In this document: positions 1 through 64,000 of the stretch, piece by piece
Position numbering within the stretch: the first letter of the stretch is position 1
How the letters are laid out: each line of letters begins with the position of its first letter
Assembly (NCBI GenBank): GCA_029945665.1
Contig: JAQSCZ010000096.1
Location: forward strand, 28,862 to 92,861
Origin: a bacterium
GTDB lineage: Bacteria; Bacteroidota; Bacteroidia; NS11-12g; UBA955
Direction: 5' to 3'
Length of the DNA stretch: 64,000 nt
Program-made: the position numbers and the translations under genes
The notes under the pieces: generated by a model
What the model was told of the DNA's origin: nothing
What the model saw: the letters and a program-made list of their open reading frames with translations, nothing else
Database searches by the model: none

Positions 1-935
1 AAAGGCATGGCAGGCGAACCAATGAATTGTTGATTCGGCTCCTTGATACTTTTCGGAATACCACTTTGACCACCAATTTGGGTGCCATCAGCAATGGTTA
101 TGTGACCAACTATTCCAACTTGAGCGCCAATAACACATTGTTTGCCTACTTTGGTACTTCCAGCAACTCCGCTTAAACCAGCTATCACTGTATTCTCGCC
201 TACTTCGGCATTGTGTGCTATCTGCACCATATTGTCTAATTTAACACCTTTGCGCAAAATTGTACTGCCCATGGTTGCTCTATCAATGCAACAATTGGCA
301 CCAGTTTCAACATTGTCTTCGATAATGACATTGCCAATTTGAGGTATCTTAGCATAACTACCATCGGGGGTTGGTGCAAAACCAAAGCCATCCGATCCAA
401 TAGCAGTGCCAGCATGGATAATACAATTATTTCCAACAATACATTCGGCATATAAATTTACACCTGAATAAAAAATCGTATTCGTTCCTACGCGTGCATT
501 TTTACCAATGGTGCAATTCGGATAAATTTGGGCATTTTCACCAATTTCAGCCTCGTCTTCAACGACAACATAGGGTCCAATGTATGCTCCATCGCCAATT
601 TTTGCAGAATAGCTTATAAGTGCCGTTGGATGCACACCATGTCTATTTTGATGTGGATTAAAATATTTATCTAATACTTGACAAAAACCATAATAGGGCA
701 TCGGATGCCTTATGATGGTCGCTTTAACAGGCTTTTCTAAAACCAAATCAGTACTAATAATAATGACTGAAGCAGTTGTGGTATAGAGGTGATTGCTATA
801 TTTGGAATTCGCTAAAAAAGTAATATTGCCAGGTTTGGCATCTTCAATTTTTCCAACAGAAGTTATCAATTGATCGGCATTGCCTTCAATGTTCCCTTTG
901 ATTAAACTGGCTATTTCAGATGCTGATATTTGCAT
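1..935 (-). CDS. lpxD: UDP-3-O-(3-hydroxyacyl)glucosamine N-acyltransferase (LpxD), 3' end cut by window edge
   Basis: This acyltransferase adds the N-linked hydroxyacyl chain to UDP-3-O-acyl-glucosamine in lipid A synthesis in the cytoplasm. Reading the minus strand from the ATG at 935 gives an open frame of about 311 residues that runs off the left edge. Residues 1-100 form the uridine-binding N-terminal domain, with the conserved stretch NPHQNRHGVHPTA near residue 95. After that come many hexapeptide repeats of the left-handed beta-helix (for example ALISYSAKIGDGAYIGPYVV). The stretch AIGSDGFGFAP contains the family signature, and the expected catalytic His lies in MVQIAHNAEVG. Neighbouring lipid A genes, commonly lpxC-fabZ and lpxA in this phylum, would be expected beyond the edge; this is inference. 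The HD phosphohydrolase gene lies 23 bases upstream on the same strand and is probably co-transcribed. Confidence 0.95.
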   Translation of the reverse strand, partial: MQISASEIASLIKGNIEGNADQLITSVGKIEDAKPGNITFLANSKYSNHLYTTTASVIIISTDLVLEKPVKATIIRHPMPYYGFCQVLDKYFNPHQNRHGVHPTALISYSAKIGDGAYIGPYVVVEDEAEIGENAQIYPNCTIGKNARVGTNTIFYSGVNLYAECIVGNNCIIHAGTAIGSDGFGFAPTPDGSYAKIPQIGNVIIEDNVETGANCCIDRATMGSTILRKGVKLDNMVQIAHNAEVGENTVIAGLSGVAGSTKVGKQCVIGAQVGIVGHITIADGTQIGGQSGIPKSIKEPNQQFIGSPAMP

Positions 936-958
936 ATATTAGGGTGCGAAGATAATAT

Positions 959-2179
959 TTAGGGATAATAGCTTAAATAATATTTTTTAACGGTCTGCTT
1001 GAGCGCTTTTAGATTGTAATTATCACTTGCCTCTGTTACATCTTTAATAGTGCCATCCTTCATCAAAATATTAATACGTGTACTTTCATCTTTATAAGCA
1101 TCATTTTTAATTAAATTTTGTGCTGCAAAATAAGATGCCTCAATACTTTTAAGCTTATGCCTTTGACATATTAGGCTTTGTTTTTCAAGCACCACTGATT
1201 CTTCAAAAGGTTTAGATGAAACCAAAATTTTAGGCAAATGACGCTCCACTAAATTTTTGCAAAGAATGCGCAAAATTTTATCATCACAGTGCTGCCATGC
1301 TTTGATAGCTGAAAAAATATCAGAATCATCAAGACTCGCAAAATTCTTTAAGGCCAAAGGTGTATCTGCAAATGTTTTTTTTGTTACGTCATTCTCTAAG
1401 AACCATTCCAATGAAGGCGTTGCAAATAATTTAACGCCCGCTTTACTCACCTCGGCCGCTCTTTTTATAATATTGGTTAAAACAATATCTGTGGCTACTA
1501 CGGTCTTATGCAAATACACTTGCCAATACATTAACCTACGCGCTATGATAAACTTTTCGATGCTATATATTCCTTTTTCCTCAACCACCAATTCATCGTC
1601 TACTACGTTTAACATGTTGATAATTCTTTCTGAGCCAACAACACCTTCGGTAACGCCTGTAAAAAAACTATCGCGACTTAAATAATCGAGGCGGTCCATG
1701 TCAAGTTGACCAGAGATTAGCTGATAGCAAAAGGCTTTCTTATATTGATTTTGAAAAATTTTAATGGCCAAATCGAGTTTTCCTTTAAACTCAATATTGA
1801 GTTCATGCATCATTTTAAGCGAAATATATTCATGTGATACACTTTGAATCAGTGTATGCTCTAGTGTATGGCTATAGGGGCCATGACCAATATCGTGCAA
1901 TAAAATGCCAATGTAAAGGGCTTCGGCTTCGGCATCGGTAATTTTAACGCCTTTTTCTCGCAAAGTATACACCGCTTTGGTCATTAATTGCAGGGCGCCC
2001 AAAGCATGGTGAAAACGAGAATGGGTAGCACCCGGGTATACATAATCGGTCATTCCCAATTGCTTTATCCTACGTAAACGCTGAAAAAAAGGATGTTGGA
2101 TAAGTTCAAAAATCAAGTCGCTAGGAATGGTTAAAAAGCCATAAACTGGATCATTGATAATTTTATTGTTTTTGATCAT
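959..2179 (-). CDS. HD superfamily phosphohydrolase (dNTPase-like)
   Basis: This is a 406-residue cytoplasmic protein of the HD metal-dependent phosphohydrolase superfamily. The metal-binding motif is clear: His 53 and His 57/58 in ATHSRFHHALG, the HD doublet at about 95-96 in LLHDIGHGPYSH, then His 99 and His 104. The start ISDPVYGF-like region (NDPVYGFLTIP) and total length match the bacterial dGTPase-like HD proteins that sit next to lpxD in many Bacteroidota. The physiological substrate cannot be read from the sequence. The ATG at 2179 is preceded by a good promoter (TAATTTTG at 2193-2200 on the minus strand), so this gene probably heads an operon that continues into lpxD. Confidence 0.88.
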   Translation of the reverse strand: MIKNNKIINDPVYGFLTIPSDLIFELIQHPFFQRLRRIKQLGMTDYVYPGATHSRFHHALGALQLMTKAVYTLREKGVKITDAEAEALYIGILLHDIGHGPYSHTLEHTLIQSVSHEYISLKMMHELNIEFKGKLDLAIKIFQNQYKKAFCYQLISGQLDMDRLDYLSRDSFFTGVTEGVVGSERIINMLNVVDDELVVEEKGIYSIEKFIIARRLMYWQVYLHKTVVATDIVLTNIIKRAAEVSKAGVKLFATPSLEWFLENDVTKKTFADTPLALKNFASLDDSDIFSAIKAWQHCDDKILRILCKNLVERHLPKILVSSKPFEESVVLEKQSLICQRHKLKSIEASYFAAQNLIKNDAYKDESTRINILMKDGTIKDVTEASDNYNLKALKQTVKKYYLSYYP

Positions 2180-2192
2180 GGAAGGAAAAGTG

Positions 2193-2223
2193 CAAAATTA
2201 CGCATTTTTAAATGCAATAAAAC
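2193..2223 (-). promoter_or_regulatory. Bacteroidota-type promoter for the HD phosphohydrolase/lpxD operon
   Basis: On the minus strand a TTT (2221-2223) is followed by exactly 20 bases and then TAATTTTG (2193-2200), matching the phylum consensus TTG-N19-21-TAnnTTTG. The ATG at 2179 lies 13 bases past the -7 box, which leaves a very short leader. Confidence 0.6.
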
Positions 2224-2357
2224 ACTTGCATTAATTAGATTAAACGAAGATTAAATAAACTTTGAAGAATAATATTATTTAATTAATAAACAGCAGATAA
2301 AAGCCCTCAAGGCAATATATTGAGGTAAACAAAAAATAAAGTTTTAATATTGTAGTA

Positions 2358-5057
2358 ATGCGTCTTCCATTATTATTAATATATATGTTATTGTTTGAGC
2401 ATTTTATCAACGCGCAGAAAGAAACCAATAATTGGTATTTTGGTGATAAAGCTGGTATCACATTTAACACCAATCCTCCTTCTGCACTCACCAATAGCCA
2501 AATGTCTACCGATGAAGGATGTGCCTCTATTAGTGCACCCAATGGCCGATTGTTATTTTATACGGATGGTGTTAATGTTTGGGATAGTACGCATAAACTG
2601 ATGCCAAACGGAACAGGTCTTAATGGCAATGCTACCTCTACCCAGTCTGCCATTATAGTTCCAAAACCAGGAAGTCCTCAAATTTATTATATATTCACTG
2701 TTGCTCCAGAGGCAACTAAAGCTGGCTTGCAATATTCTGAGTTGGACATGTCGCTTAACAATGGAAAAGGCGATATTTTAAGTACCCGAAAGAATATCAA
2801 ACTTAAAAGTCAAGTGGCCGAAAAAATAACCGCAGTACAGAAGAAAAACAGCAGCGATTATTGGGTTTTAGCAGCACGATTTTACAGCGATTCGTTTTTT
2901 GCCTTTAGTGTTACTTCATCAGGTGTAGGTTTTGTGCCTGTAAGCTATAGAACAGGTTTTAGCTTATTTGGACAAGGAATAAATGCCATTGGCTATTTAA
3001 AAATTTCTCCCAATGGCGAAAAAGTAGCTTTTGCCAACAACACATTCGACACTTCCGTTGTCGCGGACTTTGATGCTGCGACTGGAAAAATGTCTAATAT
3101 TTGGCGTTTTTACAGCCATTATGGCTATGGGATAGAATTTTCTCCTAAAACCAAATTTCTTTATACAACAGAAACAGGTACCAATAAAGTATATCAATTC
3201 GATTTATCAACCAAGAGTTATGCCGTATTCTTGGCATCTAAAAAAATTGTTGATAGTAATTACATAGTTCCACCTGGCGCCTTACAAATTGGGCCTGATG
3301 GGAAAATTTACATTGCCATGATTAGTGGGCAATATCTTTCTGTGATACACTCGCCAGATATACGAAATTGCAATTCACAAAAGAATTATATTTTCCTAAA
3401 AGGTAATTATTGTCGTTATGGATTACCCACTTTTATTCAATCTTATTTTAAGGATACAAGCATTCTCGTTTCACGAAAATGTCAGAATGATTCAACCACC
3501 TTTACAATTGGAGACAAGGGCAATAAAGATTCTGTTCTATGGGATTTTGACGACCCCAGTTCTGGTATTCAAAATAGTTCAAAAGCCGAAGATAGTATTT
3601 ACCATATTTACAGTCAATCGGGCACTTACAATGTAAAACTTACGACCTATTTAAATGGCATACCAAGTTATATGTCAGTGAAATTTTCTATCAACAAACC
3701 TTTTAAACCCTTTATAGGCAAGGATACAACACTCTGTAATCAATTTAATATTTGGCTCCAAACACCAAAAAAATATGCACTATATCGGTGGTTGCCTAAG
3801 GACACTAATTCTAGCACTTTAAATGTGTTTAAAAAAGGCACTTATTATTTAAGTGTTTCAGATAGTGGCGACTGTTGGAGTAACGATACTATTGTAATTA
3901 ACAATCCTACAGCTATTGCTCAAATGGCATTATCTGATACCGTAAAATGTTTAAAAGGAAATGTCTTTAATATCAAAAGTAGCGGCCTTTTTAATAACGA
4001 TAAACCACTCAATTTGCGCTTTTTTTTTGATGACAACACCAACAGTATTGACTCTAATTTCAATAAAACATTTGCAATCGCTGGTTCACATCTAATTAAA
4101 TTAGTTGTAGAAAGTTCGTTAAAGTGCAAAGATTCAATTTTAAGAACTGTTAAAGTATGGCCTAGAAATAAGATTGATTTGGGAAATGATACTACTTTCT
4201 GTAAAAATATTTCATACGTATTAGATGCTGGCAATGGATTTAAGCAATACAAATGGAACACTGGCGATACTCTTTCTAAATTAACACTATACAGCAGTGG
4301 ACTTTATCATGTAAATGTTACCGACTTTAATGGCTGCAAAGAGAGTGACACAGTTTTAATTATGGAAATTCAAGCACCAACAATTAAAGTAGCTTATGAT
4401 TCTATAAATTGCAAATATGTTTACTTATCGGTAGATAGCATGAATGGAACAACTTATTTGTGGAATACTGGAGCCACAAATAAATCTATTAGTATTGATA
4501 GCAAAGGTTGGTATCATGTTAAGGCGAATCATTTGCTGTGTACCAATGGTGATTCCATATTGATAAATGCCTTGGCAATGCCTGAGGTTAATTTAGGAAC
4601 AGATACCAACTTATGTACATACGACCTTAAATTGACAACTGGCGAAAAAGGTGATTACCTATGGAGTACTGGAGCAATTGGTTCCTCAATCTCCATCAAT
4701 GCACCTGGTAAATATTGGCTAACGGTGAGTAGAAATAATTGCTCTGCTACAGATTCTGTGAATGTGAAATTATGCGAAGAGATGGTATACTTTGTGCCCA
4801 ATGCATTTACACCAAATGATGACGCTATCAATGATGAATTCGAAGTATATGGAGCTGGCATTGCTAGTATAGAACTTGAAATATACAACCTATGGGGCGA
4901 ATTAATATATAAAACAATGGGCAAAGACGTAAGTTGGGATGGCACTTATAACAATGAATTGTGCATGGATGGCATTTACTTTTACAAAGCATTAATTGTG
5001 GGGAAAAAGAAAGGAAGTGTTAAAAACATCAAAGGAAGTGTTAACCTTTTGAAATAA
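2358..5057 (+). CDS. Large secreted surface protein with PKD domain and T9SS type B (CHU_C) C-terminal domain, paralog 1
   Basis: This 899-residue exported protein starts with a signal peptide ending near INAQ, followed at once by the family motif KETNNWYFGDKAG. An N-terminal region of about 350 residues looks like a repeat-rich beta structure (motifs such as GRLLFYTDGVNVWD and LQIGPDGKIYIA). A PKD-like domain follows (VLWDFDDPSSG to SGTYNVKLTTY, about 390-440). Next come several immunoglobulin-like modules of about 60 residues that repeat Y-x-W-N-T-G. The last 85 residues are the gliding motility-associated C-terminal domain (VPNAFTPNDDAINDEFEVYG to the end), the signal for T9SS export and surface anchoring. 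It is the most diverged of three tandem paralogs and carries extra modules. An adhesin or matrix role is inference; no catalytic motif is visible. Confidence 0.85.
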   Translation: MRLPLLLIYMLLFEHFINAQKETNNWYFGDKAGITFNTNPPSALTNSQMSTDEGCASISAPNGRLLFYTDGVNVWDSTHKLMPNGTGLNGNATSTQSAIIVPKPGSPQIYYIFTVAPEATKAGLQYSELDMSLNNGKGDILSTRKNIKLKSQVAEKITAVQKKNSSDYWVLAARFYSDSFFAFSVTSSGVGFVPVSYRTGFSLFGQGINAIGYLKISPNGEKVAFANNTFDTSVVADFDAATGKMSNIWRFYSHYGYGIEFSPKTKFLYTTETGTNKVYQFDLSTKSYAVFLASKKIVDSNYIVPPGALQIGPDGKIYIAMISGQYLSVIHSPDIRNCNSQKNYIFLKGNYCRYGLPTFIQSYFKDTSILVSRKCQNDSTTFTIGDKGNKDSVLWDFDDPSSGIQNSSKAEDSIYHIYSQSGTYNVKLTTYLNGIPSYMSVKFSINKPFKPFIGKDTTLCNQFNIWLQTPKKYALYRWLPKDTNSSTLNVFKKGTYYLSVSDSGDCWSNDTIVINNPTAIAQMALSDTVKCLKGNVFNIKSSGLFNNDKPLNLRFFFDDNTNSIDSNFNKTFAIAGSHLIKLVVESSLKCKDSILRTVKVWPRNKIDLGNDTTFCKNISYVLDAGNGFKQYKWNTGDTLSKLTLYSSGLYHVNVTDFNGCKESDTVLIMEIQAPTIKVAYDSINCKYVYLSVDSMNGTTYLWNTGATNKSISIDSKGWYHVKANHLLCTNGDSILINALAMPEVNLGTDTNLCTYDLKLTTGEKGDYLWSTGAIGSSISINAPGKYWLTVSRNNCSATDSVNVKLCEEMVYFVPNAFTPNDDAINDEFEVYGAGIASIELEIYNLWGELIYKTMGKDVSWDGTYNNELCMDGIYFYKALIVGKKKGSVKNIKGSVNLLK

Positions 5058-5123
5058 ATAATATTGCGTTTTAAAGCAGGCAACTATTTTGCATTAAGAA
5101 TGGTCTTATAAAAAACACCTCGA

Positions 5124-7400
5124 ATGATTAAAAAAATTACATTTTTAATTTTTATATGTTCTATGCTAACTGTCAATGCGCAGAAGGAATGTAATATGTG
5201 GTATTTTGGAAGGTATGCGGGGTTAAATTTCAATACTATCCCACCATCTTCTATAAGCGATAGCAGAATGAGTGCAAGAGAATCATCCACAAGTATGTGC
5301 GATAGTGCTGGCAATCTTCTTTTCTACACAAATGGGGATACGATTTGGAATAGAAACCATCAATTAATGCTCAACTGGAAATCCGGCAGACCCTTTGCCG
5401 CCATTAATAGTGCAACACAGGGAAGCATGGCACTTCGAATGCCAGGAAATAATAATTTGTATTATATTTTCCAAGGCCTTTCAGATGAAAACATATCGGG
5501 ATTGAATAAGGATTCTATGTTGCGTTATTGTATCATTGATATTAAAGGAGATGGTGGACTAGGGTCAGTTATGGTTAAAGATCAACCACTGATAAAGGCA
5601 CGCAATGAAAATTTTGCAGTTACACTTCATAAGAATGGTAAAGACCTTTGGGTTGCGGCAACAGACAACCGTACTGGAATTTTTAATTGCATCCGTACCA
5701 CTAATTGCAATTTTTTATCACCTGCTATACAACAAAAACTAAGTCCAAAATGGGACCAATTCTCCAGATTTATAAAATTTTCACCGGATTCACGTATTTT
5801 ATATAGCAAAGAATCTCTCAATTCCAGTGGCAATTATTTTATAAATCTATATCAATTTGACAATTCTAACGGGAAGCTTTCTCAACATATATCCATCCCA
5901 AAAGGTAATCAAATAGCCGTAGGTCATGGCTATTCAGAGTTTTCACCTGATTCACGGTTTCTATATACAGTTATTTCAGAAGGAAATATCTATTACCTAT
6001 GTCAATATGATCTATCAAAATGGGATTCTGCTGCAATCAGTTCTTCAAAACAAATAATCTTTTCTATACCCGTGAGCTCACCTTCTTATCATCCATTTGC
6101 AGAATTGCAACTTGGCCCGGATGGGAAAATATATTGCTTTAATATCGCTCCACTTTACAACAACAGCAAAAAAATATCTATAATTAACAACCCCAATAAC
6201 CCCGGAGTTGGCTGCAATTTTTGGCTAGAAAATATAGATCTGAACAAAGGCACCATTGTTCTTGGCGGTCCATACTACCCTTCTTTCTATTTTCGAAATG
6301 CAAAAGTTAATTTGGGTATAGATACAACATTATGTCTAGGTGATTCTATGACTTTGCGATGTAATCCTGCTAAACAAGATAAAATAAAATGGAGTACAGG
6401 GGATACAACTGATGCAATAATTATAAAAAATGCAGGCATATACAGTGTTGCTTTATCGAGATATGGCTTGACCCAATCGGATACTATAAAAGTCTTTGTG
6501 GGCCCCAAATTCAAAGTCTTCATCGGCAACGATACCGCCTTCTGCCATCAATTTTCTCACCTCATAAAAGCAAGTCCTGGTTTTGCTAAATACAATTGGA
6601 ATACTGGCTCGAACAACATGCAGATTACAGTTAATTCGAAAGGCATCTATTCAGTTAAAGTACTTGATTCTAATTCTTGCCCAAGTGGAGATACAATAGC
6701 CATAGATGAAATTAAAAAACCCCTCATTAAAATCAGTTATGATTCTGTAAATTGTAAGTATGTTTATCTTACCTCAGATTCAATTAAAGGACTCTCCTAT
6801 TTATGGAATACTGGAGAAACAAAGAATGCAATTACAGTTTCTAAAAAAGGTTGGTACAGCATCACTGCCAGGCATCAATTTTGTAGCAATACGGATTCTA
6901 TTTTGGTAGATAAATTGGCGATGCCCGAAATTGATTTAGGTGCAGATACCAGTTTATGTTTGAATGAAATTATTTTAAAGACGAAGGAACAGGGAATTTA
7001 TTTATGGAATACTGGTCAAAAGACTCCCTCGATTATTGTTAATCAACCCGGTAAATATTGGCTAACAGTGACTAGAAATAATTGTTCAACAACAGATACG
7101 GTTGAAGTGAAATTGTGTGAAGACATGCTGGTATACATCCCCGATGTATTTTCGCCCAACGGTGATGGCATTAATGATGTGTTCAAAATTTATGGCTCAA
7201 ACATTATTTATGCAGAGTTAGAGATATTTAACAGATGGGGCGAAAAGCTTTTACAAACCAATGGCAAAGAGGCGCAATGGGACGGCACTTATAAAAATGA
7301 AATGTGCATGGAAGGGGTGTATTTTTACATGGTAAAGATTAAAGGAAAGAAACTAGGTAGTATGAAATATTTAAGTGGAAGTTTGACTTTGATAAGATAA
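5124..7400 (+). CDS. Large secreted surface protein with T9SS type B C-terminal domain, paralog 2
   Basis: This 758-residue protein belongs to the same family as the genes on either side. It has a signal peptide ending at VNAQ, then KECNMWYFGRYAG, and a beta-rich N-terminal region with GNLLFYTNGDTIWNRNHQLM and LQLGPDGKIYCF. From about residue 395 there are Ig-like modules, each with a W-N/S-T-G core and spaced cysteines (FCHQF, SLCLN). The C-terminal domain (VFSPNGDGINDVFKIYG to the end) is the T9SS sorting domain. The start is the ATG at 5124, with no Shine-Dalgarno sequence. The next paralog begins 7 bases after the stop, so the two are almost certainly co-transcribed. Bases 6501-7227 are identical to 8785-9511 in the next gene, which means residues about 460-701 are the same in both proteins. 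Confidence 0.85.
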   Translation: MIKKITFLIFICSMLTVNAQKECNMWYFGRYAGLNFNTIPPSSISDSRMSARESSTSMCDSAGNLLFYTNGDTIWNRNHQLMLNWKSGRPFAAINSATQGSMALRMPGNNNLYYIFQGLSDENISGLNKDSMLRYCIIDIKGDGGLGSVMVKDQPLIKARNENFAVTLHKNGKDLWVAATDNRTGIFNCIRTTNCNFLSPAIQQKLSPKWDQFSRFIKFSPDSRILYSKESLNSSGNYFINLYQFDNSNGKLSQHISIPKGNQIAVGHGYSEFSPDSRFLYTVISEGNIYYLCQYDLSKWDSAAISSSKQIIFSIPVSSPSYHPFAELQLGPDGKIYCFNIAPLYNNSKKISIINNPNNPGVGCNFWLENIDLNKGTIVLGGPYYPSFYFRNAKVNLGIDTTLCLGDSMTLRCNPAKQDKIKWSTGDTTDAIIIKNAGIYSVALSRYGLTQSDTIKVFVGPKFKVFIGNDTAFCHQFSHLIKASPGFAKYNWNTGSNNMQITVNSKGIYSVKVLDSNSCPSGDTIAIDEIKKPLIKISYDSVNCKYVYLTSDSIKGLSYLWNTGETKNAITVSKKGWYSITARHQFCSNTDSILVDKLAMPEIDLGADTSLCLNEIILKTKEQGIYLWNTGQKTPSIIVNQPGKYWLTVTRNNCSTTDTVEVKLCEDMLVYIPDVFSPNGDGINDVFKIYGSNIIYAELEIFNRWGEKLLQTNGKEAQWDGTYKNEMCMEGVYFYMVKIKGKKLGSMKYLSGSLTLIR
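6501..7227 (+). repeat. Exact 727-base direct repeat, copy A (inside paralog 2)
   Basis: Every base from 6501 to 7227 matches 8785-9511, at an offset of 2284. The block starts abruptly at GGCCCCAAATTC and ends at the first mismatch, 7228 (T) against 9512 (A). Sequence before 6501 is clearly diverged between the two genes, and sequence after 7227 differs at scattered bases. This is the pattern of recent gene conversion between tandem paralogs. Confidence 0.97.
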
Positions 7401-7407
7401 AATATTA

Positions 7408-9684
7408 ATGAATCTGAGAAATCTATATATTGTAGCTATAATTTTTGTTTCCACATTTGGAAACTTGCATGCGCAGAAAGAATATAACATGTGGTATTTT
7501 GGAAATGGCGCAGGGCTTGATTTTAACACAACCCCTCCAAGTGTTTTAAACAATAGTAAATTACATGCTTTTGAAGGCACCACCAGTATTTGTGATAGCA
7601 ATGGCCAATTACTTTTTTATTCTAATGGCGACACTATATTTAATCGAAATCACCAGCTAATGTTCAACAGTTCATCAAGCATGCCATACGCTAAGGTTGG
7701 CAGCGCAGTGCAGAGTTGCTTGGCACTTCCAGTTCCTGGTAGTAAAAATCTCTATTATCTTTTCCTTGGTCTCTCGCGCGAAAATACTTTTGGTTTGAAT
7801 CAAGATTCTATGCTTAGATATTGGGTGATTGATATGGACAAAGATGGAGGAATGGGTGAAGTGACTATGAGGGATGAACCACTAATTCCAGGTAGATTGG
7901 AAAACTTCGCTGTAACGCTGCATTCAAATGAAAAAGATTATTGGGTAGCATCTACAGATGTTGTTAATAGCACTTTTAATTGTATCCGCACTACTAATGG
8001 ACAATTCACTACAACACCACTAAGTCAAAAGCTTGATATAAAATCTAATAATTTATGGGGCAATAATAAATTTTCACCCGACTCCCGAATCTTTTTCAGT
8101 AAAGAAACAATGAAAAAAAATAAAAGCTATCTCAACCTTTATAAATTTAACAATGCAAACGGACAAATTTCGCAGCCAATATGTATTCAAGTAAAAACAG
8201 ATGTTTACTACACCGAATTTTCATCAGATTCAAGGTTTCTTTATGTTCCTACACTCGATTCTTTGAAATTTAGTCTCTTTCAATATGATCTTTCTGTTTG
8301 GGATTCAACCGCTATTGAATCTTCAAAACAAATAGTTCATTCTTATATCATTAACATGAATGCATTCCCTTATGTTGGAGGACTTCAATTAGGACCTGAT
8401 GGCAAGATTTATTATTTCCACAACAGCAATTATCCACCTTATCTCAATAGTAAAGTTTCGGTCATTAACCAACCAGATAAAAAAGGAACCGCCTGTAACT
8501 TTAGTTTTAAAAGCATTGATTTAAATAATGTAACGAATAATTTTGGAGGACCTTATTATCCTTCTTTTTGGTTTAGAACCAAGAAAATAAGCATTGGCCG
8601 AGACACGCTTATTTGCGAGGGCGATAAGCTTAACATTACCTGCAAAGCAAATCCAAACAGCATTATACTTTGGAGTACAGGTGCTGTTGGCAAAAGCATA
8701 ATAGTTACTAAGCAAGGCATTTATTCAGTAAAAGTAACATCGCCAAGTGGAAACGTTCAATTCGACACCATCGTAGTAAAAATTGGCCCCAAATTCAAAG
8801 TCTTCATCGGCAACGATACCGCCTTCTGCCATCAATTTTCTCACCTCATAAAAGCAAGTCCTGGTTTTGCTAAATACAATTGGAATACTGGCTCGAACAA
8901 CATGCAGATTACAGTTAATTCGAAAGGCATCTATTCAGTTAAAGTACTTGATTCTAATTCTTGCCCAAGTGGAGATACAATAGCCATAGATGAAATTAAA
9001 AAACCCCTCATTAAAATCAGTTATGATTCTGTAAATTGTAAGTATGTTTATCTTACCTCAGATTCAATTAAAGGACTCTCCTATTTATGGAATACTGGAG
9101 AAACAAAGAATGCAATTACAGTTTCTAAAAAAGGTTGGTACAGCATCACTGCCAGGCATCAATTTTGTAGCAATACGGATTCTATTTTGGTAGATAAATT
9201 GGCGATGCCCGAAATTGATTTAGGTGCAGATACCAGTTTATGTTTGAATGAAATTATTTTAAAGACGAAGGAACAGGGAATTTATTTATGGAATACTGGT
9301 CAAAAGACTCCCTCGATTATTGTTAATCAACCCGGTAAATATTGGCTAACAGTGACTAGAAATAATTGTTCAACAACAGATACGGTTGAAGTGAAATTGT
9401 GTGAAGACATGCTGGTATACATCCCCGATGTATTTTCGCCCAACGGTGATGGCATTAATGATGTGTTCAAAATTTATGGCTCAAACATTATTTATGCAGA
9501 GTTAGAGATATATAACAGATGGGGCGAAAAGCTTTTACAAACCAATGTCAATGAGGCGCAATGGGACGGCACCTATAAAAATGAAATGTGTATGGAAGCG
9601 GTGTATTTTTACAAGGTGAAGATTAAAGGAAAGAAACTAGGTAGTATGAAATATTTAAGTGGATCGATAACTTTACTAAAATAA
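7408..9684 (+). CDS. Large secreted surface protein with T9SS type B C-terminal domain, paralog 3
   Basis: This gene also encodes 758 residues. Its signal peptide ends near LHAQ and is followed by KEYNMWYFGNGAG. The N-terminal 390 residues are homologous to paralog 2 but well diverged (GQLLFYSNGDTIFNRNHQLM, LQLGPDGKIYYFH). From residue about 460 the two proteins are identical for some 242 residues and then differ at a few positions in the C-terminal sorting domain (for example NVNEAQWDG here against NGKEAQWDG). The modules are Ig-like repeats plus the CHU_C type T9SS signal, so the protein should end up on the cell surface or be released. The ATG at 7408 is 7 bases behind the previous stop. 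Its ligand is unknown. The variable N-terminal half could be the binding region, with a conserved stalk and anchor; this is inference. Confidence 0.85.
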   Translation: MNLRNLYIVAIIFVSTFGNLHAQKEYNMWYFGNGAGLDFNTTPPSVLNNSKLHAFEGTTSICDSNGQLLFYSNGDTIFNRNHQLMFNSSSSMPYAKVGSAVQSCLALPVPGSKNLYYLFLGLSRENTFGLNQDSMLRYWVIDMDKDGGMGEVTMRDEPLIPGRLENFAVTLHSNEKDYWVASTDVVNSTFNCIRTTNGQFTTTPLSQKLDIKSNNLWGNNKFSPDSRIFFSKETMKKNKSYLNLYKFNNANGQISQPICIQVKTDVYYTEFSSDSRFLYVPTLDSLKFSLFQYDLSVWDSTAIESSKQIVHSYIINMNAFPYVGGLQLGPDGKIYYFHNSNYPPYLNSKVSVINQPDKKGTACNFSFKSIDLNNVTNNFGGPYYPSFWFRTKKISIGRDTLICEGDKLNITCKANPNSIILWSTGAVGKSIIVTKQGIYSVKVTSPSGNVQFDTIVVKIGPKFKVFIGNDTAFCHQFSHLIKASPGFAKYNWNTGSNNMQITVNSKGIYSVKVLDSNSCPSGDTIAIDEIKKPLIKISYDSVNCKYVYLTSDSIKGLSYLWNTGETKNAITVSKKGWYSITARHQFCSNTDSILVDKLAMPEIDLGADTSLCLNEIILKTKEQGIYLWNTGQKTPSIIVNQPGKYWLTVTRNNCSTTDTVEVKLCEDMLVYIPDVFSPNGDGINDVFKIYGSNIIYAELEIYNRWGEKLLQTNVNEAQWDGTYKNEMCMEAVYFYKVKIKGKKLGSMKYLSGSITLLK
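8785..9511 (+). repeat. Exact 727-base direct repeat, copy B (inside paralog 3)
   Basis: This is the partner of 6501-7227, with no mismatch over 727 bases when read line against line. It lies at the same relative position in a gene of the same length, so both copies are in register and in frame. Confidence 0.97.
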
Positions 9685-9806
9685 ATTTGCTATCCATTTC
9701 ATTTGTAGTTTAATCCTTTTATTCGTTAAAAATTCTTGGTTGTTCCAACAACAAAAATTGAATTCTCTAATTTCAATAAAAAGTGCGTGCTTTGCAGTTA
9801 TCAATT

Positions 9807-10460
9807 ATGCTTACCAAACAACAAATCGCCAAAAGAATCGCTTCGGAATTAAAAGATGGATTTTATGTTAACCTAGGTATTGGTATTCCTACGCTTGTTG
9901 CCAATTACATTCCCGAAGGCGTGGAGGTAATTTTACAATCTGAAAATGGCTTACTGGGGATGGGTCCGTTTCCATTTGAAGGCGATGAAGATGCGGATCT
10001 GATAAATGCCGGTAAACAAACCATCACCACTGTTCCTGGTTCCTCTTTCTTTGACAGTGCTGTAAGTTTTGGAATGATAAGGGCTGGAAAAGTAGATCTG
10101 ACTGTATTAGGGGCTATGGAAGTAAGCGATAATGGCGATATTGCTAATTGGAAGATTCCCGGTAAAATGGTGAAAGGCATGGGCGGTGCTATGGATTTAG
10201 TAGCCAGTGCAAAAAATATAATTGTAGCCATGCAACATGTTAACAAAGCAGGAGAATCTAAATTATTAAGCAAATGTGATTTACCTATTACAGGTTTAGG
10301 TTGTGTTAAAAAAGTAGTGACCGAATTGGGTGTATTTGATATCAACGAAAATGGTTTCGAAATGGTAGAAATAGCTCCTGGAGTAACAGTTGAAGAGGTA
10401 AAATCAAAAACAATTGGTCGCCTTGTAATTAGCGAAAACCTGAAAACGATTGAAATTTAA
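9807..10460 (+). CDS. scoB: 3-oxoacid CoA-transferase subunit B
   Basis: This 217-residue protein is the B (beta) subunit of a 3-oxoacid (succinyl- or acetoacetyl-) CoA-transferase, which moves CoA between a dicarboxylic or short acyl donor and a 3-oxoacid. Family marks are IAKRIASELKDGFYVNLGIGIPTLV at the start (quoted in part: GFYVNLGIGIPTLVANY), the catalytic glutamate in LQSENGLLGMGPFP, and GKMVKGMGGAMDL. I chose the ATG at 9807 (MLTKQQIAKR), because the upstream GTG at 9783 adds residues unlike the family. The A subunit, normally adjacent, is not in this window: upstream lies a surface-protein gene and downstream a convergent gene. The two convergent genes overlap by 3 bases at their stops. 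Confidence 0.9.
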   Translation: MLTKQQIAKRIASELKDGFYVNLGIGIPTLVANYIPEGVEVILQSENGLLGMGPFPFEGDEDADLINAGKQTITTVPGSSFFDSAVSFGMIRAGKVDLTVLGAMEVSDNGDIANWKIPGKMVKGMGGAMDLVASAKNIIVAMQHVNKAGESKLLSKCDLPITGLGCVKKVVTELGVFDINENGFEMVEIAPGVTVEEVKSKTIGRLVISENLKTIEI

Positions 10461-11605
10461 TTATCTTCTGTAGGAGCCGGTTCAGGCTTAGCCAATTTAG
10501 GCTTTTGCTTAAGTAACAATCCATCGTCGTTGTATAATTCATACAATACTAATTTTCCTTCGGCATTGTAGTATTTCCACTCTCCTACCATTATACCTTC
10601 TTTATAAAATCCTTCAACATGATTGTCTTGGTTGTATAAGCCAGCTTTAAAAACACCATCTAATTTGCCCATTTTATAAGTTCCAAATTGATCGAGCCTA
10701 TGCTCATAATCGGCATGGTATCTATTATCTCCAAGATTGGACATAACTTTTTCAGATGCATAAATTTTAAATGGTCCGTCAAATACATTGTCAGTGAAAG
10801 TATACATACTCAAAGTATCGCCAATTTCGTTAAATGTAACCCAAATACCTTCTTTTAAACCCATCTTATAATTTTCGATTTTTAAAATACTTCCAAAAAC
10901 ATTGTCCCAGTAATAGGAAACACTGTCTTGAATACCGTCTTTAAAATAACTTTCTTCGGCCAAGGTTCCGTTTAGGTGATAGCGTAAAAATTTGCCTTCC
11001 CTAATTCCAAGGCTATAGGTGGTTACCAAACGAATATTGCCGGCCTCATAATAAGTCTCCATTTTGCCATTGGGTTTCTCATTTAACAGTTCTACTTTTT
11101 GCTCGATATTCCCATTGTTATAATACGATATAGAAAGTCCTGTCTTAACTCCCATTATATAGGTAAAAGTATATTTGGGATTGCCGTTATCATAAAAAGC
11201 ATTGACAGTACTGTCCAACAAGTCACCAACATATTTACCAGTTAACTTCAATTTACCATTTGAATGAAAATACTGAAAGGGTCCATTGCGTTTCCCTTCC
11301 TTGAATGATAGCTTTGCTCTTACCAAAACACCACCACTAAAATATTCAGTTTTTGTGCCATCAATCAACCCATTTTTCCATTGAATTTCCTGCATTTTGG
11401 TATTATCTTTAAAGGTTTCAATACTAATGCCAGTATATGGTTGATCTCTAAAATAATAAACATCATTATTATTAATCAATTCCGAAAAAGGAACTTTTCT
11501 GATGGTTGGCCGCGAAGTCGTTACAGGTGGCGTAACCTTGGTTTTTTGCCCATATGTATGAGCAGATATTAACAATGTGATGAAAAAAATGAAACCTTTT
11601 GTCAT
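10457..11605 (-). CDS. Exported MORN-repeat protein (YwqK-like)
   Basis: This 382-residue protein has a signal peptide (cleavage near TYGQ) followed by about a dozen MORN_2 type repeats of the form G-x-x-x-x-Y-x-x-G-x-x-x-x-x-x-x-Y, such as NGPFQYFHSNGKLKLTGKY and GKMETYYEAGNIRLVTTYS. Proteins of this kind are common in Bacteroidota and are often annotated as YwqK antitoxin-like, but no toxin partner is visible here and the function is unknown. The likely location is the periplasm or outer membrane. The C-terminus ends in a Pro/Glu-rich tail. The ATG at 11605 lies only 4 bases behind a strong promoter -7 box, so its mRNA may be leaderless. Confidence 0.75.
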   Translation of the reverse strand: MTKGFIFFITLLISAHTYGQKTKVTPPVTTSRPTIRKVPFSELINNNDVYYFRDQPYTGISIETFKDNTKMQEIQWKNGLIDGTKTEYFSGGVLVRAKLSFKEGKRNGPFQYFHSNGKLKLTGKYVGDLLDSTVNAFYDNGNPKYTFTYIMGVKTGLSISYYNNGNIEQKVELLNEKPNGKMETYYEAGNIRLVTTYSLGIREGKFLRYHLNGTLAEESYFKDGIQDSVSYYWDNVFGSILKIENYKMGLKEGIWVTFNEIGDTLSMYTFTDNVFDGPFKIYASEKVMSNLGDNRYHADYEHRLDQFGTYKMGKLDGVFKAGLYNQDNHVEGFYKEGIMVGEWKYYNAEGKLVLYELYNDDGLLLKQKPKLAKPEPAPTEDN

Positions 11606-11951
11606 GTTGCAAAATTAGTTGGTTTAATAAGAGTTTACAATTTTAGAATTCAACAAATATCAATAACTTATTTACGATGTCTGTCTATTTAAACATTCAG
11701 CATTCAAAATTTTGCGACTAATTGACAAATTCATGAAATTAACTTTCTATTAACGCTAAATTCATTCACTATATTGTCAACCAAGACCATGTATTGGCCT
11801 TATAAATTTGACTTATTAAACCTATTAATATTCTAATATAAAAATAGTTATAATCCTAGCCTCTATGCAAATAATCGATAAATTTTAGACCTAATTAGCC
11901 CTAAATTTGTCATATTATCTTAAATTTGCACAAAATTTTCCAAAAGCGTTC
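11606..11951. other. Divergent intergenic region with several promoter motifs
   Basis: These 346 AT-rich bases separate the MORN gene (minus) from the polysaccharide exporter (plus). Besides the minus-strand promoter there are three plus-strand matches to TAnnTTTG, all TAAATTTG: 11803-11810, 11902-11909 and 11921-11928. The last is 23 bases before the ATG at 11952 and is the most likely start site of the exporter operon. I see no reading frame or RNA gene here. Confidence 0.55.
11610..11640 (-). promoter_or_regulatory. Bacteroidota-type promoter of the MORN-repeat gene
   Basis: Minus-strand TTG (11638-11640), 20 bases, then TAATTTTG (11610-11617). Only CAAC separates the -7 box from the ATG at 11605, which would put the transcription start on or next to the start codon. 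Confidence 0.7.
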
Positions 11952-12722
11952 ATGACCAAATTACCCCTGTTTAACAAAGGTTTTCAAAATGCTGTGCTCA
12001 GTTTAGCACTTAAAACCATTAAATTGAGGTATAAAAATTCATTCTTAGGCATCTTTTGGAGCATGCTTAATCCATTGATATTTTTAACAATACTCATTAT
12101 TGTATTTAAACAAATCAATCACATTGAGCACTTTGCATTGTACGCTTTAACAGGATTAATCTTTTGGAACTTCATTTCTGCATCTATATTGCAAGTGCTT
12201 ACCTCCTTTATTGACAATGCCTCTATTTTAAAATCGATTAATTTACACCCATTTTGTTTTCCATTATCGGCAATGGTAGCAGCTGTGTTTAATTTAATGT
12301 TAACTTTACTTCCCTTTTTTGTTATCATGTTTTTTCTTGGTTATGAAATGAATTGGAGCTTCTTGGCATTTTTTCCTTTTACAATCATCACCGCCATTTT
12401 TGTTTTAGGTCTAGGTATGTTTATGGGAACTGTTAATGTTTTTTTTAGAGATATTCAATTATTATGGACAACGATAATACCTGCGTTCTTTTATTTTACA
12501 CCGATTGCCTATACCCCTGAACTACTTAATGAAAATCAAAGGTTTCTGCTGAAACTGAATCCATTTTATTATTTCGTGGAATCCTATCATGATATTTTTT
12601 ACCGATCGGTATTCCCCAGTTTCGAGAACTTCGGTATGAGTTTATTCATCGCCTTATTAAGCATTACAATTGGCTATGCTGCCTTCAATAAATATAGAAA
12701 GGGGTTTATTTCAAATATCTAA
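11952..12722 (+). CDS. ABC-2 type polysaccharide export permease (Wzm-like)
   Basis: This is the membrane subunit of an ABC exporter for surface polysaccharide, moving lipid-linked glycan across the inner membrane. The 256-residue protein has about six hydrophobic segments. It opens with the amphipathic region typical of the family (LKTIKLRYKNSFLGIFWSML), then LNPLIFLTILIIVFKQI, and carries the late motif NPFYYFVESYHDIFY. I chose the ATG at 11952 over the in-frame start at 11907, because a TAAATTTG promoter box lies at 11921-11928, inside the longer frame. Its stop overlaps the start of the ATPase gene in a TAATG, so the two are translationally coupled. Confidence 0.9.
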   Translation: MTKLPLFNKGFQNAVLSLALKTIKLRYKNSFLGIFWSMLNPLIFLTILIIVFKQINHIEHFALYALTGLIFWNFISASILQVLTSFIDNASILKSINLHPFCFPLSAMVAAVFNLMLTLLPFFVIMFFLGYEMNWSFLAFFPFTIITAIFVLGLGMFMGTVNVFFRDIQLLWTTIIPAFFYFTPIAYTPELLNENQRFLLKLNPFYYFVESYHDIFYRSVFPSFENFGMSLFIALLSITIGYAAFNKYRKGFISNI

Positions 12723-13465
12723 TGAATTCAGTTGAACCAATGATACGATTAACCAATGTGGACATTTGTTTTTATGTTCAAGAGAATGGTTTTGTCTCAA
12801 TGAAAGACTTTTTACTGCATCCAGGAAAATACAAATTACTACAAAAAAGTTTTGTTTTAAAAGACGTCAATCTTCAAATCAATAAAGGTGAATCCTTCGC
12901 CTTATTGGGCAAAAATGGCTCGGGTAAAAGCACCCTATTAAGGGCTTTATCTGGCATTATTACGCCCGACAAAGGCACCATAGAATTATTCGGTGCTGTG
13001 GCGCCATTATTGGGATTAGGCGTTGGTTTAGAGCATGAATTGACTGGCATAGAGAATATCAAATTATCATGTGCTTTAATGGGTATGACCAAAGCAGAAA
13101 TAAAACTCAGATTGCCTGAAATTATATCATTTTCAGAGTTAGGTGAAGCGATTAATTGGCAAGTAAAACGCTACAGTACAGGCATGATGAGTCGATTATC
13201 ATTTAGCATTGCCATTATCAAGCAACCTGAAATTTTACTTATCGATGAGGTGTTATCTGTTGGCGATTTAGGCTTCCAACAAAAATGCATGAAAAAAGTA
13301 ATGGAAATAAAAAACAATGGTGCAACCATCATATTTGTTTCACATAATTTTGAAGAAGTCAGCAATATGTGTACAAGAGCCGCATTGGTTAACGATGGCA
13401 CTGTTGAATTCGTAGGTTCGGTAAAGGAAGTTGGAGAGCGTTATAATCATTTATTTGACAATTAA
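12722..13465 (+). CDS. ABC transporter ATP-binding protein for polysaccharide export (Wzt-like, short form)
   Basis: This cytoplasmic ATPase subunit pairs with the permease just upstream. Visible motifs are the Walker A GKNGSGKS at 63-70, an atypical signature YSTGMMSRLSFSIA at 151-164, Walker B ILLIDEVLSVGD at 171-182, and the switch histidine in IIFVSHNFEEV. The protein has 247 residues and ends soon after the nucleotide-binding domain. It therefore lacks the C-terminal carbohydrate-binding domain of the longer Wzt proteins that recognise a capped O-antigen, which suggests export without chain-end recognition; this is inference from the family. It overlaps the permease by one base and the first glycosyltransferase follows 2 bases later, so the four genes form one operon. 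Confidence 0.92.
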   Translation: MNSVEPMIRLTNVDICFYVQENGFVSMKDFLLHPGKYKLLQKSFVLKDVNLQINKGESFALLGKNGSGKSTLLRALSGIITPDKGTIELFGAVAPLLGLGVGLEHELTGIENIKLSCALMGMTKAEIKLRLPEIISFSELGEAINWQVKRYSTGMMSRLSFSIAIIKQPEILLIDEVLSVGDLGFQQKCMKKVMEIKNNGATIIFVSHNFEEVSNMCTRAALVNDGTVEFVGSVKEVGERYNHLFDN

Positions 13466-13467
13466 AA

Positions 13468-15459
13468 ATGCCAGATACCAATCACAACACAAATAACAAT
13501 CTTGCCAATCAGAATCATAACAAAGAGGCTGAATATACAACCTTATTGAAAGCAGTTAAAAATTATGAAGAGCGAATTAAAGAAATTGAAGGCAGTGTTT
13601 ATTGGAAGTCATATTTGTTTTTTACAAAAACAAAATTAATTTTAACAAGTGATAGCTATTTAAAGAGTGATAAATGGCGATTTTTTCAACGTGTTCGTTT
13701 TCTTGTCTCTCAACCTGGCTTATTTTTAATCAAAAAATTTGCGCTCCAATTATTTCGTTTAGTTTTTGGCAAAGTGAACTCTCTTATTGGACTGCGTCGA
13801 GAAGAAGAAAATCATGCTTATAAAATATTCAAAGAGAAGAAATTCCCGAGACCCAGCGACTTGAAGGCAATGCATGAAAATATTGTTAATTTCTCAAAAT
13901 CACCTTCTTTTGAATTATATGTCAAAGTAAATGGCGAGAATTTCAAATATCTCAATGCGTTTTTGAATGCTTTAGAGAAACAAATTTACACCAAATTTAA
14001 TGTTTGTTTTTTGGTTAATGACAGTTCAGATATTATTCATTACACATTAAGCAAAGTTATCAACCGCGATGAAAAATATAGAGCCATGGCCTTTGCTGAT
14101 TTAAATTCAAAAACCAACTCAATTTTAGGCGAATATGTTATAGTAACTGAATTGTCTTGCATGCTAGCCCCTAGCTGCTTTTATGAATTTATAAATGCAA
14201 TTAACGGCAAAAAAAATCTTGATTTTATATATACAGACAATGATTATATAGCTGAAGAATCTGAATCTACTGAATATACAGAAAACCCATATTTCAAACC
14301 CGATTGGAGCCCGCATACGATTTTGTCAAGAAATTACATAGGTAAAACATTTATGGTTTCAAGGTCGGTTTGGCAATCTATTGATAGTGCGATTATGCCT
14401 AATATTTACGGCTTGATACTTCACCTCACTAATAATTCAAATAAAATTCATCACATTCCTAAAATTCTTTATCACGAATTTCCTGAATCCATTAATTTCA
14501 AACGCATATTAAATAATCACAATGCCTTAAATCGATTTTTAAAAACGAAATATGTCGATGCCTTCGCTAAGTTTTCAGAAGAAGCATTGGGTAGCTTCGA
14601 ACCCCATTTTAAGATTAAGGAAGAAGCCTTAATTAGTATTATTATTCCTTGCCGAAACAAAGCCAATATTTTAGAAAGTTGTCTTAAATCTATTTTTGAA
14701 AAATCCAGCTATAAAAACTTTGAGATCATCATTATTGACAATGGTAGTACCGAAAAAAGCTTCAGTAGCACCGTTGCGCAATGGGAATTCAACTATCCTG
14801 AAAAAATTAAAAGTATAAGAATTGATATTCCTTTTAATTATTCCATCTTAAATAACCTGGCCGCAAAAGAAGCCAATGGTCAGTATTTACTTTTCTTAAA
14901 CAACGACACAGAACTTATATCCGCAAATTTATTTGACAATTTATTGCAAATAGCGCAGTTGGAAAATGTAGGAATGGTCGGTCCAAAACTCCTTTATCCA
15001 AACGATACTTTACAACATGTTGGCATTGTACTCTCTGTTGATGAAGTTGGAACACATGTATATTCGGGCGCACACAAGGACACAGCTGGGTATTACAATA
15101 ACACCAATTGCATGACCAATTATACGGCAGTTACAGGGGCCTGTATGATGATTAAGAAAGAGCGATTTGATTCGATTGGTGGGTTCGATGAACAATTGGC
15201 TGTTGATTGTAATGATGTAGAGTTATGTTGCCGCTTGATGTCCGAAGGTTATTACAATGTTTACGTACCTTGGGTTCAAATGTACCATTACGAATGTTTA
15301 ACACGGGGTAATCCAATCATCAGTAAAAAATCGCTACAAAATCAAACCATGGAAAAAGCGTATTTCATAGAAAAATGGTCCGATATCATTAACAATGATC
15401 CTTTTTACAATATAAACCTTTCGCGTTCTTCTAAATATTTTGAAATCGTAAATGACTAA
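13468..15459 (+). CDS. Two-domain GT2-family glycosyltransferase
   Basis: This 663-residue cytoplasmic glycosyltransferase probably helps assemble the glycan exported by the adjacent ABC transporter. Residues 1-60 are Asn-rich then charged, with a short coiled coil. About 135-380 is a degenerate GT2-like domain with the recognisable YTDNDYIAE and PYFKPDWSPHTILSRNYIG motifs of O-antigen glycosyltransferases. About 390-640 is an intact GT2 domain: ISIIIPCRNKANILESCLKS, IIIDNGSTEKS, the metal-binding LLFLNNDTELI, and GGFDEQLAVDCNDVELCCRL. Only the second domain carries a clear DxD-like motif (NNDTE), so the first may be inactive or have another donor. Donor and acceptor cannot be read from the sequence. 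Confidence 0.88.
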   Translation: MPDTNHNTNNNLANQNHNKEAEYTTLLKAVKNYEERIKEIEGSVYWKSYLFFTKTKLILTSDSYLKSDKWRFFQRVRFLVSQPGLFLIKKFALQLFRLVFGKVNSLIGLRREEENHAYKIFKEKKFPRPSDLKAMHENIVNFSKSPSFELYVKVNGENFKYLNAFLNALEKQIYTKFNVCFLVNDSSDIIHYTLSKVINRDEKYRAMAFADLNSKTNSILGEYVIVTELSCMLAPSCFYEFINAINGKKNLDFIYTDNDYIAEESESTEYTENPYFKPDWSPHTILSRNYIGKTFMVSRSVWQSIDSAIMPNIYGLILHLTNNSNKIHHIPKILYHEFPESINFKRILNNHNALNRFLKTKYVDAFAKFSEEALGSFEPHFKIKEEALISIIIPCRNKANILESCLKSIFEKSSYKNFEIIIIDNGSTEKSFSSTVAQWEFNYPEKIKSIRIDIPFNYSILNNLAAKEANGQYLLFLNNDTELISANLFDNLLQIAQLENVGMVGPKLLYPNDTLQHVGIVLSVDEVGTHVYSGAHKDTAGYYNNTNCMTNYTAVTGACMMIKKERFDSIGGFDEQLAVDCNDVELCCRLMSEGYYNVYVPWVQMYHYECLTRGNPIISKKSLQNQTMEKAYFIEKWSDIINNDPFYNINLSRSSKYFEIVND

Positions 15460-17569
15460 TACAAAACCAAAATATAGTTTTTTGATTCCCGTATTCAATA
15501 CCGGAGAATTGCTTTATGAAACACTAGATTCAATAGTTAATCAAACTTTTGACACCAGTACATTTCAAATAATTATTGTCGATGATTGCTCAACCGATTC
15601 ACTTACCATTAGAATTATTGACACCCTGCTTACTCACCCAATTTACAAAGGATTAGCATTAACAATTGCCCGCAATAAAAAAAACAGCTGGTTAGCTGAA
15701 ACACGCAATGTTGCAGCGAGATTAGCCACTGGCGAGTATTTAGTTTGTTTAGATAGCGATGATACATTAGAACCTGATTTTATTAAACATTGCCATTTGG
15801 CATTTGCTGCTTATCCCAATGCGTCATGGGTCTATCCAAGTGTTCGTAAATTTGGTTATAAGAACAGTGTCGATATAATGCCAAATTTTTCTTCGAAACA
15901 ATTGTTTTTATCCAATTACGTGGTGGCAGTTTCTCCTGTTAAAAGAACGCTTTGGATTGCATTAAATGGTCAAAAAACGCATCCACTTTCAGCCAATGTT
16001 AAATTATTTGAGGATTGGGATTTTTGGCAACGCGCAATAGGCAAAGGTTATTTTGGGGTACCTATCAAAAAAATTATTTTTAATTACCGCCAAAATATCC
16101 GGTCTTTAATAACAAGAAGTGAAGATGAAGGCAACCTATCAACTTTACTGGCATACAGAAGCAATTGGAAATCTGTTTTTGGGTTAAAATATTCTCAAAA
16201 AAATTACGAAAAAAACAATGATCAATTCAAAAGTAATTTTGGTTTTTTCTCCAGAATACTGCGAAAAGCAGTTAAACTAATTTTCAATCGCAATCCTTCA
16301 AATTTAAGAATTGGCGATTTAATACTTTTTATTTTTGCACCCTCGATATTCGCAAAAAGAAAAGCAAGTAATTCTTCAAGTTTAACAAAAGCTCACAAAA
16401 TGGCCGGTTTTAAAACTGGCTTTAAACTAACATTAGATGTGAATCTAGCGCCTATTAACGACTTAAATAACACCGTTATTTGTGGTCACTTTTGGTGGCA
16501 TACCGGTGGAGCCGAAAATATATTATTAGACTATGTCAAAAATCTATCGAAGAATGGTTTCAAGGTAGTAGATGTTGTAAATGAAAGTCAAAAAGAGTCT
16601 GGTGTTTTAAGGTCAAAGTTTGAAGAAACAACAGATGAACAATTCGCTTTAGATGAAATTGCAGATGGCCCATATCCGAGGTTATTAGCTTTATGGGAAC
16701 TGATTAAATTAGAAAAACCAAAGATCATATTCATTATGAGCAATCCTTTTTTGTATTTGCTTGCTCCACTTATTCGTGAAAAACTGCCAAATACTGTAAT
16801 TTTCGACTTGTTGCACTGTGAAGAATATGATGAAAATGGCTGGTTTGAAACTGCATACAATTATCAGAATCACATACACCATCGCATTGTAATTAGTGAC
16901 TTTTGGAAGAAAGTATTAATAGAAAAATACTATGAAAATGCTGATAAAATTCATGTTGTGTTTAACATGATTGATCACGATAGTTTTACAAATAAGGCCC
17001 TTGATAAACGCGTTACACTTAACAATTTAAAAATTGATAGTAATAAACGAATTATAGGATTCTTGGGTCGATTTCATGAACAAAAACGCCCTGATTTATT
17101 TGTTGACCTAGTCGAAAAAATGGCAAACAATTCGGATTACCACTTTCTGATGGCTGGCAGTGGAGAGATGCTTGAAAAGCTTGAGACCCGAATTAAAGCA
17201 TTACCAAATTTAACGTATTTAGGCAAAACCAATTCACCAGAAAAGATTCTTCCACTTTTCGATATTGCTGTTTTTCCGAGTCGATTTGAAGGCTATGCAT
17301 TGGTTAGTATGGAATGTGCACACTTATCGATTCCTGTAATTGTGCCGCAAATAAATGGCTTTAGAGAACAAATTGAAAATGGCAATTTCGGAAAAATGTA
17401 TGAAATAATTAATGATAATAAGGATGTTGAACAAATAAAAGACCTGATTACTAATCACTTTGAAGAAATAATTGAATTAGGTAAAAATGGTCCAGATTTC
17501 ATACACAAATTTCACAACAAATCAAAAATAGAAAACTCACTAAATCAACTATTTAGAATCCATATATAA
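15452..17569 (+). CDS. Fused GT2-GT4 bifunctional glycosyltransferase
   Basis: This 705-residue protein joins two glycosyltransferases of different folds. Residues 1-230 are a GT-A fold GT2 domain: FLIPVFNTGELLYETLDSIV, IIIVDDCSTDS, the DxD-type LVCLDSDDTLEPDF, and FEDWDFWQRAIG. Residues about 345-700 are a GT-B fold GT4 domain: VICGHFWWHTGGAENILLDY at the N-lobe, IIGFLGRFHEQKRPDLFVDL, and the nucleotide-sugar binding VFPSRFEGYALVSMECA with its conserved E-x7-E pair. Between them is a linker of about 100 residues with two basic, hydrophobic patches that might bind membrane. The fusion suggests two successive sugar transfers on one polypeptide. The gene overlaps the previous one by 8 bases. 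Confidence 0.88.
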   Translation: MTNTKPKYSFLIPVFNTGELLYETLDSIVNQTFDTSTFQIIIVDDCSTDSLTIRIIDTLLTHPIYKGLALTIARNKKNSWLAETRNVAARLATGEYLVCLDSDDTLEPDFIKHCHLAFAAYPNASWVYPSVRKFGYKNSVDIMPNFSSKQLFLSNYVVAVSPVKRTLWIALNGQKTHPLSANVKLFEDWDFWQRAIGKGYFGVPIKKIIFNYRQNIRSLITRSEDEGNLSTLLAYRSNWKSVFGLKYSQKNYEKNNDQFKSNFGFFSRILRKAVKLIFNRNPSNLRIGDLILFIFAPSIFAKRKASNSSSLTKAHKMAGFKTGFKLTLDVNLAPINDLNNTVICGHFWWHTGGAENILLDYVKNLSKNGFKVVDVVNESQKESGVLRSKFEETTDEQFALDEIADGPYPRLLALWELIKLEKPKIIFIMSNPFLYLLAPLIREKLPNTVIFDLLHCEEYDENGWFETAYNYQNHIHHRIVISDFWKKVLIEKYYENADKIHVVFNMIDHDSFTNKALDKRVTLNNLKIDSNKRIIGFLGRFHEQKRPDLFVDLVEKMANNSDYHFLMAGSGEMLEKLETRIKALPNLTYLGKTNSPEKILPLFDIAVFPSRFEGYALVSMECAHLSIPVIVPQINGFREQIENGNFGKMYEIINDNKDVEQIKDLITNHFEEIIELGKNGPDFIHKFHNKSKIENSLNQLFRIHI

Positions 17570-17675
17570 TTAGTTTTCTATCTTTTATTATAAGTTTTTT
17601 ATATTAACCATAAAAAAATGGTAAATATTTTATTAATTTGAAGAAAATTATCGTTCCTTTTTAGACCTACATTAT

Positions 17676-18254
17676 TTGAAAACAGCTAATAGTTATACCA
17701 AACAGATATTTTGCATTGAGGGCGATTGGCATCCCGATTTACGTCAAAAAGACACCATTGAAAACGCTTTGCGCTTTATGGAAACCGCGAGCGGAATGAA
17801 AGTCAAATATATCCACCGACATTGCAGCACACCCGAAGAATTAGAACATCGTATAAAAGAATACGAAAAGAAAATATACGACCAATTTAGTATTTTTTAT
17901 TTGGCTTTTCACGGTGTCCCTAACGGATTAAAGCTCAATCAAAAAACTATCCTCTCGCTCGATGAATTGGCCAATATGGCAGAGAATAAGTTGCAAAATA
18001 AAATTCTTCATTTAGGCAGTTGTCAAACACTGAACATTGACAAAAGGCATATTAAAAAAATGTTGAAGAAAACGGGCGCTTTGTGCATCAGTGGATTTAA
18101 AAAAGAGGTGCCATTTGTGAGTTCTACTATTTTCGATGTGCTTTACTTCGAAATGTGTCAATACTATAAAAAAATGGATACCATAGAAAAATATATGAAA
18201 ACCTATTATGGCAAACTGATGAAGGAGCTTGAGTTTGTTATGATTTACGAATAA
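17676..18254 (+). CDS. Caspase-like (CHAT/C14-type fold) small protein, DUF6642-like
   Basis: This 192-residue soluble protein has the hallmarks of a caspase-fold cysteine peptidase: a hydrophobic strand ending in YLAFHG (His 79), then LHLGSCQTL (Cys 116), in the order and spacing of the His-Cys dyad. The start KQIFCIEGDWHPDL resembles the family usually labelled DUF6642; I give that from memory and it needs checking. There is no signal peptide, membrane segment or second domain. No ATG precedes the conserved N-terminus, so the TTG at 17676 appears to be the true start. The stop is 10 bases ahead of the first cyclophilin gene, so co-transcription is likely. A protease role is inferred from the dyad only; the substrate is unknown. 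Confidence 0.7.
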   Translation: MKTANSYTKQIFCIEGDWHPDLRQKDTIENALRFMETASGMKVKYIHRHCSTPEELEHRIKEYEKKIYDQFSIFYLAFHGVPNGLKLNQKTILSLDELANMAENKLQNKILHLGSCQTLNIDKRHIKKMLKKTGALCISGFKKEVPFVSSTIFDVLYFEMCQYYKKMDTIEKYMKTYYGKLMKELEFVMIYE

Positions 18255-18264
18255 AAATAAGTTT

Positions 18265-18894
18265 ATGTCAAAAAAAATAATATTAATATTAAGTATTGTA
18301 TTTATAGGAATATTTGCCTGTAAATCTAAAAAAACAAGTGTTCCTGCCGAACCCAAAGAAGAAATTGTAAAATTAAGTACCCAATTTGGCGATATGTATA
18401 TTTGGTTATACAAAGCAACACCGCTCCACAGAGAGAATTTTTTAAAATTGGCCAAAGCTGGTTTTTATGATAGTACGACTTTCCACCGCATTATTTCAGG
18501 ATTTATGATTCAAGGTGGCGATCCAAATAGTAAAGATAAAGATCCATACAACGACGGCATGGGTGGCCCGGGCTATACCATACCTGCCGAAATAAGAGAT
18601 ACTATTATCCATGATAGAGGGGCGTTAGCAGCTGCAAGAACCAATAATCCAGAAAAGGCATCAAGTGGTTCTCAATTCTATATTTGTCACAGTAAAGGAG
18701 GCACTTCATTTCTGAATAGACAATACACTGTATTTGGTATGGTAATGAAAGGGATGAATGTTATAGATAGCATTGCCGAACAGCCAAAAGAGCAGGGAGA
18801 TCGTCCGATTAACGATATCAGAATGAAAGTTACAGTGGAACAGCGTACCTTAAAACAAATTCAAACAGAGTTTAATTATATTCCTAAGCAATAA
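18265..18894 (+). CDS. Cyclophilin-type peptidyl-prolyl isomerase lipoprotein, copy 1
   Basis: This 209-residue lipoprotein catalyses cis-trans isomerisation of X-Pro bonds in the periplasm. The lipobox is IFAC with Cys at about residue 18, after a lysine-started hydrophobic signal. The cyclophilin core is complete: FHRIISGFMIQGGDP (catalytic Arg in FHR), ASSGSQFYICHS and QYTVFGMVMKGMNVIDSI. It ends in FNYIPKQ, the same ending as its neighbour. The two genes are a tandem duplicate pair 5 bases apart. The caspase-like gene upstream is probably in the same transcript. Confidence 0.93.
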   Translation: MSKKIILILSIVFIGIFACKSKKTSVPAEPKEEIVKLSTQFGDMYIWLYKATPLHRENFLKLAKAGFYDSTTFHRIISGFMIQGGDPNSKDKDPYNDGMGGPGYTIPAEIRDTIIHDRGALAAARTNNPEKASSGSQFYICHSKGGTSFLNRQYTVFGMVMKGMNVIDSIAEQPKEQGDRPINDIRMKVTVEQRTLKQIQTEFNYIPKQ

Positions 18895-18899
18895 ATAAA

Positions 18900-19559
18900 A
18901 TGTGGCAAAAACTAAAATATTTTGGAAGCTTATTGATTTTATTATCAGTAATTACTAGTTGCAAAAAGAAAGATGAGTCAACACCTGTTAAACCAACCGT
19001 AGTGCCTCATGAGGAAATTATTCAATTGAGTACACCATATGGCAATATGTATATTTGGTTATTTAAAGCAACCCCTTTGCACAGGGCCAATTTTTTAAAA
19101 TTAGCCAATGATTCATTTTATGATAACACCACCTTTCATAGAATAATAAGTGGATTTATGATACAAGGTGGCGATCCAAATACCAAAGACACAGACAGTA
19201 CCAACGATGGTACAGGCGATCCAGGCTACACTATACCTGCTGAAATAAGAGATTCTATTAAGCATGATAGAGGTGCACTTGCCGGGGCCCGTTTGCCAGA
19301 TAATGTCAACCCGTTAAAAGCCTCAAGTGGAAGTCAGTTTTATATCTGTCATAGCAAAGCTGGTACACAAGGTCTAAACAACCAATATACTGTTTTCGGT
19401 ATGGTTATGAAAGGATTGAATGTGATTGATAGCATTGTGATTCAGCCAAAAAATAAAACAACCAATCGCCCGTATAAGGACATTAAAATGCAAGTAAAAG
19501 TGCTGAGCAAAACACTTGAAGAAATAAAAACAGAATACAATTATATCCCTAAACAATAG
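18900..19559 (+). CDS. Cyclophilin-type peptidyl-prolyl isomerase lipoprotein, copy 2
   Basis: This 219-residue paralog of the preceding gene has lipobox VITSC (Cys about 21) followed by a lysine/aspartate-rich tether. The core motifs are FHRIISGFMIQGGDP, SSGSQFYICHS and YTVFGMVMKGLNVIDS, so it should be an active PPIase on the periplasmic face of a membrane. Compared with copy 1 it has a few extra residues before the SSGSQF block (RLPDNVNPLKA). The pair probably shares a promoter with the upstream gene, because there is almost no space between them. Confidence 0.93.
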   Translation: MWQKLKYFGSLLILLSVITSCKKKDESTPVKPTVVPHEEIIQLSTPYGNMYIWLFKATPLHRANFLKLANDSFYDNTTFHRIISGFMIQGGDPNTKDTDSTNDGTGDPGYTIPAEIRDSIKHDRGALAGARLPDNVNPLKASSGSQFYICHSKAGTQGLNNQYTVFGMVMKGLNVIDSIVIQPKNKTTNRPYKDIKMQVKVLSKTLEEIKTEYNYIPKQ

Positions 19560-19654
19560 GCATTAATTATTCAAACTTTTAGTGATAGCTTTTAAGAAAC
19601 AATGTTCATATTAAACCATGAACATTAAATAATTTAATTTATCTTATTTATTTA

Positions 19655-19685
19655 TTTGGCTAACCAATAATTTTGGCTAATTTTG
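19655..19685 (+). promoter_or_regulatory. Promoter of the nusB-DUF1573-yajC-coaE cluster
   Basis: TTTG (19655-19658), 19 bases, then TAATTTTG (19678-19685). A second TAATTTTG lies 10 bases earlier (19668-19675). The last three bases of the -7 box form the apparent TTG start at 19683, so the coding start is better placed at the ATG at 19713. Confidence 0.65.
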
Positions 19686-19712
19686 CCCCTCAAATTATTC
19701 GTTCATTCATTC

Positions 19713-20654
19713 ATGTTATCTCGCAGGAACATCCGCATAAAAGTCCTACAGCAGTTGTACGCTTACACACAACAAGATTCAAATTCATTGCCATTATTTT
19801 CTAAACAATTAGATACCCGTTTTAAAGAATTCTACTTGTTTTATTATTTCAACCTTCAGTTTTTAGATAAGTTTAATACTTATTTGGAAAGTGAGAAGGA
19901 AATTGAAACAGAGAAATATTTTCCCAATAAAAATGTAATTCGCAATACTGAGGTTTTAAAAAGAACTGATTTTTACAATCAATTAATCATTAATGACGAA
20001 TTTATTGCCTTAAGTGCAAAACTGCCGTTTTCATGGGACAGACATGGTGAAATGTTCAGTCATATTTTCACTGATATGGTGCAATATGATTTCTTTATTG
20101 ATTTCAGTGTTTTTGATAATCCAACGGCGGCACAACAGAAAGAATTTCTAACCAACTTGTATGAGTTTTTATTCAATGAATTTGAATTGTATGAAAGTGC
20201 AATGGAAGAAGAATATGTATTTTGGAGTGATGACTGTGCGGACACACTTAAAACCATCATTAGGCATATCGATCATTTTTATGCTACTGGTAAAATTAAA
20301 TTTGAAGCCATCAATACTAAACAAAAAGAGGATATTGAATTTGGTAAACAATTGTTTGAAAAATGCCTGATAGAAAAGGAAAGTTTAGATGAATTGACAC
20401 AAAAGAATTCGCCAAACTGGGATCCCGACCGATTGACGCTAACAGACATGTTGATGTTGCGAATGGCCGTTTGTGAATTTTTATATTTCGAAACCATTCC
20501 GCCTAAAGTATCTATCAATGAATACCTGGATATAGCAAAGGCCTATAGTACCCCTAAGAGTCATTTGTTTATCAATGGCGTATTAGATAAACTTAGAATT
20601 TTACTAACTGAAGCCGGAAAAATTAAAAAAACGGGTAGAGGATTAGTGAATTAG
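19713..20654 (+). CDS. nusB: Transcription antitermination factor NusB (long Bacteroidota form)
   Basis: NusB joins NusE (S10) on boxA RNA in the rRNA antitermination complex. The start MLSRRNIRIKVLQQLYAY carries the arginine-rich NusB N-terminus (RRNIRIKVLQQLYAY). The C-terminal half holds the fold core: DRLTLTDMLMLRMAVCEFLYF and PPKVSINEYLDIAKAYSTPKS. At 313 residues it is about twice the length of E. coli NusB, with an insertion in the middle of the helical bundle; long forms of this kind are usual in Bacteroidota. I rejected the TTG at 19683 because it is part of a promoter box. The gene heads the conserved nusB-DUF1573-yajC-coaE run. Confidence 0.93.
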   Translation: MLSRRNIRIKVLQQLYAYTQQDSNSLPLFSKQLDTRFKEFYLFYYFNLQFLDKFNTYLESEKEIETEKYFPNKNVIRNTEVLKRTDFYNQLIINDEFIALSAKLPFSWDRHGEMFSHIFTDMVQYDFFIDFSVFDNPTAAQQKEFLTNLYEFLFNEFELYESAMEEEYVFWSDDCADTLKTIIRHIDHFYATGKIKFEAINTKQKEDIEFGKQLFEKCLIEKESLDELTQKNSPNWDPDRLTLTDMLMLRMAVCEFLYFETIPPKVSINEYLDIAKAYSTPKSHLFINGVLDKLRILLTEAGKIKKTGRGLVN

Positions 20655-20678
20655 TAAATAACCAATTATTTTTGCAAT

Positions 20679-21137
20679 ATGAAATTAATCGTTTTATCAT
20701 CCCTCATTCTTTTGGCAAGTGCCTGCAACAATCAACCTGCCACTAAGGTAGATGTTGATATGATTTCCAATCCAGCCACAGCGAACGACCCAACTGCACC
20801 GAGTAAAAACACCACTGAAATGACCTTTGAAACAATGGATCATAATTTTGGTGATATTATTGAAGGTCAATCTGTAGAAAAAACTTATCATTTTACCAAT
20901 ACTGGTAAAATCCCCTTGCTTATTGATCGATGCGATGTTACTTGTGGATGCACAGTGCCTAGTTACCCTAAAGAACCCATTGCTCCAGGTGAAAAGGGTT
21001 CCATTAAAGTTGTATTTAACAGCAGTGGCAAATCGGGCTTGAACAATAAAACTGTAACAGTATTTGCAAACGTAAAAGATGGCAACATGGTTCTAAAATT
21101 TACAGCTAATGTAATTGTAGTACCCAACAAAAATTAA
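20679..21137 (+). CDS. DUF1573 domain lipoprotein
   Basis: This 152-residue lipoprotein has lipobox LASAC (Cys about 16), a Thr/Pro/Asn-rich linker to residue 47, and one DUF1573 domain. The domain is an Ig-like ASPM/SPD-2/Hydin-type fold with the usual core HNFGDIIEGQSVEKTYHFTN, DVTCGCTVPSYP and PIAPGEKGSIKVVFNSSGK. The function of DUF1573 is unknown. The gene sits between nusB and yajC in many Bacteroidota. A TATTTTTG -7 box at 20667-20674 ends 4 bases before the ATG, so this gene may also be transcribed separately as a leaderless mRNA. Confidence 0.9.
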   Translation: MKLIVLSSLILLASACNNQPATKVDVDMISNPATANDPTAPSKNTTEMTFETMDHNFGDIIEGQSVEKTYHFTNTGKIPLLIDRCDVTCGCTVPSYPKEPIAPGEKGSIKVVFNSSGKSGLNNKTVTVFANVKDGNMVLKFTANVIVVPNKN

Positions 21138-21139
21138 AA

Positions 21140-21472
21140 ATGACAAATTTATATATATTACTACAAGCCCAAAGCGGCAATCAATTCATGATTATGATGG
21201 GCTTAATGTTGATCGTCATGTATTTCTTCATGATTCGTCCTCAACAGAAAAAAGCAAAAGCCCAAAAAGCATTTATTGAAAGCCTTAAGAAAGGCGACAA
21301 AATAATTACAACTGGAGGTATACACGGTAAAATAGTTTCTCTTGAAGCTACAACTGCTGTAATCGAAAGCGAAAGTTATAAACTTAAAATTGAAAGATCT
21401 GCGATTTCTTCAGAATTAAGTGCTCCACTAAACAAATTGGAAGAAGCTAAAGTTGTTGAAACTAAAGCATAA
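21140..21472 (+). CDS. yajC: Preprotein translocase subunit YajC
   Basis: This 110-residue inner-membrane protein is the YajC accessory subunit that works with SecDF at the Sec translocon. It has a single membrane segment (FMIMMGLMLIVMYFFMI) followed by the family signature RPQQKKAKAQKAF, then GDKIITTGGIHGKIVS and a short acidic C-terminal tail. Its start is 2 bases after the DUF1573 stop and coaE follows 8 bases downstream, so the three are one transcription unit. Confidence 0.95.
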   Translation: MTNLYILLQAQSGNQFMIMMGLMLIVMYFFMIRPQQKKAKAQKAFIESLKKGDKIITTGGIHGKIVSLEATTAVIESESYKLKIERSAISSELSAPLNKLEEAKVVETKA

Positions 21473-21480
21473 TTAACAGA

Positions 21481-22065
21481 ATGCTAAGACTTGGTATTAC
21501 CGGTGGCATTGGGAGCGGTAAGACCCTTGTGTGTTCTATTTTTCAGCATCTAGGTGTACCTGTTTATAATGCAGATACCAGAGCAAAATGGTTAATTAAC
21601 AACCATTCAGAATTAAAATCAAAATTAATTAAGCAGTTTGGAGAGGCCACCTTTAAAGAGGGCCTCTACAATACCGCACATATTAGCGCTATTGTTTTTG
21701 GCAATCCTAGTCAATTAGCCTTATTAAATGACATTATCCATCCTATTGTATTCGAAGATTGGAAACAGTTTTGCAATGCGCACAATACTGCTCCATTAGT
21801 TATTAAAGAGGCCGCCATTATGCTTGAAACTGATAGTAAATTTACTGTCGACAAAATAGCCTTGGTATACGCACCCTTGGCTATGCGCATGCAACGTGTT
21901 ATAGTGCGCGATGGACTTTCAGAAATGGACTTAATGAAAAAAATTAAAAGTCAAATGCCAGAAGAAGACAAATTAAAACTGGTCGATTTTGTCATTATAA
22001 ACGACGGTGAAGAGAGTTTAATAGAACAAGTGAAGGGATTATATAAAGAACTCTTATCGCTTTAA
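21481..22065 (+). CDS. coaE: Dephospho-CoA kinase
   Basis: CoaE phosphorylates the 3'-hydroxyl of dephospho-CoA, the last step of CoA synthesis in the cytoplasm. The P-loop GGIGSGKT is at residues 8-15, and VPVYNADTRAKWL carries the conserved Asp of the CoA-binding region. The motifs HPIVFEDW and KEAAIMLETDSK follow, matching HPxV and the E/LL region of the family. Its 194 residues are normal length. It is the last gene of the nusB cluster and faces the alanine dehydrogenase gene head-on. Confidence 0.94.
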   Translation: MLRLGITGGIGSGKTLVCSIFQHLGVPVYNADTRAKWLINNHSELKSKLIKQFGEATFKEGLYNTAHISAIVFGNPSQLALLNDIIHPIVFEDWKQFCNAHNTAPLVIKEAAIMLETDSKFTVDKIALVYAPLAMRMQRVIVRDGLSEMDLMKKIKSQMPEEDKLKLVDFVIINDGEESLIEQVKGLYKELLSL

Positions 22066-22227
22066 ATTACAAACCTTGATTTGAATTAGGCAACTTAAAT
22101 AGTTAAGTATATTCTTCATGATTAAATTTGGTCTTAATGGTTGGCTTTGTCTCTAACATTAAGCCGATTTTGGTAAATCCTAAAAATAAAATTTAAAAGC
22201 TTTTTAGAAAATTTCGCTTAAATGCGA

Positions 22228-23457
22228 TTAAAACAGATTCATCATAAGATTGAGGTCTTTTGACTTGAATCCATATTTTTGGGCCAAGGAATGGTTCACC
22301 AGGGCTCCTTTATACAAATAAACTCCATGACGAAACCCTTTTGCAATTTTCACTAAGTCGTAAAAGCCGCCATAATTAGACAAATCATTTAATATTGGAG
22401 TAAAAATATTGCTTAAGGCATAACTAGCAGTTCTTGAGACTCTTGCGGTAATATTAGGCACACAATAATGTATCACTTCATGTTTCCTGAAAATCGGATT
22501 TTTATGGTTGGTTATTTCCGAAGTTTCGAATACTCCTCCTTGGTCGATACTCACATCTATAATTATGCTATTGGGTTTCATTTGCATCACCATTTTTTCT
22601 GAAACAACGATTGGACTGCGACCCATTTCACCACGCAATGCACCAATAGCTACATCGCAACTTCGCAATGCTTCGGCTATTATATTGGGTTGTAATGTTG
22701 AAGTAAATATTTTTCCTCCTAGGTTCTCCTGCAATCTGCGCAAACGGTAAAGTTCGTTGTCGAACACTTTTACATTGGCACCTAAACCCAGTGCCGCTTT
22801 ACAAGCGTATTCTCCTACCGCTCCCGCGCCAATAACAACAATTTGAGTTGGAGGGATACCTGTAAAACCACCTAATAGTTCACCTTTACCAATATTGGCA
22901 TTGTTTAGATATTCAGATGCCAGCAAAATAGAAGCATGGCCTGCTAATTCACTCATTGCCCTAATGATTGGAAATGAACCTGAATCGTCTTGCAAAAACT
23001 CGTAAGCAATAGCATTAACGCGCTTTTGCATCAATTTATTAAGTAACAAAGGATTTAACTGATCGAGTTGTAGTGCTGAAATAAGCAATTGTTCTGGCTT
23101 CATTAAATCGACCTCGGCCATGGTTGGAGGTTCAATTTTTAAGATAATATCTGATTTGAATATTTCCTCGTGGTGCTGTGCTATTTTGGCACCTGCTTCA
23201 CTAAAACGGTTATCACTGAAGTTACTCGATTCACCCGCCCTGCTTTCTATCGTAACCTCATGACCATTGTTCACTAGGAACTCAACAGCAGAGGGAGAAA
23301 GTGGCACTCGATTCTCTTGAGAAGTAATTTCTCTTGGTATACCTATTGAGAGATTTAAATTATTCTTTTTAAGCGGAGCTAATTGCTCCAAAGGTTGCAT
23401 TGCAGCAACATTGGCTAAATCATTAAACGTAATTAAACCCTTCTTATTTTCAGGCAT
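22228..23457 (-). CDS. ald: Alanine dehydrogenase
   Basis: This enzyme catalyses NAD-dependent deamination of L-alanine to pyruvate, or the reverse. The 409-residue protein shows the AlaDH/PNT N-terminal domain (IGIPREITSQENRVPLSPSA, IESRAGESSNFSD) and the NAD-binding domain (VVIGAGAVGEYACKAALGLG, then a strand ending in VFD). Also conserved is IIIDVSIDQGGVFE. It carries about 35 extra residues before the usual start, rich in hydrophobic and polar residues without a signal peptide. A distant alternative is a transhydrogenase alpha-like protein, but no membrane domain follows. A good promoter precedes the ATG. Confidence 0.88.
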   Translation of the reverse strand: MPENKKGLITFNDLANVAAMQPLEQLAPLKKNNLNLSIGIPREITSQENRVPLSPSAVEFLVNNGHEVTIESRAGESSNFSDNRFSEAGAKIAQHHEEIFKSDIILKIEPPTMAEVDLMKPEQLLISALQLDQLNPLLLNKLMQKRVNAIAYEFLQDDSGSFPIIRAMSELAGHASILLASEYLNNANIGKGELLGGFTGIPPTQIVVIGAGAVGEYACKAALGLGANVKVFDNELYRLRRLQENLGGKIFTSTLQPNIIAEALRSCDVAIGALRGEMGRSPIVVSEKMVMQMKPNSIIIDVSIDQGGVFETSEITNHKNPIFRKHEVIHYCVPNITARVSRTASYALSNIFTPILNDLSNYGGFYDLVKIAKGFRHGVYLYKGALVNHSLAQKYGFKSKDLNLMMNLF

Positions 23458-23492
23458 TTTTTAAATTTGTACTAAATTTTAATCAACAAACA

Positions 23493-23523
23493 CAAAGTTA
23501 AGTACAATTTTGTATAAAACAAA
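23493..23523 (-). promoter_or_regulatory. Promoter of the alanine dehydrogenase gene
   Basis: Minus-strand TTTG, 19 bases, then TAACTTTG (CAAAGTTA at 23493-23500 on the plus strand). The ATG at 23457 follows after a leader of about 30 bases. The divergent mltD-like gene has its own promoter immediately beyond. Confidence 0.6.
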
Positions 23524-23544
23524 CAGTTGACGACAATAAAAGGG

Positions 23545-23575
23545 TTGCAAATTGCGTTGTTGAAAGGTAAATTTG
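23545..23575 (+). promoter_or_regulatory. Promoter of the lytic transglycosylase gene
   Basis: TTG (23545-23547), exactly 20 bases, then TAAATTTG (23568-23575), a full match to the phylum consensus. The ATG at 23601 is 25 bases downstream. Confidence 0.7.
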
Positions 23576-23600
23576 CACACTTATTGTTATATTATAAATA

Positions 23601-24974
23601 ATGTTTAAAAACTCCTTGTTAGGATTGTCAATTTTTGTTTCAATAACATTGCATTCACAATCATCCAATACTGTCCCAAGAATTGATAGTTTAACACACT
23701 TATTCATGGAAAACACCTTGCATAAACAGCAAATTTTCCTTAATAACGAAGATGTTCTCAATTTAACTGAAGAGCGGTTTAATTTTTTAACCAATTCTAT
23801 TGGTACCACCATGCCATTTAAGTTTGATGCAGCCGTTAAAACGCAAATCAACTATATGTTAAATCCGAATAGTTCCTTTCTTTATAAAGCATGTTTGAGA
23901 AAGGATATCTATTTCCGAGTTTTTGAAGAGGTACTAGATAGAAAAGGGATGCCTCAAGAAATTAAGTATCTTTCAATTGTAGAATCACTATTGAGTCCTA
24001 ATGCAGTTAGTTGGTGTGGAGCCACTGGATTGTGGCAATTTATGCCGGCAACAGGTAGAATGATGGACTTACAAATAGATGGCAATGTTGATGAGAGAAA
24101 AGATATTTACAAAAGCACTGAAAAAGCATGTGAATATTTGCAAAGCATGCATGATAAATTTGGCGATTGGTTATTGGCATTGGCTGCCTACAATGGCGGA
24201 CCGGGAAATGTAGGTAAAGCCATTTCTCGTTCAGGTGGGAAAAGAACGTTTTGGGAAATTAAACCTTATCTTCCTAAGGAAACTCAGAATTATATACCAA
24301 AGTTTTTGGCTACAGCTTTTATTATGTCCTTTGCCCCTCCGATTGATGAATCTACGAATCATTTAAGTGCAAATGAAATGCTAGTGCCTGTTAAAATGTG
24401 TTGTCCTATTGACATGAAGTATATTTCAGCAGTCGTTAATATCAATGAATATGAACAAAACGAATGGAATAGTACCTATAAAGATGGAATTATTCCATCT
24501 GGTATGGAAAATAAAACCATAGCCTTGCCATATTCTAAAGCCATGCAATTGGCCCAATGGCAAGACAGTATCTACCAAATAAGTGCCAATGCATTCAACC
24601 CATTAGACTATATTAGATATGAAACCATTGCGCAATCTTACAAGGTAAAAAAAGGACAAACGATAGCACAGATTGCAGACATTTGCAATGTTAGTGCGGG
24701 GGATGTCAAACGGTGGAACCATTTAAAAAGCAGTAAACTTAAGGTGGGTAGAACGCTGAAAATTTACAAATCACGCGAGATTACGATGCCAATTGCTAAA
24801 ACGCCCCCTTTGGGATTTTTCTTTTACATTACCGAAAAAGAAGGTCAATCAATGAATGATATATGCTCAAAATTCAATGAAATTGATATTGAGAGAAGTT
24901 GCGAAATCAATCTAATTAACTCTCCAAACACACCGATTGGAAAAGGAAAGCTTATAAAAATATTCTTAAAATAA
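23601..24974 (+). CDS. Membrane-bound lytic murein transglycosylase D-like protein with LysM
   Basis: This periplasmic enzyme cleaves peptidoglycan between MurNAc and GlcNAc, leaving anhydro-muramyl ends. The 457 residues start with a signal peptide (cleavage near LHSQ). The SLT domain spans about 110-250, with catalytic Glu 128 in SIVESLLSP, then WCGATGLWQFMPATGR and LALAAYNGGPGNVGKA. A LysM domain lies at about 345-390 (YKVKKGQTIAQIADICNV to VGRTLKIYK), and a second, weaker LysM-like segment ends the protein (EKEGQSMNDICSKFN). DUF4837, purN and a nuclease gene follow within a few bases. Confidence 0.9.
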   Translation: MFKNSLLGLSIFVSITLHSQSSNTVPRIDSLTHLFMENTLHKQQIFLNNEDVLNLTEERFNFLTNSIGTTMPFKFDAAVKTQINYMLNPNSSFLYKACLRKDIYFRVFEEVLDRKGMPQEIKYLSIVESLLSPNAVSWCGATGLWQFMPATGRMMDLQIDGNVDERKDIYKSTEKACEYLQSMHDKFGDWLLALAAYNGGPGNVGKAISRSGGKRTFWEIKPYLPKETQNYIPKFLATAFIMSFAPPIDESTNHLSANEMLVPVKMCCPIDMKYISAVVNINEYEQNEWNSTYKDGIIPSGMENKTIALPYSKAMQLAQWQDSIYQISANAFNPLDYIRYETIAQSYKVKKGQTIAQIADICNVSAGDVKRWNHLKSSKLKVGRTLKIYKSREITMPIAKTPPLGFFFYITEKEGQSMNDICSKFNEIDIERSCEINLINSPNTPIGKGKLIKIFLK

Positions 24975-24977
24975 ATA

Positions 24978-26060
24978 ATGTTTAAATTCAAGTACGCTTT
25001 ATTTGTACCATTTGCTTGCTTTGTTTTATTGTATTTAAACAGTTGTAGTTTAAACAATAAAAAAGAACCCCTTTCTGAATCTGTTGGAAAAGCTGGAAGC
25101 CTTATTATTACAAGTGATTCTGGCACTTTATCGGGTTTAAACATTGAATTGAACAATGCTTTAAAATTACCGCTGAGTAATTTACCCTCTGTGCAACCTT
25201 TCTTTGAACTTAACGAACCTGATATTGAAACATTTTCTAAATTTTATTACAACCAACGGACCATACTTGTAATTGTATTGCCTTCTAACGTTAATCAAAT
25301 GGATGAGCTATTAGAACCCTTTGATAAAGATAGTATCAGCCTATGGTTGAAATCAACTAAAATGGCTGTCAAAGTGCAAGAAAATTTGTTGGCAAAAAAT
25401 CAGCACATTGTTTATCTATTTGCTAATACGCTGACCAATCTAAAAAGCAATCTAATTTCCGAACGCGATTTGATTGTGAACACCCTCATGCAAGCTGAAC
25501 TCAAAGATGAGATTGTGAAAGTATATGGCGAAAATACCGGCAAAGGCAAATTTTATGAGCGCTTTAAAAATAAATATGGCGTTGGTGTTAATATCCCAAA
25601 TGGATTTAAAATAGTGAAAGAAAACGATAACTTTTATTGGTTTCAAAAAGATACTTCGATTGATGGTTTTGCAAAATCAATTGGCCTCATAATAAATGCT
25701 TATCCTTTTACTGATTCAACTGATTTTAGCTATGTTAAAATACGGAATATGCGCGATTCATTTTGCAAATACAATATTTCAGGTTCTTTAAAAGGCACTT
25801 ATATGGGGACCTCTGAAAGTGATTTTTATCCAACACGCACCTTTGAAAAAATCAAGGTAAATGGTTTAATGGCTGGGAAAATGAGAGGTTGGTGGACCAT
25901 TAAAGGAATGACTATGGCTGGTCCTTTTATACGCTATGTAGTGCAAGTTCCAGATAAAAGTAGTTTATTTGTTTTTGAAGGCTTCATTTATCAAGCCAAC
26001 ATTAATACAAAAGAGCGTGATTTAAGAGTGATAGAAGCCATTGCATCAACTATTCAATAA
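24978..26060 (+). CDS. DUF4837 family lipoprotein
   Basis: This is a 360-residue lipoprotein of unknown function. The signal ends in the lipobox LNSC (Cys about 23), followed by a Lys/Glu-rich tether. The body fits the Bacteroidota family DUF4837 as I remember it, with the C-terminal GKMRGWWTIKGMTMAGPFIRYV stretch most typical (quoted in part: MRGWWTIKGMTMAGPF). No catalytic motif is evident. It starts 3 bases after the transglycosylase stop and its own stop overlaps the purN start (TAATG), so it belongs to that operon. An envelope role is inference from location. Confidence 0.75.
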   Translation: MFKFKYALFVPFACFVLLYLNSCSLNNKKEPLSESVGKAGSLIITSDSGTLSGLNIELNNALKLPLSNLPSVQPFFELNEPDIETFSKFYYNQRTILVIVLPSNVNQMDELLEPFDKDSISLWLKSTKMAVKVQENLLAKNQHIVYLFANTLTNLKSNLISERDLIVNTLMQAELKDEIVKVYGENTGKGKFYERFKNKYGVGVNIPNGFKIVKENDNFYWFQKDTSIDGFAKSIGLIINAYPFTDSTDFSYVKIRNMRDSFCKYNISGSLKGTYMGTSESDFYPTRTFEKIKVNGLMAGKMRGWWTIKGMTMAGPFIRYVVQVPDKSSLFVFEGFIYQANINTKERDLRVIEAIASTIQ

Positions 26061-26644
26061 TGACACCCAAAATTATCATATTTGCCTCCGGTGCTGGCAG
26101 CAATGCCATCAACATTATACATTATTTCAATTTACATCCTGAAGCCAATGTAGCCGCTATTTTTACAAATAAAAAAGATGCGGGTGTTGTACCAAAAGCA
26201 ATAGAGAACCGCATTGCACTTCAGTATTTTAATAAATCAGATTTCTATGATTCCAACCGTGTTGTTGAATTGGCTAACCAATACCAGCCTGATTTAATTG
26301 TGTTAGCAGGGTTTTTATGGTTAGTACCTGCATCTTTTATAAATGCATTTGAGAATAAGATTATCAATCTGCATCCAGCCTTACTTCCTAAATATGGAGG
26401 CAAGGGCATGTATGGCCATTTTGTGCATGAAGCAGTTGTTCAAAATAAAGAGATTGAAACAGGCATAACTATTCATAAGGTCAATACAGAATTCGATAAA
26501 GGAGAAATCATATTTCAAGCAAAATGTCGTGTTACCGAAGAGGACAGTGCTGATTCTGTTGCTAAAAAAATTCATTTTTTAGAGCACCAACATTTACCAA
26601 GTGTTATTGCAGAATATCTCAAAAAACAATGCGCTTCTTTGTAA
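26060..26644 (+). CDS. purN: Phosphoribosylglycinamide formyltransferase (PurN)
   Basis: PurN transfers a formyl group from 10-formyl-THF to glycinamide ribonucleotide, the third step of de novo purine synthesis. The 194-residue protein has the substrate loop FASGAGSNAINII at about 8-20. The catalytic block INLHPALLPKYGGKGMYG includes the Asn and His needed for formyl transfer, and the catalytic Asp region is HKVNTEFDKGEII. It is normal length for a stand-alone PurN. Its placement within an envelope-gene operon is probably incidental. The next gene begins 16 bases inside its 3' end. Confidence 0.93.
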   Translation: MTPKIIIFASGAGSNAINIIHYFNLHPEANVAAIFTNKKDAGVVPKAIENRIALQYFNKSDFYDSNRVVELANQYQPDLIVLAGFLWLVPASFINAFENKIINLHPALLPKYGGKGMYGHFVHEAVVQNKEIETGITIHKVNTEFDKGEIIFQAKCRVTEEDSADSVAKKIHFLEHQHLPSVIAEYLKKQCASL

Positions 26645-27579
26645 TTACAATCCTCAGCTTATCAAGTTTAAATTTAAATGCCTGGGGGTTTTATGGCCAT
26701 AAAAAAATCAACGAGATTGCCATTTATACCTTACCTAAACCACTTTTTGCATTTTACAAACTAAATGCGAAGTATATTACAGAACATGCTGTTGATGCTG
26801 ATAAAAGAAGGTATATTGTGGAAGATGAAGCTTGCAGGCATTATTTAGACGGCGACTTTTATGAATACGCCGCACCCATAGATACCATCCCACAATTTTA
26901 CAAAGATGCCATTTTGAAATATGGCGAAGACACGGTTAAAGCCCATGGCATTGTACCTTGGCATATTCAAACCATGATGTTTCGATTAACTGAGGCCTTT
27001 AAAAATAAAGACTATCCTAAAATTTTGAAATTAAGTGCTGATTTGGGACATTATATTGGCGATTGTCACGTGCCTTTGCATGCTACCTCTAACTACAATG
27101 GTCAGAAAACAAATCAAGTTGGCATACATAGCCTTTGGGAGAGCCGCCTACCTGAATTGTTTAACAATGAATATGATTTATTTACAGGCTTAGCCGTTTA
27201 TTCAGATCATCCTGTAAAAGCCACTTGGCAAGCCTACAGTCAGAGTTTTGCACTTGTAGATACCGTTTTATCAACCGAAAAAACAGTTTCATTAAAATTT
27301 ACAGAATCAAAAAAATACAGTTTCGAAAAAAAAGGCAGTAACACCATCAAAGTATATTCAAAAGAATTTAGCGAAGCCTATCAATTAGCATTAGGCAGTA
27401 TGGTGGAAGACAGAATGAGAGCTTCGATAGTATTATTAGGCAGCTTTTGGTATACCTGCTGGGTCAATGCAGGCCAACCAGAATTATCGCAAACAACAGA
27501 AATCACACTTCCTAAAGAACATGAGGAAGTTTTAGACAATAAGAAAAAAGCACAAAAGACCAAAGGTCACGAAGATTAA
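26629..27579 (+). CDS. Exported S1/P1 nuclease-like zinc enzyme
   Basis: This 316-residue secreted protein resembles the S1/P1 nuclease and zinc phospholipase C fold. Cleavage of the signal peptide after LNLNA would leave Trp 19 as the mature N-terminus, as in S1/P1 enzymes where the N-terminal Trp helps bind zinc. WGFYGHKKINEIA supplies His 24, and GHYIGDCHVPLHATSN and HSLWESRLPELF supply further His/Asp ligands. The likely substrate is single-stranded nucleic acid, or possibly phospholipid; sequence alone does not decide. The C-terminus is Lys/Glu-rich. It overlaps purN by 16 bases. Confidence 0.83.
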   Translation: MRFFVITILSLSSLNLNAWGFYGHKKINEIAIYTLPKPLFAFYKLNAKYITEHAVDADKRRYIVEDEACRHYLDGDFYEYAAPIDTIPQFYKDAILKYGEDTVKAHGIVPWHIQTMMFRLTEAFKNKDYPKILKLSADLGHYIGDCHVPLHATSNYNGQKTNQVGIHSLWESRLPELFNNEYDLFTGLAVYSDHPVKATWQAYSQSFALVDTVLSTEKTVSLKFTESKKYSFEKKGSNTIKVYSKEFSEAYQLALGSMVEDRMRASIVLLGSFWYTCWVNAGQPELSQTTEITLPKEHEEVLDNKKKAQKTKGHED

Positions 27580-27585
27580 ATTTAA

Positions 27586-27616
27586 TTGGTAGATTTAAGT
27601 TCAACCATTAAATTTG
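27586..27616 (+). promoter_or_regulatory. Promoter of the OmpA-like gene
   Basis: TTG (27586-27588), 20 bases, TAAATTTG (27609-27616). The TTG is the -33 box and not a start codon, although an open frame begins there. The ATG at 27628 is 11 bases past the -7 box. Confidence 0.7.
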
Positions 27617-27627
27617 TTTCTATTAAC

Positions 27628-28122
27628 ATGAAAAAAATTTTAACCATTGCTGCTGTTTTATTTCTATTCTCTTTTACCTTTCAATCGCAAGAATACAAGA
27701 TTGAGAATAATGAACTGATTCTGCCATCAACCATCGATTTCAAAAAAGGCACAAGTGAATTATTACCGGGCAGCGATTCAGCTTTAAACTATATAAAGTT
27801 ATACCTTAAAGAAAAAACCTACATTACTTTGTTGCGAATTGAAGGGCATACTGACAACTCAAACAAAGAGGAAATAAATCAAACGCTTTCAGAAAAAAGA
27901 GCGTTAGCCGTTGGTAAATGGTTTGAAAACCATGAGGTTGATTGCAACCGATTAATCTGCGTTGGATTTGGCAGTAGCAAACCCAAAGTTACTAATGAAA
28001 CAGCCGAAGGAAGAGCCTTAAACGAACGCATTTCAGTATACAATGTTGAGATGCGAAAAGTAAGAATCGGCGGTTTGCCAAGTGATGGCGGAGGTAAAAA
28101 AGCAGGGGATGCCTGCAAATAG
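27628..28122 (+). CDS. OmpA-family peptidoglycan-associated protein
   Basis: This 164-residue exported protein has a signal peptide ending near TFQSQ and an OmpA C-terminal domain over most of the rest: FKKGTSELLPGSDSALNYI, LRIEGHTDNSNKEEINQTLS with the diaminopimelate-binding Asp, KRALAVGKWF, and the Arg-containing GRALNERISVYNV. It has no beta-barrel and no lipobox, so it should be periplasmic and peptidoglycan-bound. Its own promoter separates it from the purN operon. The 3' end faces the DUF4249 gene with only 7 bases between stops. Confidence 0.87.
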   Translation: MKKILTIAAVLFLFSFTFQSQEYKIENNELILPSTIDFKKGTSELLPGSDSALNYIKLYLKEKTYITLLRIEGHTDNSNKEEINQTLSEKRALAVGKWFENHEVDCNRLICVGFGSSKPKVTNETAEGRALNERISVYNVEMRKVRIGGLPSDGGGKKAGDACK

Positions 28123-28129
28123 AAAAAGT

Positions 28130-28984
28130 TTATAGCAATGTATCTTTTACATTATAAACACCGCCTACCATTCCTAATCCATTTTTTACATTTGAAATCA
28201 AAATTATAGGGTCAGCTACAAAAAAACTGCTGTTGTTATAATCTCTCAATTGCTTTAAATAGTTGTAATAATCTTCCGAAAATGTTTTAATACTAATTTC
28301 AAACTTAGGCGTTCCACTTGCAGTATTGCCTTCTATTGAAGTTAATATTGTTTTTTGTTGACCATTAAAAGAAACGTCACTAAAAACATAAGCCCCATTA
28401 TCCAATTTTGTATTATTTAGAAAAACAATGTCATTCGATTTAATATCTAAAGGAAACCATTGTTTAATTCCATCGTCGTAATAGCGCACTGATAATTCGT
28501 AATAATTGTTGGTAGCCGCGTCATCATTAAATTTAATGGTTAATTGTCCGAATGGAAATCCAAGATTATCAATTCCAACAGAATCAACAAATTTAGAATT
28601 CGAAATAATGGTTGCTGGCACATTAACTTCTGCTACCGCTGGATTAAATCCGGAGCGCACTATATCTACCTTATATGATTTACCTTGTATAGGTTTATAG
28701 TTTATGGTGTAGAACCCATTGATGTATGTAAGATTGCCTATAAATGCATTGTTTTCATATAATTTGGCACTGGCATCCATTAACAAATATCCCGTAGAAT
28801 CTGTAACATTCAGTATTGGAATACTTCTACTAATTTCCACTTTGATTGTTGAATTGCTATTAAATTCACCATTGACAACAAGCTTTGAGGCATATTCACC
28901 AATGTTTAATTTTATTTCTTTCTCGCAGGAATAAAGCATTACGCTTAGGAGAAAAAGTATGCTAATTTTTTTGATGTAATTCAT
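28130..28984 (-). CDS. DUF4249 family lipoprotein (partner of a TonB-dependent receptor)
   Basis: This 284-residue lipoprotein has lipobox LYSC (Cys about 20) followed by EKEIKLNIG. The body fits DUF4249, a Bacteroidota family of beta-rich outer-membrane lipoproteins encoded directly after a TonB-dependent receptor (LVVNGEFNSNSTIKVEISRS, GVYNVKDTLL at the end). It lies 2 bases downstream of the receptor stop on the same strand, so the pair forms one operon. By analogy it may act as a surface accessory for ligand capture; the ligand is unknown. Confidence 0.85.
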   Translation of the reverse strand: MNYIKKISILFLLSVMLYSCEKEIKLNIGEYASKLVVNGEFNSNSTIKVEISRSIPILNVTDSTGYLLMDASAKLYENNAFIGNLTYINGFYTINYKPIQGKSYKVDIVRSGFNPAVAEVNVPATIISNSKFVDSVGIDNLGFPFGQLTIKFNDDAATNNYYELSVRYYDDGIKQWFPLDIKSNDIVFLNNTKLDNGAYVFSDVSFNGQQKTILTSIEGNTASGTPKFEISIKTFSEDYYNYLKQLRDYNNSSFFVADPIILISNVKNGLGMVGGVYNVKDTLL

Positions 28985-28986
28985 AT

Positions 28987-31491
28987 TTAAAATTTAGTGT
29001 AATAAGTAATACCAGGTATAAAACCTAAGAATGAAACTTGATATGCAGTGGGCGGTGGATTAGGGTTAGTGTTGGTTGGTGTGGGTGCATTGTTGACATA
29101 AACATAGGCTGGATTATTCCTAGCGAATACGTTATAAATTGAGATATTGTAACCAGATTCGGTTCCCCAAGTTCTATTTCTTACGCGTTTCAGTCCTACA
29201 TCAAATCTAAAGGTATTATTTAATCGATAATTATTTTTACCGGTATAATCATAAACAATATTACCGTTAATATCTCTGTACTTTCCAATAGGCAATGATT
29301 GAACATTCCCAGTAGAGAATACCATGTTTACGCTGATGCTATTTCTATCATCTATTTTTTGTTGAGCAACAATATTCACATAATGTCTTCTATCAAACTG
29401 GTAATAATAATCTAAGCCTCTGTTAACATTTGGTGCATTGCGCTTAGCCCATGAAAGTGTATAACTTATCCATCCATTAAAATCACCTCTTTTTTTATGC
29501 AAAAATGTTTCAACACCATAGCACCAACCTTTACCCATTACAACTTTATCTTCCCAACTTCTAGCGGTTGGATCGCCGTCAAACGAGGCTCCCTCCTTCA
29601 ATTCCAAAACACGGTTAAGCGCTTTATAATAAGCTTCTATTGACAATTCAATATTATGTTTATATGGTTTGGATATGCCTAAAGATATTTGTTGTGATCT
29701 TTGAGGCTGAATGGCCCCAGTAGCAGGCACCCATCGATCGGTAATATAAGAAGAAAAATTATTTTCTAATGAATGGATATTTTGATTCATTACGGTATAA
29801 CTTGCTTTCACCGCATACTCATTCTTTATTTTTGCGTTGAATGAAACCCTTGGCTCTATGAAAATAAAATTATTTTTTTGATAATTATAATTTACAAACC
29901 TTGCACCTACAGATAACTTCATGCGGTTATTAAGTCGTATTTCATCTTCAACATAAGCGGCATATTCGTTGCCAACAAGCACTCTTTTTGCACCTAAATT
30001 GGTATCCAATTGCTGCACATTATTGACTGTATACTTTAAATGATAGGTGCCAGGAACAAAACCTTTAATTGATACAGAGGCTCCAAAGTGTATCATATTT
30101 GTTTTATTGGCATTGTAATCAAAATCTGCTTTGGTGGTAAAGTCGCGTACAAAATTGTAATAATTAATGCTATAATCAGATTTCGCAACACCAGTGCTTG
30201 TATCCAAAACCGAAGATTCATAGATAATGTAATTGTTTCTATACTGAGAGAAACTGCCACTAAATGTAGCAAAAAGTGTTTGATTAATTACTTTGTTCAA
30301 TCGCACCGATCCAATAAAATTACCCCAATTTAAATCAGTACTTCTTGAACGGGTATTGTTAATTCCTTGACCATTTCGGCTATCTATTCGTTTGGTGTAA
30401 AATCGATCCCTACAATTAAAAATACTGAAAATTAATTTATTTCTATCATTGATTCGATGACATACTTTTAGGTTAAAATCATAAAGAGTAGGTATCAACT
30501 TATTTGAATCATTATTCCCCAACCTTGTAAATAAATCTAAGTAGGAACGTCTGCCCGCAAATGCAAAAGTTGTTCTACCATCGGCAGATAATGGCCCATT
30601 GAGTTCTAAACGAAATGCTAATAAACTTTGAGAAACAACACCACTTGCTTTGTTTGCATTTCCTTCTTTCATTGTGATATCAGTAATTGCGGACAATCTA
30701 CCACCGTTTTTTGCAGAAAATCCACTTTTAGTTAAATTAATACTATTAATACCGTCCGAATTAAATACAGAATAAAAACCAAATAAATGATTCATGTTAT
30801 AGATAGGTGTTCCATCGATTAATACTAAGTTTTGATCTTGCCCGCCTCCCCTAACATATAAGCCATTTGTTAATTCAGTGCCGGGCATTGCACCTGGCAA
30901 AAACTTCAACCCTCTGATGACATCAACCTCTCCAACAAGGCTTGGCATATTGCTAATTTGAAGGCCTGGAATTTCTACTATGCCATTCTCTATTCTATCA
31001 ATAATTTTTATATTTCTGCTCAATGCAAGTTGAATGATCTCGTCTATCGCTTTTGAATTTTTAATAGAAACCTTTTTTACTTTCACTTCTGCGGCAGTAT
31101 CTTCATCAGAATCAGAAACTTCAATTTCTGGTTCAGCTTTGGTTGCATTTTTAAAAGGATTAGTTTGGGCTTCATATTCATCGAGGGCTCTTAATTGAAC
31201 ATTTTGATGTTTGTTGCGATTAATCGCAGTTGTATCTATTTTAGCAGCAAATCCATCAAGTAAATACATTAAATTTTTTGTGCCATAAGGAATACTGAGT
31301 GCATAGTATCCTGAATTATTGGTAACACTGCCAACACCCGTTTGAGGGCAAAAAACATAGGCTCCAACCATCACCTCACCAGTTTCTTGGTTGAATACAA
31401 ATCCAGAAACTGTAAAACTCTGTCCATTTAATTGAACTGCATTGAGACAAAATGTTAATAACCCTGCTAAAAAAAATCTTTTAAACAACAT
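28987..31491 (-). CDS. TonB-dependent outer-membrane receptor with carboxypeptidase-regulatory-like domain
   Basis: This 834-residue outer-membrane transporter or receptor has a signal peptide (near LNGQ) and a CarboxypepD_reg-like domain at about 24-105 (SGFVFNQETGEVMVGAYVF, NNSGYYALSIPYG). An acidic linker at about 115-135 leads to the plug domain at about 165-290 (LPGAMPGTELTNGLYVRGGG, QNLVLIDGTPIYNMNHLFG). The C-terminal half is a barrel of alternating aromatic strands. No SusD gene accompanies it; instead a DUF4249 lipoprotein follows, which marks the non-SusCD type. The substrate cannot be inferred. A TATATTTG box sits upstream at 31508-31515 on the minus strand. Confidence 0.92.
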   Translation of the reverse strand: MLFKRFFLAGLLTFCLNAVQLNGQSFTVSGFVFNQETGEVMVGAYVFCPQTGVGSVTNNSGYYALSIPYGTKNLMYLLDGFAAKIDTTAINRNKHQNVQLRALDEYEAQTNPFKNATKAEPEIEVSDSDEDTAAEVKVKKVSIKNSKAIDEIIQLALSRNIKIIDRIENGIVEIPGLQISNMPSLVGEVDVIRGLKFLPGAMPGTELTNGLYVRGGGQDQNLVLIDGTPIYNMNHLFGFYSVFNSDGINSINLTKSGFSAKNGGRLSAITDITMKEGNANKASGVVSQSLLAFRLELNGPLSADGRTTFAFAGRRSYLDLFTRLGNNDSNKLIPTLYDFNLKVCHRINDRNKLIFSIFNCRDRFYTKRIDSRNGQGINNTRSRSTDLNWGNFIGSVRLNKVINQTLFATFSGSFSQYRNNYIIYESSVLDTSTGVAKSDYSINYYNFVRDFTTKADFDYNANKTNMIHFGASVSIKGFVPGTYHLKYTVNNVQQLDTNLGAKRVLVGNEYAAYVEDEIRLNNRMKLSVGARFVNYNYQKNNFIFIEPRVSFNAKIKNEYAVKASYTVMNQNIHSLENNFSSYITDRWVPATGAIQPQRSQQISLGISKPYKHNIELSIEAYYKALNRVLELKEGASFDGDPTARSWEDKVVMGKGWCYGVETFLHKKRGDFNGWISYTLSWAKRNAPNVNRGLDYYYQFDRRHYVNIVAQQKIDDRNSISVNMVFSTGNVQSLPIGKYRDINGNIVYDYTGKNNYRLNNTFRFDVGLKRVRNRTWGTESGYNISIYNVFARNNPAYVYVNNAPTPTNTNPNPPPTAYQVSFLGFIPGITYYTKF

Positions 31492-31507
31492 AAATAAATT
31501 GAAGATT

Positions 31508-31538
31508 CAAATATAGTTGATAATTAGAACCTCTTAAA
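31508..31538 (-). promoter_or_regulatory. Promoter of the TonB receptor/DUF4249 operon
   Basis: Minus-strand TTT (31536-31538), 20 bases, TATATTTG (31508-31515). The receptor ATG at 31491 follows 16 bases later. Confidence 0.55.
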
Positions 31539-31612
31539 ACTTTAAACTATAAATTTAAATAATAATTTGTGGAAAACCATAAAGCCAACATGCTTAAATT
31601 TGATTTAATATT

Positions 31613-32155
31613 TTGCTGTTAAAACACTATTTTATAATGTGCCTAACAATTGCAAACACTGGTGTATTAATGGCTAACTACCATGTTGACAGCAGTGTAG
31701 CAAAAGTCGACACGACAGATGTATTAAGGGGTCTTGACTTAAAGACAGTGCCTGACGTTTTAGTATTGCATAAAGTCGCTAAAAAATACATGGGCAAATG
31801 GCACTATTTATTTCTGGCAATAAAAATTGAGGAAAGTGGAAATACAGGTCATTATAGTTGGCTTTCAATTAACCACTACAACCTTTGTGGCATGCGTTTT
31901 CCTCGCAATAGACGAACTTATGCTATTTCTTCGACCAATACCAATTATGCTGTCTTTCGAAATTGGTTTGAGTGTATGCTAGATTTTAAAATGTACATCG
32001 ACAACATTGAAGAAAAGTTCATTAAAAAAAACAATCGACAGCCTAAAGATGAGATTGAAATGATCGACTATATGTTTAACTCATTTAATCATTTTACAAA
32101 ATGGAAACACGACATGCACATTTTGGTGAAATATGTGAAAAAAAAGTATAAATAA
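31613..32155 (+). CDS. Exported glucosaminidase-like (lysozyme-fold) protein
   Basis: This small exported protein of about 180 residues resembles the catalytic part of bacterial beta-N-acetylglucosaminidases of the lysozyme fold. The pattern IKIEESGNTGHYSWLSINHYNLCGM fits the E-S-G ... N-L-x-G signature with a candidate catalytic Glu, and YAVFRNWFECMLDFKMYI fits the A-x-F-x-x-W helix. The start is uncertain: TTG at 31613 gives a signal peptide with a basic residue, whereas ATG at 31637 gives a shorter, neutral one. A TAAATTTG box at 31595-31602 lies ahead of both. A role in peptidoglycan trimming is inference. The convergent YdcF gene begins with no gap after its stop. Confidence 0.6.
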   Translation: MLLKHYFIMCLTIANTGVLMANYHVDSSVAKVDTTDVLRGLDLKTVPDVLVLHKVAKKYMGKWHYLFLAIKIEESGNTGHYSWLSINHYNLCGMRFPRNRRTYAISSTNTNYAVFRNWFECMLDFKMYIDNIEEKFIKKNNRQPKDEIEMIDYMFNSFNHFTKWKHDMHILVKYVKKKYK

Positions 32156-32908
32156 TTACTCTTTTAGCCAGTATACCAGATAACCAAACCATTCCTTTAT
32201 TAGATATTCCGATTTTGCTAAAGCCTCAGCAGAAGGCACCAATAAATTATCTGGCGAATAATCCCGAATTGGTTTACTGTAGTAATTTGTTGCGAAATAA
32301 GCAATGCTATCTCTCTTGTTAAAACATAATTTGGCCCTCGGTAAGTGCCATGCGCTGCTTATTATCAATATACCCGATTTAATCTCCATAGAATCTAAAA
32401 TAGCTAAACTATATTTAGCATTTTCAGAAGTATTGCGACTTCTATTCTCAACTATAATTACCGAATCGGGCACGTGAATCGACAATAAATAGTCCCTAAC
32501 CGCATCGGCCTCTTTAACCGATTGATTCATAACACTCGCACTTCCACTGCTAATTAATATTCGTTTAATTTTGCCTTGATTATACAATTTTAGTGCTTGT
32601 AAGAACCGGTCGCTAGATTCAAAGAAAACAGTTTGACCTGTATTTAAATGGCGTGTTGAAAAACCCCCTAATACAATGCCAACGTTATAAACTGAATCAG
32701 GCTGCAACGTATCCTTGCTTTCATAGGTTTTTAAGGCTTCGTTGACCAAAAATCCATTGGAGCAGATAAACAAAATCAAAGTCGCAATTATTAGACGCCG
32801 TTTTCGTTTTAATTCATCTTTTGTAAAAATTGATCGCAATAAAATAAACACAACCCAAAACAAGGGCTTTATAAGAAATAGCAATATTTTTGACAGTATA
32901 AAAAACAT
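32156..32908 (-). CDS. YdcF/ElyC/SanA family (DUF218) membrane protein
   Basis: This 250-residue inner-membrane protein has two N-terminal hydrophobic segments (residues about 1-24 and 39-55) followed by a periplasmic DUF218 domain: GIVLGGFS, SSDRFLQALKLYNQGKIKRILISSG (quoted in part: SDRFLQALKLYNQG), ENRSRNTSENAKYS, and ISSAWHLPRAKLCF. Family members such as E. coli ElyC and SanA affect envelope integrity, but no reaction is firmly established. I moved the start from the TTG at 32929 to the ATG at 32908, because that TTG is the end of a TAATTTTG promoter box (32927-32934 on the plus strand). Confidence 0.83.
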   Translation of the reverse strand: MFFILSKILLFLIKPLFWVVFILLRSIFTKDELKRKRRLIIATLILFICSNGFLVNEALKTYESKDTLQPDSVYNVGIVLGGFSTRHLNTGQTVFFESSDRFLQALKLYNQGKIKRILISSGSASVMNQSVKEADAVRDYLLSIHVPDSVIIVENRSRNTSENAKYSLAILDSMEIKSGILIISSAWHLPRAKLCFNKRDSIAYFATNYYSKPIRDYSPDNLLVPSAEALAKSEYLIKEWFGYLVYWLKE

Positions 32909-32996
32909 TTTTGTCTGCAAATATGCCAAAATTACTGAATTATTTTATTGGATTAATTTTTGAATCTAAAGAAATACTTAATCTAATCAATTTAAT

Positions 32997-34799
32997 ATGA
33001 GTAAAACAGGTAGCATATCAGTCAATACAGAAAACATTTTCCCAATCATTAAGAAATTTCTTTACAGTGATCATGAAATATTTTTAAGAGAACTAGTATC
33101 CAATGCAACCGATGCCTGCAATAAATTAAAAACTTTAGCAAGCGTTGGTGAATTTAAAGGCGAGACAGGTGAATTTAAAATAAGTATCGCTTTAGATGAA
33201 ACAGCAAAAACAATTACCATTAGTGACAATGGTATTGGTATGACTGAGGAAGAAATTGAAAAATACATCAACCAATTGGCATTTTCAGGTGCCGAGGAAT
33301 TTGTAAAACTATACAAAGACAAAGCCGATGCCAATGTAATCGGTCATTTTGGATTGGGTTTTTACTCTGCATTCATGGTAGCATCGAATGTAGAAATTAA
33401 TACCCTTTCATACAAAGAAGGTGCTGAATCGGCGCATTGGACTTGCGATGGTAGCACCCAATTTACCATAGGAAAAGGTACTAGAACAGAACGCGGTACA
33501 GATATTATTTTGCATCTGGCAGAAGACAGTGCAGAGTTTGGTGAGAAGTTTAAGATTTCTCAATTATTGACCAAGTACTGTAAATTTTTACCAGTAGCTA
33601 TTGAATTTGATGGTAAAATAATCAATGAAGAAAAACCTTTGTGGTTAAACAAACCCACTGAGCTAAAAGATGAGGATTATATCAAATTTTATCAAACACT
33701 TTATCCTTTTGCACAACCACCTTTATTTTGGATCCATATCAATGTTGATTATCCATTTAATTTAACAGGTATTTTATATTTCCCTAAAGTTGAAAGTGCC
33801 ATAGAAGCAGATAAACATAAGGTTCAACTATACAGTAATCAAGTATTTGTTACAGATAATGTCAAAGATATTTTACCTGAATTTTTAATGCTTTTACATG
33901 GTGTTATAGATTCTCCAGATATTCCATTAAACGTTTCTAGAAGCAGTTTACAAAGCGATGGCAATGTGAAGAAAATTACCTCGCACATTACCAAAAAAGT
34001 AGCCGACAAGCTCAATGAATTATTTAAAGCAGATCGAGCTGATTTTGAAAGCAAATGGCCAAGCATTGATTTGTTTGTAAAATACGGCATGCTTAGCGAT
34101 GAGAAATTTGCAGAAAAAGCAAAAGAGTTTTGTTTGGTTGAAAGTACCGATGGTAAATTCAATACGATAAGCGAATTTGTTGATGGCATCAAATCAACTC
34201 AAACAGATAAAGATGGTAATACAGTTTTACTTTATACCAACCATTCAAACGACGAGTATAGCTATATAAAAGCTGCGACTAAAAAAGGCTATCAGGTAAT
34301 CAAATTAGAGGGTCCACTAGACAGTCATTTTACGGGCTATATAGAGCAACACAATGAAAAACTTCAATGTAAAAGAGTTGATGCTGAAGCTGTCGATCGC
34401 TTGATTCCTCAGGAAACTACCACTGTTGCACTTTTAAATGAAGATGAGTGTAAAGAATTGGTAACTTTATTTGAAAGCGCTAATCAGCAAACAGATTTAA
34501 AATTCAGCACCGAAAATCTGAATCCAGAAGATGCATTAATAACTATTACCGAAAGTGAGTATGATAGAAGAATGCGCGAAATGAGCAAAATGAATGGCTT
34601 TAAGATGTTTGGAAGTATGCCTTTGAGCTACAACGCAATTATCAATGCGAATCACTTAAAAGCTAAAAAACTTTTAACTGAAAAAGAGACATCCAAAGCA
34701 GTGGCAGAAAAAGCACTTAATTTAGCACTACTTTCAAAAGGAATGTTAAAAGGAGAGAAATTAAACCAGTTCATTCACGCTGAATTAGAAAATTTATAA
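32997..34799 (+). CDS. htpG: Molecular chaperone HtpG (Hsp90)
   Basis: This is the cytosolic ATP-dependent Hsp90 chaperone, 600 residues, slightly shorter than the E. coli protein. The GHKL ATPase motifs are present: LVSNATDACNKL at about 34-45 with the catalytic Glu just before (LREL), ISDNGIGM, and GHFGLGFYSAFMV. The middle domain keeps GVIDSPDIPLNVSRSSLQ. The C-terminal dimerisation domain is present (MREMSKMNGFKMFGSM), with no MEEVD-type tail, as expected in bacteria. There is no operon partner; the thioredoxin gene has its own promoter. No heat-shock promoter could be recognised. Confidence 0.96.
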   Translation: MSKTGSISVNTENIFPIIKKFLYSDHEIFLRELVSNATDACNKLKTLASVGEFKGETGEFKISIALDETAKTITISDNGIGMTEEEIEKYINQLAFSGAEEFVKLYKDKADANVIGHFGLGFYSAFMVASNVEINTLSYKEGAESAHWTCDGSTQFTIGKGTRTERGTDIILHLAEDSAEFGEKFKISQLLTKYCKFLPVAIEFDGKIINEEKPLWLNKPTELKDEDYIKFYQTLYPFAQPPLFWIHINVDYPFNLTGILYFPKVESAIEADKHKVQLYSNQVFVTDNVKDILPEFLMLLHGVIDSPDIPLNVSRSSLQSDGNVKKITSHITKKVADKLNELFKADRADFESKWPSIDLFVKYGMLSDEKFAEKAKEFCLVESTDGKFNTISEFVDGIKSTQTDKDGNTVLLYTNHSNDEYSYIKAATKKGYQVIKLEGPLDSHFTGYIEQHNEKLQCKRVDAEAVDRLIPQETTTVALLNEDECKELVTLFESANQQTDLKFSTENLNPEDALITITESEYDRRMREMSKMNGFKMFGSMPLSYNAIINANHLKAKKLLTEKETSKAVAEKALNLALLSKGMLKGEKLNQFIHAELENL

Positions 34800-34859
34800 A
34801 CATTGAACTCTCTATAAGTCAATAACCAAATTTGATGTTTAATATTGACTTGTGGATTT

Positions 34860-34867
34860 TAAATTTG
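34860..34867 (+). promoter_or_regulatory. Promoter -7 box of trxA
   Basis: TAAATTTG at 34860-34867, with a TTT 19 bases upstream (34838-34840). The leader of about 55 bases before the ATG at 34929 is AC-rich (CACACAAACAACAACAATAT) and unstructured, which favours translation without a Shine-Dalgarno sequence. Confidence 0.5.
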
Positions 34868-34928
34868 TACTGTAATAATAAAAAAGACTTTTTTTGAATA
34901 TTCAAATCACACAAACAACAACAATATA

Positions 34929-35255
34929 ATGGCAAAACATTTCACAGACGCAACTTGGGATTCTGAAGTATTAGGTTCAGACAAACCAGTATTAGTAGAT
35001 TTTTGGGCAGAATGGTGCGGACCATGCCGCATGATTGGCCCTTTGGTAGAAGAATTGGCTACAGAGTACGAAGGAAAAGCGTTAATTGGCAAACTTAATG
35101 TAGACGAAAATCCGGGTGTTGCAACCAAATATGGCATTCGTAGCATACCTACAATCCTTGTTTTTAAAGGTGGCGAGGTAGTCGATAAAATTGTAGGAGC
35201 AGTGCCTAAAAACATGCTTTCTCAAAAAATAGACGCTCAAATGGTTGTTTCGTAA
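34929..35255 (+). CDS. trxA: Thioredoxin
   Basis: This is a 108-residue cytoplasmic thioredoxin with the redox-active motif WCGPC (Cys 30 and Cys 33), the buried Asp region [12 protein letters not shown], and the cis-proline loop in [12 protein letters not shown]. There is no signal peptide, so it is the general cytosolic reductant. The gene is monocistronic: its own promoter precedes it and a strong hairpin terminator follows at 35273-35300. Confidence 0.96.
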
Positions 35256-35272
35256 GCAATCGTAAATTATTG

Positions 35273-35304
35273 AAAAGCGGAAATGAAAGTTTCCGCTTTT
35301 TTTA
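35273..35304 (+). terminator. Rho-independent terminator after trxA
   Basis: The stem AAAAGCGGAAA (35273-35283) pairs perfectly with TTTCCGCTTTT (35290-35300) around a 6-base loop, and a T-run follows. The T-run leads straight into the -7 box of the next gene, so the terminator and the next promoter are fused. Confidence 0.9.
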
Positions 35305-35306
35305 TT

Positions 35307-35314
35307 TAAATTTG
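35307..35314 (+). promoter_or_regulatory. Promoter -7 box of the DUF58 gene
   Basis: TAAATTTG ends 7 bases before the ATG at 35322. The expected transcription start falls within 1-3 bases of the start codon, so the mRNA should be leaderless or nearly so. Confidence 0.55.
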
Positions 35315-35321
35315 TATAAAC

Positions 35322-36224
35322 ATGACCCTTCAAGAAACCGCCTCTGCCTTTGATAATATCGACTTGTTAGCTTCGCAGGTTGTTGAAGGATTTATAACAG
35401 GGTTGCACCGAAGTCCTTTTCATGGTTTTTCAGTTGAATTTGCAGAACATAAAATTTACAACAAAGGTGAATCTACTCGCCATATCGATTGGAAGCTTTT
35501 TGGTAGAACCGATAAACTATTTGTAAAACGCTACGAGGAAGAAACCAACTTGCGTTGTGATTTGGTGCTCGACACCTCACCTTCTATGTTCTATCCTGAA
35601 GGCAGTTTATCCAAAATTAATTTTGGGGTTGTTGCCGCAGCTGTTTTAGCTAACCTAATGAAGAAGCAACGCGATGCTTTTGGACTTACTTTATTTGACG
35701 AACATATTCAATTGCAAACGGAAGTGCGGTCATCTGGCGCTCATTACAGACTCATTTTAAACAAACTGCAAGAAGTATTACAAATGAGACCATCACTAAC
35801 CAAAACTAACGTGGCAGACACTTTAAATACCATTGCAGAACAAATACACAGAAGAAGTTTAGTTGTAGTTTTTAGTGATATGTTTGATGACATCAATGAG
35901 AATGATGTTCTTTTTGATGCCCTTCAACATTTGAAATTCAGAAAGCACGAGGTTATTTTATTTCACATCACGGACGGTGATTCAGAGTTGGATTTTAATT
36001 TCGAAAACCGACCCTACAAATTTGTTGACAATGAATCGGGTGAAGAATTAAAACTTTTTCCAGAAGATGTGAAAGTAGAATACCTTAAACAAATGAATGC
36101 CTACCGAACTGCTTTAAAATTAAAATGCCAACAATACCGCATTGATTTTGCTGAAGCGGATACCCGCAAGGATTTTAGTCAGATATTGATGCCGTTTTTA
36201 GTGAAGCGTCAAAAAATGTTGTAA
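35322..36224 (+). CDS. DUF58 domain protein (vWA-like)
   Basis: This 300-residue cytoplasmic protein is a complete DUF58 member: an N-terminal part with FHGFSVEFAEHKIYNKGEST and the signature RHIDWKLFGRTDKLFVKRYEEE (quoted in part: HIDWKLFGRTDKLFVKRY), then a von Willebrand A-like fold with LVLDTSPSMFY, a MIDAS-type D-x-S-x-S motif. DUF58 genes usually sit beside MoxR ATPases and BatA/B genes, but none lies adjacent here, so the partner ATPase must be encoded elsewhere. A role in metal-dependent chaperoning or complex assembly is inferred from the family. Confidence 0.85.
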   Translation: MTLQETASAFDNIDLLASQVVEGFITGLHRSPFHGFSVEFAEHKIYNKGESTRHIDWKLFGRTDKLFVKRYEEETNLRCDLVLDTSPSMFYPEGSLSKINFGVVAAAVLANLMKKQRDAFGLTLFDEHIQLQTEVRSSGAHYRLILNKLQEVLQMRPSLTKTNVADTLNTIAEQIHRRSLVVVFSDMFDDINENDVLFDALQHLKFRKHEVILFHITDGDSELDFNFENRPYKFVDNESGEELKLFPEDVKVEYLKQMNAYRTALKLKCQQYRIDFAEADTRKDFSQILMPFLVKRQKML

Positions 36225-36227
36225 AAA

Positions 36228-36953
36228 CTATATCAAATCTGTAAACAGATTAACGCCTGCCGGACGCACTACATTAAATCCTTCGGCATATTTTACCCCA
36301 ATAAATCTTCCGAACTGAACCGAACGACCTTCGACATGTTGAAGAAAGGCGAGACTTGATATAGGGGTCTCAGGTTCTTTAGAATCCGGATTGAAAAATT
36401 GAGACTTAAAACACATCAAACTTTGTGTGCGTTCTTCCCAAAATTCTGTTACATCGATCACAAAATCGGGTTCTAAATAATTATCTTGAATGTATGCATA
36501 TACTGCATTTGGACGCCATGGTTTTAAATCATTGCCTTGCTCATCTTGTATTTCAACTTTTAGTAAACCAGCCAAAAAACAAGCATCTGCAACTAATCTA
36601 TGACCTTTGCCATGATCAGGATGTCGATCGCTGAATGCATTGCAAAGCACAATCTCGGGTTGGTATTTTCGGATACATTTAGCCACCGCTTTTAAGTTGG
36701 ATTCATTGTATTCAAAAAAACCATCCTTCAAGTCTAAATTCTCCCTTACGTCAAGTTGTAATATTTTACTGGCATTTGCAGATTCTATGGCTCTAATCTC
36801 AGCAGTTCCTCTAGTACCCAATTCGCCTCTTGTTAAATCAATTACACCCGTGGTTAATCCGCTTTTTTTGTGTTTAATCATGGTACCCGAAATGCCAATT
36901 TCAACATCGTCCGGATGAGCCGCAAAGGCCAATACATTAATTTTAGGGTGCAT
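36228..36953 (-). CDS. bshB1: Bacillithiol biosynthesis deacetylase BshB1
   Basis: BshB1 removes the acetyl group from GlcNAc-malate to give GlcN-malate, the second step of bacillithiol synthesis. It is a PIG-L/LmbE fold zinc deacetylase of 241 residues, with the metal- and catalysis-bearing AHPDD at 12-16, DLTRGELGTRGTAEIRAIE typical of the BshB1 clade, and FSDRHPDHGKGHRLV with further zinc ligands. It starts inside the 3' end of the DUF4294 gene (11-base overlap) and ends the mtaB-lgt-DUF4294-bshB1 operon. The presence of bacillithiol in this organism is thus likely, but bshA and bshC are not in the window. Confidence 0.92.
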   Translation of the reverse strand: MHPKINVLAFAAHPDDVEIGISGTMIKHKKSGLTTGVIDLTRGELGTRGTAEIRAIESANASKILQLDVRENLDLKDGFFEYNESNLKAVAKCIRKYQPEIVLCNAFSDRHPDHGKGHRLVADACFLAGLLKVEIQDEQGNDLKPWRPNAVYAYIQDNYLEPDFVIDVTEFWEERTQSLMCFKSQFFNPDSKEPETPISSLAFLQHVEGRSVQFGRFIGVKYAEGFNVVRPAGVNLFTDLI

Positions 36954-37557
36954 TTTCTATTTCTAAAGTTTTAATTATTTCCTCTATTTTATAATCCACT
37001 ACTGGGTCGTAAGTGTCTTTCATATTGGCATTGTATGTCTTGGCCATGGCTTGCCAAAACAAAGTTTCTAATCCACCCCTATAATTATTTAAAATCTCCC
37101 AAGTCGACTTACCAGTTTCGCGGTGTATTAGTTTCAACAAGATTTTACCTTGACTAATCGTCATATTTTTCAAATCATCCATGAACTGCTTTTTAATAGC
37201 CTTTTCACAAGCTTTCACATACTTTTTCTTTTCCCTTTCGGAAGTCATTAAATTCAAATTATCTTCCATCAATTGCAAACGAAACGCCGCCAACTTAGCG
37301 TATGGCAATGCTTTTTTTACATCGTACGCTAAATGTAAAAAGGCCTCCTTTTCTTCTTTGGTAACTGTTTCTCCTTTGTAATTAAATTTCTTTTGTAGAT
37401 AAACCGCAATTGTATCATTCCCTTCGATTTGGTAGCCAACTTTTACAACAGATGTGGTATCTCTTTTGGTACTATCCAAAGGGGCGTTTTGAGCGCACAA
37501 AATATCAACCCAAAAGAACGAATAGACCATTGATATAAATAAAAATATAGCTCTCAT
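36943..37557 (-). CDS. DUF4294 family exported protein
   Basis: This 204-residue protein of the Bacteroidota family DUF4294 has unknown function. It has a signal peptide ending near LCAQ, then a conserved region of short helices rich in Lys/Glu (YDVKKALPYAKLAAFRL, KYVKACEKAIKKQFMDDLK) and the typical IHRETGKSTWEILNNYRGG. It probably resides in the periplasm. It lies between lgt (9 bases upstream) and bshB1 (overlapping by 11 bases), which suggests translational coupling, although no functional link is evident. Confidence 0.8.
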   Translation of the reverse strand: MRAIFLFISMVYSFFWVDILCAQNAPLDSTKRDTTSVVKVGYQIEGNDTIAVYLQKKFNYKGETVTKEEKEAFLHLAYDVKKALPYAKLAAFRLQLMEDNLNLMTSEREKKKYVKACEKAIKKQFMDDLKNMTISQGKILLKLIHRETGKSTWEILNNYRGGLETLFWQAMAKTYNANMKDTYDPVVDYKIEEIIKTLEIENAP

Positions 37558-37566
37558 ACCTTCATC

Positions 37567-38781
37567 CTATTCAACAGCTGTGCCAATATTTGAAACTGGT
37601 ACTTTTTTCATAAATCCAAAAACGACAAGTAGTAACCCAACTATAAATAAGGTAGAGGATATAATTTCAGCTTGTGTGACATGCATTCCCATGAAATCCA
37701 TGATGGTATTCACTCTAATTTTCTCTATAAAAAAACGCTCAGCACCGCTGCACATCAAATAGATACCAAACAAGACACCAGCATATTTAATGCGTTTGCG
37801 CAAAAACCATAAGAACAGAAATAACAAAATACCTAAAATGGCCTCATACATGGGTGTTGGAAAAACAGAAGCTACCAGGTAAGGCGTTTGCTCAAAATCG
37901 CATCTTAAGTTTGCAATATATTCAACATCGCCTTCTAAAAATGGATTACATACTTTGTTCACATTGTTTGGATAATTGTAAGCCCATGTCCAATCTGGTA
38001 AGAAAGACATCCAACTTGGTTTTGGTAAAGTATTAACAATACCCCAATCGCCATCTCCAGCCACATGGCACCCAATTCTACCCGTACCGTATGACAACAT
38101 CATAGCAGGTCCGCCAACATCAAGCATGTGCAACGGTTTAATGCCTTTTCTTTTGGCCACTATGATAACTGCTATGCCGCCTACGATTAATCCCCCATAA
38201 AATGTTAGACCACTAAATGAAATGATATTGCCCCAAGGATCGCGGTAAAAATCAGATAGATTCTCTAAAATATGAAACAATTTAGCACCCAATAAACCAC
38301 CAACAAATGCAGCAAATGTAATGCTGCCCATGTGATAAGATGGATCTATTGTTTTAATTTCTTCTATAGGCTCCGGTAAGCGTTGTTTTTTATCTTGCCA
38401 ATAATTAATGCCAAGAAAAATGGCCGCTCCTAATATGCCATAAAGTAAACTACCCTCAGTAGAAAGGATATACGCCTGTGGATTATCACCTGTTAATGAA
38501 AAATCGAATAACAATGGTAAAAACTTATAACCTATAATTAATCCGGTAATGCCTGAAGCGATATAATCGGATTGAGACATAGCTGCACCTCTTATAACTT
38601 TAATTTGTTCGCCAACGCCGAGTATTCCTAACTTAAATTTACGTTTAAGTTCTAGGGTCATAACAAGATTAGCCGCAACAAATGATACAGCGACAAAAAA
38701 ACCGAAGGAATTAACAAGCTTTAAACCTGGTAATTCAAGACCAAACCAGTCTTTGAAAATAAAATAAAAATTAGGATACAT
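37567..38781 (-). CDS. lgt: Prolipoprotein diacylglyceryl transferase (long form)
   Basis: Lgt transfers diacylglycerol from phosphatidylglycerol to the lipobox Cys of prolipoproteins in the inner membrane. The substrate-binding signature appears as LSYGTGRIGCHVAGDGDWG, and the C-terminal motif as GAERFFIEKIRVN; the catalytic arginines fall in these two blocks. At 404 residues with about eight hydrophobic segments it is well over 100 residues longer than E. coli Lgt. The extra sequence includes an extended N-terminal membrane region and a periplasmic insert (PSWMSFLPDWTWAYN). Long Lgt proteins occur elsewhere in Bacteroidota. It overlaps mtaB by 11 bases. Confidence 0.9.
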   Translation of the reverse strand: MYPNFYFIFKDWFGLELPGLKLVNSFGFFVAVSFVAANLVMTLELKRKFKLGILGVGEQIKVIRGAAMSQSDYIASGITGLIIGYKFLPLLFDFSLTGDNPQAYILSTEGSLLYGILGAAIFLGINYWQDKKQRLPEPIEEIKTIDPSYHMGSITFAAFVGGLLGAKLFHILENLSDFYRDPWGNIISFSGLTFYGGLIVGGIAVIIVAKRKGIKPLHMLDVGGPAMMLSYGTGRIGCHVAGDGDWGIVNTLPKPSWMSFLPDWTWAYNYPNNVNKVCNPFLEGDVEYIANLRCDFEQTPYLVASVFPTPMYEAILGILLFLFLWFLRKRIKYAGVLFGIYLMCSGAERFFIEKIRVNTIMDFMGMHVTQAEIISSTLFIVGLLLVVFGFMKKVPVSNIGTAVE

Positions 38782-40096
38782 TTAATATATGTTGTGTTGA
38801 ATAATTGAGTTCACCTTCGGCAAAACCATTTTGATTGATATGCGACAAATATACTTCGCAAATTTCATTCACCAATAATGGATCGTAATCGGCCTCTACT
38901 TTGATATAATTTTCAGTAAAGCCAAACATGCGATTGCCTTTTTCTTCTTGTTCAAAAAGTACATTCGCTTTGGTATTGAGATATTGTTGATAGAAATGTT
39001 GTTTCTTTTTTTCACTTAAGATCCGCAACATCTCGGTGCGCTCGTTGCGTTTAAATTGATGCACTTTTCCACTCATTTTCTTAGCAGTGGTATTAGCCCT
39101 CTCTGAATATGGAAATACATGTAAATAGGAAACATCCAATTGATTAATGAAATTATATGTTTCTAAAAACTCTTCATCCGTTTCTCCAGGGAATCCAACA
39201 ATTACATCGACACCAATGGAGCAATGGGGCATGAGTTGTTTTATTTTACTCACTTTTTCAATGTATAATTCGCGCTCATATTTTCTTCGCATAGCCTTTA
39301 ATATGGTATTCGATCCACTTTGTAAGGGGATATGAAAATGTGGCATAAACTTATTTGAACGCGCAACAAATTCTATTATTTCATCTGTTAATAAATTTGG
39401 TTCGATTGAAGAAATACGATACCGATTTATGCCTTCAACTCTATCTAATTCCAAACACAGGTCAAAGAAAGTTTCGTTATTTTGAACACCAAAATCGCCA
39501 AGGTTAACACCCGTCAAAACAATCTCATTCACATTTGTTTGGGCAACTTGGTTGACTACTTTTAAGGTTTCCTCAATGGTATTACTTCTACTCTTACCCC
39601 TAGCCAATGGAATGGTACAGAAAGCGCAAAAATAATCGCAACCATCCTGTACTTTTAAAAACGAACGGGTTCTATCGCCTACAGAAAAACCTGGAATGAA
39701 TACATTGGTTTCTTTGATATTTTGATTGTGTATTTTAGCTGTGCCTGCCTTTTCGTACCCATCTTTTAAATGTTCAACCAAATTGAATTTTTCTGCTGCA
39801 CCTAAAACCAAGTCAACACCAGGAATTGATGCAATTTCTGCGGGTTTCAATTGGGCATAACAACCAATAATAACTACAAACGCATTGGGATTATTTTTTA
39901 ATGCTTCTTTAACTACTTTTTTGCATTTGCGATCGGCATGGTCTGTTACCGAACATGTATTGATAACATATACATCTGCTTGATCGGTAAATTCTTTTTT
40001 TACAAAACCAGCAGTTTCCAATTGGCGACCAATGGTGCTTGTTTCGGAAAAATTGAGTTTACAACCTAAGGTATAGAAAGCGACCGATTTTTGCAT
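38771..40096 (-). CDS. mtaB: tRNA (t6A37) methylthiotransferase MtaB
   Basis: MtaB converts t6A to ms2t6A at position 37 of ANN-decoding tRNAs by radical SAM chemistry with two 4Fe-4S clusters. The 441-residue protein has the N-terminal UPF0004 domain with cluster cysteines in YTLGCKLNFSET, VINTCSVTDHAD and VIIGCYAQ. The radical SAM motif is CDYFCAFCTIP at about 155-165 with LTGVNLGDFG after it, and a C-terminal TRAM-like region follows. It is the first gene of the minus-strand operon; TAACTTTG (40105-40112 on the plus strand) precedes the ATG by 8 bases. Confidence 0.92.
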   Translation of the reverse strand: MQKSVAFYTLGCKLNFSETSTIGRQLETAGFVKKEFTDQADVYVINTCSVTDHADRKCKKVVKEALKNNPNAFVVIIGCYAQLKPAEIASIPGVDLVLGAAEKFNLVEHLKDGYEKAGTAKIHNQNIKETNVFIPGFSVGDRTRSFLKVQDGCDYFCAFCTIPLARGKSRSNTIEETLKVVNQVAQTNVNEIVLTGVNLGDFGVQNNETFFDLCLELDRVEGINRYRISSIEPNLLTDEIIEFVARSNKFMPHFHIPLQSGSNTILKAMRRKYERELYIEKVSKIKQLMPHCSIGVDVIVGFPGETDEEFLETYNFINQLDVSYLHVFPYSERANTTAKKMSGKVHQFKRNERTEMLRILSEKKKQHFYQQYLNTKANVLFEQEEKGNRMFGFTENYIKVEADYDPLLVNEICEVYLSHINQNGFAEGELNYSTQHILNVS

Positions 40097-40104
40097 GAAA
40101 GGTG

Positions 40105-40112
40105 CAAAGTTA
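40105..40112 (-). promoter_or_regulatory. Promoter -7 box of the mtaB-lgt-DUF4294-bshB1 operon
   Basis: Minus-strand TAACTTTG ends 8 bases before the mtaB ATG. No clear -33 TTG is present at the usual distance, so this is a moderate match. Confidence 0.45.
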
Positions 40113-40240
40113 AAGCTTTTGGAGTAATAAAAGGAAGGTGGATTTGGGTAAGTTTTACAAGTGGCTTTGTGGTTAAATGTTTGTCATTTTATTTGCAAAT
40201 ACAGGCAAATAAATCGCCAAACATGGTCAGCATTGTGACC

Positions 40241-40267
40241 GTAACCCCGCACCTGGTGCGGGGTTAC
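40241..40267. repeat. Perfect GC-rich palindrome in repeat copy 1
   Basis: Arms GTAACCCCGCACC and GGTGCGGGGTTAC (13 bases each) surround a single T. The same place in copy 2 (40505-40531) and copy 3 (40769-40795) keeps the dyad with two mismatched positions. Confidence 0.95.
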
Positions 40268-40275
40268 AAACATGT

Positions 40276-40290
40276 GACCCCGATGGGGTC
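40276..40290. repeat. Second palindrome of the repeat unit
   Basis: GACCCC, GAT, GGGGTC in copy 1. Copy 2 (40540-40554) has GACCCC-GCT-GGGGTC. The end of copy 3 has CCCAATTGGG near 40807-40816, a different sequence that is again self-complementary. Confidence 0.85.
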
Positions 40291-40846
40291 ATTGGTATTA
40301 CTCATAATTTTAAATTGCAAACAATCAATAGTCTTAGCTTGTCAATAGACTTGGATGGAAACATGTTGCAATTTTCAGTTAAAAAGACTTGAGTGAGGAT
40401 TAAGTTTGCATTGGAAATGAAAATTAAACTTTTGAGTTAAATGTTTGTCATTTTATTTGCGAATACAAGCAAATAAATCGCCAAACATAGTCAGCACTGT
40501 GACCGTAACCCCTCACCAGGTGCGGGGATACAAACATTTGACCCCGCTGGGGTCATTGGTGTTACTCATAATTTTAAATTGCAAACAATCAATAGTCTTA
40601 GCTTGTCAATAGACTTGGATGGAAACATGTTGCAATTTTCAGTTAAAAAGACTTGAGTGAGGATTAAGTTTGCATTGGAAATGAAAATTAAACTTTTGAG
40701 TTAAATGTTTGTCATTTTATTTGCGAATACAAGCAAATAAATCGCCAAACATAGTCAGCACTGTGACCGTAACCCCTCACCAGGTGCGGGGATACAAACA
40801 TGCGACCCCAATTGGGTGATTGGAATTGGTGGCTTTGTCCTAGCTA

Positions 40847-41767
40847 TTATTCTAAGAAACCAAGATTTCTTTTAAACCCCTCATATTTAGTGCGTTTAAC
40901 TGCACTTTTAGAAAACACTTTATTAAAAACTTCTTCCGTTATCTCCGTCCATTCAGTTTTGCTGAAGTTTTCTATTTCTGGCTTTATCGTAAAATTATGT
41001 TCTTTGTTTGGCTTAGAAAAACGATTCCAAGGGCAAATATCTTGGCAAATATCACAACCGAATACCCAGTTTTCCATTTTGCTTTTAAACGCATTTGGAA
41101 TAGCATCTTTCAACTCAATGGTGAGATATGAAATACATTTGGATGCATTCAATGTCTTATTGGGTAAAATGGCCTCTGTTGGGCAAGCATCAACACATGC
41201 AGTGCAAGAACCGCAATAGTCTTTAATGGGCGAATCATATTCACAATCAAGATCAAGTATAAGCTCCGATAGAAAGAAGAAGGACCCTTGCCCTTTGTTA
41301 ATTAATAAACCATGTTTACCAATCCAACCTAAACCACTTTTTTCGGCCCATACTCTTTCCATAACTGGCGCACTATCTGTAAATGCACGGCCTTCTACTG
41401 CACCAATTTGCGCTTGAATTAGGACCATTAGTTCTTTGCATTTATCCTTTAATACATCATGATAATCGTTACCATAGGCATATTTAGCAATTTTAGCATC
41501 GCTGGTTTGCTGTTGTTTTTCAGGATAGTAATTATACAATAGACTGACAACAGACTTAGCTCCAGGCACTAATAAAGTGGGGTCTAAACGTTTATCAAAA
41601 TGGTTTTCGAGGTACTGCATCTGACCATTAAAACCCTTGTTTAACCAAGCTTCTACTCTAGGTGCCTCGGTTTCCAAATAACCTGCTTTTGAGATACCAC
41701 AAAACGAAAAACCCAGCTGAGTGGATAGTTTTTTGATGATTAAAGAATTTTGTAATGCTTGGGACAT
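40847..41767 (-). CDS. queG: Epoxyqueuosine reductase QueG
   Basis: QueG reduces epoxyqueuosine to queuosine in tRNA, the last step of that modification, using cobalamin and two 4Fe-4S clusters. The 306-residue protein shows the catalytic Asp in [25 protein letters not shown] (quoted in part: [19 protein letters not shown]) and the ferredoxin-type motifs [16 protein letters not shown] and [11 protein letters not shown]. The length corresponds to the shorter QueG form without HEAT repeats. It is the last gene of a minus-strand run (T9SS protein, truB, ribF, M23, queG). The queE gene for an earlier step is also in this window, at 53282. Confidence 0.93.
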
Positions 41768-41800
41768 AGGAAAATTAGGGACGAAAATAGGACTAAGTGT

Positions 41801-42727
41801 CTATTTCACCTTTAATTTCTTTCCCAAAGGTAGAATAGCAGTAGCTTTAATTTTGTTTAATTTACAAAGCTTAACAACCGTTGTATGGTGTTTTCTTGCA
41901 ATAGCACTCAAGGTATCACCGCGTTTAACGACATGAAGACTTTGCGATTTTTTTGCCTTGGTGTAATGTGATTCACTGTGGTCAACATTACCAGACCTGC
42001 TTTTCTTAACTAATTTATTATTTTCAAACAAACTGCCATCAATGGTAATTTCATTATTTAAAAGAGAGAATTTATCAAAGGCAATAAATTTAGCAGGATC
42101 AATGGGTTTACCCATAAAACGCATTTCGAAATGCAGATGAGAACCAAAACTATGGCCTGTGTTACCGCCTAATCCGAGCACTTCGCCAGCTTTAACGGAC
42201 TGCCCTACTTCCACTATATTTTTAGAGAGATGTCCATATAAGGTTTCCAATCCATTGTGATGACGGATTACTACCATATTTCCATAACCAAAATAATATC
42301 GAGACATTCGAACGACCCCATCAAAAGCACTCACAACTGAATCGCCCGTTTCTAAATCTAAATCAACGCCTTGGTGGTGTTTGCCCCAACGGGTGCCAAA
42401 TTCTGAAGTGACCATGGAAGCTATTGGAATACAAAAACCAATTGAATCATAAGATAAACACAAACTTACGGGCTCATTAAAACTGTTATAATCGTATAAG
42501 TATGGGTTAAGATTTTCGTTATCCCAAGTATTCAAATATAATTGCCAAGCAGTGTTAAAGGTAGAATCAAACTCTTTGCTAAGATGATCAGTTTTATAAT
42601 TAATTAAGTCCGAACCATCCGAATTTATCAAATTTGTAAATGTATTGGCTTCAATAAAGCCAATACTAACTAGAAATAAGGCCAGAAAAGCGATTATTTT
42701 ATAGCGATTGTAAAATTGATAATGCAT
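41801..42727 (-). CDS. M23 family peptidase with C-terminal LysM
   Basis: This exported endopeptidase of the lysostaphin/LytM type probably cuts peptidoglycan cross-links, or acts as an EnvC-like activator. About 308 residues: signal peptide (YKIIAFLALFLVSIGFIEA), a spacer, then the M23 domain at about 120-225 with HHQGVDLDLETGD (zinc ligands H-x3-D) and GSHLHFEMRFMG (H-x-H). A LysM domain closes the protein (LHVVKRGDTLSAIARKHHTT). All zinc ligands are present, so it may be active. The start is uncertain: ATGs at 42763, 42742 and 42727 are in frame. I prefer 42727 because it places a basic residue directly before the hydrophobic core. It overlaps the ribF 3' end. Confidence 0.87.
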   Translation of the reverse strand: MHYQFYNRYKIIAFLALFLVSIGFIEANTFTNLINSDGSDLINYKTDHLSKEFDSTFNTAWQLYLNTWDNENLNPYLYDYNSFNEPVSLCLSYDSIGFCIPIASMVTSEFGTRWGKHHQGVDLDLETGDSVVSAFDGVVRMSRYYFGYGNMVVIRHHNGLETLYGHLSKNIVEVGQSVKAGEVLGLGGNTGHSFGSHLHFEMRFMGKPIDPAKFIAFDKFSLLNNEITIDGSLFENNKLVKKSRSGNVDHSESHYTKAKKSQSLHVVKRGDTLSAIARKHHTTVVKLCKLNKIKATAILPLGKKLKVK

Positions 42728-43631
42728 TAAGTTTATCAGCATGCAAATTTTGTACCAAAACATCTAAATTTTCGAATTTCAACTCATCACGCATTCGTTC
42801 AATTAATTGTATTTCAACGATTTCTCCATATATTTCGGCATTAAAATCAAAAATATTAACCTCAATACTGAATTTTTTTTCTGGAACGGTCGGATTATCT
42901 CCAATATTTAACATTCCAATATATTTTTGTCTGTTTATCAATACCTTAACTGCATATACTCCTTTTGCAGGTACTAATTTAAATAAATCTTCAATTTCTA
43001 AATTAGCAGTTGGATAACCTAAAGTTCTTCCTAATTTTCTGCCGTGAACTACCCTTCCATGAAAATTATAAGGCCGACCTAAATACTGATTGGCTGTTTT
43101 GACATCACCCTCAGCCAATGCGGTGCGAATCTTAGTACTACTTATTGTAATATGGTTTAAATCCTCAGCATGTATTTCTTGCACCTTATAGTTGAACTTA
43201 GTTGCATTCGCCACCAAAAGATTGATATCACCTTCCCTATTCCGCCCAAACCGATGGTCATAGCCAATTATAGCAATTTGGATATTGAGCTCATTGACCA
43301 AAAAATGTTTAATATAATCTTCTGGTAAAATATTACTAAAACTTTTAGTGAATGGCACCACAACAACATTATCAATACCGCACTGCTCAATCACTTCCAA
43401 TTTTTCATCAAGTGTTTGTAACAATTTCAAATCATTGTCTTCAGGAAAAAGCAACAAGCGAGGGTGTGGCCAAAAAGTAAGCAATACACTTTCGCCTCCA
43501 ATAGTCTCCGTGGCTTGTTTGACTTGGAGTAATATTTTTTGATGTCCTAAATGAACACCATCAAAAGTACCTTGCGTAAATACTGTTGGTTTAAAATCGG
43601 GTAAATGATCGAGACTCTCAAAAATTCGCAT
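42699..43631 (-). CDS. ribF: Bifunctional riboflavin kinase/FAD synthetase
   Basis: RibF phosphorylates riboflavin to FMN and adenylylates FMN to FAD in the cytoplasm. In this 310-residue protein the N-terminal nucleotidyltransferase domain has GTFDGVHLGHQKIL and IGYDHRFGRNREGDINLL. The C-terminal kinase domain begins at GRPYNFHGRVVHGRKLGRTLGYPTANL (quoted in part: RKLGRTLGYPTANL). I placed the start at the ATG at 43631, 2 bases past the truB stop; the frame open from the TTG at 43646 would extend into truB without homology. The order truB-ribF is widely conserved. Confidence 0.94.
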   Translation of the reverse strand: MRIFESLDHLPDFKPTVFTQGTFDGVHLGHQKILLQVKQATETIGGESVLLTFWPHPRLLLFPEDNDLKLLQTLDEKLEVIEQCGIDNVVVVPFTKSFSNILPEDYIKHFLVNELNIQIAIIGYDHRFGRNREGDINLLVANATKFNYKVQEIHAEDLNHITISSTKIRTALAEGDVKTANQYLGRPYNFHGRVVHGRKLGRTLGYPTANLEIEDLFKLVPAKGVYAVKVLINRQKYIGMLNIGDNPTVPEKKFSIEVNIFDFNAEIYGEIVEIQLIERMRDELKFENLDVLVQNLHADKLNALSILQSL

Positions 43632-43633
43632 AC

Positions 43634-44371
43634 TCAGAAGCCACAAAGATGCTGAAAATCCTCAATATTAAAGGCATCATTTATATCATAATCGCCAATT
43701 TTAGTTCTCCTTAAGGCCGATAAATGCGAACCACTTTTTAAATGAATACCGAAATCGTTGGCTAAGGAGCGTATATAAGTCCCTTTGCTACATCCAACTT
43801 GGAAATTAATATGTGGCAGTTCTCCGCTTATTATAAACTCACTTATGGAAATAACTCTTTGCTTTATCTCTACTTCTATTCCTTGCCTTGCAAATTTATA
43901 AGCGCGGGTGCCGTTAATTTTAACTGCCGAAAACACAGGTGGGGTTTGGGTTACATCGCCCGTAAAATATTGGGCTGCATCTTTTAAATCTTTTTCGCTT
44001 AAATGTTTATAATCAAAGTCCGCATCAAACGCCGTTTCCAAATCATAACTGGGTGTAGTATTTCCAAAGGTGATGGTGCCAGTATAAACTTTGGCTTGAT
44101 TTTGAATTTTTTCAATCATTTTGGTGCACTTACCCGTGCAGACAATTAAGAGTCCTGTTGCCAATGGATCAAGTGTTCCAGCATGTCCAACTCGCGCCGC
44201 TTTGGTTACATACTTAACCTTTTTAACGAGTTTAAAAGAACTCCAATGCAAAGGTTTATCGAATAATAGGATACTTCCAGTTTTGAGTTTCTCTAAATCA
44301 AAGTTTTCAGGGGTCATTAAAAAGTCGCTCAAAGGCAACTCAAGCAAATCAGATTTTACTGAATTTTCCAT
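43634..44371 (-). CDS. truB: tRNA pseudouridine(55) synthase TruB
   Basis: TruB makes pseudouridine 55 in the T-loop of tRNAs. The catalytic Asp is in GHAGTLDPLATGLLIVCTGK, with the family motifs ILLFDKPLHWSSF before it and GSHLSALRRTKIGDYDINDAF near the end. The protein has 245 residues with only a short C-terminal part and no complete PUA domain. The ATG at 44371 adds about 18 residues compared with the likely core start MTPENF at 44317; the longer frame overlaps the upstream T9SS gene by 23 bases, so the shorter start is a serious alternative. Confidence 0.92.
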   Translation of the reverse strand: MENSVKSDLLELPLSDFLMTPENFDLEKLKTGSILLFDKPLHWSSFKLVKKVKYVTKAARVGHAGTLDPLATGLLIVCTGKCTKMIEKIQNQAKVYTGTITFGNTTPSYDLETAFDADFDYKHLSEKDLKDAAQYFTGDVTQTPPVFSAVKINGTRAYKFARQGIEVEIKQRVISISEFIISGELPHINFQVGCSKGTYIRSLANDFGIHLKSGSHLSALRRTKIGDYDINDAFNIEDFQHLCGF

Positions 44372-46223
44372 TCTTTACTTGAATTTGATTGATGGAGACT
44401 GTGTAGTAATATACGCCCGATGAAAACATGGAAACATTAATAAATGCTTTTTGCTCTCCTGCTTCTTTTGATTCGCTTAAAACCAAGATTAATTTACCAG
44501 TCATATCTAAAATTTCTATTCTTAAATCCGCCTTCTCATCAGTTTCAAATGGAATCATAAAGACATCAACAACAGGATTGGGATAAGCCTCGTTTCCAAC
44601 ATCTATAGTGTTAATTTTATCGACTGCAACAGATGGATCATTCATGTTAATTTTTCCAATCCATGTACCCACTTTATCATTTGCTTTGCCGAATGAACCA
44701 GCCAACCAAAATTCATTTTTATTATTGTATCTTCTTTGAATTGAAGTATAGTCGCCCCAACGCTCGGCTGTATCAGCGATAAAACTATTAATTATCCCTT
44801 GACCCTGTTTTACTCTTATTAAATCTGAGTATTGACCATTGTTATCGAAATAAATAACAGAGGTACCGGGAAACGTATTCAATCCAGAATGAGAGAACGT
44901 AATTAAACTCTGTTGCCCCCAACTTTGATTACCTGCATTAACAATGGTAGGATAAGCCAAATCTAAAGAATCGAAAGAAATAATATTGGACTTTATAGCA
45001 GGTAATGCCGTATGTGGATCTTGGATGATGGCGTGATAAATAGATGATTTGCCATTGATAGCATTCCGTGATGTTTGGACAAATTGAATTTTATTATTGT
45101 TATAAAAGGCACCCAACACACGGGCATCATTGGTTTGCAGTCTAAATCCAGAAACTTTTTGAGGGGCTGCTGGTGGCACACCATATTGCTTGTTAGATTT
45201 CAATATTTTATAACTGTACTGAGCCTTACCACTGCTATAATTATCGGATATATGGTGAAGAAAAACAGTGTCATTCGCTATATCACCGGGGCGCACAGAC
45301 AATAAATACAAACCAGCACTGCCGGGTTGTTCCGATTCCTGAACAGGACAGATATTCCAAATTGATTTGTTATTATGTTTCAAATTGCTCCATAAATTAT
45401 ATTCCAAAGAATCGGCGTTGTATCCTTTTGATTTTTGAACTTGCCAAATCACAGATTGTGTAAACCCATCACGCCAGTCAGTGCTATCTTTTAATAAATT
45501 AACTGTTACAAATAAATCTTCTCCATTAATTGCAATCATTGGATAATCTGTCCAAAATTTACCTCCAAAAGGATTGCCATTTAATTTATAGATATTCCAA
45601 CCATCGAGCGGTAAATTAGTTTTGCTAAACGCAATAATTATTCTGGTATCATTACTACCATCTCCTTCTAAATAAACAATGATAAAACGATTCGCAACCG
45701 GGTCATAAACAACCTTTGGATCGTAACTTCTATTCAATGGGGCTATGCCACTTCCCGGCTTAGTATTTTTAGCATCTAATGGCAAATATTCTAAAAACCA
45801 ATTCTTTTTTAAAAGTCCTGTGTTTGCATTATAGATTCCAATTAAGGAATTTAAAACACTTACCACAAAACTGTCATTATTTATGGCCATGTTATTATCG
45901 TTAGGCGTTGCCTCATTAAGAGCGCCTATAAAACCACCCACTACCATTGGAGGCAAAGCCGATCTTTTGATAGTATTATTAGGATAATGGTTGTTTTGTA
46001 AACGCATGCGTTCTTTATTTACAAAAGCTTTAACTGCTGGATCGATTCCTTCAGGTTCAGGCAATTCTTTGGCAATCGTATAAATTCCAGTTTGAAAATT
46101 TTTGACACTGTCCGGGCAAAATACATTGTTTAAAGGCGCTTTGCCTTTAGATAGTTGGACGCCATTTTGAGCCGAGACAAGGCTAGTTAAAAACAGGAAC
46201 AGGCAAATTGAAACAATTCTCAT
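44349..46223 (-). CDS. Secreted protein with T9SS type A sorting domain
   Basis: This 624-residue exported protein of unknown activity has a signal peptide ending near LVSAQ and a C-terminal type A T9SS domain (NEAYPNPVVDVFMIPFE, LRIEILDMTGKLILVLS, MFSSGVYYYTV, GKFSKI at the end). In between, repeated motifs such as SYDPKVVYDPVANRFIIVY and AFSKTNLPLDGWNIYKL point to a beta-propeller that recurs in Bacteroidota secreted proteins. I see no protease or glycosidase catalytic motif. It is the first gene of the run into truB and ribF, but that link is probably only positional. A TAATTTTG box ends 4 bases before its ATG. Confidence 0.85.
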   Translation of the reverse strand: MRIVSICLFLFLTSLVSAQNGVQLSKGKAPLNNVFCPDSVKNFQTGIYTIAKELPEPEGIDPAVKAFVNKERMRLQNNHYPNNTIKRSALPPMVVGGFIGALNEATPNDNNMAINNDSFVVSVLNSLIGIYNANTGLLKKNWFLEYLPLDAKNTKPGSGIAPLNRSYDPKVVYDPVANRFIIVYLEGDGSNDTRIIIAFSKTNLPLDGWNIYKLNGNPFGGKFWTDYPMIAINGEDLFVTVNLLKDSTDWRDGFTQSVIWQVQKSKGYNADSLEYNLWSNLKHNNKSIWNICPVQESEQPGSAGLYLLSVRPGDIANDTVFLHHISDNYSSGKAQYSYKILKSNKQYGVPPAAPQKVSGFRLQTNDARVLGAFYNNNKIQFVQTSRNAINGKSSIYHAIIQDPHTALPAIKSNIISFDSLDLAYPTIVNAGNQSWGQQSLITFSHSGLNTFPGTSVIYFDNNGQYSDLIRVKQGQGIINSFIADTAERWGDYTSIQRRYNNKNEFWLAGSFGKANDKVGTWIGKINMNDPSVAVDKINTIDVGNEAYPNPVVDVFMIPFETDEKADLRIEILDMTGKLILVLSESKEAGEQKAFINVSMFSSGVYYYTVSINQIQVKNGKFSKI

Positions 46224-46227
46224 CCCA

Positions 46228-46235
46228 CAAAATTA
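46228..46235 (-). promoter_or_regulatory. Promoter -7 box directly before the T9SS type A gene
   Basis: Minus-strand TAATTTTG, then TGGG, then the ATG at 46223. The predicted transcription start falls at the start codon, so a leaderless mRNA is likely. No -33 TTG is seen at 19-21 bases. Confidence 0.5.
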
Positions 46236-46295
46236 ACGCATTTTATTTGAAATTGTATGCCTTTGATGTTCTTAAGGAAGAAATGGTTGAACCGC

Positions 46296-46814
46296 TTATT
46301 GAGGCTCTATAAGTCTTACCGCAAGGCGTTCCAGATAATTTAACTTAAGTAATTCACTTTTTGCATCTGCCCAACTTTCAATTTTCACTAAAGCTATCAG
46401 CTTATCCATTAAGTTTTGAATTTGCGAATTAATGTCAGCAGTTATTTTACGCTTTAATTCATCTTGATTATTCCCAAAAGTAAATTCATCAATTTGTTCA
46501 TTCAAATCGAGCATTTCCATCAAAAAATCTTGTGGTAATTTTTGATTATCATCTGAACCTGAGAGATGCATTTGTATCAAATACTTCAAGCGTTCGGCCG
46601 CCTGATTAAGTGCTTTGTAGGCTTTGTTATTGTAGGCTGTAATGTCTATGGCCTTACCTTGCAACTCCCTGTTTCCCTCGAAGAAATCAGGATGAAATTG
46701 ACGACTCTTTTCAAGAAACAACTTTCTTAATTCTGCTGTATCAATTTCAAACACTGGGTTCAATCCATAAAAACTAAAATAATTTTCAGTTGAAGGCCAG
46801 TTGATTGACTGCAT
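46296..46814 (-). CDS. hscB: Fe-S assembly co-chaperone HscB (J-domain protein)
   Basis: HscB delivers the IscU scaffold to an Hsp70 in iron-sulfur cluster assembly. The 172-residue protein has an N-terminal J domain (NYFSFYGLNPVFEID, HPD triad at 41-43 in QFHPDFFEGN) and a C-terminal three-helix HSCB domain (LMEMLDLNEQIDEF). No isc genes lie beside it. Its ATG shares a base with the stop of rseP upstream, so it is translated from the rseP transcript. Confidence 0.88.
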   Translation of the reverse strand: MQSINWPSTENYFSFYGLNPVFEIDTAELRKLFLEKSRQFHPDFFEGNRELQGKAIDITAYNNKAYKALNQAAERLKYLIQMHLSGSDDNQKLPQDFLMEMLDLNEQIDEFTFGNNQDELKRKITADINSQIQNLMDKLIALVKIESWADAKSELLKLNYLERLAVRLIEPQ

Positions 46815-48139
46815 TATTTAAAAATAATTTTGTAGATATCGTTACCAAAAACAAAGACCATTAGGGCTAATAGAATAACCATACCAATGGTTTGCATGAT
46901 CTGCATAAACTTATCACTAAGTGGTCTTTTGATAACCATTTCTATAATTAAGAATACAACATGACCACCATCTAAGGCAGGGATAGGTAACAAATTCATA
47001 AAGGCTAATATCAATGACAAAATACCTGTTAGCAACCAAAAGCGTTCCCATATCCATTCTGAACCGAACATTTGTGCGATTCCAATTGGACCTTGCATTG
47101 ATTTGCGTGGATCTATTTTCCCAGTAATTAATTTCTTTAGTCCTTTAATATTATCACTTAGTGCCTCAAATGACTTTGTGGTACCAACTCCAATTGACTG
47201 ACCGAAATTATAATTTAATACATCATAATCTTTTGCGTAAACATTCTGCGCATTAAAACCAAGTTTACCATTTGCATCGGCATCTACAGATTTTATGAGC
47301 GTGTCACCATTTCTCAATAATTTTATTTTAATTGATTTACCCATGTAATTCACCATTCTACTGGTAAATTCATGGTAATAAACAGTAGCAGTATCATTCA
47401 ATGCAATAATGTGATCACCTTTTTGCAGACCTGCAGCAGCTGCGCCTGATTTTGGCAAAACTGAATCAACATAACAAGGATATGCCAAATCGAACATTGC
47501 ACTTTTTTTATCTGAAACTTTGTCAATAATATCCGCTGGCAATTTAACCTTCAATGATGCACCATTTCTGTTAACATCATAATAACTACCTGTATTCATG
47601 ATTACCGAGCTCTTCTTCAACTCTTCAAAATACTTTACATTTTGACCATTCACACCTGTAATATTATCACCATCTTTTAGGCCAAAACTTTCGCCAACCT
47701 CCATAGCATGTATACCGTACTTTACCTTCTCTATCGGTAACCTTTGATCGCCATAATACCAGGTAGAAAATATGTAAATCAAAATTCCCAAAACAAAATT
47801 GACTGTTACACCACCCAACATAACAATTAAACGCTGCCAAGCTGGTTTACTTCTGAACTCCCAAGGTTCTGGATCTTTTTTCATGGCTTCTGTGTCCATG
47901 CTTTCATCTATCATTCCTGCTATTTTAACATAGCCTCCCAATGGCAACCAACCTATACCATATTCAGTATCGCCTTTTTTAAATTTGAAAAGTTTAAATC
48001 CCCAAGCATCAAAAAAGAGATAAAATTTTTCAACTTTAATTCCAAACATTCTTGCAGCAGCAAAATGTCCTAATTCGTGAAGCGTAACTAATATAGCAAG
48101 TGCCAGAATAATCTGGCTGGTCATGATGAGAATATCCAT
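46814..48139 (-). CDS. rseP: RIP site-2 zinc metalloprotease RseP
   Basis: RseP is an inner-membrane intramembrane protease that cleaves anti-sigma factors and signal-peptide remnants. The zinc motif HELGH lies at residues 21-25 in the first membrane helix. The second active-site motif appears as LLPIPALDGGHVVF (N/D-x-DG type) near residue 385. Two PDZ-like segments lie between, the clearer one in LPKSGAAAAGLQKGDHIIALND. The 441-residue length is usual. A promoter with TACTTTTG lies upstream (48165-48172 on the plus strand). Confidence 0.95.
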   Translation of the reverse strand: MDILIMTSQIILALAILVTLHELGHFAAARMFGIKVEKFYLFFDAWGFKLFKFKKGDTEYGIGWLPLGGYVKIAGMIDESMDTEAMKKDPEPWEFRSKPAWQRLIVMLGGVTVNFVLGILIYIFSTWYYGDQRLPIEKVKYGIHAMEVGESFGLKDGDNITGVNGQNVKYFEELKKSSVIMNTGSYYDVNRNGASLKVKLPADIIDKVSDKKSAMFDLAYPCYVDSVLPKSGAAAAGLQKGDHIIALNDTATVYYHEFTSRMVNYMGKSIKIKLLRNGDTLIKSVDADANGKLGFNAQNVYAKDYDVLNYNFGQSIGVGTTKSFEALSDNIKGLKKLITGKIDPRKSMQGPIGIAQMFGSEWIWERFWLLTGILSLILAFMNLLPIPALDGGHVVFLIIEMVIKRPLSDKFMQIMQTIGMVILLALMVFVFGNDIYKIIFK

Positions 48140-48164
48140 TCGTGTTTATTTGAAAAAAAGAAAG

Positions 48165-48195
48165 CAAAAGTAGGCATTTACAAATAAAATGGAAA
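48165..48195 (-). promoter_or_regulatory. Promoter of the rseP-hscB operon
   Basis: Minus-strand TTT, 20 bases, TACTTTTG (48165-48172). The rseP ATG at 48139 is 25 bases downstream. Confidence 0.5.
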
Positions 48196-48412
48196 CACTT
48201 TTCGATAATTGTATCACTTGCAAGCATTAGCAAATAATTATTGTCTTGTATTTTTATTTTTGGGCGCCTTTTCATCGCCTTTCGGGTGCGCTTCGCTTCC
48301 GTGCTGCATTGCATTTCGCACCAGCCTTTCAGGCTGCCTACAGTCTCAGGGCGCTAAATCCAACCTTTAAAAACATCTATAATTAATGAAAAACAAAGGT
48401 CTTAAAACAAAA

Positions 48413-48430
48413 AAAAGGCTTTCGCCTTTT
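48413..48430 (-). terminator. Rho-independent terminator of the 48477-49724 gene
   Basis: On the minus strand AAAAGGC-GAAA-GCCTTTT forms a stem with a GNRA-type loop, extended outward by a G-U pair and AACAAA/TTTGTT, and followed by T-rich sequence. A smaller dyad TTAACC/GGTTAA sits just upstream at 48436-48451. Confidence 0.8.
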
Positions 48431-48476
48431 CTTTGTTAACCCTACGGTTAAATTATTTCTTAAATTAGGTTTTAAT

Positions 48477-49724
48477 TTATTGATTGGCTAAGAAACGCGC
48501 TTTGGCATCTTCGAATTTTGCCTTTAATTTCTTTATTTCTTCGCGTTCGCTATTGTTATTTTTCAAACCTTCAAATGTTTTGAGACAAGCCTCGGCTGTT
48601 TGTATATCATTTACAACTGTTGCAGCTTCAATAGCATTGGTTAGAATTGCACGGAGCACCTTTTCATCAATTCTAGCTTTTTTATTTTCAACATCGGCCT
48701 CGTCAATGGCTTTTTTCCATATATCAATTGCATCCATTAAATCTTGATTTACTGTTCCGTATTTATTGGCTGTATATCCTGAGATTGCATAGTTTTTAGC
48801 CTTTTCAAGATCATCATATTCCTCACTTTTATTTTTAACAAAGTTGACAACATGCTTGGTTTCAATTTGAGAGATTCCGCAGTTAGCATTAATAAACTCG
48901 TTAATTTCTGTCAACATATCTCCAACTGTTTGTTTCTCTAGGTTTAACATATTGGGCTGACTAGTGCTAGTAATAGTTTTAAACTCATTACTATTTTCAA
49001 AAATACCATTGTATAAAACGGTTCCATTGTATTCCAACACTAATTCAGCAGCTCTTTTGTACTGCGTTTCATAGTAGTACTCTGTTTTTTTAACCGTTTG
49101 ACCTAATTTAGAATCATAATAAGACACCTCCTTTGATTTTTGAAGAGGATCCATTTTTTCAAATTCATACAAGGTCACTTTACCAACAAGCGCATTGGTT
49201 TCACCTTTAGTATAACCATCTAATTTTAGATATGAATTCGCTAATAATTTAGTGTCATAAACAATCATTCGTGACAAATCAGGCTCTACAAACCTTGGTT
49301 CAGCAGGCTTATAATAACTTGGTTTTGAAGGCAATCGTAACACTGGCTTTTGATCCTTTAAAGATAACCTCTCTACCAAAGTCATTTTTTCCCATGCATC
49401 ATTTTCTACTTTGAAAGACGCTTTTGCTTCTTTTACATCTTCATCGTGTCTTTTCAAGTCCTCTTGATACTTAGCTTCAGATTTGGCTACCACATTTGGA
49501 TAATTCGCCAATTCGTCGTTATATTTCTTCTGAGCGAATTCTCGGGCCGAATTATTATTTTCCGGATAAGGACTAACCACTGTGAATGTATACGATTTTA
49601 AATCTTTTCCGAGTGGCTTTAATGGCAAACGGGTAACCTTACCAACGGCTGTTTCGTCTACTATTTTTTGACTATATGCATTTGTAATACAAAGTATTAG
49701 TGCAATCAAGTATATCTTTTTCAT
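48477..49724 (-). CDS. Exported protein of unknown function with helical C-terminal half
   Basis: I do not recognise this 415-residue protein. It has a clean signal peptide (MKKIYLIALILCITNAYS, then QK). A conserved-looking N-terminal part includes YTFTVVSPYPENNNS. A strongly charged helical stretch (about 60-130) has regularly spaced Lys/Glu that could form a coiled coil. A beta-rich middle follows (VYDTKLLANSYLKLDGYTKG), and the last 120 residues look like helical TPR-type repeats (AKNYAISGYTANKYG, AIDIWKKAIDEADVENKKA). There is no lipobox and no T9SS signal, so a soluble periplasmic protein is likely. It is a single gene with its own promoter (TAATTTTG at 49742-49749, minus strand) and terminator. 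Confidence 0.7.
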   Translation of the reverse strand: MKKIYLIALILCITNAYSQKIVDETAVGKVTRLPLKPLGKDLKSYTFTVVSPYPENNNSAREFAQKKYNDELANYPNVVAKSEAKYQEDLKRHDEDVKEAKASFKVENDAWEKMTLVERLSLKDQKPVLRLPSKPSYYKPAEPRFVEPDLSRMIVYDTKLLANSYLKLDGYTKGETNALVGKVTLYEFEKMDPLQKSKEVSYYDSKLGQTVKKTEYYYETQYKRAAELVLEYNGTVLYNGIFENSNEFKTITSTSQPNMLNLEKQTVGDMLTEINEFINANCGISQIETKHVVNFVKNKSEEYDDLEKAKNYAISGYTANKYGTVNQDLMDAIDIWKKAIDEADVENKKARIDEKVLRAILTNAIEAATVVNDIQTAEACLKTFEGLKNNNSEREEIKKLKAKFEDAKARFLANQ

Positions 49725-49741
49725 GGGTTGTTTAATTGGAG

Positions 49742-49773
49742 CAAAATTACGGTAATTTTTATTATAAATTCAA
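49742..49773 (-). promoter_or_regulatory. Promoter of the unknown exported protein gene
   Basis: Minus-strand TTG, 21 bases, TAATTTTG (49742-49749), with the ATG at 49724 17 bases downstream. Confidence 0.55.
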
Positions 49774-49835
49774 AAAAAATAAAATAAAAATATTTGATAT
49801 AAGTCAATATTAGTTATTAATAACTTAAAAAAACT

Positions 49836-50453
49836 CTAATTAAGTTTAATATTAAAATAATCGGATATTCCAGATAAAACACTTTGAACCGCGAAGGCTG
49901 CTAAAATTAAACCCATGATTTTACTAATCACAATTATCCCCGTTACACCAACCTTCTCTTCGATTTTTGAGGCCATTAACAATAAAATGCAGGTTGTAAT
50001 AACGACCAAAACAACAATAAATGTGGTTAAAAATTGTTCGCCGAATGAATAATGTTTATTATCTGTTAGTAATACTACCGCCATGATAGCTCCCGGGGAA
50101 GCAATTGAGGGAATTGCGATTGGAAATACTGTGACATGGTGATAATCTTTAATCAATTTCTTTTCATCTTCGGTCTTACCATCACCAAATACCATGGTTA
50201 ATGCAAAAAGAAACAAAATTACACCCCCTGAAATCTGAAAGGCGGCAATGGTAATGCGCATACCTTCCATTAGAATTTGACCAATAACAATAAAGAACAA
50301 CAATATAAAAATAGCGATCAGTGAGGCCTTAACGGCTATTCGCCTTTTTTGTCTAACGCTAAACTGTTTAGTGGCCTCTAGAAATACAGGTACCGCCCCT
50401 AAAGGATCGATAACTGCTACCATAAAGAGGAAGGTTTTTATAAAGGTTAACAT
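49836..50453 (-). CDS. MarC family integral membrane protein
   Basis: This 205-residue inner-membrane protein has about six hydrophobic segments and the MarC/UPF0056 signatures: FLFMVAVIDPLGAVPVFLEAT at the first helix (quoted in part: AVIDPLGAVPVFLEAT), GGVILFLFALTMVFG, and PIAIPSIASPGAIMAVV. The transported substrate is unknown; MarC is not an established drug exporter despite its name. I moved the start from 50525 to the ATG at 50453, because a TAAATTTG box (50493-50500, minus strand) falls inside the longer frame and the family begins at the first helix. Confidence 0.87.
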   Translation of the reverse strand: MLTFIKTFLFMVAVIDPLGAVPVFLEATKQFSVRQKRRIAVKASLIAIFILLFFIVIGQILMEGMRITIAAFQISGGVILFLFALTMVFGDGKTEDEKKLIKDYHHVTVFPIAIPSIASPGAIMAVVLLTDNKHYSFGEQFLTTFIVVLVVITTCILLLMASKIEEKVGVTGIIVISKIMGLILAAFAVQSVLSGISDYFNIKLN

Positions 50454-50492
50454 TGAAAAATTAATACACCCTATGATTAACACAGGGTTATG

Positions 50493-50500
50493 CAAATTTA
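50493..50500 (-). promoter_or_regulatory. Promoter -7 box of the marC-like gene
   Basis: Minus-strand TAAATTTG, 39 bases before the ATG at 50453. No clear TTG lies 19-21 bases further up. Confidence 0.45.
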
Positions 50501-50610
50501 CATAAAATATTATACTCCTTTGCACTAAGTCGACGCATGCTAGTTAATTATTCATATTTTAATAATGGAAACCTGCAAAAAAAATCAGACATTTGCAGCC
50601 TTATTTCAAT

Positions 50611-51264
50611 ATGAAAGTTTTACATTTTTACATTCTTTATAGATTGCCAATTATTATCGTTTTAATCATTGGAGGAATTTTATCACACCTTTATGGCGAC
50701 CCTATTTTGGCTTGGATTCTTTATGTGGTAGCCTTTGTTTCACTGTTGCTTTATTTCCTAATTGGAACGATGCGGATTGTTCAAGAGGCGGTTTCCGATG
50801 GTGATGTAGATCGCGCCATGCTTTACCTTAATAAAATTAAGTTCCCTCGTTTGTTAATCAAATCAGTCCGTTCTGGTTATTATATGCTGCAAAGTAATTT
50901 GAATATGGCCTCTGATGATTTAAACAGTGCCGAAGCTAATATTCGAAAAAGTTTAAATACAAAATCGTCATTAGATGGCGATATGAGAGGGACCTCATTA
51001 ATGCAATTGGGCTTTATTCAATTAAAACAGAATAAAGGTAAAGAAGCAAAACAGACCTTACTCGAGGCTGTTAAAATGGGCATAGCTGATAAAGAAAATT
51101 TAGCTGCAGTATACCTTCAATTGTGTAACATGGAATTACAACGTGGCGCCAATAAAATGGGCAAAGAATATTTCAGAAAAGCAAAAGCTTTGAAGCCAAA
51201 AACTGAAGAAATAGTTAAGCAAATTCACATGATGGATAAAAATATTTCACGCTTACCTGGTTAA
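50611..51264 (+). CDS. Membrane-anchored TPR-like protein
   Basis: This 217-residue protein of unknown function has two N-terminal membrane helices (YRLPIIIVLIIGGILSHLY and ILAWILYVVAFVSLLLYFLI) and a cytoplasmic helical-repeat region. The repeats match TPR spacing loosely: GDVDRAMLYLNKIKFPRLL, LNSAEANIRKSLNTK, and GKEAKQTLLEAVKMG. I chose the ATG at 50611 over the TTG at 50593, because the latter adds only six residues and sits in an upstream region with promoter-like sequence. The trans-sulfuration gene follows after 30 bases and may be co-transcribed. Confidence 0.72.
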   Translation: MKVLHFYILYRLPIIIVLIIGGILSHLYGDPILAWILYVVAFVSLLLYFLIGTMRIVQEAVSDGDVDRAMLYLNKIKFPRLLIKSVRSGYYMLQSNLNMASDDLNSAEANIRKSLNTKSSLDGDMRGTSLMQLGFIQLKQNKGKEAKQTLLEAVKMGIADKENLAAVYLQLCNMELQRGANKMGKEYFRKAKALKPKTEEIVKQIHMMDKNISRLPG

Positions 51265-51294
51265 TTTAAACACCTTAATAAATTTATTTAAACA

Positions 51295-52440
51295 ATGAAA
51301 TTTGGAACGAAAGCACTGCATGCAGGCATAGAACCCGACCCTACAACTGGTGCAATTATGACACCAATTTACCAAACCAGTACTTATGTACAGGAATACC
51401 CCGGTGTGCACAAAGGATATGCCTATGCACGAGGAAAAAACCCTACCCGTACTGCTTTAGAAAACAATATTGCGGCGCTTGAAAACGGTCAGAATGCCTT
51501 GTGTTTTAGCAGTGGTATGGGTGCTGTAGATGCAGTGATTAAATTATTGAAACCTGGCGACGAGGTGATTACAGGTGATGACATCTATGGTGGTTCATAC
51601 CGTATGTTTTCAAAGATTTACGAACCATTTGGAATTAAATTCCATTATATTGATTTATATGATGCTGAAAACATTAAGACTTATATCAATTCAAACACCA
51701 AATTAATTTGGGCTGAAACGCCTACCAATCCAACCCTAAAGATTGTTGATATTGCCGCTGTTTCAGCAATTGCAAAAGCAAACAATCTAATGCTTGCGGT
51801 TGATAATACATTTGCTTCGCCCTATCTACAAAATCCATTAGATATGGGTGCCGATATTGTAATGCACAGTGCTACCAAATACTTAGGCGGTCATAGTGAT
51901 GTGGTAATGGGTGTATTAATTACTAACGAAAAAGCCTTACACGAACGCTTGGCTTTTATATTAAATAGCTGCGGCGCTAATCCTGGCCCAATGGATTGCT
52001 TTTTGGTCATCAGGGGAATTAAAACTTTGCATTTAAGGGTAAAGGCACATTGCGAAAACGGAAAAGCTGTTGCGCATTATTTAAGAAACCACCCTAAAAT
52101 AGGGAAAGTATACTGGCCTGGTTTTGAAGATGCATCGGGTCATGCTATTGCAAAAAAACAAATGCGTGATTTTGGCGGCATGGTTTCATTTACACTAAAA
52201 GGTGATGATTTTGAAGCTGCTATGCGCTTTGCTACCAATGTTCAGATTTTTACCTTGGCTGAATCTTTGGGCGGCGTTGAGAGTTTGGTAAATCATCCAG
52301 CAACCATGACGCATGCAAGTATTCCAAAAGCTGAAAGAGAAAAAGCAGGCGTTGTAGACGGTTTATTGCGTTTAAGTGTAGGAGTAGAAGATATAGAAGA
52401 TTTAATTGCCGATATCGAACAAGCATTAGCAAAAGTATAG
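51295..52440 (+). CDS. Cystathionine gamma-synthase/lyase family PLP enzyme
   Basis: This is a 381-residue PLP-dependent enzyme of the trans-sulfuration (Cys/Met metabolism) family. The PLP lysine is Lys 195 in HSATKYLGGHSDVVMG. Other marks are YAYARGKNPTRTALENNIA, FSSGMGAVDAV, the cofactor-binding AVDNTFASPYLQNP, and the C-terminal SLGGVESLVNHPATMTHAS. The sequence does not settle whether it acts as gamma-synthase, gamma-lyase or another member; this form is most often annotated as cystathionine gamma-lyase/synthase in Bacteroidota. A PrsW gene follows 4 bases after the stop. Confidence 0.9.
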   Translation: MKFGTKALHAGIEPDPTTGAIMTPIYQTSTYVQEYPGVHKGYAYARGKNPTRTALENNIAALENGQNALCFSSGMGAVDAVIKLLKPGDEVITGDDIYGGSYRMFSKIYEPFGIKFHYIDLYDAENIKTYINSNTKLIWAETPTNPTLKIVDIAAVSAIAKANNLMLAVDNTFASPYLQNPLDMGADIVMHSATKYLGGHSDVVMGVLITNEKALHERLAFILNSCGANPGPMDCFLVIRGIKTLHLRVKAHCENGKAVAHYLRNHPKIGKVYWPGFEDASGHAIAKKQMRDFGGMVSFTLKGDDFEAAMRFATNVQIFTLAESLGGVESLVNHPATMTHASIPKAEREKAGVVDGLLRLSVGVEDIEDLIADIEQALAKV

Positions 52441-52444
52441 ATTT

Positions 52445-53104
52445 ATGCTTTCGGCAGGACTCCTTTCAATAGCAATAGCACCAAGTATTGCTATATCTGT
52501 TTATATTTATAAAAAAGACCATACAGAAAAGGAATCCAAACTTCATTTATTGTTGGCCTTTGCCATGGGAATGGTTGCAACACTCCCTGCCTACTTACTT
52601 AGCAGATTATTTGAAAAGAAAACTGGATTAAATATACAGGCCTATTCTATCGGCACACTCCTCACCTATTGTATTTTTGGCATTGGGTTAATCGAGGAAC
52701 TTTCTAAGTTCATTTTTAGTAAATTATTTTACAGAAAGGAAACCTTTAACCAGCCATTTGATGGTGTAATATACTGTGTGATGGTAGCGATGGGATTTGC
52801 TACAGTAGAGAATATTATATACATTACAGATGGCGGATTAAATACCGCTATTTTGAGAATGTTTATATCTGTGCCAGCCCATGCAGCCTTTGGCATATTA
52901 ATGGGCAATTACATGGGCCGCGCAAAATTCAGCCAACATTCATTGCATTTTTTAATACTCTCAGTATTAATACCAGCTCTTTATCATGGATTCTTCGATT
53001 TCTTTTTGATTCAAAAAATCAGTTGGATTATTAGCTTAGGTGCGGCTATTATTTTCGTACACATGTTTAAATTATCGCAAAAAATAATCAAAGGTCAAGG
53101 TTAA
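52445..53104 (+). CDS. PrsW family intramembrane metalloprotease
   Basis: This polytopic membrane protein of 219 residues with about seven hydrophobic segments belongs to the PrsW/CPBP-like glutamic-metal protease group. The E-E-x-x-K motif is in GIGLIEELSKFIFSK. FDGVIYCVMVAMGFATVENI gives the F-D-x3-Y and A-x3-E-N motif, and the later histidines appear in PAHAAFGILMG and YHGFFDFF. In Bacillus, PrsW cleaves an anti-sigma factor; here the target is unknown. It begins 4 bases after the trans-sulfuration gene. Confidence 0.88.
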   Translation: MLSAGLLSIAIAPSIAISVYIYKKDHTEKESKLHLLLAFAMGMVATLPAYLLSRLFEKKTGLNIQAYSIGTLLTYCIFGIGLIEELSKFIFSKLFYRKETFNQPFDGVIYCVMVAMGFATVENIIYITDGGLNTAILRMFISVPAHAAFGILMGNYMGRAKFSQHSLHFLILSVLIPALYHGFFDFFLIQKISWIISLGAAIIFVHMFKLSQKIIKGQG

Positions 53105-53281
53105 TTATTCGCAAAAAATTAGCACAATTAGCAAATAACCGACCACTCACATTTACAAAACGCAAATGATAATTATTTTTCGATTGAATGCGAACTACTC
53201 CTTTACATCGATTAGGATAAACTCGTAAATCAACAGTTGATACGAATACAATTTTTTTTTGTGTTGGTTTTTCTTAAAAAA

Positions 53282-53890
53282 CTAAGGAATATTCAAAAAC
53301 TTATGCGTTTGCAATGAGATTTGCCATTGAGGATTATCTTTGACATAAGCAATTATCAAAGGTGTATTACGCTCAGATTTGCTCCATTCTGGCTGCAAAT
53401 ACAACTTACAATCTTCCTTTAAGTCACCTACAAATGTCTCTGCCCATACAATATCGCTTGGGTGAAATACCACGGCTTTAAATTCATCAGCCTTTATCAA
53501 TGCTTCTTTAATCGGAAATTTAAATTTCTTTGGAGAAAGGCAAATCCAATCGATGTTACCTTGAATTGGATAGGCACCGGAAGTTTCAATATTCACTTGA
53601 ATACCTTCGGCATGAAGTGCATCAGTCAATGGATTTAGATCATACATCGCAGGCTCACCTCCAGTTATAACGCACAACTTGGCTTTGGCGCCTAATACCA
53701 TATTTACCAAATTCCCCACTGTTAATTGCGGGTGAATCGAAGCGTCCCAACTATCTTTCACATCACACCATACGCAACCTACATCACATCCGCCCAATCG
53801 AATAAAATAAGCAGCTGTGCCTGTATAATAGCCTTCACCTTGAATGGTGTAAAAATGCTCCATAACAGGATAAGTTGTCATCAAATCCAT
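53282..53890 (-). CDS. queE: 7-carboxy-7-deazaguanine synthase QueE
   Basis: QueE is the radical SAM enzyme that forms 7-carboxy-7-deazaguanine in the route to queuosine. The start FYTIQGEGYYTGTAAYFIRL is diagnostic, followed by the cluster motif C-x3-C-x2-C at Cys 35, 39 and 42 (GGCDVGCVWCD). VITGGEPAMYDL is the GGEP motif, and CLSPKKFKFP follows. The 202-residue length fits the short radical SAM core of the family. It lies 2 bases downstream of folD on the same strand, so the two are probably co-transcribed. QueG for the last step is at 40847. Confidence 0.93.
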   Translation of the reverse strand: MDLMTTYPVMEHFYTIQGEGYYTGTAAYFIRLGGCDVGCVWCDVKDSWDASIHPQLTVGNLVNMVLGAKAKLCVITGGEPAMYDLNPLTDALHAEGIQVNIETSGAYPIQGNIDWICLSPKKFKFPIKEALIKADEFKAVVFHPSDIVWAETFVGDLKEDCKLYLQPEWSKSERNTPLIIAYVKDNPQWQISLQTHKFLNIP

Positions 53891-53892
53891 GC

Positions 53893-54774
53893 CTAAAGTC
53901 CTAAATTAATTTTATACGCATAAAATGTATTACTCAACAATGCAGCAATAGTCATCAGTCCGACGCCACCAGGCACAGGGGTTAAATAAGCGGCAACTTC
54001 TTTCACTTCTTCAAAATCCACATCGCCTTTTAAATAAAATCCGCTTTTGCGTGATGCATCATCTATTCTTGTAATGCCTACATCAATAACTACAGCGCCC
54101 GGTTTCACCATGTTGGCTTTTACAAACCCTGGTTTGCCAAGTGCCACTATTAAAATATCAGCTTGGCGGGTATGGTGCTCAAGATGCACTGTTTTACTAT
54201 GACATAGGGTAACAGTACAATTACCATAAGGGCCATTGTTACTCATTAACAAACTCATCGGCCGACCAACAATATTACTTCTTCCTATGACCACACAGTG
54301 TTTACCAGTGGTAGGTATGTTGTAGGCTTCTAACATCATCATAATGCCAAGCGGAGTTGCAGAAACAAAGCCTTTATCACCTTTGGCTAATTTACCCATG
54401 TTAATGTAATGGAAACCATCGACATCTTTCAAGGGTGAAATCGATTGGGTAATCATGGTTTCGTTGATATGAGAGGGTAAAGGCGATTGAACAAGCAATC
54501 CATCAATGAATGGATTGTCATTTATCTGATTAATTTTTTCAAGCAACTCAGCCTCGGATGTAACACTCGGTAAACGAAGAATAGTAGATTCGAAACCCAA
54601 TGCTAAACTGTTGCGTTCTTTGCTATCAACATAGGTTCTACTGGCACCATCATCGCCCACTAAAATGGCAGCTAGATGTGGCTTGCGATGACCTTTAGCG
54701 ATTAAACCATTAAGCTCAAACCTTATGTTTTCCTTAATCTTTTCAGCAGTTGTTTTTCCGTCTAAAAGTACCAT
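53893..54774 (-). CDS. folD: Methylenetetrahydrofolate dehydrogenase/cyclohydrolase FolD
   Basis: FolD interconverts 5,10-methylene-, 5,10-methenyl- and 10-formyl-THF in the cytoplasm. The 293-residue protein keeps Tyr 48 and the catalytic Lys 52 in ASRTYVDSKERNS, VQSPLPSHI, KDVDGFHYINMGKL, the NADP-binding VVIGRSNIVGRPMSLLM, and the C-terminal TPVPGGVGLMTIAALLSNT. Its product is the PurN cofactor. The gene is the first of the folD-queE pair. Confidence 0.95.
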   Translation of the reverse strand: MVLLDGKTTAEKIKENIRFELNGLIAKGHRKPHLAAILVGDDGASRTYVDSKERNSLALGFESTILRLPSVTSEAELLEKINQINDNPFIDGLLVQSPLPSHINETMITQSISPLKDVDGFHYINMGKLAKGDKGFVSATPLGIMMMLEAYNIPTTGKHCVVIGRSNIVGRPMSLLMSNNGPYGNCTVTLCHSKTVHLEHHTRQADILIVALGKPGFVKANMVKPGAVVIDVGITRIDDASRKSGFYLKGDVDFEEVKEVAAYLTPVPGGVGLMTIAALLSNTFYAYKINLGL

Positions 54775-54819
54775 TTAAAATTCTGATGCAATATTACAAC
54801 CAATTTTGCTTTATTTCCT

Positions 54820-54827
54820 TAAATTTG
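54820..54827 (+). promoter_or_regulatory. Promoter -7 box of the lipoprotein-lipoprotein-protease operon
   Basis: TAAATTTG, 10 bases before the ATG at 54838. The -33 position has no TTG, so the match rests on the -7 box. Confidence 0.5.
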
Positions 54828-54837
54828 TAACATATTT

Positions 54838-55518
54838 ATGCAAAAATTATTCAGTCCTGTACTTGCCTTACTGCTATTATTGAGTATAGGCGCATGCAGA
54901 TCCAACAAGGAAGAACTGGTGTTAAAAGGAAATGAATACTTCCCATTAAAAATGGGCGTTATTCGCCTTTATCAAATAGATAGTTTTTTATATGACAATT
55001 ATACTGGGGATATTGATACTTTCTCGAAAGTTTACCGCGAGGAAATTAAAGACTTTTATATTGATAATGCAGGCGACACCAATTATGTTGTCAATTTAAG
55101 TTATTACAATATCTTTCGCGTTAAATGGGAAGTGCAACAAAGCTATTCTAGAAAAATAACTGGCAACTATGCCCTTGAAAACATCTACAACCACACTCAA
55201 GTGAAATTACTTTTTCCAATCAGTAAATACAAAACAAAGGGCTCCTCTTATATTTGGAATTTAAATATGTTTAATAACGACGAGGGTGCAAATGTCAAAT
55301 ACACTTCAGTTTTTACTTCATTCGACAATGGAAAAAGAGCCTTTAATGATTGCGTTAGTATAGGGCTACAAAAGCCTGAAGCTGGTGCCGTAAATAATAT
55401 TTACGAAGAAGTATATGCTAAAAACATAGGCTTGGTATACCGTCACATTGACCGTTCTGATTTTTTGACTTTAGGCAAAAGAGGAGGCTACGAAATTTTT
55501 GTTCGATTATTACCTTGA
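54838..55518 (+). CDS. Lipoprotein of unknown function (pair member 1)
   Basis: I do not recognise a named family. This 226-residue lipoprotein has lipobox SIGAC (Cys about 20), then a beta-rich domain beginning YFPLKMGVIRLYQIDSFLYD and ending in EEVYAKNIGLVYRHIDRSD. That last block is shared with the next protein (YEVYVKNIGLVYK), so the two are diverged tandem paralogs. Its place ahead of a subtilisin-like protease in one operon suggests they act together in the envelope; this is inference. A TAAATTTG box (54820-54827) ends 10 bases before the ATG. Confidence 0.75.
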   Translation: MQKLFSPVLALLLLLSIGACRSNKEELVLKGNEYFPLKMGVIRLYQIDSFLYDNYTGDIDTFSKVYREEIKDFYIDNAGDTNYVVNLSYYNIFRVKWEVQQSYSRKITGNYALENIYNHTQVKLLFPISKYKTKGSSYIWNLNMFNNDEGANVKYTSVFTSFDNGKRAFNDCVSIGLQKPEAGAVNNIYEEVYAKNIGLVYRHIDRSDFLTLGKRGGYEIFVRLLP

Positions 55519-56183
55519 TAAACAAGCGTCATCTATATATCACCCTTTTAATTTTTGTATTCATTGGCTGCAAAAAAGATGATTATGAAACTGTCAACCG
55601 TTCTTTTGGCAAAGGTTATCTCCATGGTAAGCTAGGTTCCTATAATATTTACAAAATTGAGGAAATAATTTACGATGATTTTTTTAACACCATTGATACC
55701 CAAAGATATCAAATAAAAGAACTCAATGAATCTTATTTCTTGGATAATTTGAATCGAAACTCGATGCGCATTGAACGCTATAAACTCAATTCAAAATTAC
55801 AGTGGGATATTTTAAATGTTTACTACTCAACCGAAGATAATTATTCAGCAGAACGAATTGAAGAGAACAAACGATTGATTAAACTATCCTTCCCGTTTAC
55901 TGTTGACGCGATTTGGAATACCAATCAAAACAATAGCGACAATCCAATAACAGTCTTTTACGATTTTATTAATGAACCCTATCAAATAGATACTTTTCAA
56001 TTCGACAGTGCTATTGCTGTTCGAAACGAATATATAAACACCCCAATAAGACAAAGGCAATACTACGAAGTGTATGTTAAAAACATTGGCTTAGTTTATA
56101 AAAATTTTATAAGTATTGATAAAAATGCTGGACGTCAAAGGGGCTCAAAAATCAAACAACAACTAATCACCTATGTTCGATAA
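55515..56183 (+). CDS. Lipoprotein of unknown function (pair member 2), TTG start
   Basis: This 222-residue lipoprotein is related to the one upstream by the shared C-terminal block YYEVYVKNIGLVYKNF and similar overall layout (GSYNIYKIEEIIYDDFFN near the start). The signal MINKRHLYITLLIFVFIGC has a good lipobox (FIGC, Cys about 19). It can be complete only if translation starts at the TTG at 55515, which overlaps the stop of the previous gene as TTGA, so this TTG is probably a genuine coupled start. The C-terminus is Arg/Gln/Lys-rich. It overlaps the protease start by 11 bases. Confidence 0.72.
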   Translation: MINKRHLYITLLIFVFIGCKKDDYETVNRSFGKGYLHGKLGSYNIYKIEEIIYDDFFNTIDTQRYQIKELNESYFLDNLNRNSMRIERYKLNSKLQWDILNVYYSTEDNYSAERIEENKRLIKLSFPFTVDAIWNTNQNNSDNPITVFYDFINEPYQIDTFQFDSAIAVRNEYINTPIRQRQYYEVYVKNIGLVYKNFISIDKNAGRQRGSKIKQQLITYVR

Positions 56184-57885
56184 GAAAATATTCACTATTG
56201 CATTTTTTTTCCTCCAATTGCTTCAATTATCAGGCGAAGAAACGGCTTCTTACTATTACATTTATTTAAAAGATAAAACGGCTTCAACTTATAGTATCGA
56301 TAGACCTTTAGAATTTTTAAGTCAAAAGGCGATTGAACGCAGGTTAAAAAATAAAATTGATCTTAACGAAACTGATTTACCCATTAATAGCAATTATATA
56401 AAGATTATCAATGAGACTTGTAATTGCCAAATACTAAATACCAGCAAGTGGTTAAATGCTGTTGAAATTTCGGCTATTGATACCCAAAATATCAACAAAA
56501 TACGGGCACTAAATTTTGTTCAAGCTATCAAATACCTGGGTACTATAAAGCAAAGCAAAATTGCAAGCATAGCGCCTCTAGATAGCGCCTATTACAATTA
56601 CTTTAACACACCTAAAATTCCATACAAACAGCAACTAAAGCCTGATGATTATGGCCAAGCATTTACCCAAAATAACCAACTCAACCTTTTGCCGCTTCAC
56701 AATAGCCAATTTAGAGGCCAAGGTATCACAGTTGCGATTATCGACGCTGGATTCTTGAATGTGTACAAAACACCAGGAATGTACTTCAACTTAAATACGC
56801 TGGTAGTTCACGATTTTGTGGCCCACGACAACAGTGTATGGGAAGATGATAGACATGGGGCCAATTGTTTGAGTTTTATGAAAACCAATGATCCTGGCAC
56901 TTACATTGGATCTGCACCTTTGGCCACTTATATTTTATTGAGAAGCGAAGAAGCTGCAACAGAATACCCAACCGAGGAAGTGAATTGGATAAGCGCTGCT
57001 GAATTTGCAGACAGTTGTGGTGTTGATTTAATTAGTTCATCGCTTGGATATAATACATTCAACGAAAGTGCTTTAAACCATACCCATGCCGACCTCAATG
57101 GCACAACCTCTATTATTGCTAAGGCCGCTAACATAGCGCGATTAAAAGGCATTTATGTCGTTGTAAGTGCTGGCAATGAAGGCAAAAGTGCTTGGCATAA
57201 AATAGGCACACCTTCTGATGCCATTGGTGCATTAACAATAGGCGCAACAGATGGAGACGGTTACCATGCCGACTTTAGTTCATTTGGACCGAGTGCGGAC
57301 TTACGGGTTAAACCCGACTTTGTTGCCATGGGAAAAAAAGCAATTGTAGCCTCCAAAGGCGGTACTTATGCAGGCAATGGAACATCTTATTCAACACCTT
57401 TATTTGCGGGAGCACTCGCATGTTTAATGCAAGCTTGTCCGAATAACACCTATGAGGAAATTAAGCAAGCCTTAATAAAAAGTGCGACTCACCAAGCGAT
57501 GCCCGATAGTGCGTATGGCTATGGCATGCCTGATTTTGCTTTAGCAGCCATGTTTCTTGGTAATTATTTGGGCCTGGATACAAGCAAGGATATTTTTTGG
57601 GAAAATTCTATCCCAACCACATTTCAAAATCAAAACATTTATTTTAGAAGTGGTAGTAATCAAACTATTGAAATAAAAATTACAGGGACAAGAAAAAAGA
57701 AAACCAAACAATTAATTGCTAAAAAAATAATGCTAAAAAATGGCGAATGGTTAAACAATGATGAATTATTTCTCATTTTAAACAATGGCAAAAAATTAAA
57801 AAAGCGCAAAAGATTAAATACACTAAGCTTCGAGCTTGTTACCTCAACGGCCACCTATCAGAGAGTTTTCAAACTGGCCAAATAG
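56173..57885 (+). CDS. Exported subtilisin-like (S8) serine protease
   Basis: This 570-residue secreted protease has the full catalytic triad: Asp 191 (VAIIDAGFLN), His 228 (DDRHGANCLSF) and Ser 405 (GNGTSYSTPLFAGALACLM), with the oxyanion Asn 335 in VSAGNEGKS. Residues 20-180 are a propeptide-like region with LEFLSQKAIERRLKNKIDL and DLPINSNYI, as in many Bacteroidota S8 enzymes. After the catalytic domain comes a short C-terminal domain of about 90 residues, unusually rich in lysine (RKKKTKQL, KKLKKRKR). I see no T9SS sorting domain, so it should stay periplasmic or leave by another route. It overlaps the lipoprotein gene upstream by 11 bases. Confidence 0.9.
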   Translation: MFDKKIFTIAFFFLQLLQLSGEETASYYYIYLKDKTASTYSIDRPLEFLSQKAIERRLKNKIDLNETDLPINSNYIKIINETCNCQILNTSKWLNAVEISAIDTQNINKIRALNFVQAIKYLGTIKQSKIASIAPLDSAYYNYFNTPKIPYKQQLKPDDYGQAFTQNNQLNLLPLHNSQFRGQGITVAIIDAGFLNVYKTPGMYFNLNTLVVHDFVAHDNSVWEDDRHGANCLSFMKTNDPGTYIGSAPLATYILLRSEEAATEYPTEEVNWISAAEFADSCGVDLISSSLGYNTFNESALNHTHADLNGTTSIIAKAANIARLKGIYVVVSAGNEGKSAWHKIGTPSDAIGALTIGATDGDGYHADFSSFGPSADLRVKPDFVAMGKKAIVASKGGTYAGNGTSYSTPLFAGALACLMQACPNNTYEEIKQALIKSATHQAMPDSAYGYGMPDFALAAMFLGNYLGLDTSKDIFWENSIPTTFQNQNIYFRSGSNQTIEIKITGTRKKKTKQLIAKKIMLKNGEWLNNDELFLILNNGKKLKKRKRLNTLSFELVTSTATYQRVFKLAK

Positions 57886-57893
57886 TTTGGTAT

Positions 57894-58613
57894 TTATTCG
57901 ATGTTTAAATCGAGAATTCCTGGTTGTTTTTTAGATAAGCTGTATTTAAAATGGATATTGGTGATAAAAGAATCGCGCTGTACCTCCATTAAATAATTAA
58001 CAATTGGCAGTTCTGAGCCATCATTTTGTGTTGCACTATAGGTTGAAAATCGTGTAATTTTAAATGCTTTTACGACCCCATAAATTGAATCAATTTCATT
58101 TAACTGTGATTTAAATTCATTGACACTGGTTTTATCTTTAATGTCAAAATAAAGCTGACTATAAATCTCATCATAGTTTCGAGTATTAAAGGCATTGCCA
58201 ACCTTCACACATTCCTTAATATTTGTTTTTATCATTTCAAGGGTATCTATACCATAGCTGGCTTCCGCTTTTTTAATACTGCCATTCAACTTTCTTTCAA
58301 TACTAATTTTCAAACCATCAAATTCATTTTTATCTTCAATGCTCCAGTAATCAAAGAAAGCCAATGCGCCCATTGACAGAATATTTTCATCGTTAATTTC
58401 AGGATTGTTAATTAAATCGCCACCCGATAAAGTAATGGTTTTATAATTTGCTTTTAATGAGCCAATACCTTTAACTGAGCCAATTATCACCTTTTGGGCA
58501 CCTAGTAACTTTGAAATTTCTGACATGGCTTGCTGATCCGAAGTTGAAGTACAAGAGGAAATAATAAAAAGTAAAATAAAACTGATTCGTAAAATTGGAT
58601 AAGTCAAACGCAT
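57894..58613 (-). CDS. Lipoprotein of unknown function
   Basis: I do not recognise this 239-residue protein. It has a signal peptide with lipobox IISSC (Cys about 21) followed by a Ser/Thr tether, and a body of alternating beta strands and helices (LKISIERKLNGSIKKAEASYG, YSQLYFDIKDKTSVNEFKSQ quoted in part). No catalytic motif is visible. It converges on the protease gene with 8 bases between the stops. TACTTTTG (58619-58626, minus strand) ends 5 bases before the ATG, so its mRNA may have almost no leader. Confidence 0.65.
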   Translation of the reverse strand: MRLTYPILRISFILLFIISSCTSTSDQQAMSEISKLLGAQKVIIGSVKGIGSLKANYKTITLSGGDLINNPEINDENILSMGALAFFDYWSIEDKNEFDGLKISIERKLNGSIKKAEASYGIDTLEMIKTNIKECVKVGNAFNTRNYDEIYSQLYFDIKDKTSVNEFKSQLNEIDSIYGVVKAFKITRFSTYSATQNDGSELPIVNYLMEVQRDSFITNIHFKYSLSKKQPGILDLNIE

Positions 58614-58618
58614 GGTTG

Positions 58619-58626
58619 CAAAAGTA
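58619..58626 (-). promoter_or_regulatory. Promoter -7 box of the 57894-58613 lipoprotein gene
   Basis: Minus-strand TACTTTTG, CAACC, then ATG at 58613. No -33 TTG at standard spacing. Confidence 0.45.
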
Positions 58627-58695
58627 TTCTATATTTAAATTAATTTGGTGATATCAAATATCTTCTTGAATATTGTTATCAATAATTTAAATTTT

Positions 58696-59232
58696 ATGGA
58701 TCAAAATGAAACAGTTGGCAATTCAAATACATTGGCCAAACGACCGACCTTTATTACCGTATTATGTATCATTTCATTCATATTAAGTGCATTTGCTTTT
58801 TTTAATGGTTTTGTGTCAATTATCAAAGCAAACTTAGCCAACAGTGCAGCATTAGCTGTTAACTCCCTTGATAGTTTCGAAAGCATCATTGTGATAGATT
58901 CCCTGTCAACACCGGAGCAAAAAAATGCGCAATTATTTGCTAAAAAAATACTTGAAAGTACCAAGAGCAGTTTCGACAGTCAAAAAATACTTTATAATGC
59001 ATTTTCTACCTTTTCTTATGCCTTACTCACTTTGTTTGGTGCATTGTTAATGTGGCGATTGCGTAAAATTGGTTACTGGATTTATTTGTTTGGGATAATT
59101 ATATCAGTTGTTGCTCCGATCGTTATCTATGGTTCAGGGAATTGGATTGGTATATTTGCCTCGGTAGTAATGGGCGTAATTGGTTTAACCATGGTTATTC
59201 TATTTACCATCAATAAAGAGCATCTGAAGTAA
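58696..59232 (+). CDS. Small four-helix membrane protein of unknown function
   Basis: This 178-residue integral membrane protein has four hydrophobic segments: TFITVLCIISFILSAFAFFNG, FSTFSYALLTLFGALLMW, IGYWIYLFGIIISVVAPIVIY (quoted in part), and WIGIFASVVMGVIGLTMVIL. The first two are separated by a periplasmic or cytoplasmic loop of about 55 residues. I placed the start at the ATG at 58696 (MDQNETVGNSN) instead of 58645, because the extra upstream residues would add a spurious hydrophobic stretch. The family resembles uncharacterised membrane proteins common in Bacteroidota; no function can be given. Confidence 0.65.
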   Translation: MDQNETVGNSNTLAKRPTFITVLCIISFILSAFAFFNGFVSIIKANLANSAALAVNSLDSFESIIVIDSLSTPEQKNAQLFAKKILESTKSSFDSQKILYNAFSTFSYALLTLFGALLMWRLRKIGYWIYLFGIIISVVAPIVIYGSGNWIGIFASVVMGVIGLTMVILFTINKEHLK

Positions 59233-59334
59233 AAAATTACAATTTTAAAATTCGAATGAAAGATTAGAATTTTTTTATTTCTAAAGTTTTTATATTATTG
59301 TGACATGGAAAATAATATCATCGACAATGGCTAA

Positions 59335-59655
59335 ATGAATGGCACGCAGCAATTACCAAATTCAACGGCCGTATTAGTACTTGGAATTTTATCAATTGTA
59401 TTCTGCCTTTGTTATGGTGTTGTGGGTTTAACCTTGGGTATTATTGGATTGGTTTTAGCCAATAAATCGCTTAAACTTTACACGTCCTCTCCGAATTTGT
59501 ATACAACTACCTCGTATAAAAATTTAGCCGCTGGTAGAGTTTGTGCAATTATCGGCACTTGTTTAAGCAGCATTTATATCCTTATTATAATTATTGCAAT
59601 AGCTTATGCTGGCAGCATGGGTGCCTTCAATCCTATGTTGAATGGTTTAAGATAA
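59335..59655 (+). CDS. CCC-motif/DUF4190-like small membrane protein
   Basis: This 106-residue protein has two membrane helices (VLVLGILSIVFCLCYGVVGLTLG quoted in part: GILSIVFCLCYGVVGLTLG; and GTCLSSIYILIIIIAIAYAG), separated by a polar segment with SLKLYTSSPNLYTTTSY. This layout, with the FCLCYGVVGLTLGIIGLVLA core, is typical of the CCC-motif membrane proteins of Bacteroidota, which often precede a DUF2752 gene as here. The function is unknown. The downstream gene starts 2 bases after its stop. Confidence 0.72.
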   Translation: MNGTQQLPNSTAVLVLGILSIVFCLCYGVVGLTLGIIGLVLANKSLKLYTSSPNLYTTTSYKNLAAGRVCAIIGTCLSSIYILIIIIAIAYAGSMGAFNPMLNGLR

Positions 59656-59657
59656 AC

Positions 59658-59939
59658 ATGTTCACTTGTCCCATCAAACAAAACATTGGGATACCTTGTC
59701 CAGGCTGTGGAATGCAGAGAAGTACTATTGAATTATTTCATGGTCATTTTATAACTTCGCTTAAATATTATCCGGCCTTACTCCCACTGGCGCTCATGTT
59801 TATTTATTTACTATTTCATTTGAATTTCAAATTTAAAAATGGCGCTCAATATCTTAAACTCCTTTTTATTTTCAATATTTCAATCATCTACCTTTCATTT
59901 ATTTTAAGTTTTTTTGACATTTGGTTTTATAAAAAATAA
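59658..59939 (+). CDS. DUF2752 family membrane protein
   Basis: This 93-residue protein carries the DUF2752 signature CPGCGMQRSTIELFHG followed by two hydrophobic helices (ALLPLALMFIYLLFHL and LFIFNISIIYLSFILSFF). The function is unknown. The ATG at 59658, 2 bases after the previous stop, gives the proper family start MFTCPIKQNIGIPCPGCG. The longer open frame that begins at 59541 runs inside the upstream gene in another frame and is not real coding sequence. Confidence 0.82.
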   Translation: MFTCPIKQNIGIPCPGCGMQRSTIELFHGHFITSLKYYPALLPLALMFIYLLFHLNFKFKNGAQYLKLLFIFNISIIYLSFILSFFDIWFYKK

Positions 59940-59964
59940 AATCTTCAAATAGAGGTCAATGACC

Positions 59965-59994
59965 TTTTTTATTCTGTACTTTTAATTAAGTTTG
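59965..59994 (+). promoter_or_regulatory. Promoter of the isocitrate dehydrogenase gene
   Basis: TTT (59965-59967), 19 bases, TAAGTTTG (59987-59994), with the ATG at 60012 17 bases downstream. Confidence 0.55.
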
Positions 59995-60011
59995 CAAAAA
60001 AGAATTAGAGT

Positions 60012-61253
60012 ATGCAAAAAATAAAAGTAGCGAACCCTGTGGTTGAACTAGACGGAGACGAAATGACCCGTATTATCTGGAAATTTATTAAAGACAAATT
60101 AATTGTACCCTATCTTGACCTTGATATTAAATACTACGACTTAGGTATGGAAAGCAGAGATCAAACCAATGATCAAATAACAATTGACGCGGCCGAAGCC
60201 ATTAAAAAATATAATGTAGGTATTAAATGTGCTACGATTACACCTGATGAAGCACGTGTAGAAGAATTTAAGTTGAAACAAATGTGGAAGAGCCCGAATG
60301 GCACTATCCGTAATATTTTAGATGGCACTGTTTTCAGAGAGCCTATTGTTTGTAGCAATGTACCGCGTTTGGTACCTAATTGGACAGCACCTATTTGCAT
60401 AGGCCGTCATGCTTTTGGTGATCAGTACCGTGCTACCGATTTCGTAACCAAAGGCAAAGGTAAATTAACTGTTAGCTTTACGCCTGAAGATGGCAGCCCT
60501 GCTCAATCTTTCGAAGTCTATAATTTTAAAGGCGACGGCGTTGCACTTGCAATGTATAATACCGATGAATCTATTAAAGGTTTTGCTCATTCATGCTTTA
60601 ACCAAGCATTGGGCAAAAAATGGCCTTTATACCTTTCTACTAAAAACACCATTTTGAAAAAATACGATGGTCGTTTTAAAGATATATTCGAAGAAATATA
60701 CCAAGCAGATTACAAAACAAAATTTGAAGCAGCGGGTATCGTTTACGAGCACCGCTTAATTGACGACATGGTTGCTAGTGCTTTAAAATGGAATGGTAAT
60801 TTCGTATGGGCATGCAAAAACTATGATGGCGATGTTCAATCTGACACTGTGGCTCAGGGTTTTGGATCATTAGGCTTAATGACTTCTGTATTGGTAACTC
60901 CCGATGGAACAACAATGGAAGCCGAAGCGGCGCATGGCACTGTAACCCGTCACTTCCGCGATCACCAAGCTGGAAAACCAACTTCAACCAATCCTATCGC
61001 TTCAATTTTTGCTTGGACCAGAGGTTTAGAGTTCAGAGGTAAATTAGATAACAACCAAGAACTAATTAATTTCTGTCATACACTAGAACAAGTTTGTGTT
61101 GAGGTTGTAGAAAGTGGAAAAATGACCAAAGACTTAGCTGTTTGTATCCATGGTAATAAAGTAACGCATGGCGAACACTATTTATACACTGAAGAATTCT
61201 TAGATGAATTAGACAAAGGATTAAAAAACCGTTTGGCTGGCAGTGCTGCTTAA
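60012..61253 (+). CDS. icd: NADP-dependent isocitrate dehydrogenase (eukaryotic-like class)
   Basis: This TCA-cycle enzyme converts isocitrate to 2-oxoglutarate and CO2 with reduction of NADP. The 413-residue homodimeric form belongs to the class that also includes eukaryotic NADP-IDH, as shown by [16 protein letters not shown] at the start, [39 protein letters not shown] and [23 protein letters not shown] (quoted in part: [12 protein letters not shown]). Substrate-binding Ser and Arg residues in the SPNGTIRN block and the metal Asp in [12 protein letters not shown] are present. It is monocistronic, with its own promoter and a perfect hairpin terminator. Confidence 0.96.
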
Positions 61254-61278
61254 GAAAGCAACTATTAAAAATAATGAA

Positions 61279-61309
61279 AAAGGTGAATTATAAAATTCAC
61301 CTTTTTTTT
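61279..61309 (+). terminator. Rho-independent terminator after icd
   Basis: AAAGGTGAATT (61279-61289) pairs perfectly with AATTCACCTTT (61294-61304) around ATAA, and a run of T follows. A-rich sequence on the left makes it potentially usable in both directions. Confidence 0.9.
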
Positions 61310-61344
61310 ATGCATTGAAAAATCAATACTTTTATCTTTTAAAC

Positions 61345-62310
61345 TTAGCAATTCAGTCCTGTGGCTATTAGTTGCCCAACTACTTTTGCCATGGCTTTAC
61401 CGTTCGTATCCAATGAAGGATTAACCTCGGTAATTTCAAATGCCCCTAATTTTTCTTCGGCCATTAAATGCTTAAATATTAACTCAGCTTGTGCAATTGT
61501 TAAACCATCTGGAGCGGTCGTACCTGTTCCAGTTGAGATTGTTGGATCTAAAGAATCGGCATCGAAAGAAACATAAAGGATGTCACAATGTGCCAAGGTT
61601 GACAAAGTCTTTTGTAGTACTTGTTCAATGCCTTGTGTTTTTATATCCTGAGGTTCGAAAGTAGTTACGCCCATTCTGCGAATGATACCCCATTCCTCCT
61701 CTTCAGCATCTCGAACGCCTATTAGAACTAAATCTTTGATATCGAATTTAGGAGCAATTTTATTCAACCCCAATTGTTTTAATTCATTCCAATAGTAGGC
61801 AAGATCTTCAGAAACAGCGTTCTTTTGCATTTCTTGATTATCCATTCCAGTTAAGGCAGCCAATGGCATACCATGCATATTGCCGGAAGGTGTAGTATAA
61901 GGTGAGTGTAGGTCGGCGTGTGCATCTATCCAAATAACACCAATGGTTTTATCTGGATTGGCATTTTTCAGTCCGCTTAAACCACCAATAGCATTGCTGT
62001 GGTCGCCCGATAGAATTATAGGAAATCGTTGGTTATTAATACTTTGAACAACTTTATCATTCAAAACTTGCATTGCTTCAACAATGCCTTCAATGTGTTT
62101 GCCATAATCATGCGAAAGATTAACCGTATTAAAACTGCGATTGTCGAGTACTTCGAATTCATTGATTACGAGTCCTATACTCTCTAGTTCATCTTTCACA
62201 GCTTGAGGACCCTGAGCTGCGCCACTTTTACCAGCACCAATATCGCATTGGGATAAAATAAAAATTGGATGTTTATTACCACTTAACATATTTAGATTCG
62301 ATTGAACCAT
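61345..62310 (-). CDS. rocF: Arginase
   Basis: Arginase hydrolyses L-arginine to ornithine and urea with a dinuclear manganese centre. In this 321-residue protein the metal ligands appear in LSGDHSNAIGG, WIDAHADLHSP and SFDADSLDPTIS. ILSQCDIGAGKSGAAQGP near the start and GAFEITEVNPSLD near the end are also typical. An agmatinase or formimidoglutamase is less likely, given the N-terminal loop and the H-A-D-L-H context. It is downstream of the ECF sigma gene on the same strand, but a strong terminator at 62408-62438 separates them. Confidence 0.92.
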   Translation of the reverse strand: MVQSNLNMLSGNKHPIFILSQCDIGAGKSGAAQGPQAVKDELESIGLVINEFEVLDNRSFNTVNLSHDYGKHIEGIVEAMQVLNDKVVQSINNQRFPIILSGDHSNAIGGLSGLKNANPDKTIGVIWIDAHADLHSPYTTPSGNMHGMPLAALTGMDNQEMQKNAVSEDLAYYWNELKQLGLNKIAPKFDIKDLVLIGVRDAEEEEWGIIRRMGVTTFEPQDIKTQGIEQVLQKTLSTLAHCDILYVSFDADSLDPTISTGTGTTAPDGLTIAQAELIFKHLMAEEKLGAFEITEVNPSLDTNGKAMAKVVGQLIATGLNC

Positions 62311-62407
62311 GCTGCAAATTTCGTTGAATATTGGTAGACCGCCAAATTTCGCAATCTTATTTCGCCGAATTAAAGTAATTTAAAACTCTAAATACAGATA
62401 AAAAAAC

Positions 62408-62438
62408 GAGTCCCGATTGTTTTTAACAATCGGGACTC
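62408..62438 (-). terminator. Rho-independent terminator of the ECF sigma factor gene
   Basis: The 13-base arms GAGTCCCGATTGT (62408-62420) and ACAATCGGGACTC (62426-62438) enclose a 5-base loop. On the minus strand the stem is followed by a T-run (an A-run ending at 62406 on the plus strand), as expected for a terminator of the gene ending at 62481. Confidence 0.92.
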
Positions 62439-62480
62439 ATGTAATATTTTGTGGTTGTTAGTTATTTATAAAAGCGGGTA

Positions 62481-63065
62481 TCAGCCTTGAAGAAATGCTG
62501 CCTTTTCTTCGATCATTTTCTTGAGATTAATCAGAGCGTAGCGCATTCTGCCAAGGGCGGTATTTAAACTGCAATTGGTTAAATCAGCAATTTCCTTAAA
62601 ACTCAAATCGCCATAATGTCTCAGTATCAAAACTTCTTTTTGTTCAGCAGGCAATTGCTTGATAAGGTCTCTCAAGGCATGTTTGTTTTGATTGCTGATG
62701 GTTTCATCTTCAGAGTTCTTTTGAACAAAGTTCATGTTGGCGAAAATATCTTCACTTTCACTAGAAGTAATAGTAGGCATGCGTTTGGTTTTTCTGAAAT
62801 AATCCATTGCTAAGTTTCTAGCAATACGAATAACCCAAGGTAAAAACTTACCATTTTCCTCATACTTACCCTTTTGCAAGGTGTGGATGACCCTTAAGAA
62901 GGTCTCTTGAAAGATGTCTTCTGCAATGTAACGATCGTTCACTACTAATTGAATAGCAGTAAATACTTTCGTTTTGTACCTGTTAATAATCATTTCCATA
63001 CATGCCTCATTGCCAGCCATGTATAATGCAATTAACTCTTCATCATTTGTTTGATGCCTGTTCAT
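62481..63065 (-). CDS. ECF-type RNA polymerase sigma factor
   Basis: This 194-residue sigma-70 family member of the extracytoplasmic-function class has region 2 at about 20-95 (DRYIAEDIFQETFLRVIHTL, FLPWVIRIARNLAMDYFRKTKR quoted in part) and region 4 at about 130-190 (LPAEQKEVLILRHYGDLSFKEIAD quoted in part: EVLILRHYGDLSFKEIAD, then the helix-turn-helix SLNTALGRMRYALINLKK). A Ser/Glu-rich linker joins them. No anti-sigma gene lies beside it, so how it is held inactive is not apparent. Unlike nearly every other gene here it has a clear Shine-Dalgarno sequence. Confidence 0.93.
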   Translation of the reverse strand: MNRHQTNDEELIALYMAGNEACMEMIINRYKTKVFTAIQLVVNDRYIAEDIFQETFLRVIHTLQKGKYEENGKFLPWVIRIARNLAMDYFRKTKRMPTITSSESEDIFANMNFVQKNSEDETISNQNKHALRDLIKQLPAEQKEVLILRHYGDLSFKEIADLTNCSLNTALGRMRYALINLKKMIEEKAAFLQG

Positions 63066-63072
63066 ACTAAAA

Positions 63073-63077
63073 CCTCC
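63073..63077 (-). promoter_or_regulatory. Strong Shine-Dalgarno sequence of the sigma factor gene
   Basis: Minus-strand GGAGG, 7 bases before the ATG at 63065. This is an ideal anti-SD match at ideal spacing in a phylum where most genes have none, and it stands alone in this window. Confidence 0.8.
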
Positions 63078-63279
63078 ATTTTTTTAAGTTAAAGGCTGAT
63101 TTACCTTTCGTAATTTTGGATCTTATAAGCGAATTTGTTTTAGTATATTTTTCTTATAGGCGTTTTGATATTTTTTATCGAATTATATTGCAATTTAGTA
63201 TAAATATTTGAACCTGCAAAATTTTTTTATAAAAAAACGCATTGAAAAAAGAATTCAAGTTAATAAATCACACTAATTA

Positions 63280-64000
63280 TTAGATATTCGATGCATAAAA
63301 TTGCTTTTGTTTTAATTCACTCATTAAACTGATTAGGCTTAGAAACAATAAAAGCTCCCCTATTATCAGAATATTAATATTTTCTAGAAAATACATGCCA
63401 GGTCGACCTATTAACGCTTCGTTAGATAAACAAAGCGAAAGTGCCGCAGCCACAAATAAATAAAGAGTCCTTTTATTGACTTGATGTTTCCAAATACTAA
63501 AACAAAGCGTAAAAAATGCAGGCAAGCCATAAATATAATTGGCCTTCCAAGAAATTGGAACTATCACAGGAATAAATACCAACACCAATACAAAAGTGTG
63601 ATAAACAAACAACGGTTGGGCCTTGTAAATTAAATTGTAAAACAAGCTTAAATAAAGTGTTCCGAATAATGCAATGATCCCAATTTGTATTTTTTGAATT
63701 GCAGATGCTTCTAAATTTAAAACAGGGTTAAATTGATTGACCGCGATATTTTCGTTTGAAAACATTCGGGTTAAACCAGAAATGAGAGATTGATTGCGGT
63801 GTTCGATGGTGTGTTTGGCTGTTGCTACTTTTTGATACCATACATGCATGTATGCATTGCTCAAATCGAAACCAAATACCAGCCAAGAAAGTATAAAAGT
63901 TAAGGCTATTCCTACGACTACCCATAATAGCAAACGCCACTTTCTGAAAAGGAAAAGCACAGGAAGCAATAACACATTATAAGCCTTTGCTCCTATTGAA
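63280..64000 (-). CDS. Polytopic membrane protein, GT87/DUF2029-like, 5' end beyond window
   Basis: The frame is open through the right edge: upstream of the GTG at 63975 the codons continue as SIGAKAYN without a stop, so this is the C-terminal 240 or so residues of a longer protein. About six hydrophobic helices are present (LLLPVLFLFRKWRLLLWVVV quoted in part, ALTFILSWLVFGFDL, IGIIALFGTLYLSLFYNLIY, FVLVLVFIPVIVPI, and others). Motifs such as AKAYNVLLLPVLFLFRKW and the polar LINKED-like stretch HRNQSLISGLTRMF suit the mannosyltransferase-like GT87/DUF2029 family, which uses polyprenyl-linked sugar donors. The catalytic N-terminal part lies outside the window, so the assignment is tentative. 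Confidence 0.6.
   Translation of the reverse strand, partial: SIGAKAYNVLLLPVLFLFRKWRLLLWVVVGIALTFILSWLVFGFDLSNAYMHVWYQKVATAKHTIEHRNQSLISGLTRMFSNENIAVNQFNPVLNLEASAIQKIQIGIIALFGTLYLSLFYNLIYKAQPLFVYHTFVLVLVFIPVIVPISWKANYIYGLPAFFTLCFSIWKHQVNKRTLYLFVAAALSLCLSNEALIGRPGMYFLENINILIIGELLLFLSLISLMSELKQKQFYASNI

Follow-up and report, generated by a model that had tools for sequence, protein, structure and literature searches.

How did two neighbouring genes for surface proteins come to share a 3' half that is the same at every base in the assembly, when their 5' halves have diverged to saturation at synonymous positions? The question is raised by W2 and W3, the second and third genes of a tandem array in the window (i.e., the whole stretch of 64,000 nucleotides that was analysed), which comes from an uncultured member of the Bacteroidota with an assembly of 3.79 Mb in 126 contigs. 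The original prediction was that gene conversion or unequal exchange had homogenised the two genes.

The tandem array and its site

The array and its neighbours are laid out as follows.

959..2179, minus strand: left flanking gene, without an NCBIfam match and presumably HD-domain-like; kept in the related genomes G003, G013 and G015 (86-94% amino acid identity)
2202..9763, no strand assigned: variable segment that holds the three genes in the window and is replaced by 126 bases in G015
2358..5057, plus strand: W1, first array gene, an open reading frame of 899 amino acids with a type I head, a PKD domain, Ig-like domains and a CHU_C sorting domain (PF13585, PF18911, TIGR04131)
5124..7400, plus strand: W2, second array gene, an open reading frame of 758 amino acids with a type II head, an Ig-like stalk and a T9SS type B sorting domain
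5124..6311, plus strand: head of W2, residues 1-396 including the presumed signal peptide, predicted to be beta-propeller-like and diverged from the head of W3
6312..6500, plus strand: Ig-like domain 1 of W2, residues 397-459, on the diverged side of the boundary
7408..9684, plus strand: W3, third array gene, an open reading frame of 758 amino acids with a type II head and a stalk nearly the same as that of W2
9783..10460, plus strand: right flanking gene scoB, 3-oxoacid CoA-transferase subunit B (TIGR02428, 1.3e-96), kept in G003, G013 and G015

All three open frames are complete, and seven bases separate the stop of W2 from the start of W3. Each protein scores above the curated cut-offs of both PF13585 and TIGR04131 (8.3e-21 and 6e-17 in W2, 4e-18 and 5.8e-17 in W3), and judged by this sorting domain all three are predicted surface proteins, cargo of the T9SS of type B. 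Their N-termini appear hydrophobic by eye in the translations, and a signal peptide is presumed. The CHU_C cut-off is exceeded at 59 of the 63 places listed for the window's genome. Around another CHU_C gene lies a 283-base direct repeat (96.5%; L086:6167-6449 and 9816-10098, on G000:C10), near which a tandem repeat with a period of 344 bases is also found (L086:810-1843). Elsewhere in the window, two stretches of ca. 540 bases within 18358-19558 are 71.5% identical and are perhaps another tandem pair of paralogs.

In W2, alignment places further Ig-like domains after Ig-like domain 1, from residue 460 to about 665, and the sorting domain at residues 672-743; the domain borders in the stalk are our own reading of the alignment together with the strand pattern of a structure model. 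This AlphaFold model, built from six sequences, is weak (mean pLDDT 58.7, pTM 0.44), and in it the head consists almost only of strands, and short beta domains are seen in repetition. Foldseek matches, all of low TM-score, included Ig-like fragments of GhpA from Aureispira and an archaeal surface protein with a YVTN propeller and PKD domain (1l0q), and a sequence search of the PDB returned a single match (E 0.026). A propeller-like head on an Ig-like stalk is a reasonable but unproven prediction of the shape of these proteins.

Among the 17 genomes of the genus that were searched, this site is bordered by the left neighbour and scoB in four, i.e., the window's genome, G003, G013 and G015, and the number of genes between them varies from three in the window to two in G003 (A1 and A2; L034), one in G013 (B1; L035) and none in G015. 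On the two sides of the variable segment, window positions 1-2201 and 9764-14774 match adjacent stretches of the G015 locus (L071). None of the window's neighbouring genes was seen in the compared flanks (at most 1.5 kb on each side) of the other 11 scoB loci. At synonymous sites of the left neighbour, G013 and G015 are the closest pair (pS 0.515) and G003 is the furthest (0.759-0.785). A search of contigs with the W2 protein returned no relative, and one with the stalk alignment returned two records, which we equated with G013 and G003.

A homogenised tract between diverged ends

The shared part of W2 and W3, and what follows it, can be divided as below.

6501..7227, plus strand: W2 copy of the block, residues 460-701, a maximal exact match
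8785..9511, plus strand: W3 copy of the block, a maximal exact match
7228..7379, plus strand: less homogenised continuation of the tract, with 8 differences from 9512-9663 in 152 bases
7380..7400, plus strand: unconverted end of W2, with 8 differences in 17 bases from the end of W3

The predicted identity of 727 bases is indeed present (727 of 727), and the match can be extended at neither end. It starts at the border of Ig-like domains 1 and 2 (W2 residue 460) and ends inside the sorting domain (residue 701). The block had been described as the Ig-like stalk, which holds for Ig-like domains 2-4, but it also takes in about half of the CHU_C sorting domain, and Ig-like domain 1 lies outside it. 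Genome-wide there are two copies of the block, plus a partial match of 68% in W1. Besides the block, the window has a single exact direct repeat of 56 bases or longer, a 240-base overlap within a tandem repeat of a 264-base unit (40172-40823; ca. 2.5 units, copies 95.9% identical), a region mostly devoid of open reading frames of at least 100 amino acids. There was no sign of silent cassettes, as all three frames are full and the genome contains the block only in W2 and W3. The idea that the block is widespread in the family was rejected, since in a DNA search of 70 family genomes G003 and G013 were the only genomes besides the window's to contain relatives of full or almost full length, at 72%. 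The search turned up no further genome of the window's species, the best block matches in other genomes being these 72% ones.

The divergence of W2 from W3 changes abruptly along the genes. Their heads are 53% identical in amino acids and synonymously saturated (pS 0.741, pN 0.300), and Ig-like domain 1 is only 40% identical over 63 codon-aligned columns, so that the 5' halves are as diverged as predicted; from residue 460 onward identity is 97% with a pS of 0.027, and the stalk halves agree at all but 2 of 104 four-fold sites. Past the block, the 174 bases of the tail (7228-7401) hold 16 differences. The original prediction called such differences scattered; they are instead grouped, with eight in 7228-7334, none in 7335-7379 and eight again in 7380-7396. 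Over the last 24 coding bases the two genes agree at 16, about the background level. A homogenised tract with diverged sequence on both sides is what conversion would be expected to leave and plain duplication would not, and a simple recent duplication is ruled out by the unconverted end of W2. Compared with the 97% identity of the W2 and W3 stalk proteins to each other, their identity to those of A2 and B1 is 73-75%, which places the homogenisation within the window's lineage. Of the two origins put forward for the abrupt start, gene conversion or unequal exchange, the first is supported by the collapse of synonymous differences, the diverged sequence on both sides of the tract and what the relatives show (a chimera, changes in copy number and older exchange in the stalk).

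A single event over 6501-7379 followed by even mutation would place all eight differences in the last 152 bases with a probability of only ca. 8e-7, which suggests that two events overlapped, that repair was patchy or that the assembler masked differences. By our reading against the relatives, W3 looks derived at six of the eight tail sites in 7228-7334. As to which gene was the donor, the tail sites point both ways.

How far can the assembly itself account for a perfect block? Over ca. 55 bases, contig C76 begins with sequence that many other contigs have at their ends. We gathered 20 contig-end stretches, 19 of them picked for this match and one being the start of the window's own contig, and scored exact termini for 15 of the 19: in 14 the first 52-55 bases recur at another terminus, in one (L116) only 4 do, and none shares more than 55. 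This fits a short-read de Bruijn graph assembly with k=55. A graph of this kind contains the 727-base block as a single edge, walked twice. All 16 differences retained after 7227 are spaced at most 46 bases apart, which is below k, so that the two paths never re-merge in the tail; a lone difference within the block would give a simple bubble and could be masked. Stalks that differ at isolated sites might therefore have been merged into one edge that was printed twice, which would make the perfection of the block partly artificial, and according to the available part of a review (PMC8021871) metagenome assemblers do aim at a consensus, with metaSPAdes collapsing most strain differences. Masking of this kind would, by our estimate, hide about one difference per 55 bases or fewer, i.e., at most 1-2%; it can produce neither the density of differences in 7228-7334 nor the abrupt passage from saturated heads to a shared stalk, it requires a true match over the outermost 55 bases at each end of the block, and both reading frames are intact. 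We regard merging as an improbable explanation of the block and estimate the true identity of the block at about 98-100%, for which "nearly identical" is a better description than the "perfect" of the original prediction, even though the assembly gives 727 of 727. On the same grounds we read the 2,284-base unit as present in at least one extra copy, not exactly one. More generally, a k=55 short-read assembly can lend a recent conversion tract the look of perfect identity. As a separate observation, many contigs of the window's genome (G000) end in one of two sequences of ca. 52-55 bases (e.g., G000:C76:1-55 and G000:C96:1-55), which are similar at their ends and run into an A/T-rich flank; they look like the two ends of a putative high-copy insertion element that broke the assembly. 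A dispersed repeat of ca. 120-250 bases, roughly 80-96% identical, is also found in many G000 contigs (e.g., G000:C76:146-300).

A different route to the same abrupt 5' boundary would be a recent tandem duplicate of W2 whose 5' half was then swapped for the type II head of another lineage, and a junction of head and stalk does occur at this place in B1 of G013 as well. A fresh duplicate should, however, match through its stop codon, where the last bases are at background (8 differences in 17); the heads of W2 and W3 (53%) are nearly as distant from each other as either is from that of A2 (45-46%), and the 17 genus genomes yielded no further gene from which a close type II head could have come. 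We hold such a replacement to be unlikely. Strong purifying selection on the stalk and sorting signal, acting without any recombination, would be in keeping with the generally greater conservation of these parts than of the heads across the family, but the synonymous sites of W2 and W3 are also nearly identical (the 2 of 104 given above) in a region that has diverged by 59-70% from A2 and B1, which refutes selection alone and leaves it with a negligible chance. What very probably took place is intragenomic gene conversion, in which the 3' stalk half of one of these tandem direct-repeat genes was copied onto the other, as the sequences of the window and its relatives together suggest.

Exchange at the same site in relatives

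The original prediction had proposed aligning the paralogs with those of related genomes, profiling synonymous divergence and looking for chimeras and deletions; the alignment and divergence profile gave a near-zero stalk and saturated heads, and both a chimera (in G013) and an empty site (in G015) exist in relatives. With two such genes, one hybrid or none at the site in the relatives, this locus appears to have been recombining for a long time.

In a quartet test with shuffles (W1, W2, A1 and A2; the counts hardly changed when W3 stood in for W2), the informative sites of the heads favor orthologs, with 112 against 39 for paralogs and 38 for the third pairing, and show no clustering. In the stalks the counts are 41, 39 and 17, and the sites that join paralogs are clustered at offsets 312-612, to a degree reached by 0 of 20000 shuffles. 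They delimit one further feature.

6813..7113, plus strand: older-exchange segment, in which gene 1 and gene 2 of one genome are closer to each other than orthologs are, from the quartet sites

By these sites, gene 1 and gene 2 exchanged stalk sequence at an earlier time, and their heads show no such exchange. A second tandem CHU_C array in the genus, a pair kept in several of its members (L072:6821-12010, L073:1895-7083 and L074:6735-11921), served as a control. Its stalk half (last 299 columns) gave 56/25/25 and 69/20/18 sites for ortholog, paralog and third pairing, without clustering, and its first part 136/51/32 (clustering reached by 3410 of 20000 shuffles) and 136/42/30 (304 of 20000, a mild paralog excess and clustering in the A-E comparison). 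The control paralogs are 50-72% identical in successive 150-column windows, with orthologs closer. Strong exchange in the stalk is thus a trait of the window's locus and not of every tandem pair, and homogenisation as an automatic outcome of tandem layout was rejected, because the stalk half of the control array is not homogenised.

B1 of G013 changes company between its two halves. The head tree separates two clades, W1 with A1 and B1 (100/100) and W2 with W3 and A2 (100/100), while in the stalk tree, rooted with the best genus matches outside the locus (O36-O39, from L036-L039), B1 groups with A2, to which it is 93% identical, and with W2 and W3 (85/89 for the four). AU tests rejected placing the B1 head with type II (p 0.006) and the B1 stalk with W1, whether together with A1 (p 0.029) or alone (p 0.003); a position of the stalk next to W2 and W3 and apart from A2 was not rejected (p 0.12). 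The similarity of A2 and B1 starts ca. 20 bases upstream of the start of the W2-W3 block. B1 is, by these trees, a chimera of a type I (gene-1) head and a type II (gene-2) stalk, joined near the place where the window's block starts. No second type II gene was seen in G013, a genome listed as 87% complete, and an assembly jump in G013 would itself require a shared stalk.

Between A2 and B1 the stalks differ at 33 of 92 four-fold sites (36%). For comparison, two orthologs of G003 and G013 taken as controls differ at 170 of 238 and at 160 of 230 such sites (70-71%), the left neighbours of these genomes at 66 of 111 and their scoB genes at 39 of 85 (46%, a difference from the stalk that is not significant, p 0.22). 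As the W2 stalk differs from A2 or B1 at 59-70% of four-fold sites, constraint is not the cause of this low divergence. An exchange of stalks between the G003 and G013 lineages is likely from these counts, though the protein tree leaves an alternative standing (p 0.12).

A candidate mechanism and comparison with known systems

We propose that the exchange proceeds by ordinary homologous recombination between direct repeats. The W2/W3 tract would run from the linker that joins Ig-like domains 1 and 2 to within a few codons of the stop, with the less homogenised 152 bases ahead of that end pointing to at least two overlapping or patchy events. It would be the latest of several exchanges, in which the stalk recombines between neighbours and probably between lineages, whereas the heads, too diverged to recombine readily, would be kept and go on diverging as orthologous types, with gene number ranging from 0 to 3. 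The exchange between W2 and W3 would be non-reciprocal, and the line to B1 deletional, as joining a gene-1 head to a gene-2 stalk drops the intervening DNA; the empty site of G015 is possibly a complete loss. Only four genomes share the locus, and exchange is seen in them as a pattern rather than as a rate.

Whether this arrangement does anything for the bacterium is a separate matter, which would come on top of conversion as the mechanism rather than replace it. The array could keep stalk and anchor constant while varying the heads, e.g., against phages, grazers or surfaces. The type I heads do evolve fast (pN 0.29-0.33, compared with 0.11-0.19 for whole-gene control orthologs of the same genomes) and clustered exchange is confined to the stalk, but neutral recombination limited to the still-similar stalk predicts the same pattern equally well. 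The neutral account is enough for what is observed, and we consider an adaptive role doubtful. With similar reserve, we speculate that the linker between Ig-like domains 1 and 2 might be a recurrent crossover at which whole heads are joined to a common T9SS stalk, both within and across species, which would give this one chromosomal site from 0 to 3 or more display genes, and these uncultured Bacteroidota a standing supply of surface variants. The site, running from a conserved left neighbour to scoB, offers a concrete locus at which to ask whether head exchange occurs in populations.

Our literature search found no report of gene conversion in tandem genes for CHU_C or type B T9SS proteins, which is no proof of absence. 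The closest parallels come from Helicobacter pylori. According to the accessible part of PMC3960876, the 3' segments of babA and babB are alike within a strain, their 5' and middle parts are alike between strains, and chimeric bab genes occur; in the corresponding part of PMC2795765, segment 3 of homA and homB is under concerted evolution while segment 1 diverges. The window's locus resembles what these accounts describe, with 5' parts that group by ortholog, 3' parts that are closer between paralogs of one genome (the 97% against 73-75%), a chimeric gene (B1) and changes in copy number. Unlike bab and hom, which are Helicobacter outer-membrane adhesins at several loci and in many strains of one species, the array consists of tandem T9SS cargo genes in four species-level genomes and is known from sequence alone.

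Closer in secretion system, Porphyromonas gingivalis, which has a T9SS, rearranges adhesin domains between its surface proteins (gingipain/HagA), as far as the consulted part of PMC5266723 describes. These are likewise modular T9SS-exported surface proteins with domain exchange and allelic variation, but they belong to other protein families, and in the same account their modules are rearranged among several surface genes and strains, whereas in the window a whole 3' half is homogenised between tandem neighbours. All three array genes carry PF13585 and TIGR04131 as T9SS type B CHU_C proteins do, and yet the other tandem CHU_C array examined in the genus, unlike W2 and W3, kept its stalk half unhomogenised. 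Taken together, the locus appears to work like bab and hom, an already known kind of system in another protein family and in another phylum than that of Helicobacter. The concerted evolution of the 3' half of a surface protein, with a natural chimera and an empty site, would thereby be placed in T9SS type B cargo of uncultured Bacteroidota.

Follow-up and report, generated by a model that had tools for sequence, protein, structure and literature searches.

The three-hairpin block that is repeated in tandem between mtaB and queG is a member of a dispersed, non-coding, intergenic hairpin family of the Bacteroidota. We think it is probably a non-autonomous DNA element without coding function, which would be spread by a Y1 transposase encoded elsewhere.

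In the window, the 64,000-nucleotide stretch of DNA that we analysed, the array occupies the interval between mtaB (NCBIfam TIGR01579) and queG (TIGR00276), both on the minus strand. TRF placed it at 40172-40827, with 2.5 copies and 95% matches. The first-pass annotation had described three units with an exact 264-base period filling this gap. The period is indeed exact, with zero indels, and the gap is filled, but only two units are full; the third ends after its hairpin block. The layout is block-spacer-block-spacer-block, with blocks of 118 bases and two near-identical spacers of 146 bases. Each block has three hairpins in the order A, B, C, in line with the three or more inverted repeats described for each unit, but C is degenerate in the third block. 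The array was said to have no conserved frame, and we saw no conserved open reading frame in it. Block 1 folded as DNA gave three hairpins, with z = -7.0 on the plus strand and z = -9.0 on the minus strand. The features are listed here with the scores of R1, a covariance model of the 118-base block made from 28 copies.

40161-40170, plus strand: left 10-mer GTGGCTTTGT, not general to the element
40174-40291, plus strand: element copy 1, hairpins A-B-C (118 nt), three-hairpin fold; R1 93.6 bits, this copy being one of the 28 behind the model
40177-40224, plus strand: hairpin A of copy 1, an inverted repeat with internal loop TCAT/TCGC, compared among 65 unique A hairpins
40241-40267, plus strand: hairpin B of copy 1, a perfect inverted repeat (GTAACCCCGCACC/GGTGCGGGGTTAC)
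40276-40290, plus strand: hairpin C of copy 1 (GACCCCGATGGGGTC), from a genome-wide pattern search; its design is shared with REP units at transposase genes
40292-40437, no strand: spacer 1 (146 nt), within the 264-base repeat family and outside the R1 match; no repeat family of its own detected
40438-40555, plus strand: element copy 2, R1 86.7 bits; A 40441-40488, B 40505-40531, C 40540-40554
40556-40701, no strand: spacer 2 (146 nt), near-identical to spacer 1; the repeat is 95% over the whole 264 nt
40702-40819, plus strand: element copy 3, C degenerate and unit truncated here, R1 73.2 bits
40829-40838, plus strand: right 10-mer GTGGCTTTGT, not general to the element

Elsewhere in the window, a minor tandem repeat of 20 bases (1.9 copies) lies at 59984-60021.

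The BLAST search recommended for the 264-base unit hit partial copies at other places in this 3.8-Mb genome, and these keep the A-B-C order with different stem sequences. R1 matched at least 12 times in the genome, at 10 loci, and it matched in 5 of 16 congeners (at least 11 times in G014, 10 in G005, 7 in G006, 5 in G011 and 3 in G001). Among the candidates scored in the other 11 congeners, two of which are 99% complete, there was no match. Because a limited number of candidates was scored per genome, these counts are lower bounds. The exact hairpin-A pattern was present in at least 43 stretches among 84,980 species, mostly from metagenome assemblies and all from Bacteroidota or ‘Chlorobiota’ records. 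Per genome, scattered Bacteroidota have at least 1-22 hairpin-A matches, the 22 being in distant relatives. The plasmid, phage and viral collections searched contained no copy of the element, and we found no description of the family in the literature. No gene constantly adjoins the element, and the neighbours that recur are orthologues of the same loci. The element is palindromic, non-coding, intergenic and dispersed, the properties by which REP and BIME sequences are recognized.

Comparison of copies indicates that what moves is a block of roughly 118 bases. In G001, homology between copies at unrelated loci begins at the foot of A and stops just after C. G362 and Marivirga each contain several copies with a genome-specific linker and B sequence, and outside the home clade linker, B and C are more alike in copies of one genome than in copies of different genomes (a difference reached by 0 of 500 label permutations). 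The idea of a non-autonomous mobile unit that expanded in tandem is upheld by the presence of both dispersed solo copies and tandem copies, but the mobile unit would be the 118-base block and not the 264-base repeat.

Within the home clade, about eight element sites are common to several species. At these sites A is 97% identical, compared with 69% for the 60 bases downstream. As the sites are common between species and A is so much better kept than its flank, the home-clade copies are old and their structure is maintained. The mtaB-queG site itself is empty in G014, G005 and G011; empty sites were among the things that the first-pass annotation had proposed to look for. The single 10-mer predicted for an empty site is absent there, and the sequences are too diverged for that test or for placing the insertion point. 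These empty relatives fit either a gain in the window's lineage or losses in the others.

Other tandem arrays have periods of 257, 270, 275, ~312, 522 and 585 bases (L080, L085, L040, L082, L119 and L117). The simplest cause of such tandem growth would be replication slippage at the hairpins. A palindrome, AAAACATACCnnnnGGTATGTTTTT, occurs near many elements and near transposase genes of the genus (L028, L029, L012, L060, L087, L154, L164 and L170; for example L029:150-182). It resembles a terminator or the operator of a repressor, with a dispersal of its own.

B and C are best classed as REP-type hairpins, the kind found around IS200-like Y1 transposase genes. In element-bearing genomes, several Y1 loci have as their flanking unit a pair of hairpins joined by a linker of 8-11 bases. 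Often a third hairpin lies 20-28 bases to the 5′ side of this pair, a layout that matches A-B-C. A strict detector for B-(5-13 nt)-C doublets found 12 in 98 kb of transposase loci versus 1 in ~440 kb of control sequence. The linker TATTCAGATT is common to transposase loci L161 and L012 and to the A-linked copies L048, L058 and L087. In G434, a REP array of roughly 20 units extends on both sides of a Y1_Tnp gene and has a hairpin A at its outer edge. The REP unit of this array, CTACAAATATGTGACCCCGCTGGGGTC, is almost the same as the window's hairpin C together with the leader, TTACAAACATGTGACCCCGATGGGGTC. Genome G000 has two Y1_Tnp genes, each with its own hairpin arrays around it. A tandem REP array of ACGACCCCGAAGGCGGTCGAATCATTGTAGC stands beside a Y1_Tnp gene at L011:1760-2100 (G000:C10), with an assembly run of N inside. 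Seven of these linked transposases contain Y---Q--HH. This is the signature of subclass 1.2, which consists of Bacteroidota and Cyanobacteria proteins for which the terminal structures typical of IS200 and the properties of an IS are generally missing (PMC6006769).

The association with Y1 genes is not strict. Apart from the G434 locus, the transposase genes tested in the genus and in other element-bearing genomes had no hairpin A nearby, and within the genus several element-free genomes contain Y1 genes. G361 has at least 15 A hairpins and no Y1_Tnp match, and in G001 there is just a subclass 2.6-like gene. The copies in these two genomes could be relics; for G361, an incomplete assembly could also be the reason. 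The G001 gene (L163, G001:C7) encodes a subclass 2.6-like TnpA (NHIH...YIHNNP), and a hairpin of TGTGGTTGGTCGC...CCAACCACAGGGG recurs on its flanks. In the window, the foot of B is GTAA and not GT[AG]G. In G434 and G009, GTAG does occur in the REP arrays, at a distance of about 9 nt from the hairpin. The GT[AG]G consensus is likewise missing from subclass 2.6 and class 3 REPs (PMC6006769).

The conserved core of hairpin A looks new. In 65 unique A hairpins, TTTGTCAY...YCGCCAAA is constant while the outer and inner stems vary, and the apical loop between TTTG and CAAA ranges from 4 to 24 nt. The internal loop TCAY/YCGC is invariant, and its two Y positions mostly agree, as T and T or as C and C (odds ratio 40, kinship ignored). 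At L100:1503-1550 in G011, where the left arm of hairpin A is TTTGGCGA, the internal loop is now a perfect palindrome; its orthologues in G005 and G006 keep TCAT. In genus g70 (L205-L209, L211, L213 and L215), GC-richer A variants keep the internal loop constant and both stems can change, as in CTG-TCAC...GCGC-CAG. These variants could form a large separate subfamily of hairpin A.

The sequence of hairpin A is far more conserved than those of B and C, and this can be read in a second way: A may be an independent DNA site for a host or mobile-element protein, beside which REP elements insert or exchange. We regard this as a possible but rather unlikely explanation. What follows A on its 3′ side varies by locus and can be B-C of several sequences or a single AACCACTTCGTGGTT hairpin (L042 and L043). 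In four Chlorobiota copies from G357 (L066, L275, L277 and L280), an unrelated GATGTCC... repeat (GATGTCCAAAAAGT...GTCATTGCGAGGAGGAACGACGAAGCAATCT) takes the place of B-C, almost equally far from A in each, suggesting a hot spot for insertion or an exchange of modules. Additionally, A is retained where B-C is deleted (group 5), and the g70 variants of A stand without a GACCCC-type partner. As A was not seen at the other Y1 genes, as G361 has A without a Y1_Tnp match and G001 has it with just a subclass 2.6-like gene, and as B-C is replaced in G357, hairpin A may depend on a separate partner, with B-C as a passenger open to exchange. We entertain with the same reserve the extension of this idea, that A represents an undescribed Bacteroidota family of DNA hairpins whose TCAY/YCGC loop is recognized by a putative nuclease or host protein, with the REP hairpins as exchangeable passengers. 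However, A, linker, B and C moved jointly in G001, G362 and Marivirga, which speaks for a single element.

The base pairing of the hairpins is under selection and has been kept through paired changes. Counts of paired changes were well above shuffled and slid controls, with 109 double-change cells for A-B-C versus 48.5 after shuffling, and 101 versus 36 for hairpin A. If these hairpins acted as RNA, G·U pairs would be expected to be clearly favoured on the transcribed strand. Over 82 distinct blocks, the ratio of G·T to A·C mismatches on the read strand was 64:72, even though the alignment had been fitted to an RNA model, and each of the three hairpins gave a similar result (30:28, 21:28 and 13:16). 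For tRNAs from the same loci, the same count was 17 to 0, with a tRNA caller that admits allowed pairs only. These equal frequencies suggest DNA hairpins rather than RNA, and it is mainly on this symmetry that we read the element as DNA.

A structured RNA, either a small RNA gene or an mRNA-end element in several copies, is thus an improbable explanation. Its appeal lies in the stable fold of three hairpins, the strong covariation and the constant hairpin-to-hairpin spacing; some copies also lie close after a stop codon, and several copies precede a terminator-like palindrome. In addition to the mismatches, however, the element favours neither orientation with respect to the gene on the 5′ side of A (24 co-directional, 28 not), and the presence of the element in sister species is patchy. 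Rfam, at curated and permissive thresholds, gave no family, its one chance match scoring 24 bits against a cut-off of 80. The structured RNA cassette suggested by the first-pass annotation was consequently not borne out. On the minus strand, the internal loop of hairpin A is purine-rich (G·A, C-G, G·T and R·R). As the fold is also better on this strand, the minus strand may be the one that is recognized.

The 10-mer GTGGCTTTGT is present at both ends of the array, but its interpretation as a target-site duplication typical of the element was not supported. An exact 10-base flank match has P ~0.001 with shuffled flanks, in a test made because the 10-mer had already been noticed; 0 of 1056 mismatched flank pairs reached 10. 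Over 33 copies, the window array and 32 others, the flanking direct repeat averaged 5.1 bases versus 4.7 by chance, and the longest match among the 32 was 8 bases. As these 32 copies show nothing comparable, a flanking direct repeat does not characterize the element, and we treat the 10-mer as a local accident or a local duplication that does not mark a mechanism. A classical MITE with terminal inverted repeats and a target duplication is therefore very unlikely: the unit is short and non-coding and the 10-mer surrounds the window array, but flanking repeats elsewhere are not above chance, and A is an inverted repeat inside one end with no matching A found at the C end. We set aside integron attC sites and CRISPR arrays, as the element is not known to have core sites matching the former or spacers of the latter.

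By description, the element can be likened to the BOX elements of pneumococcus, which are modular, hairpin-forming intergenic repeats. It resembles the ends of IS200/IS605 elements and their non-autonomous derivatives in its imperfect hairpins near the ends, the lack of a target duplication and the probable involvement of a Y1 transposase, but no copy of the element contains a transposase gene. REP and BIME (REPIN) sequences of TnpA-REP (RAYT) are also short non-coding intergenic palindromes, clustered at a Y1 HUH transposase gene and scattered as well, often in pairs or tandem groups (PMC6006769, PMC3733652). However, they often have far more copies, with over 100 per genome usual (PMC2817692), compared with lower bounds of 1-22 here. 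The element also differs from them in having no GT[AG]G foot on its hairpin, in the additional long hairpin A, whose internal loop is invariant in sequence, and in the subclass 1.2 signature of the linked transposases. BrickBuilt and other MITEs of Porphyromonas gingivalis are likewise intergenic Bacteroidota sequences with about 10-20 copies and tandem internal repeats, but theirs are IS5-type terminal inverted repeats, 23-nt minisatellites and 4-nt target duplications (PMC4596501).

We propose a model for how a DNA element of this kind could be mobilized in trans. The hairpins would fold when the locus is single-stranded, for instance on the lagging-strand template, and a Y1 (HUH) transposase encoded elsewhere would recognize them. 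It would then cut beside the hairpins and paste a single-stranded copy at a new site, with no target duplication. After insertion, the hairpins may promote replication slippage, giving the 264-base tandem units in the window and similar arrays elsewhere.

Subclass 1.2 transposases are generally without typical IS200 ends or IS properties (PMC6006769), and the B-C hairpins together with the G434 locus offer a concrete candidate for their substrate. The family is also a clear example of how DNA hairpins can be separated from RNA by mismatch symmetry, and it cautions that such arrays should not be annotated as non-coding RNA genes. Last, conservation across species at shared positions could point to a host function rather than simple parasitism. 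If hairpin A does represent a family in its own right, this conservation at fixed positions would reflect a host function such as chromosome organization.
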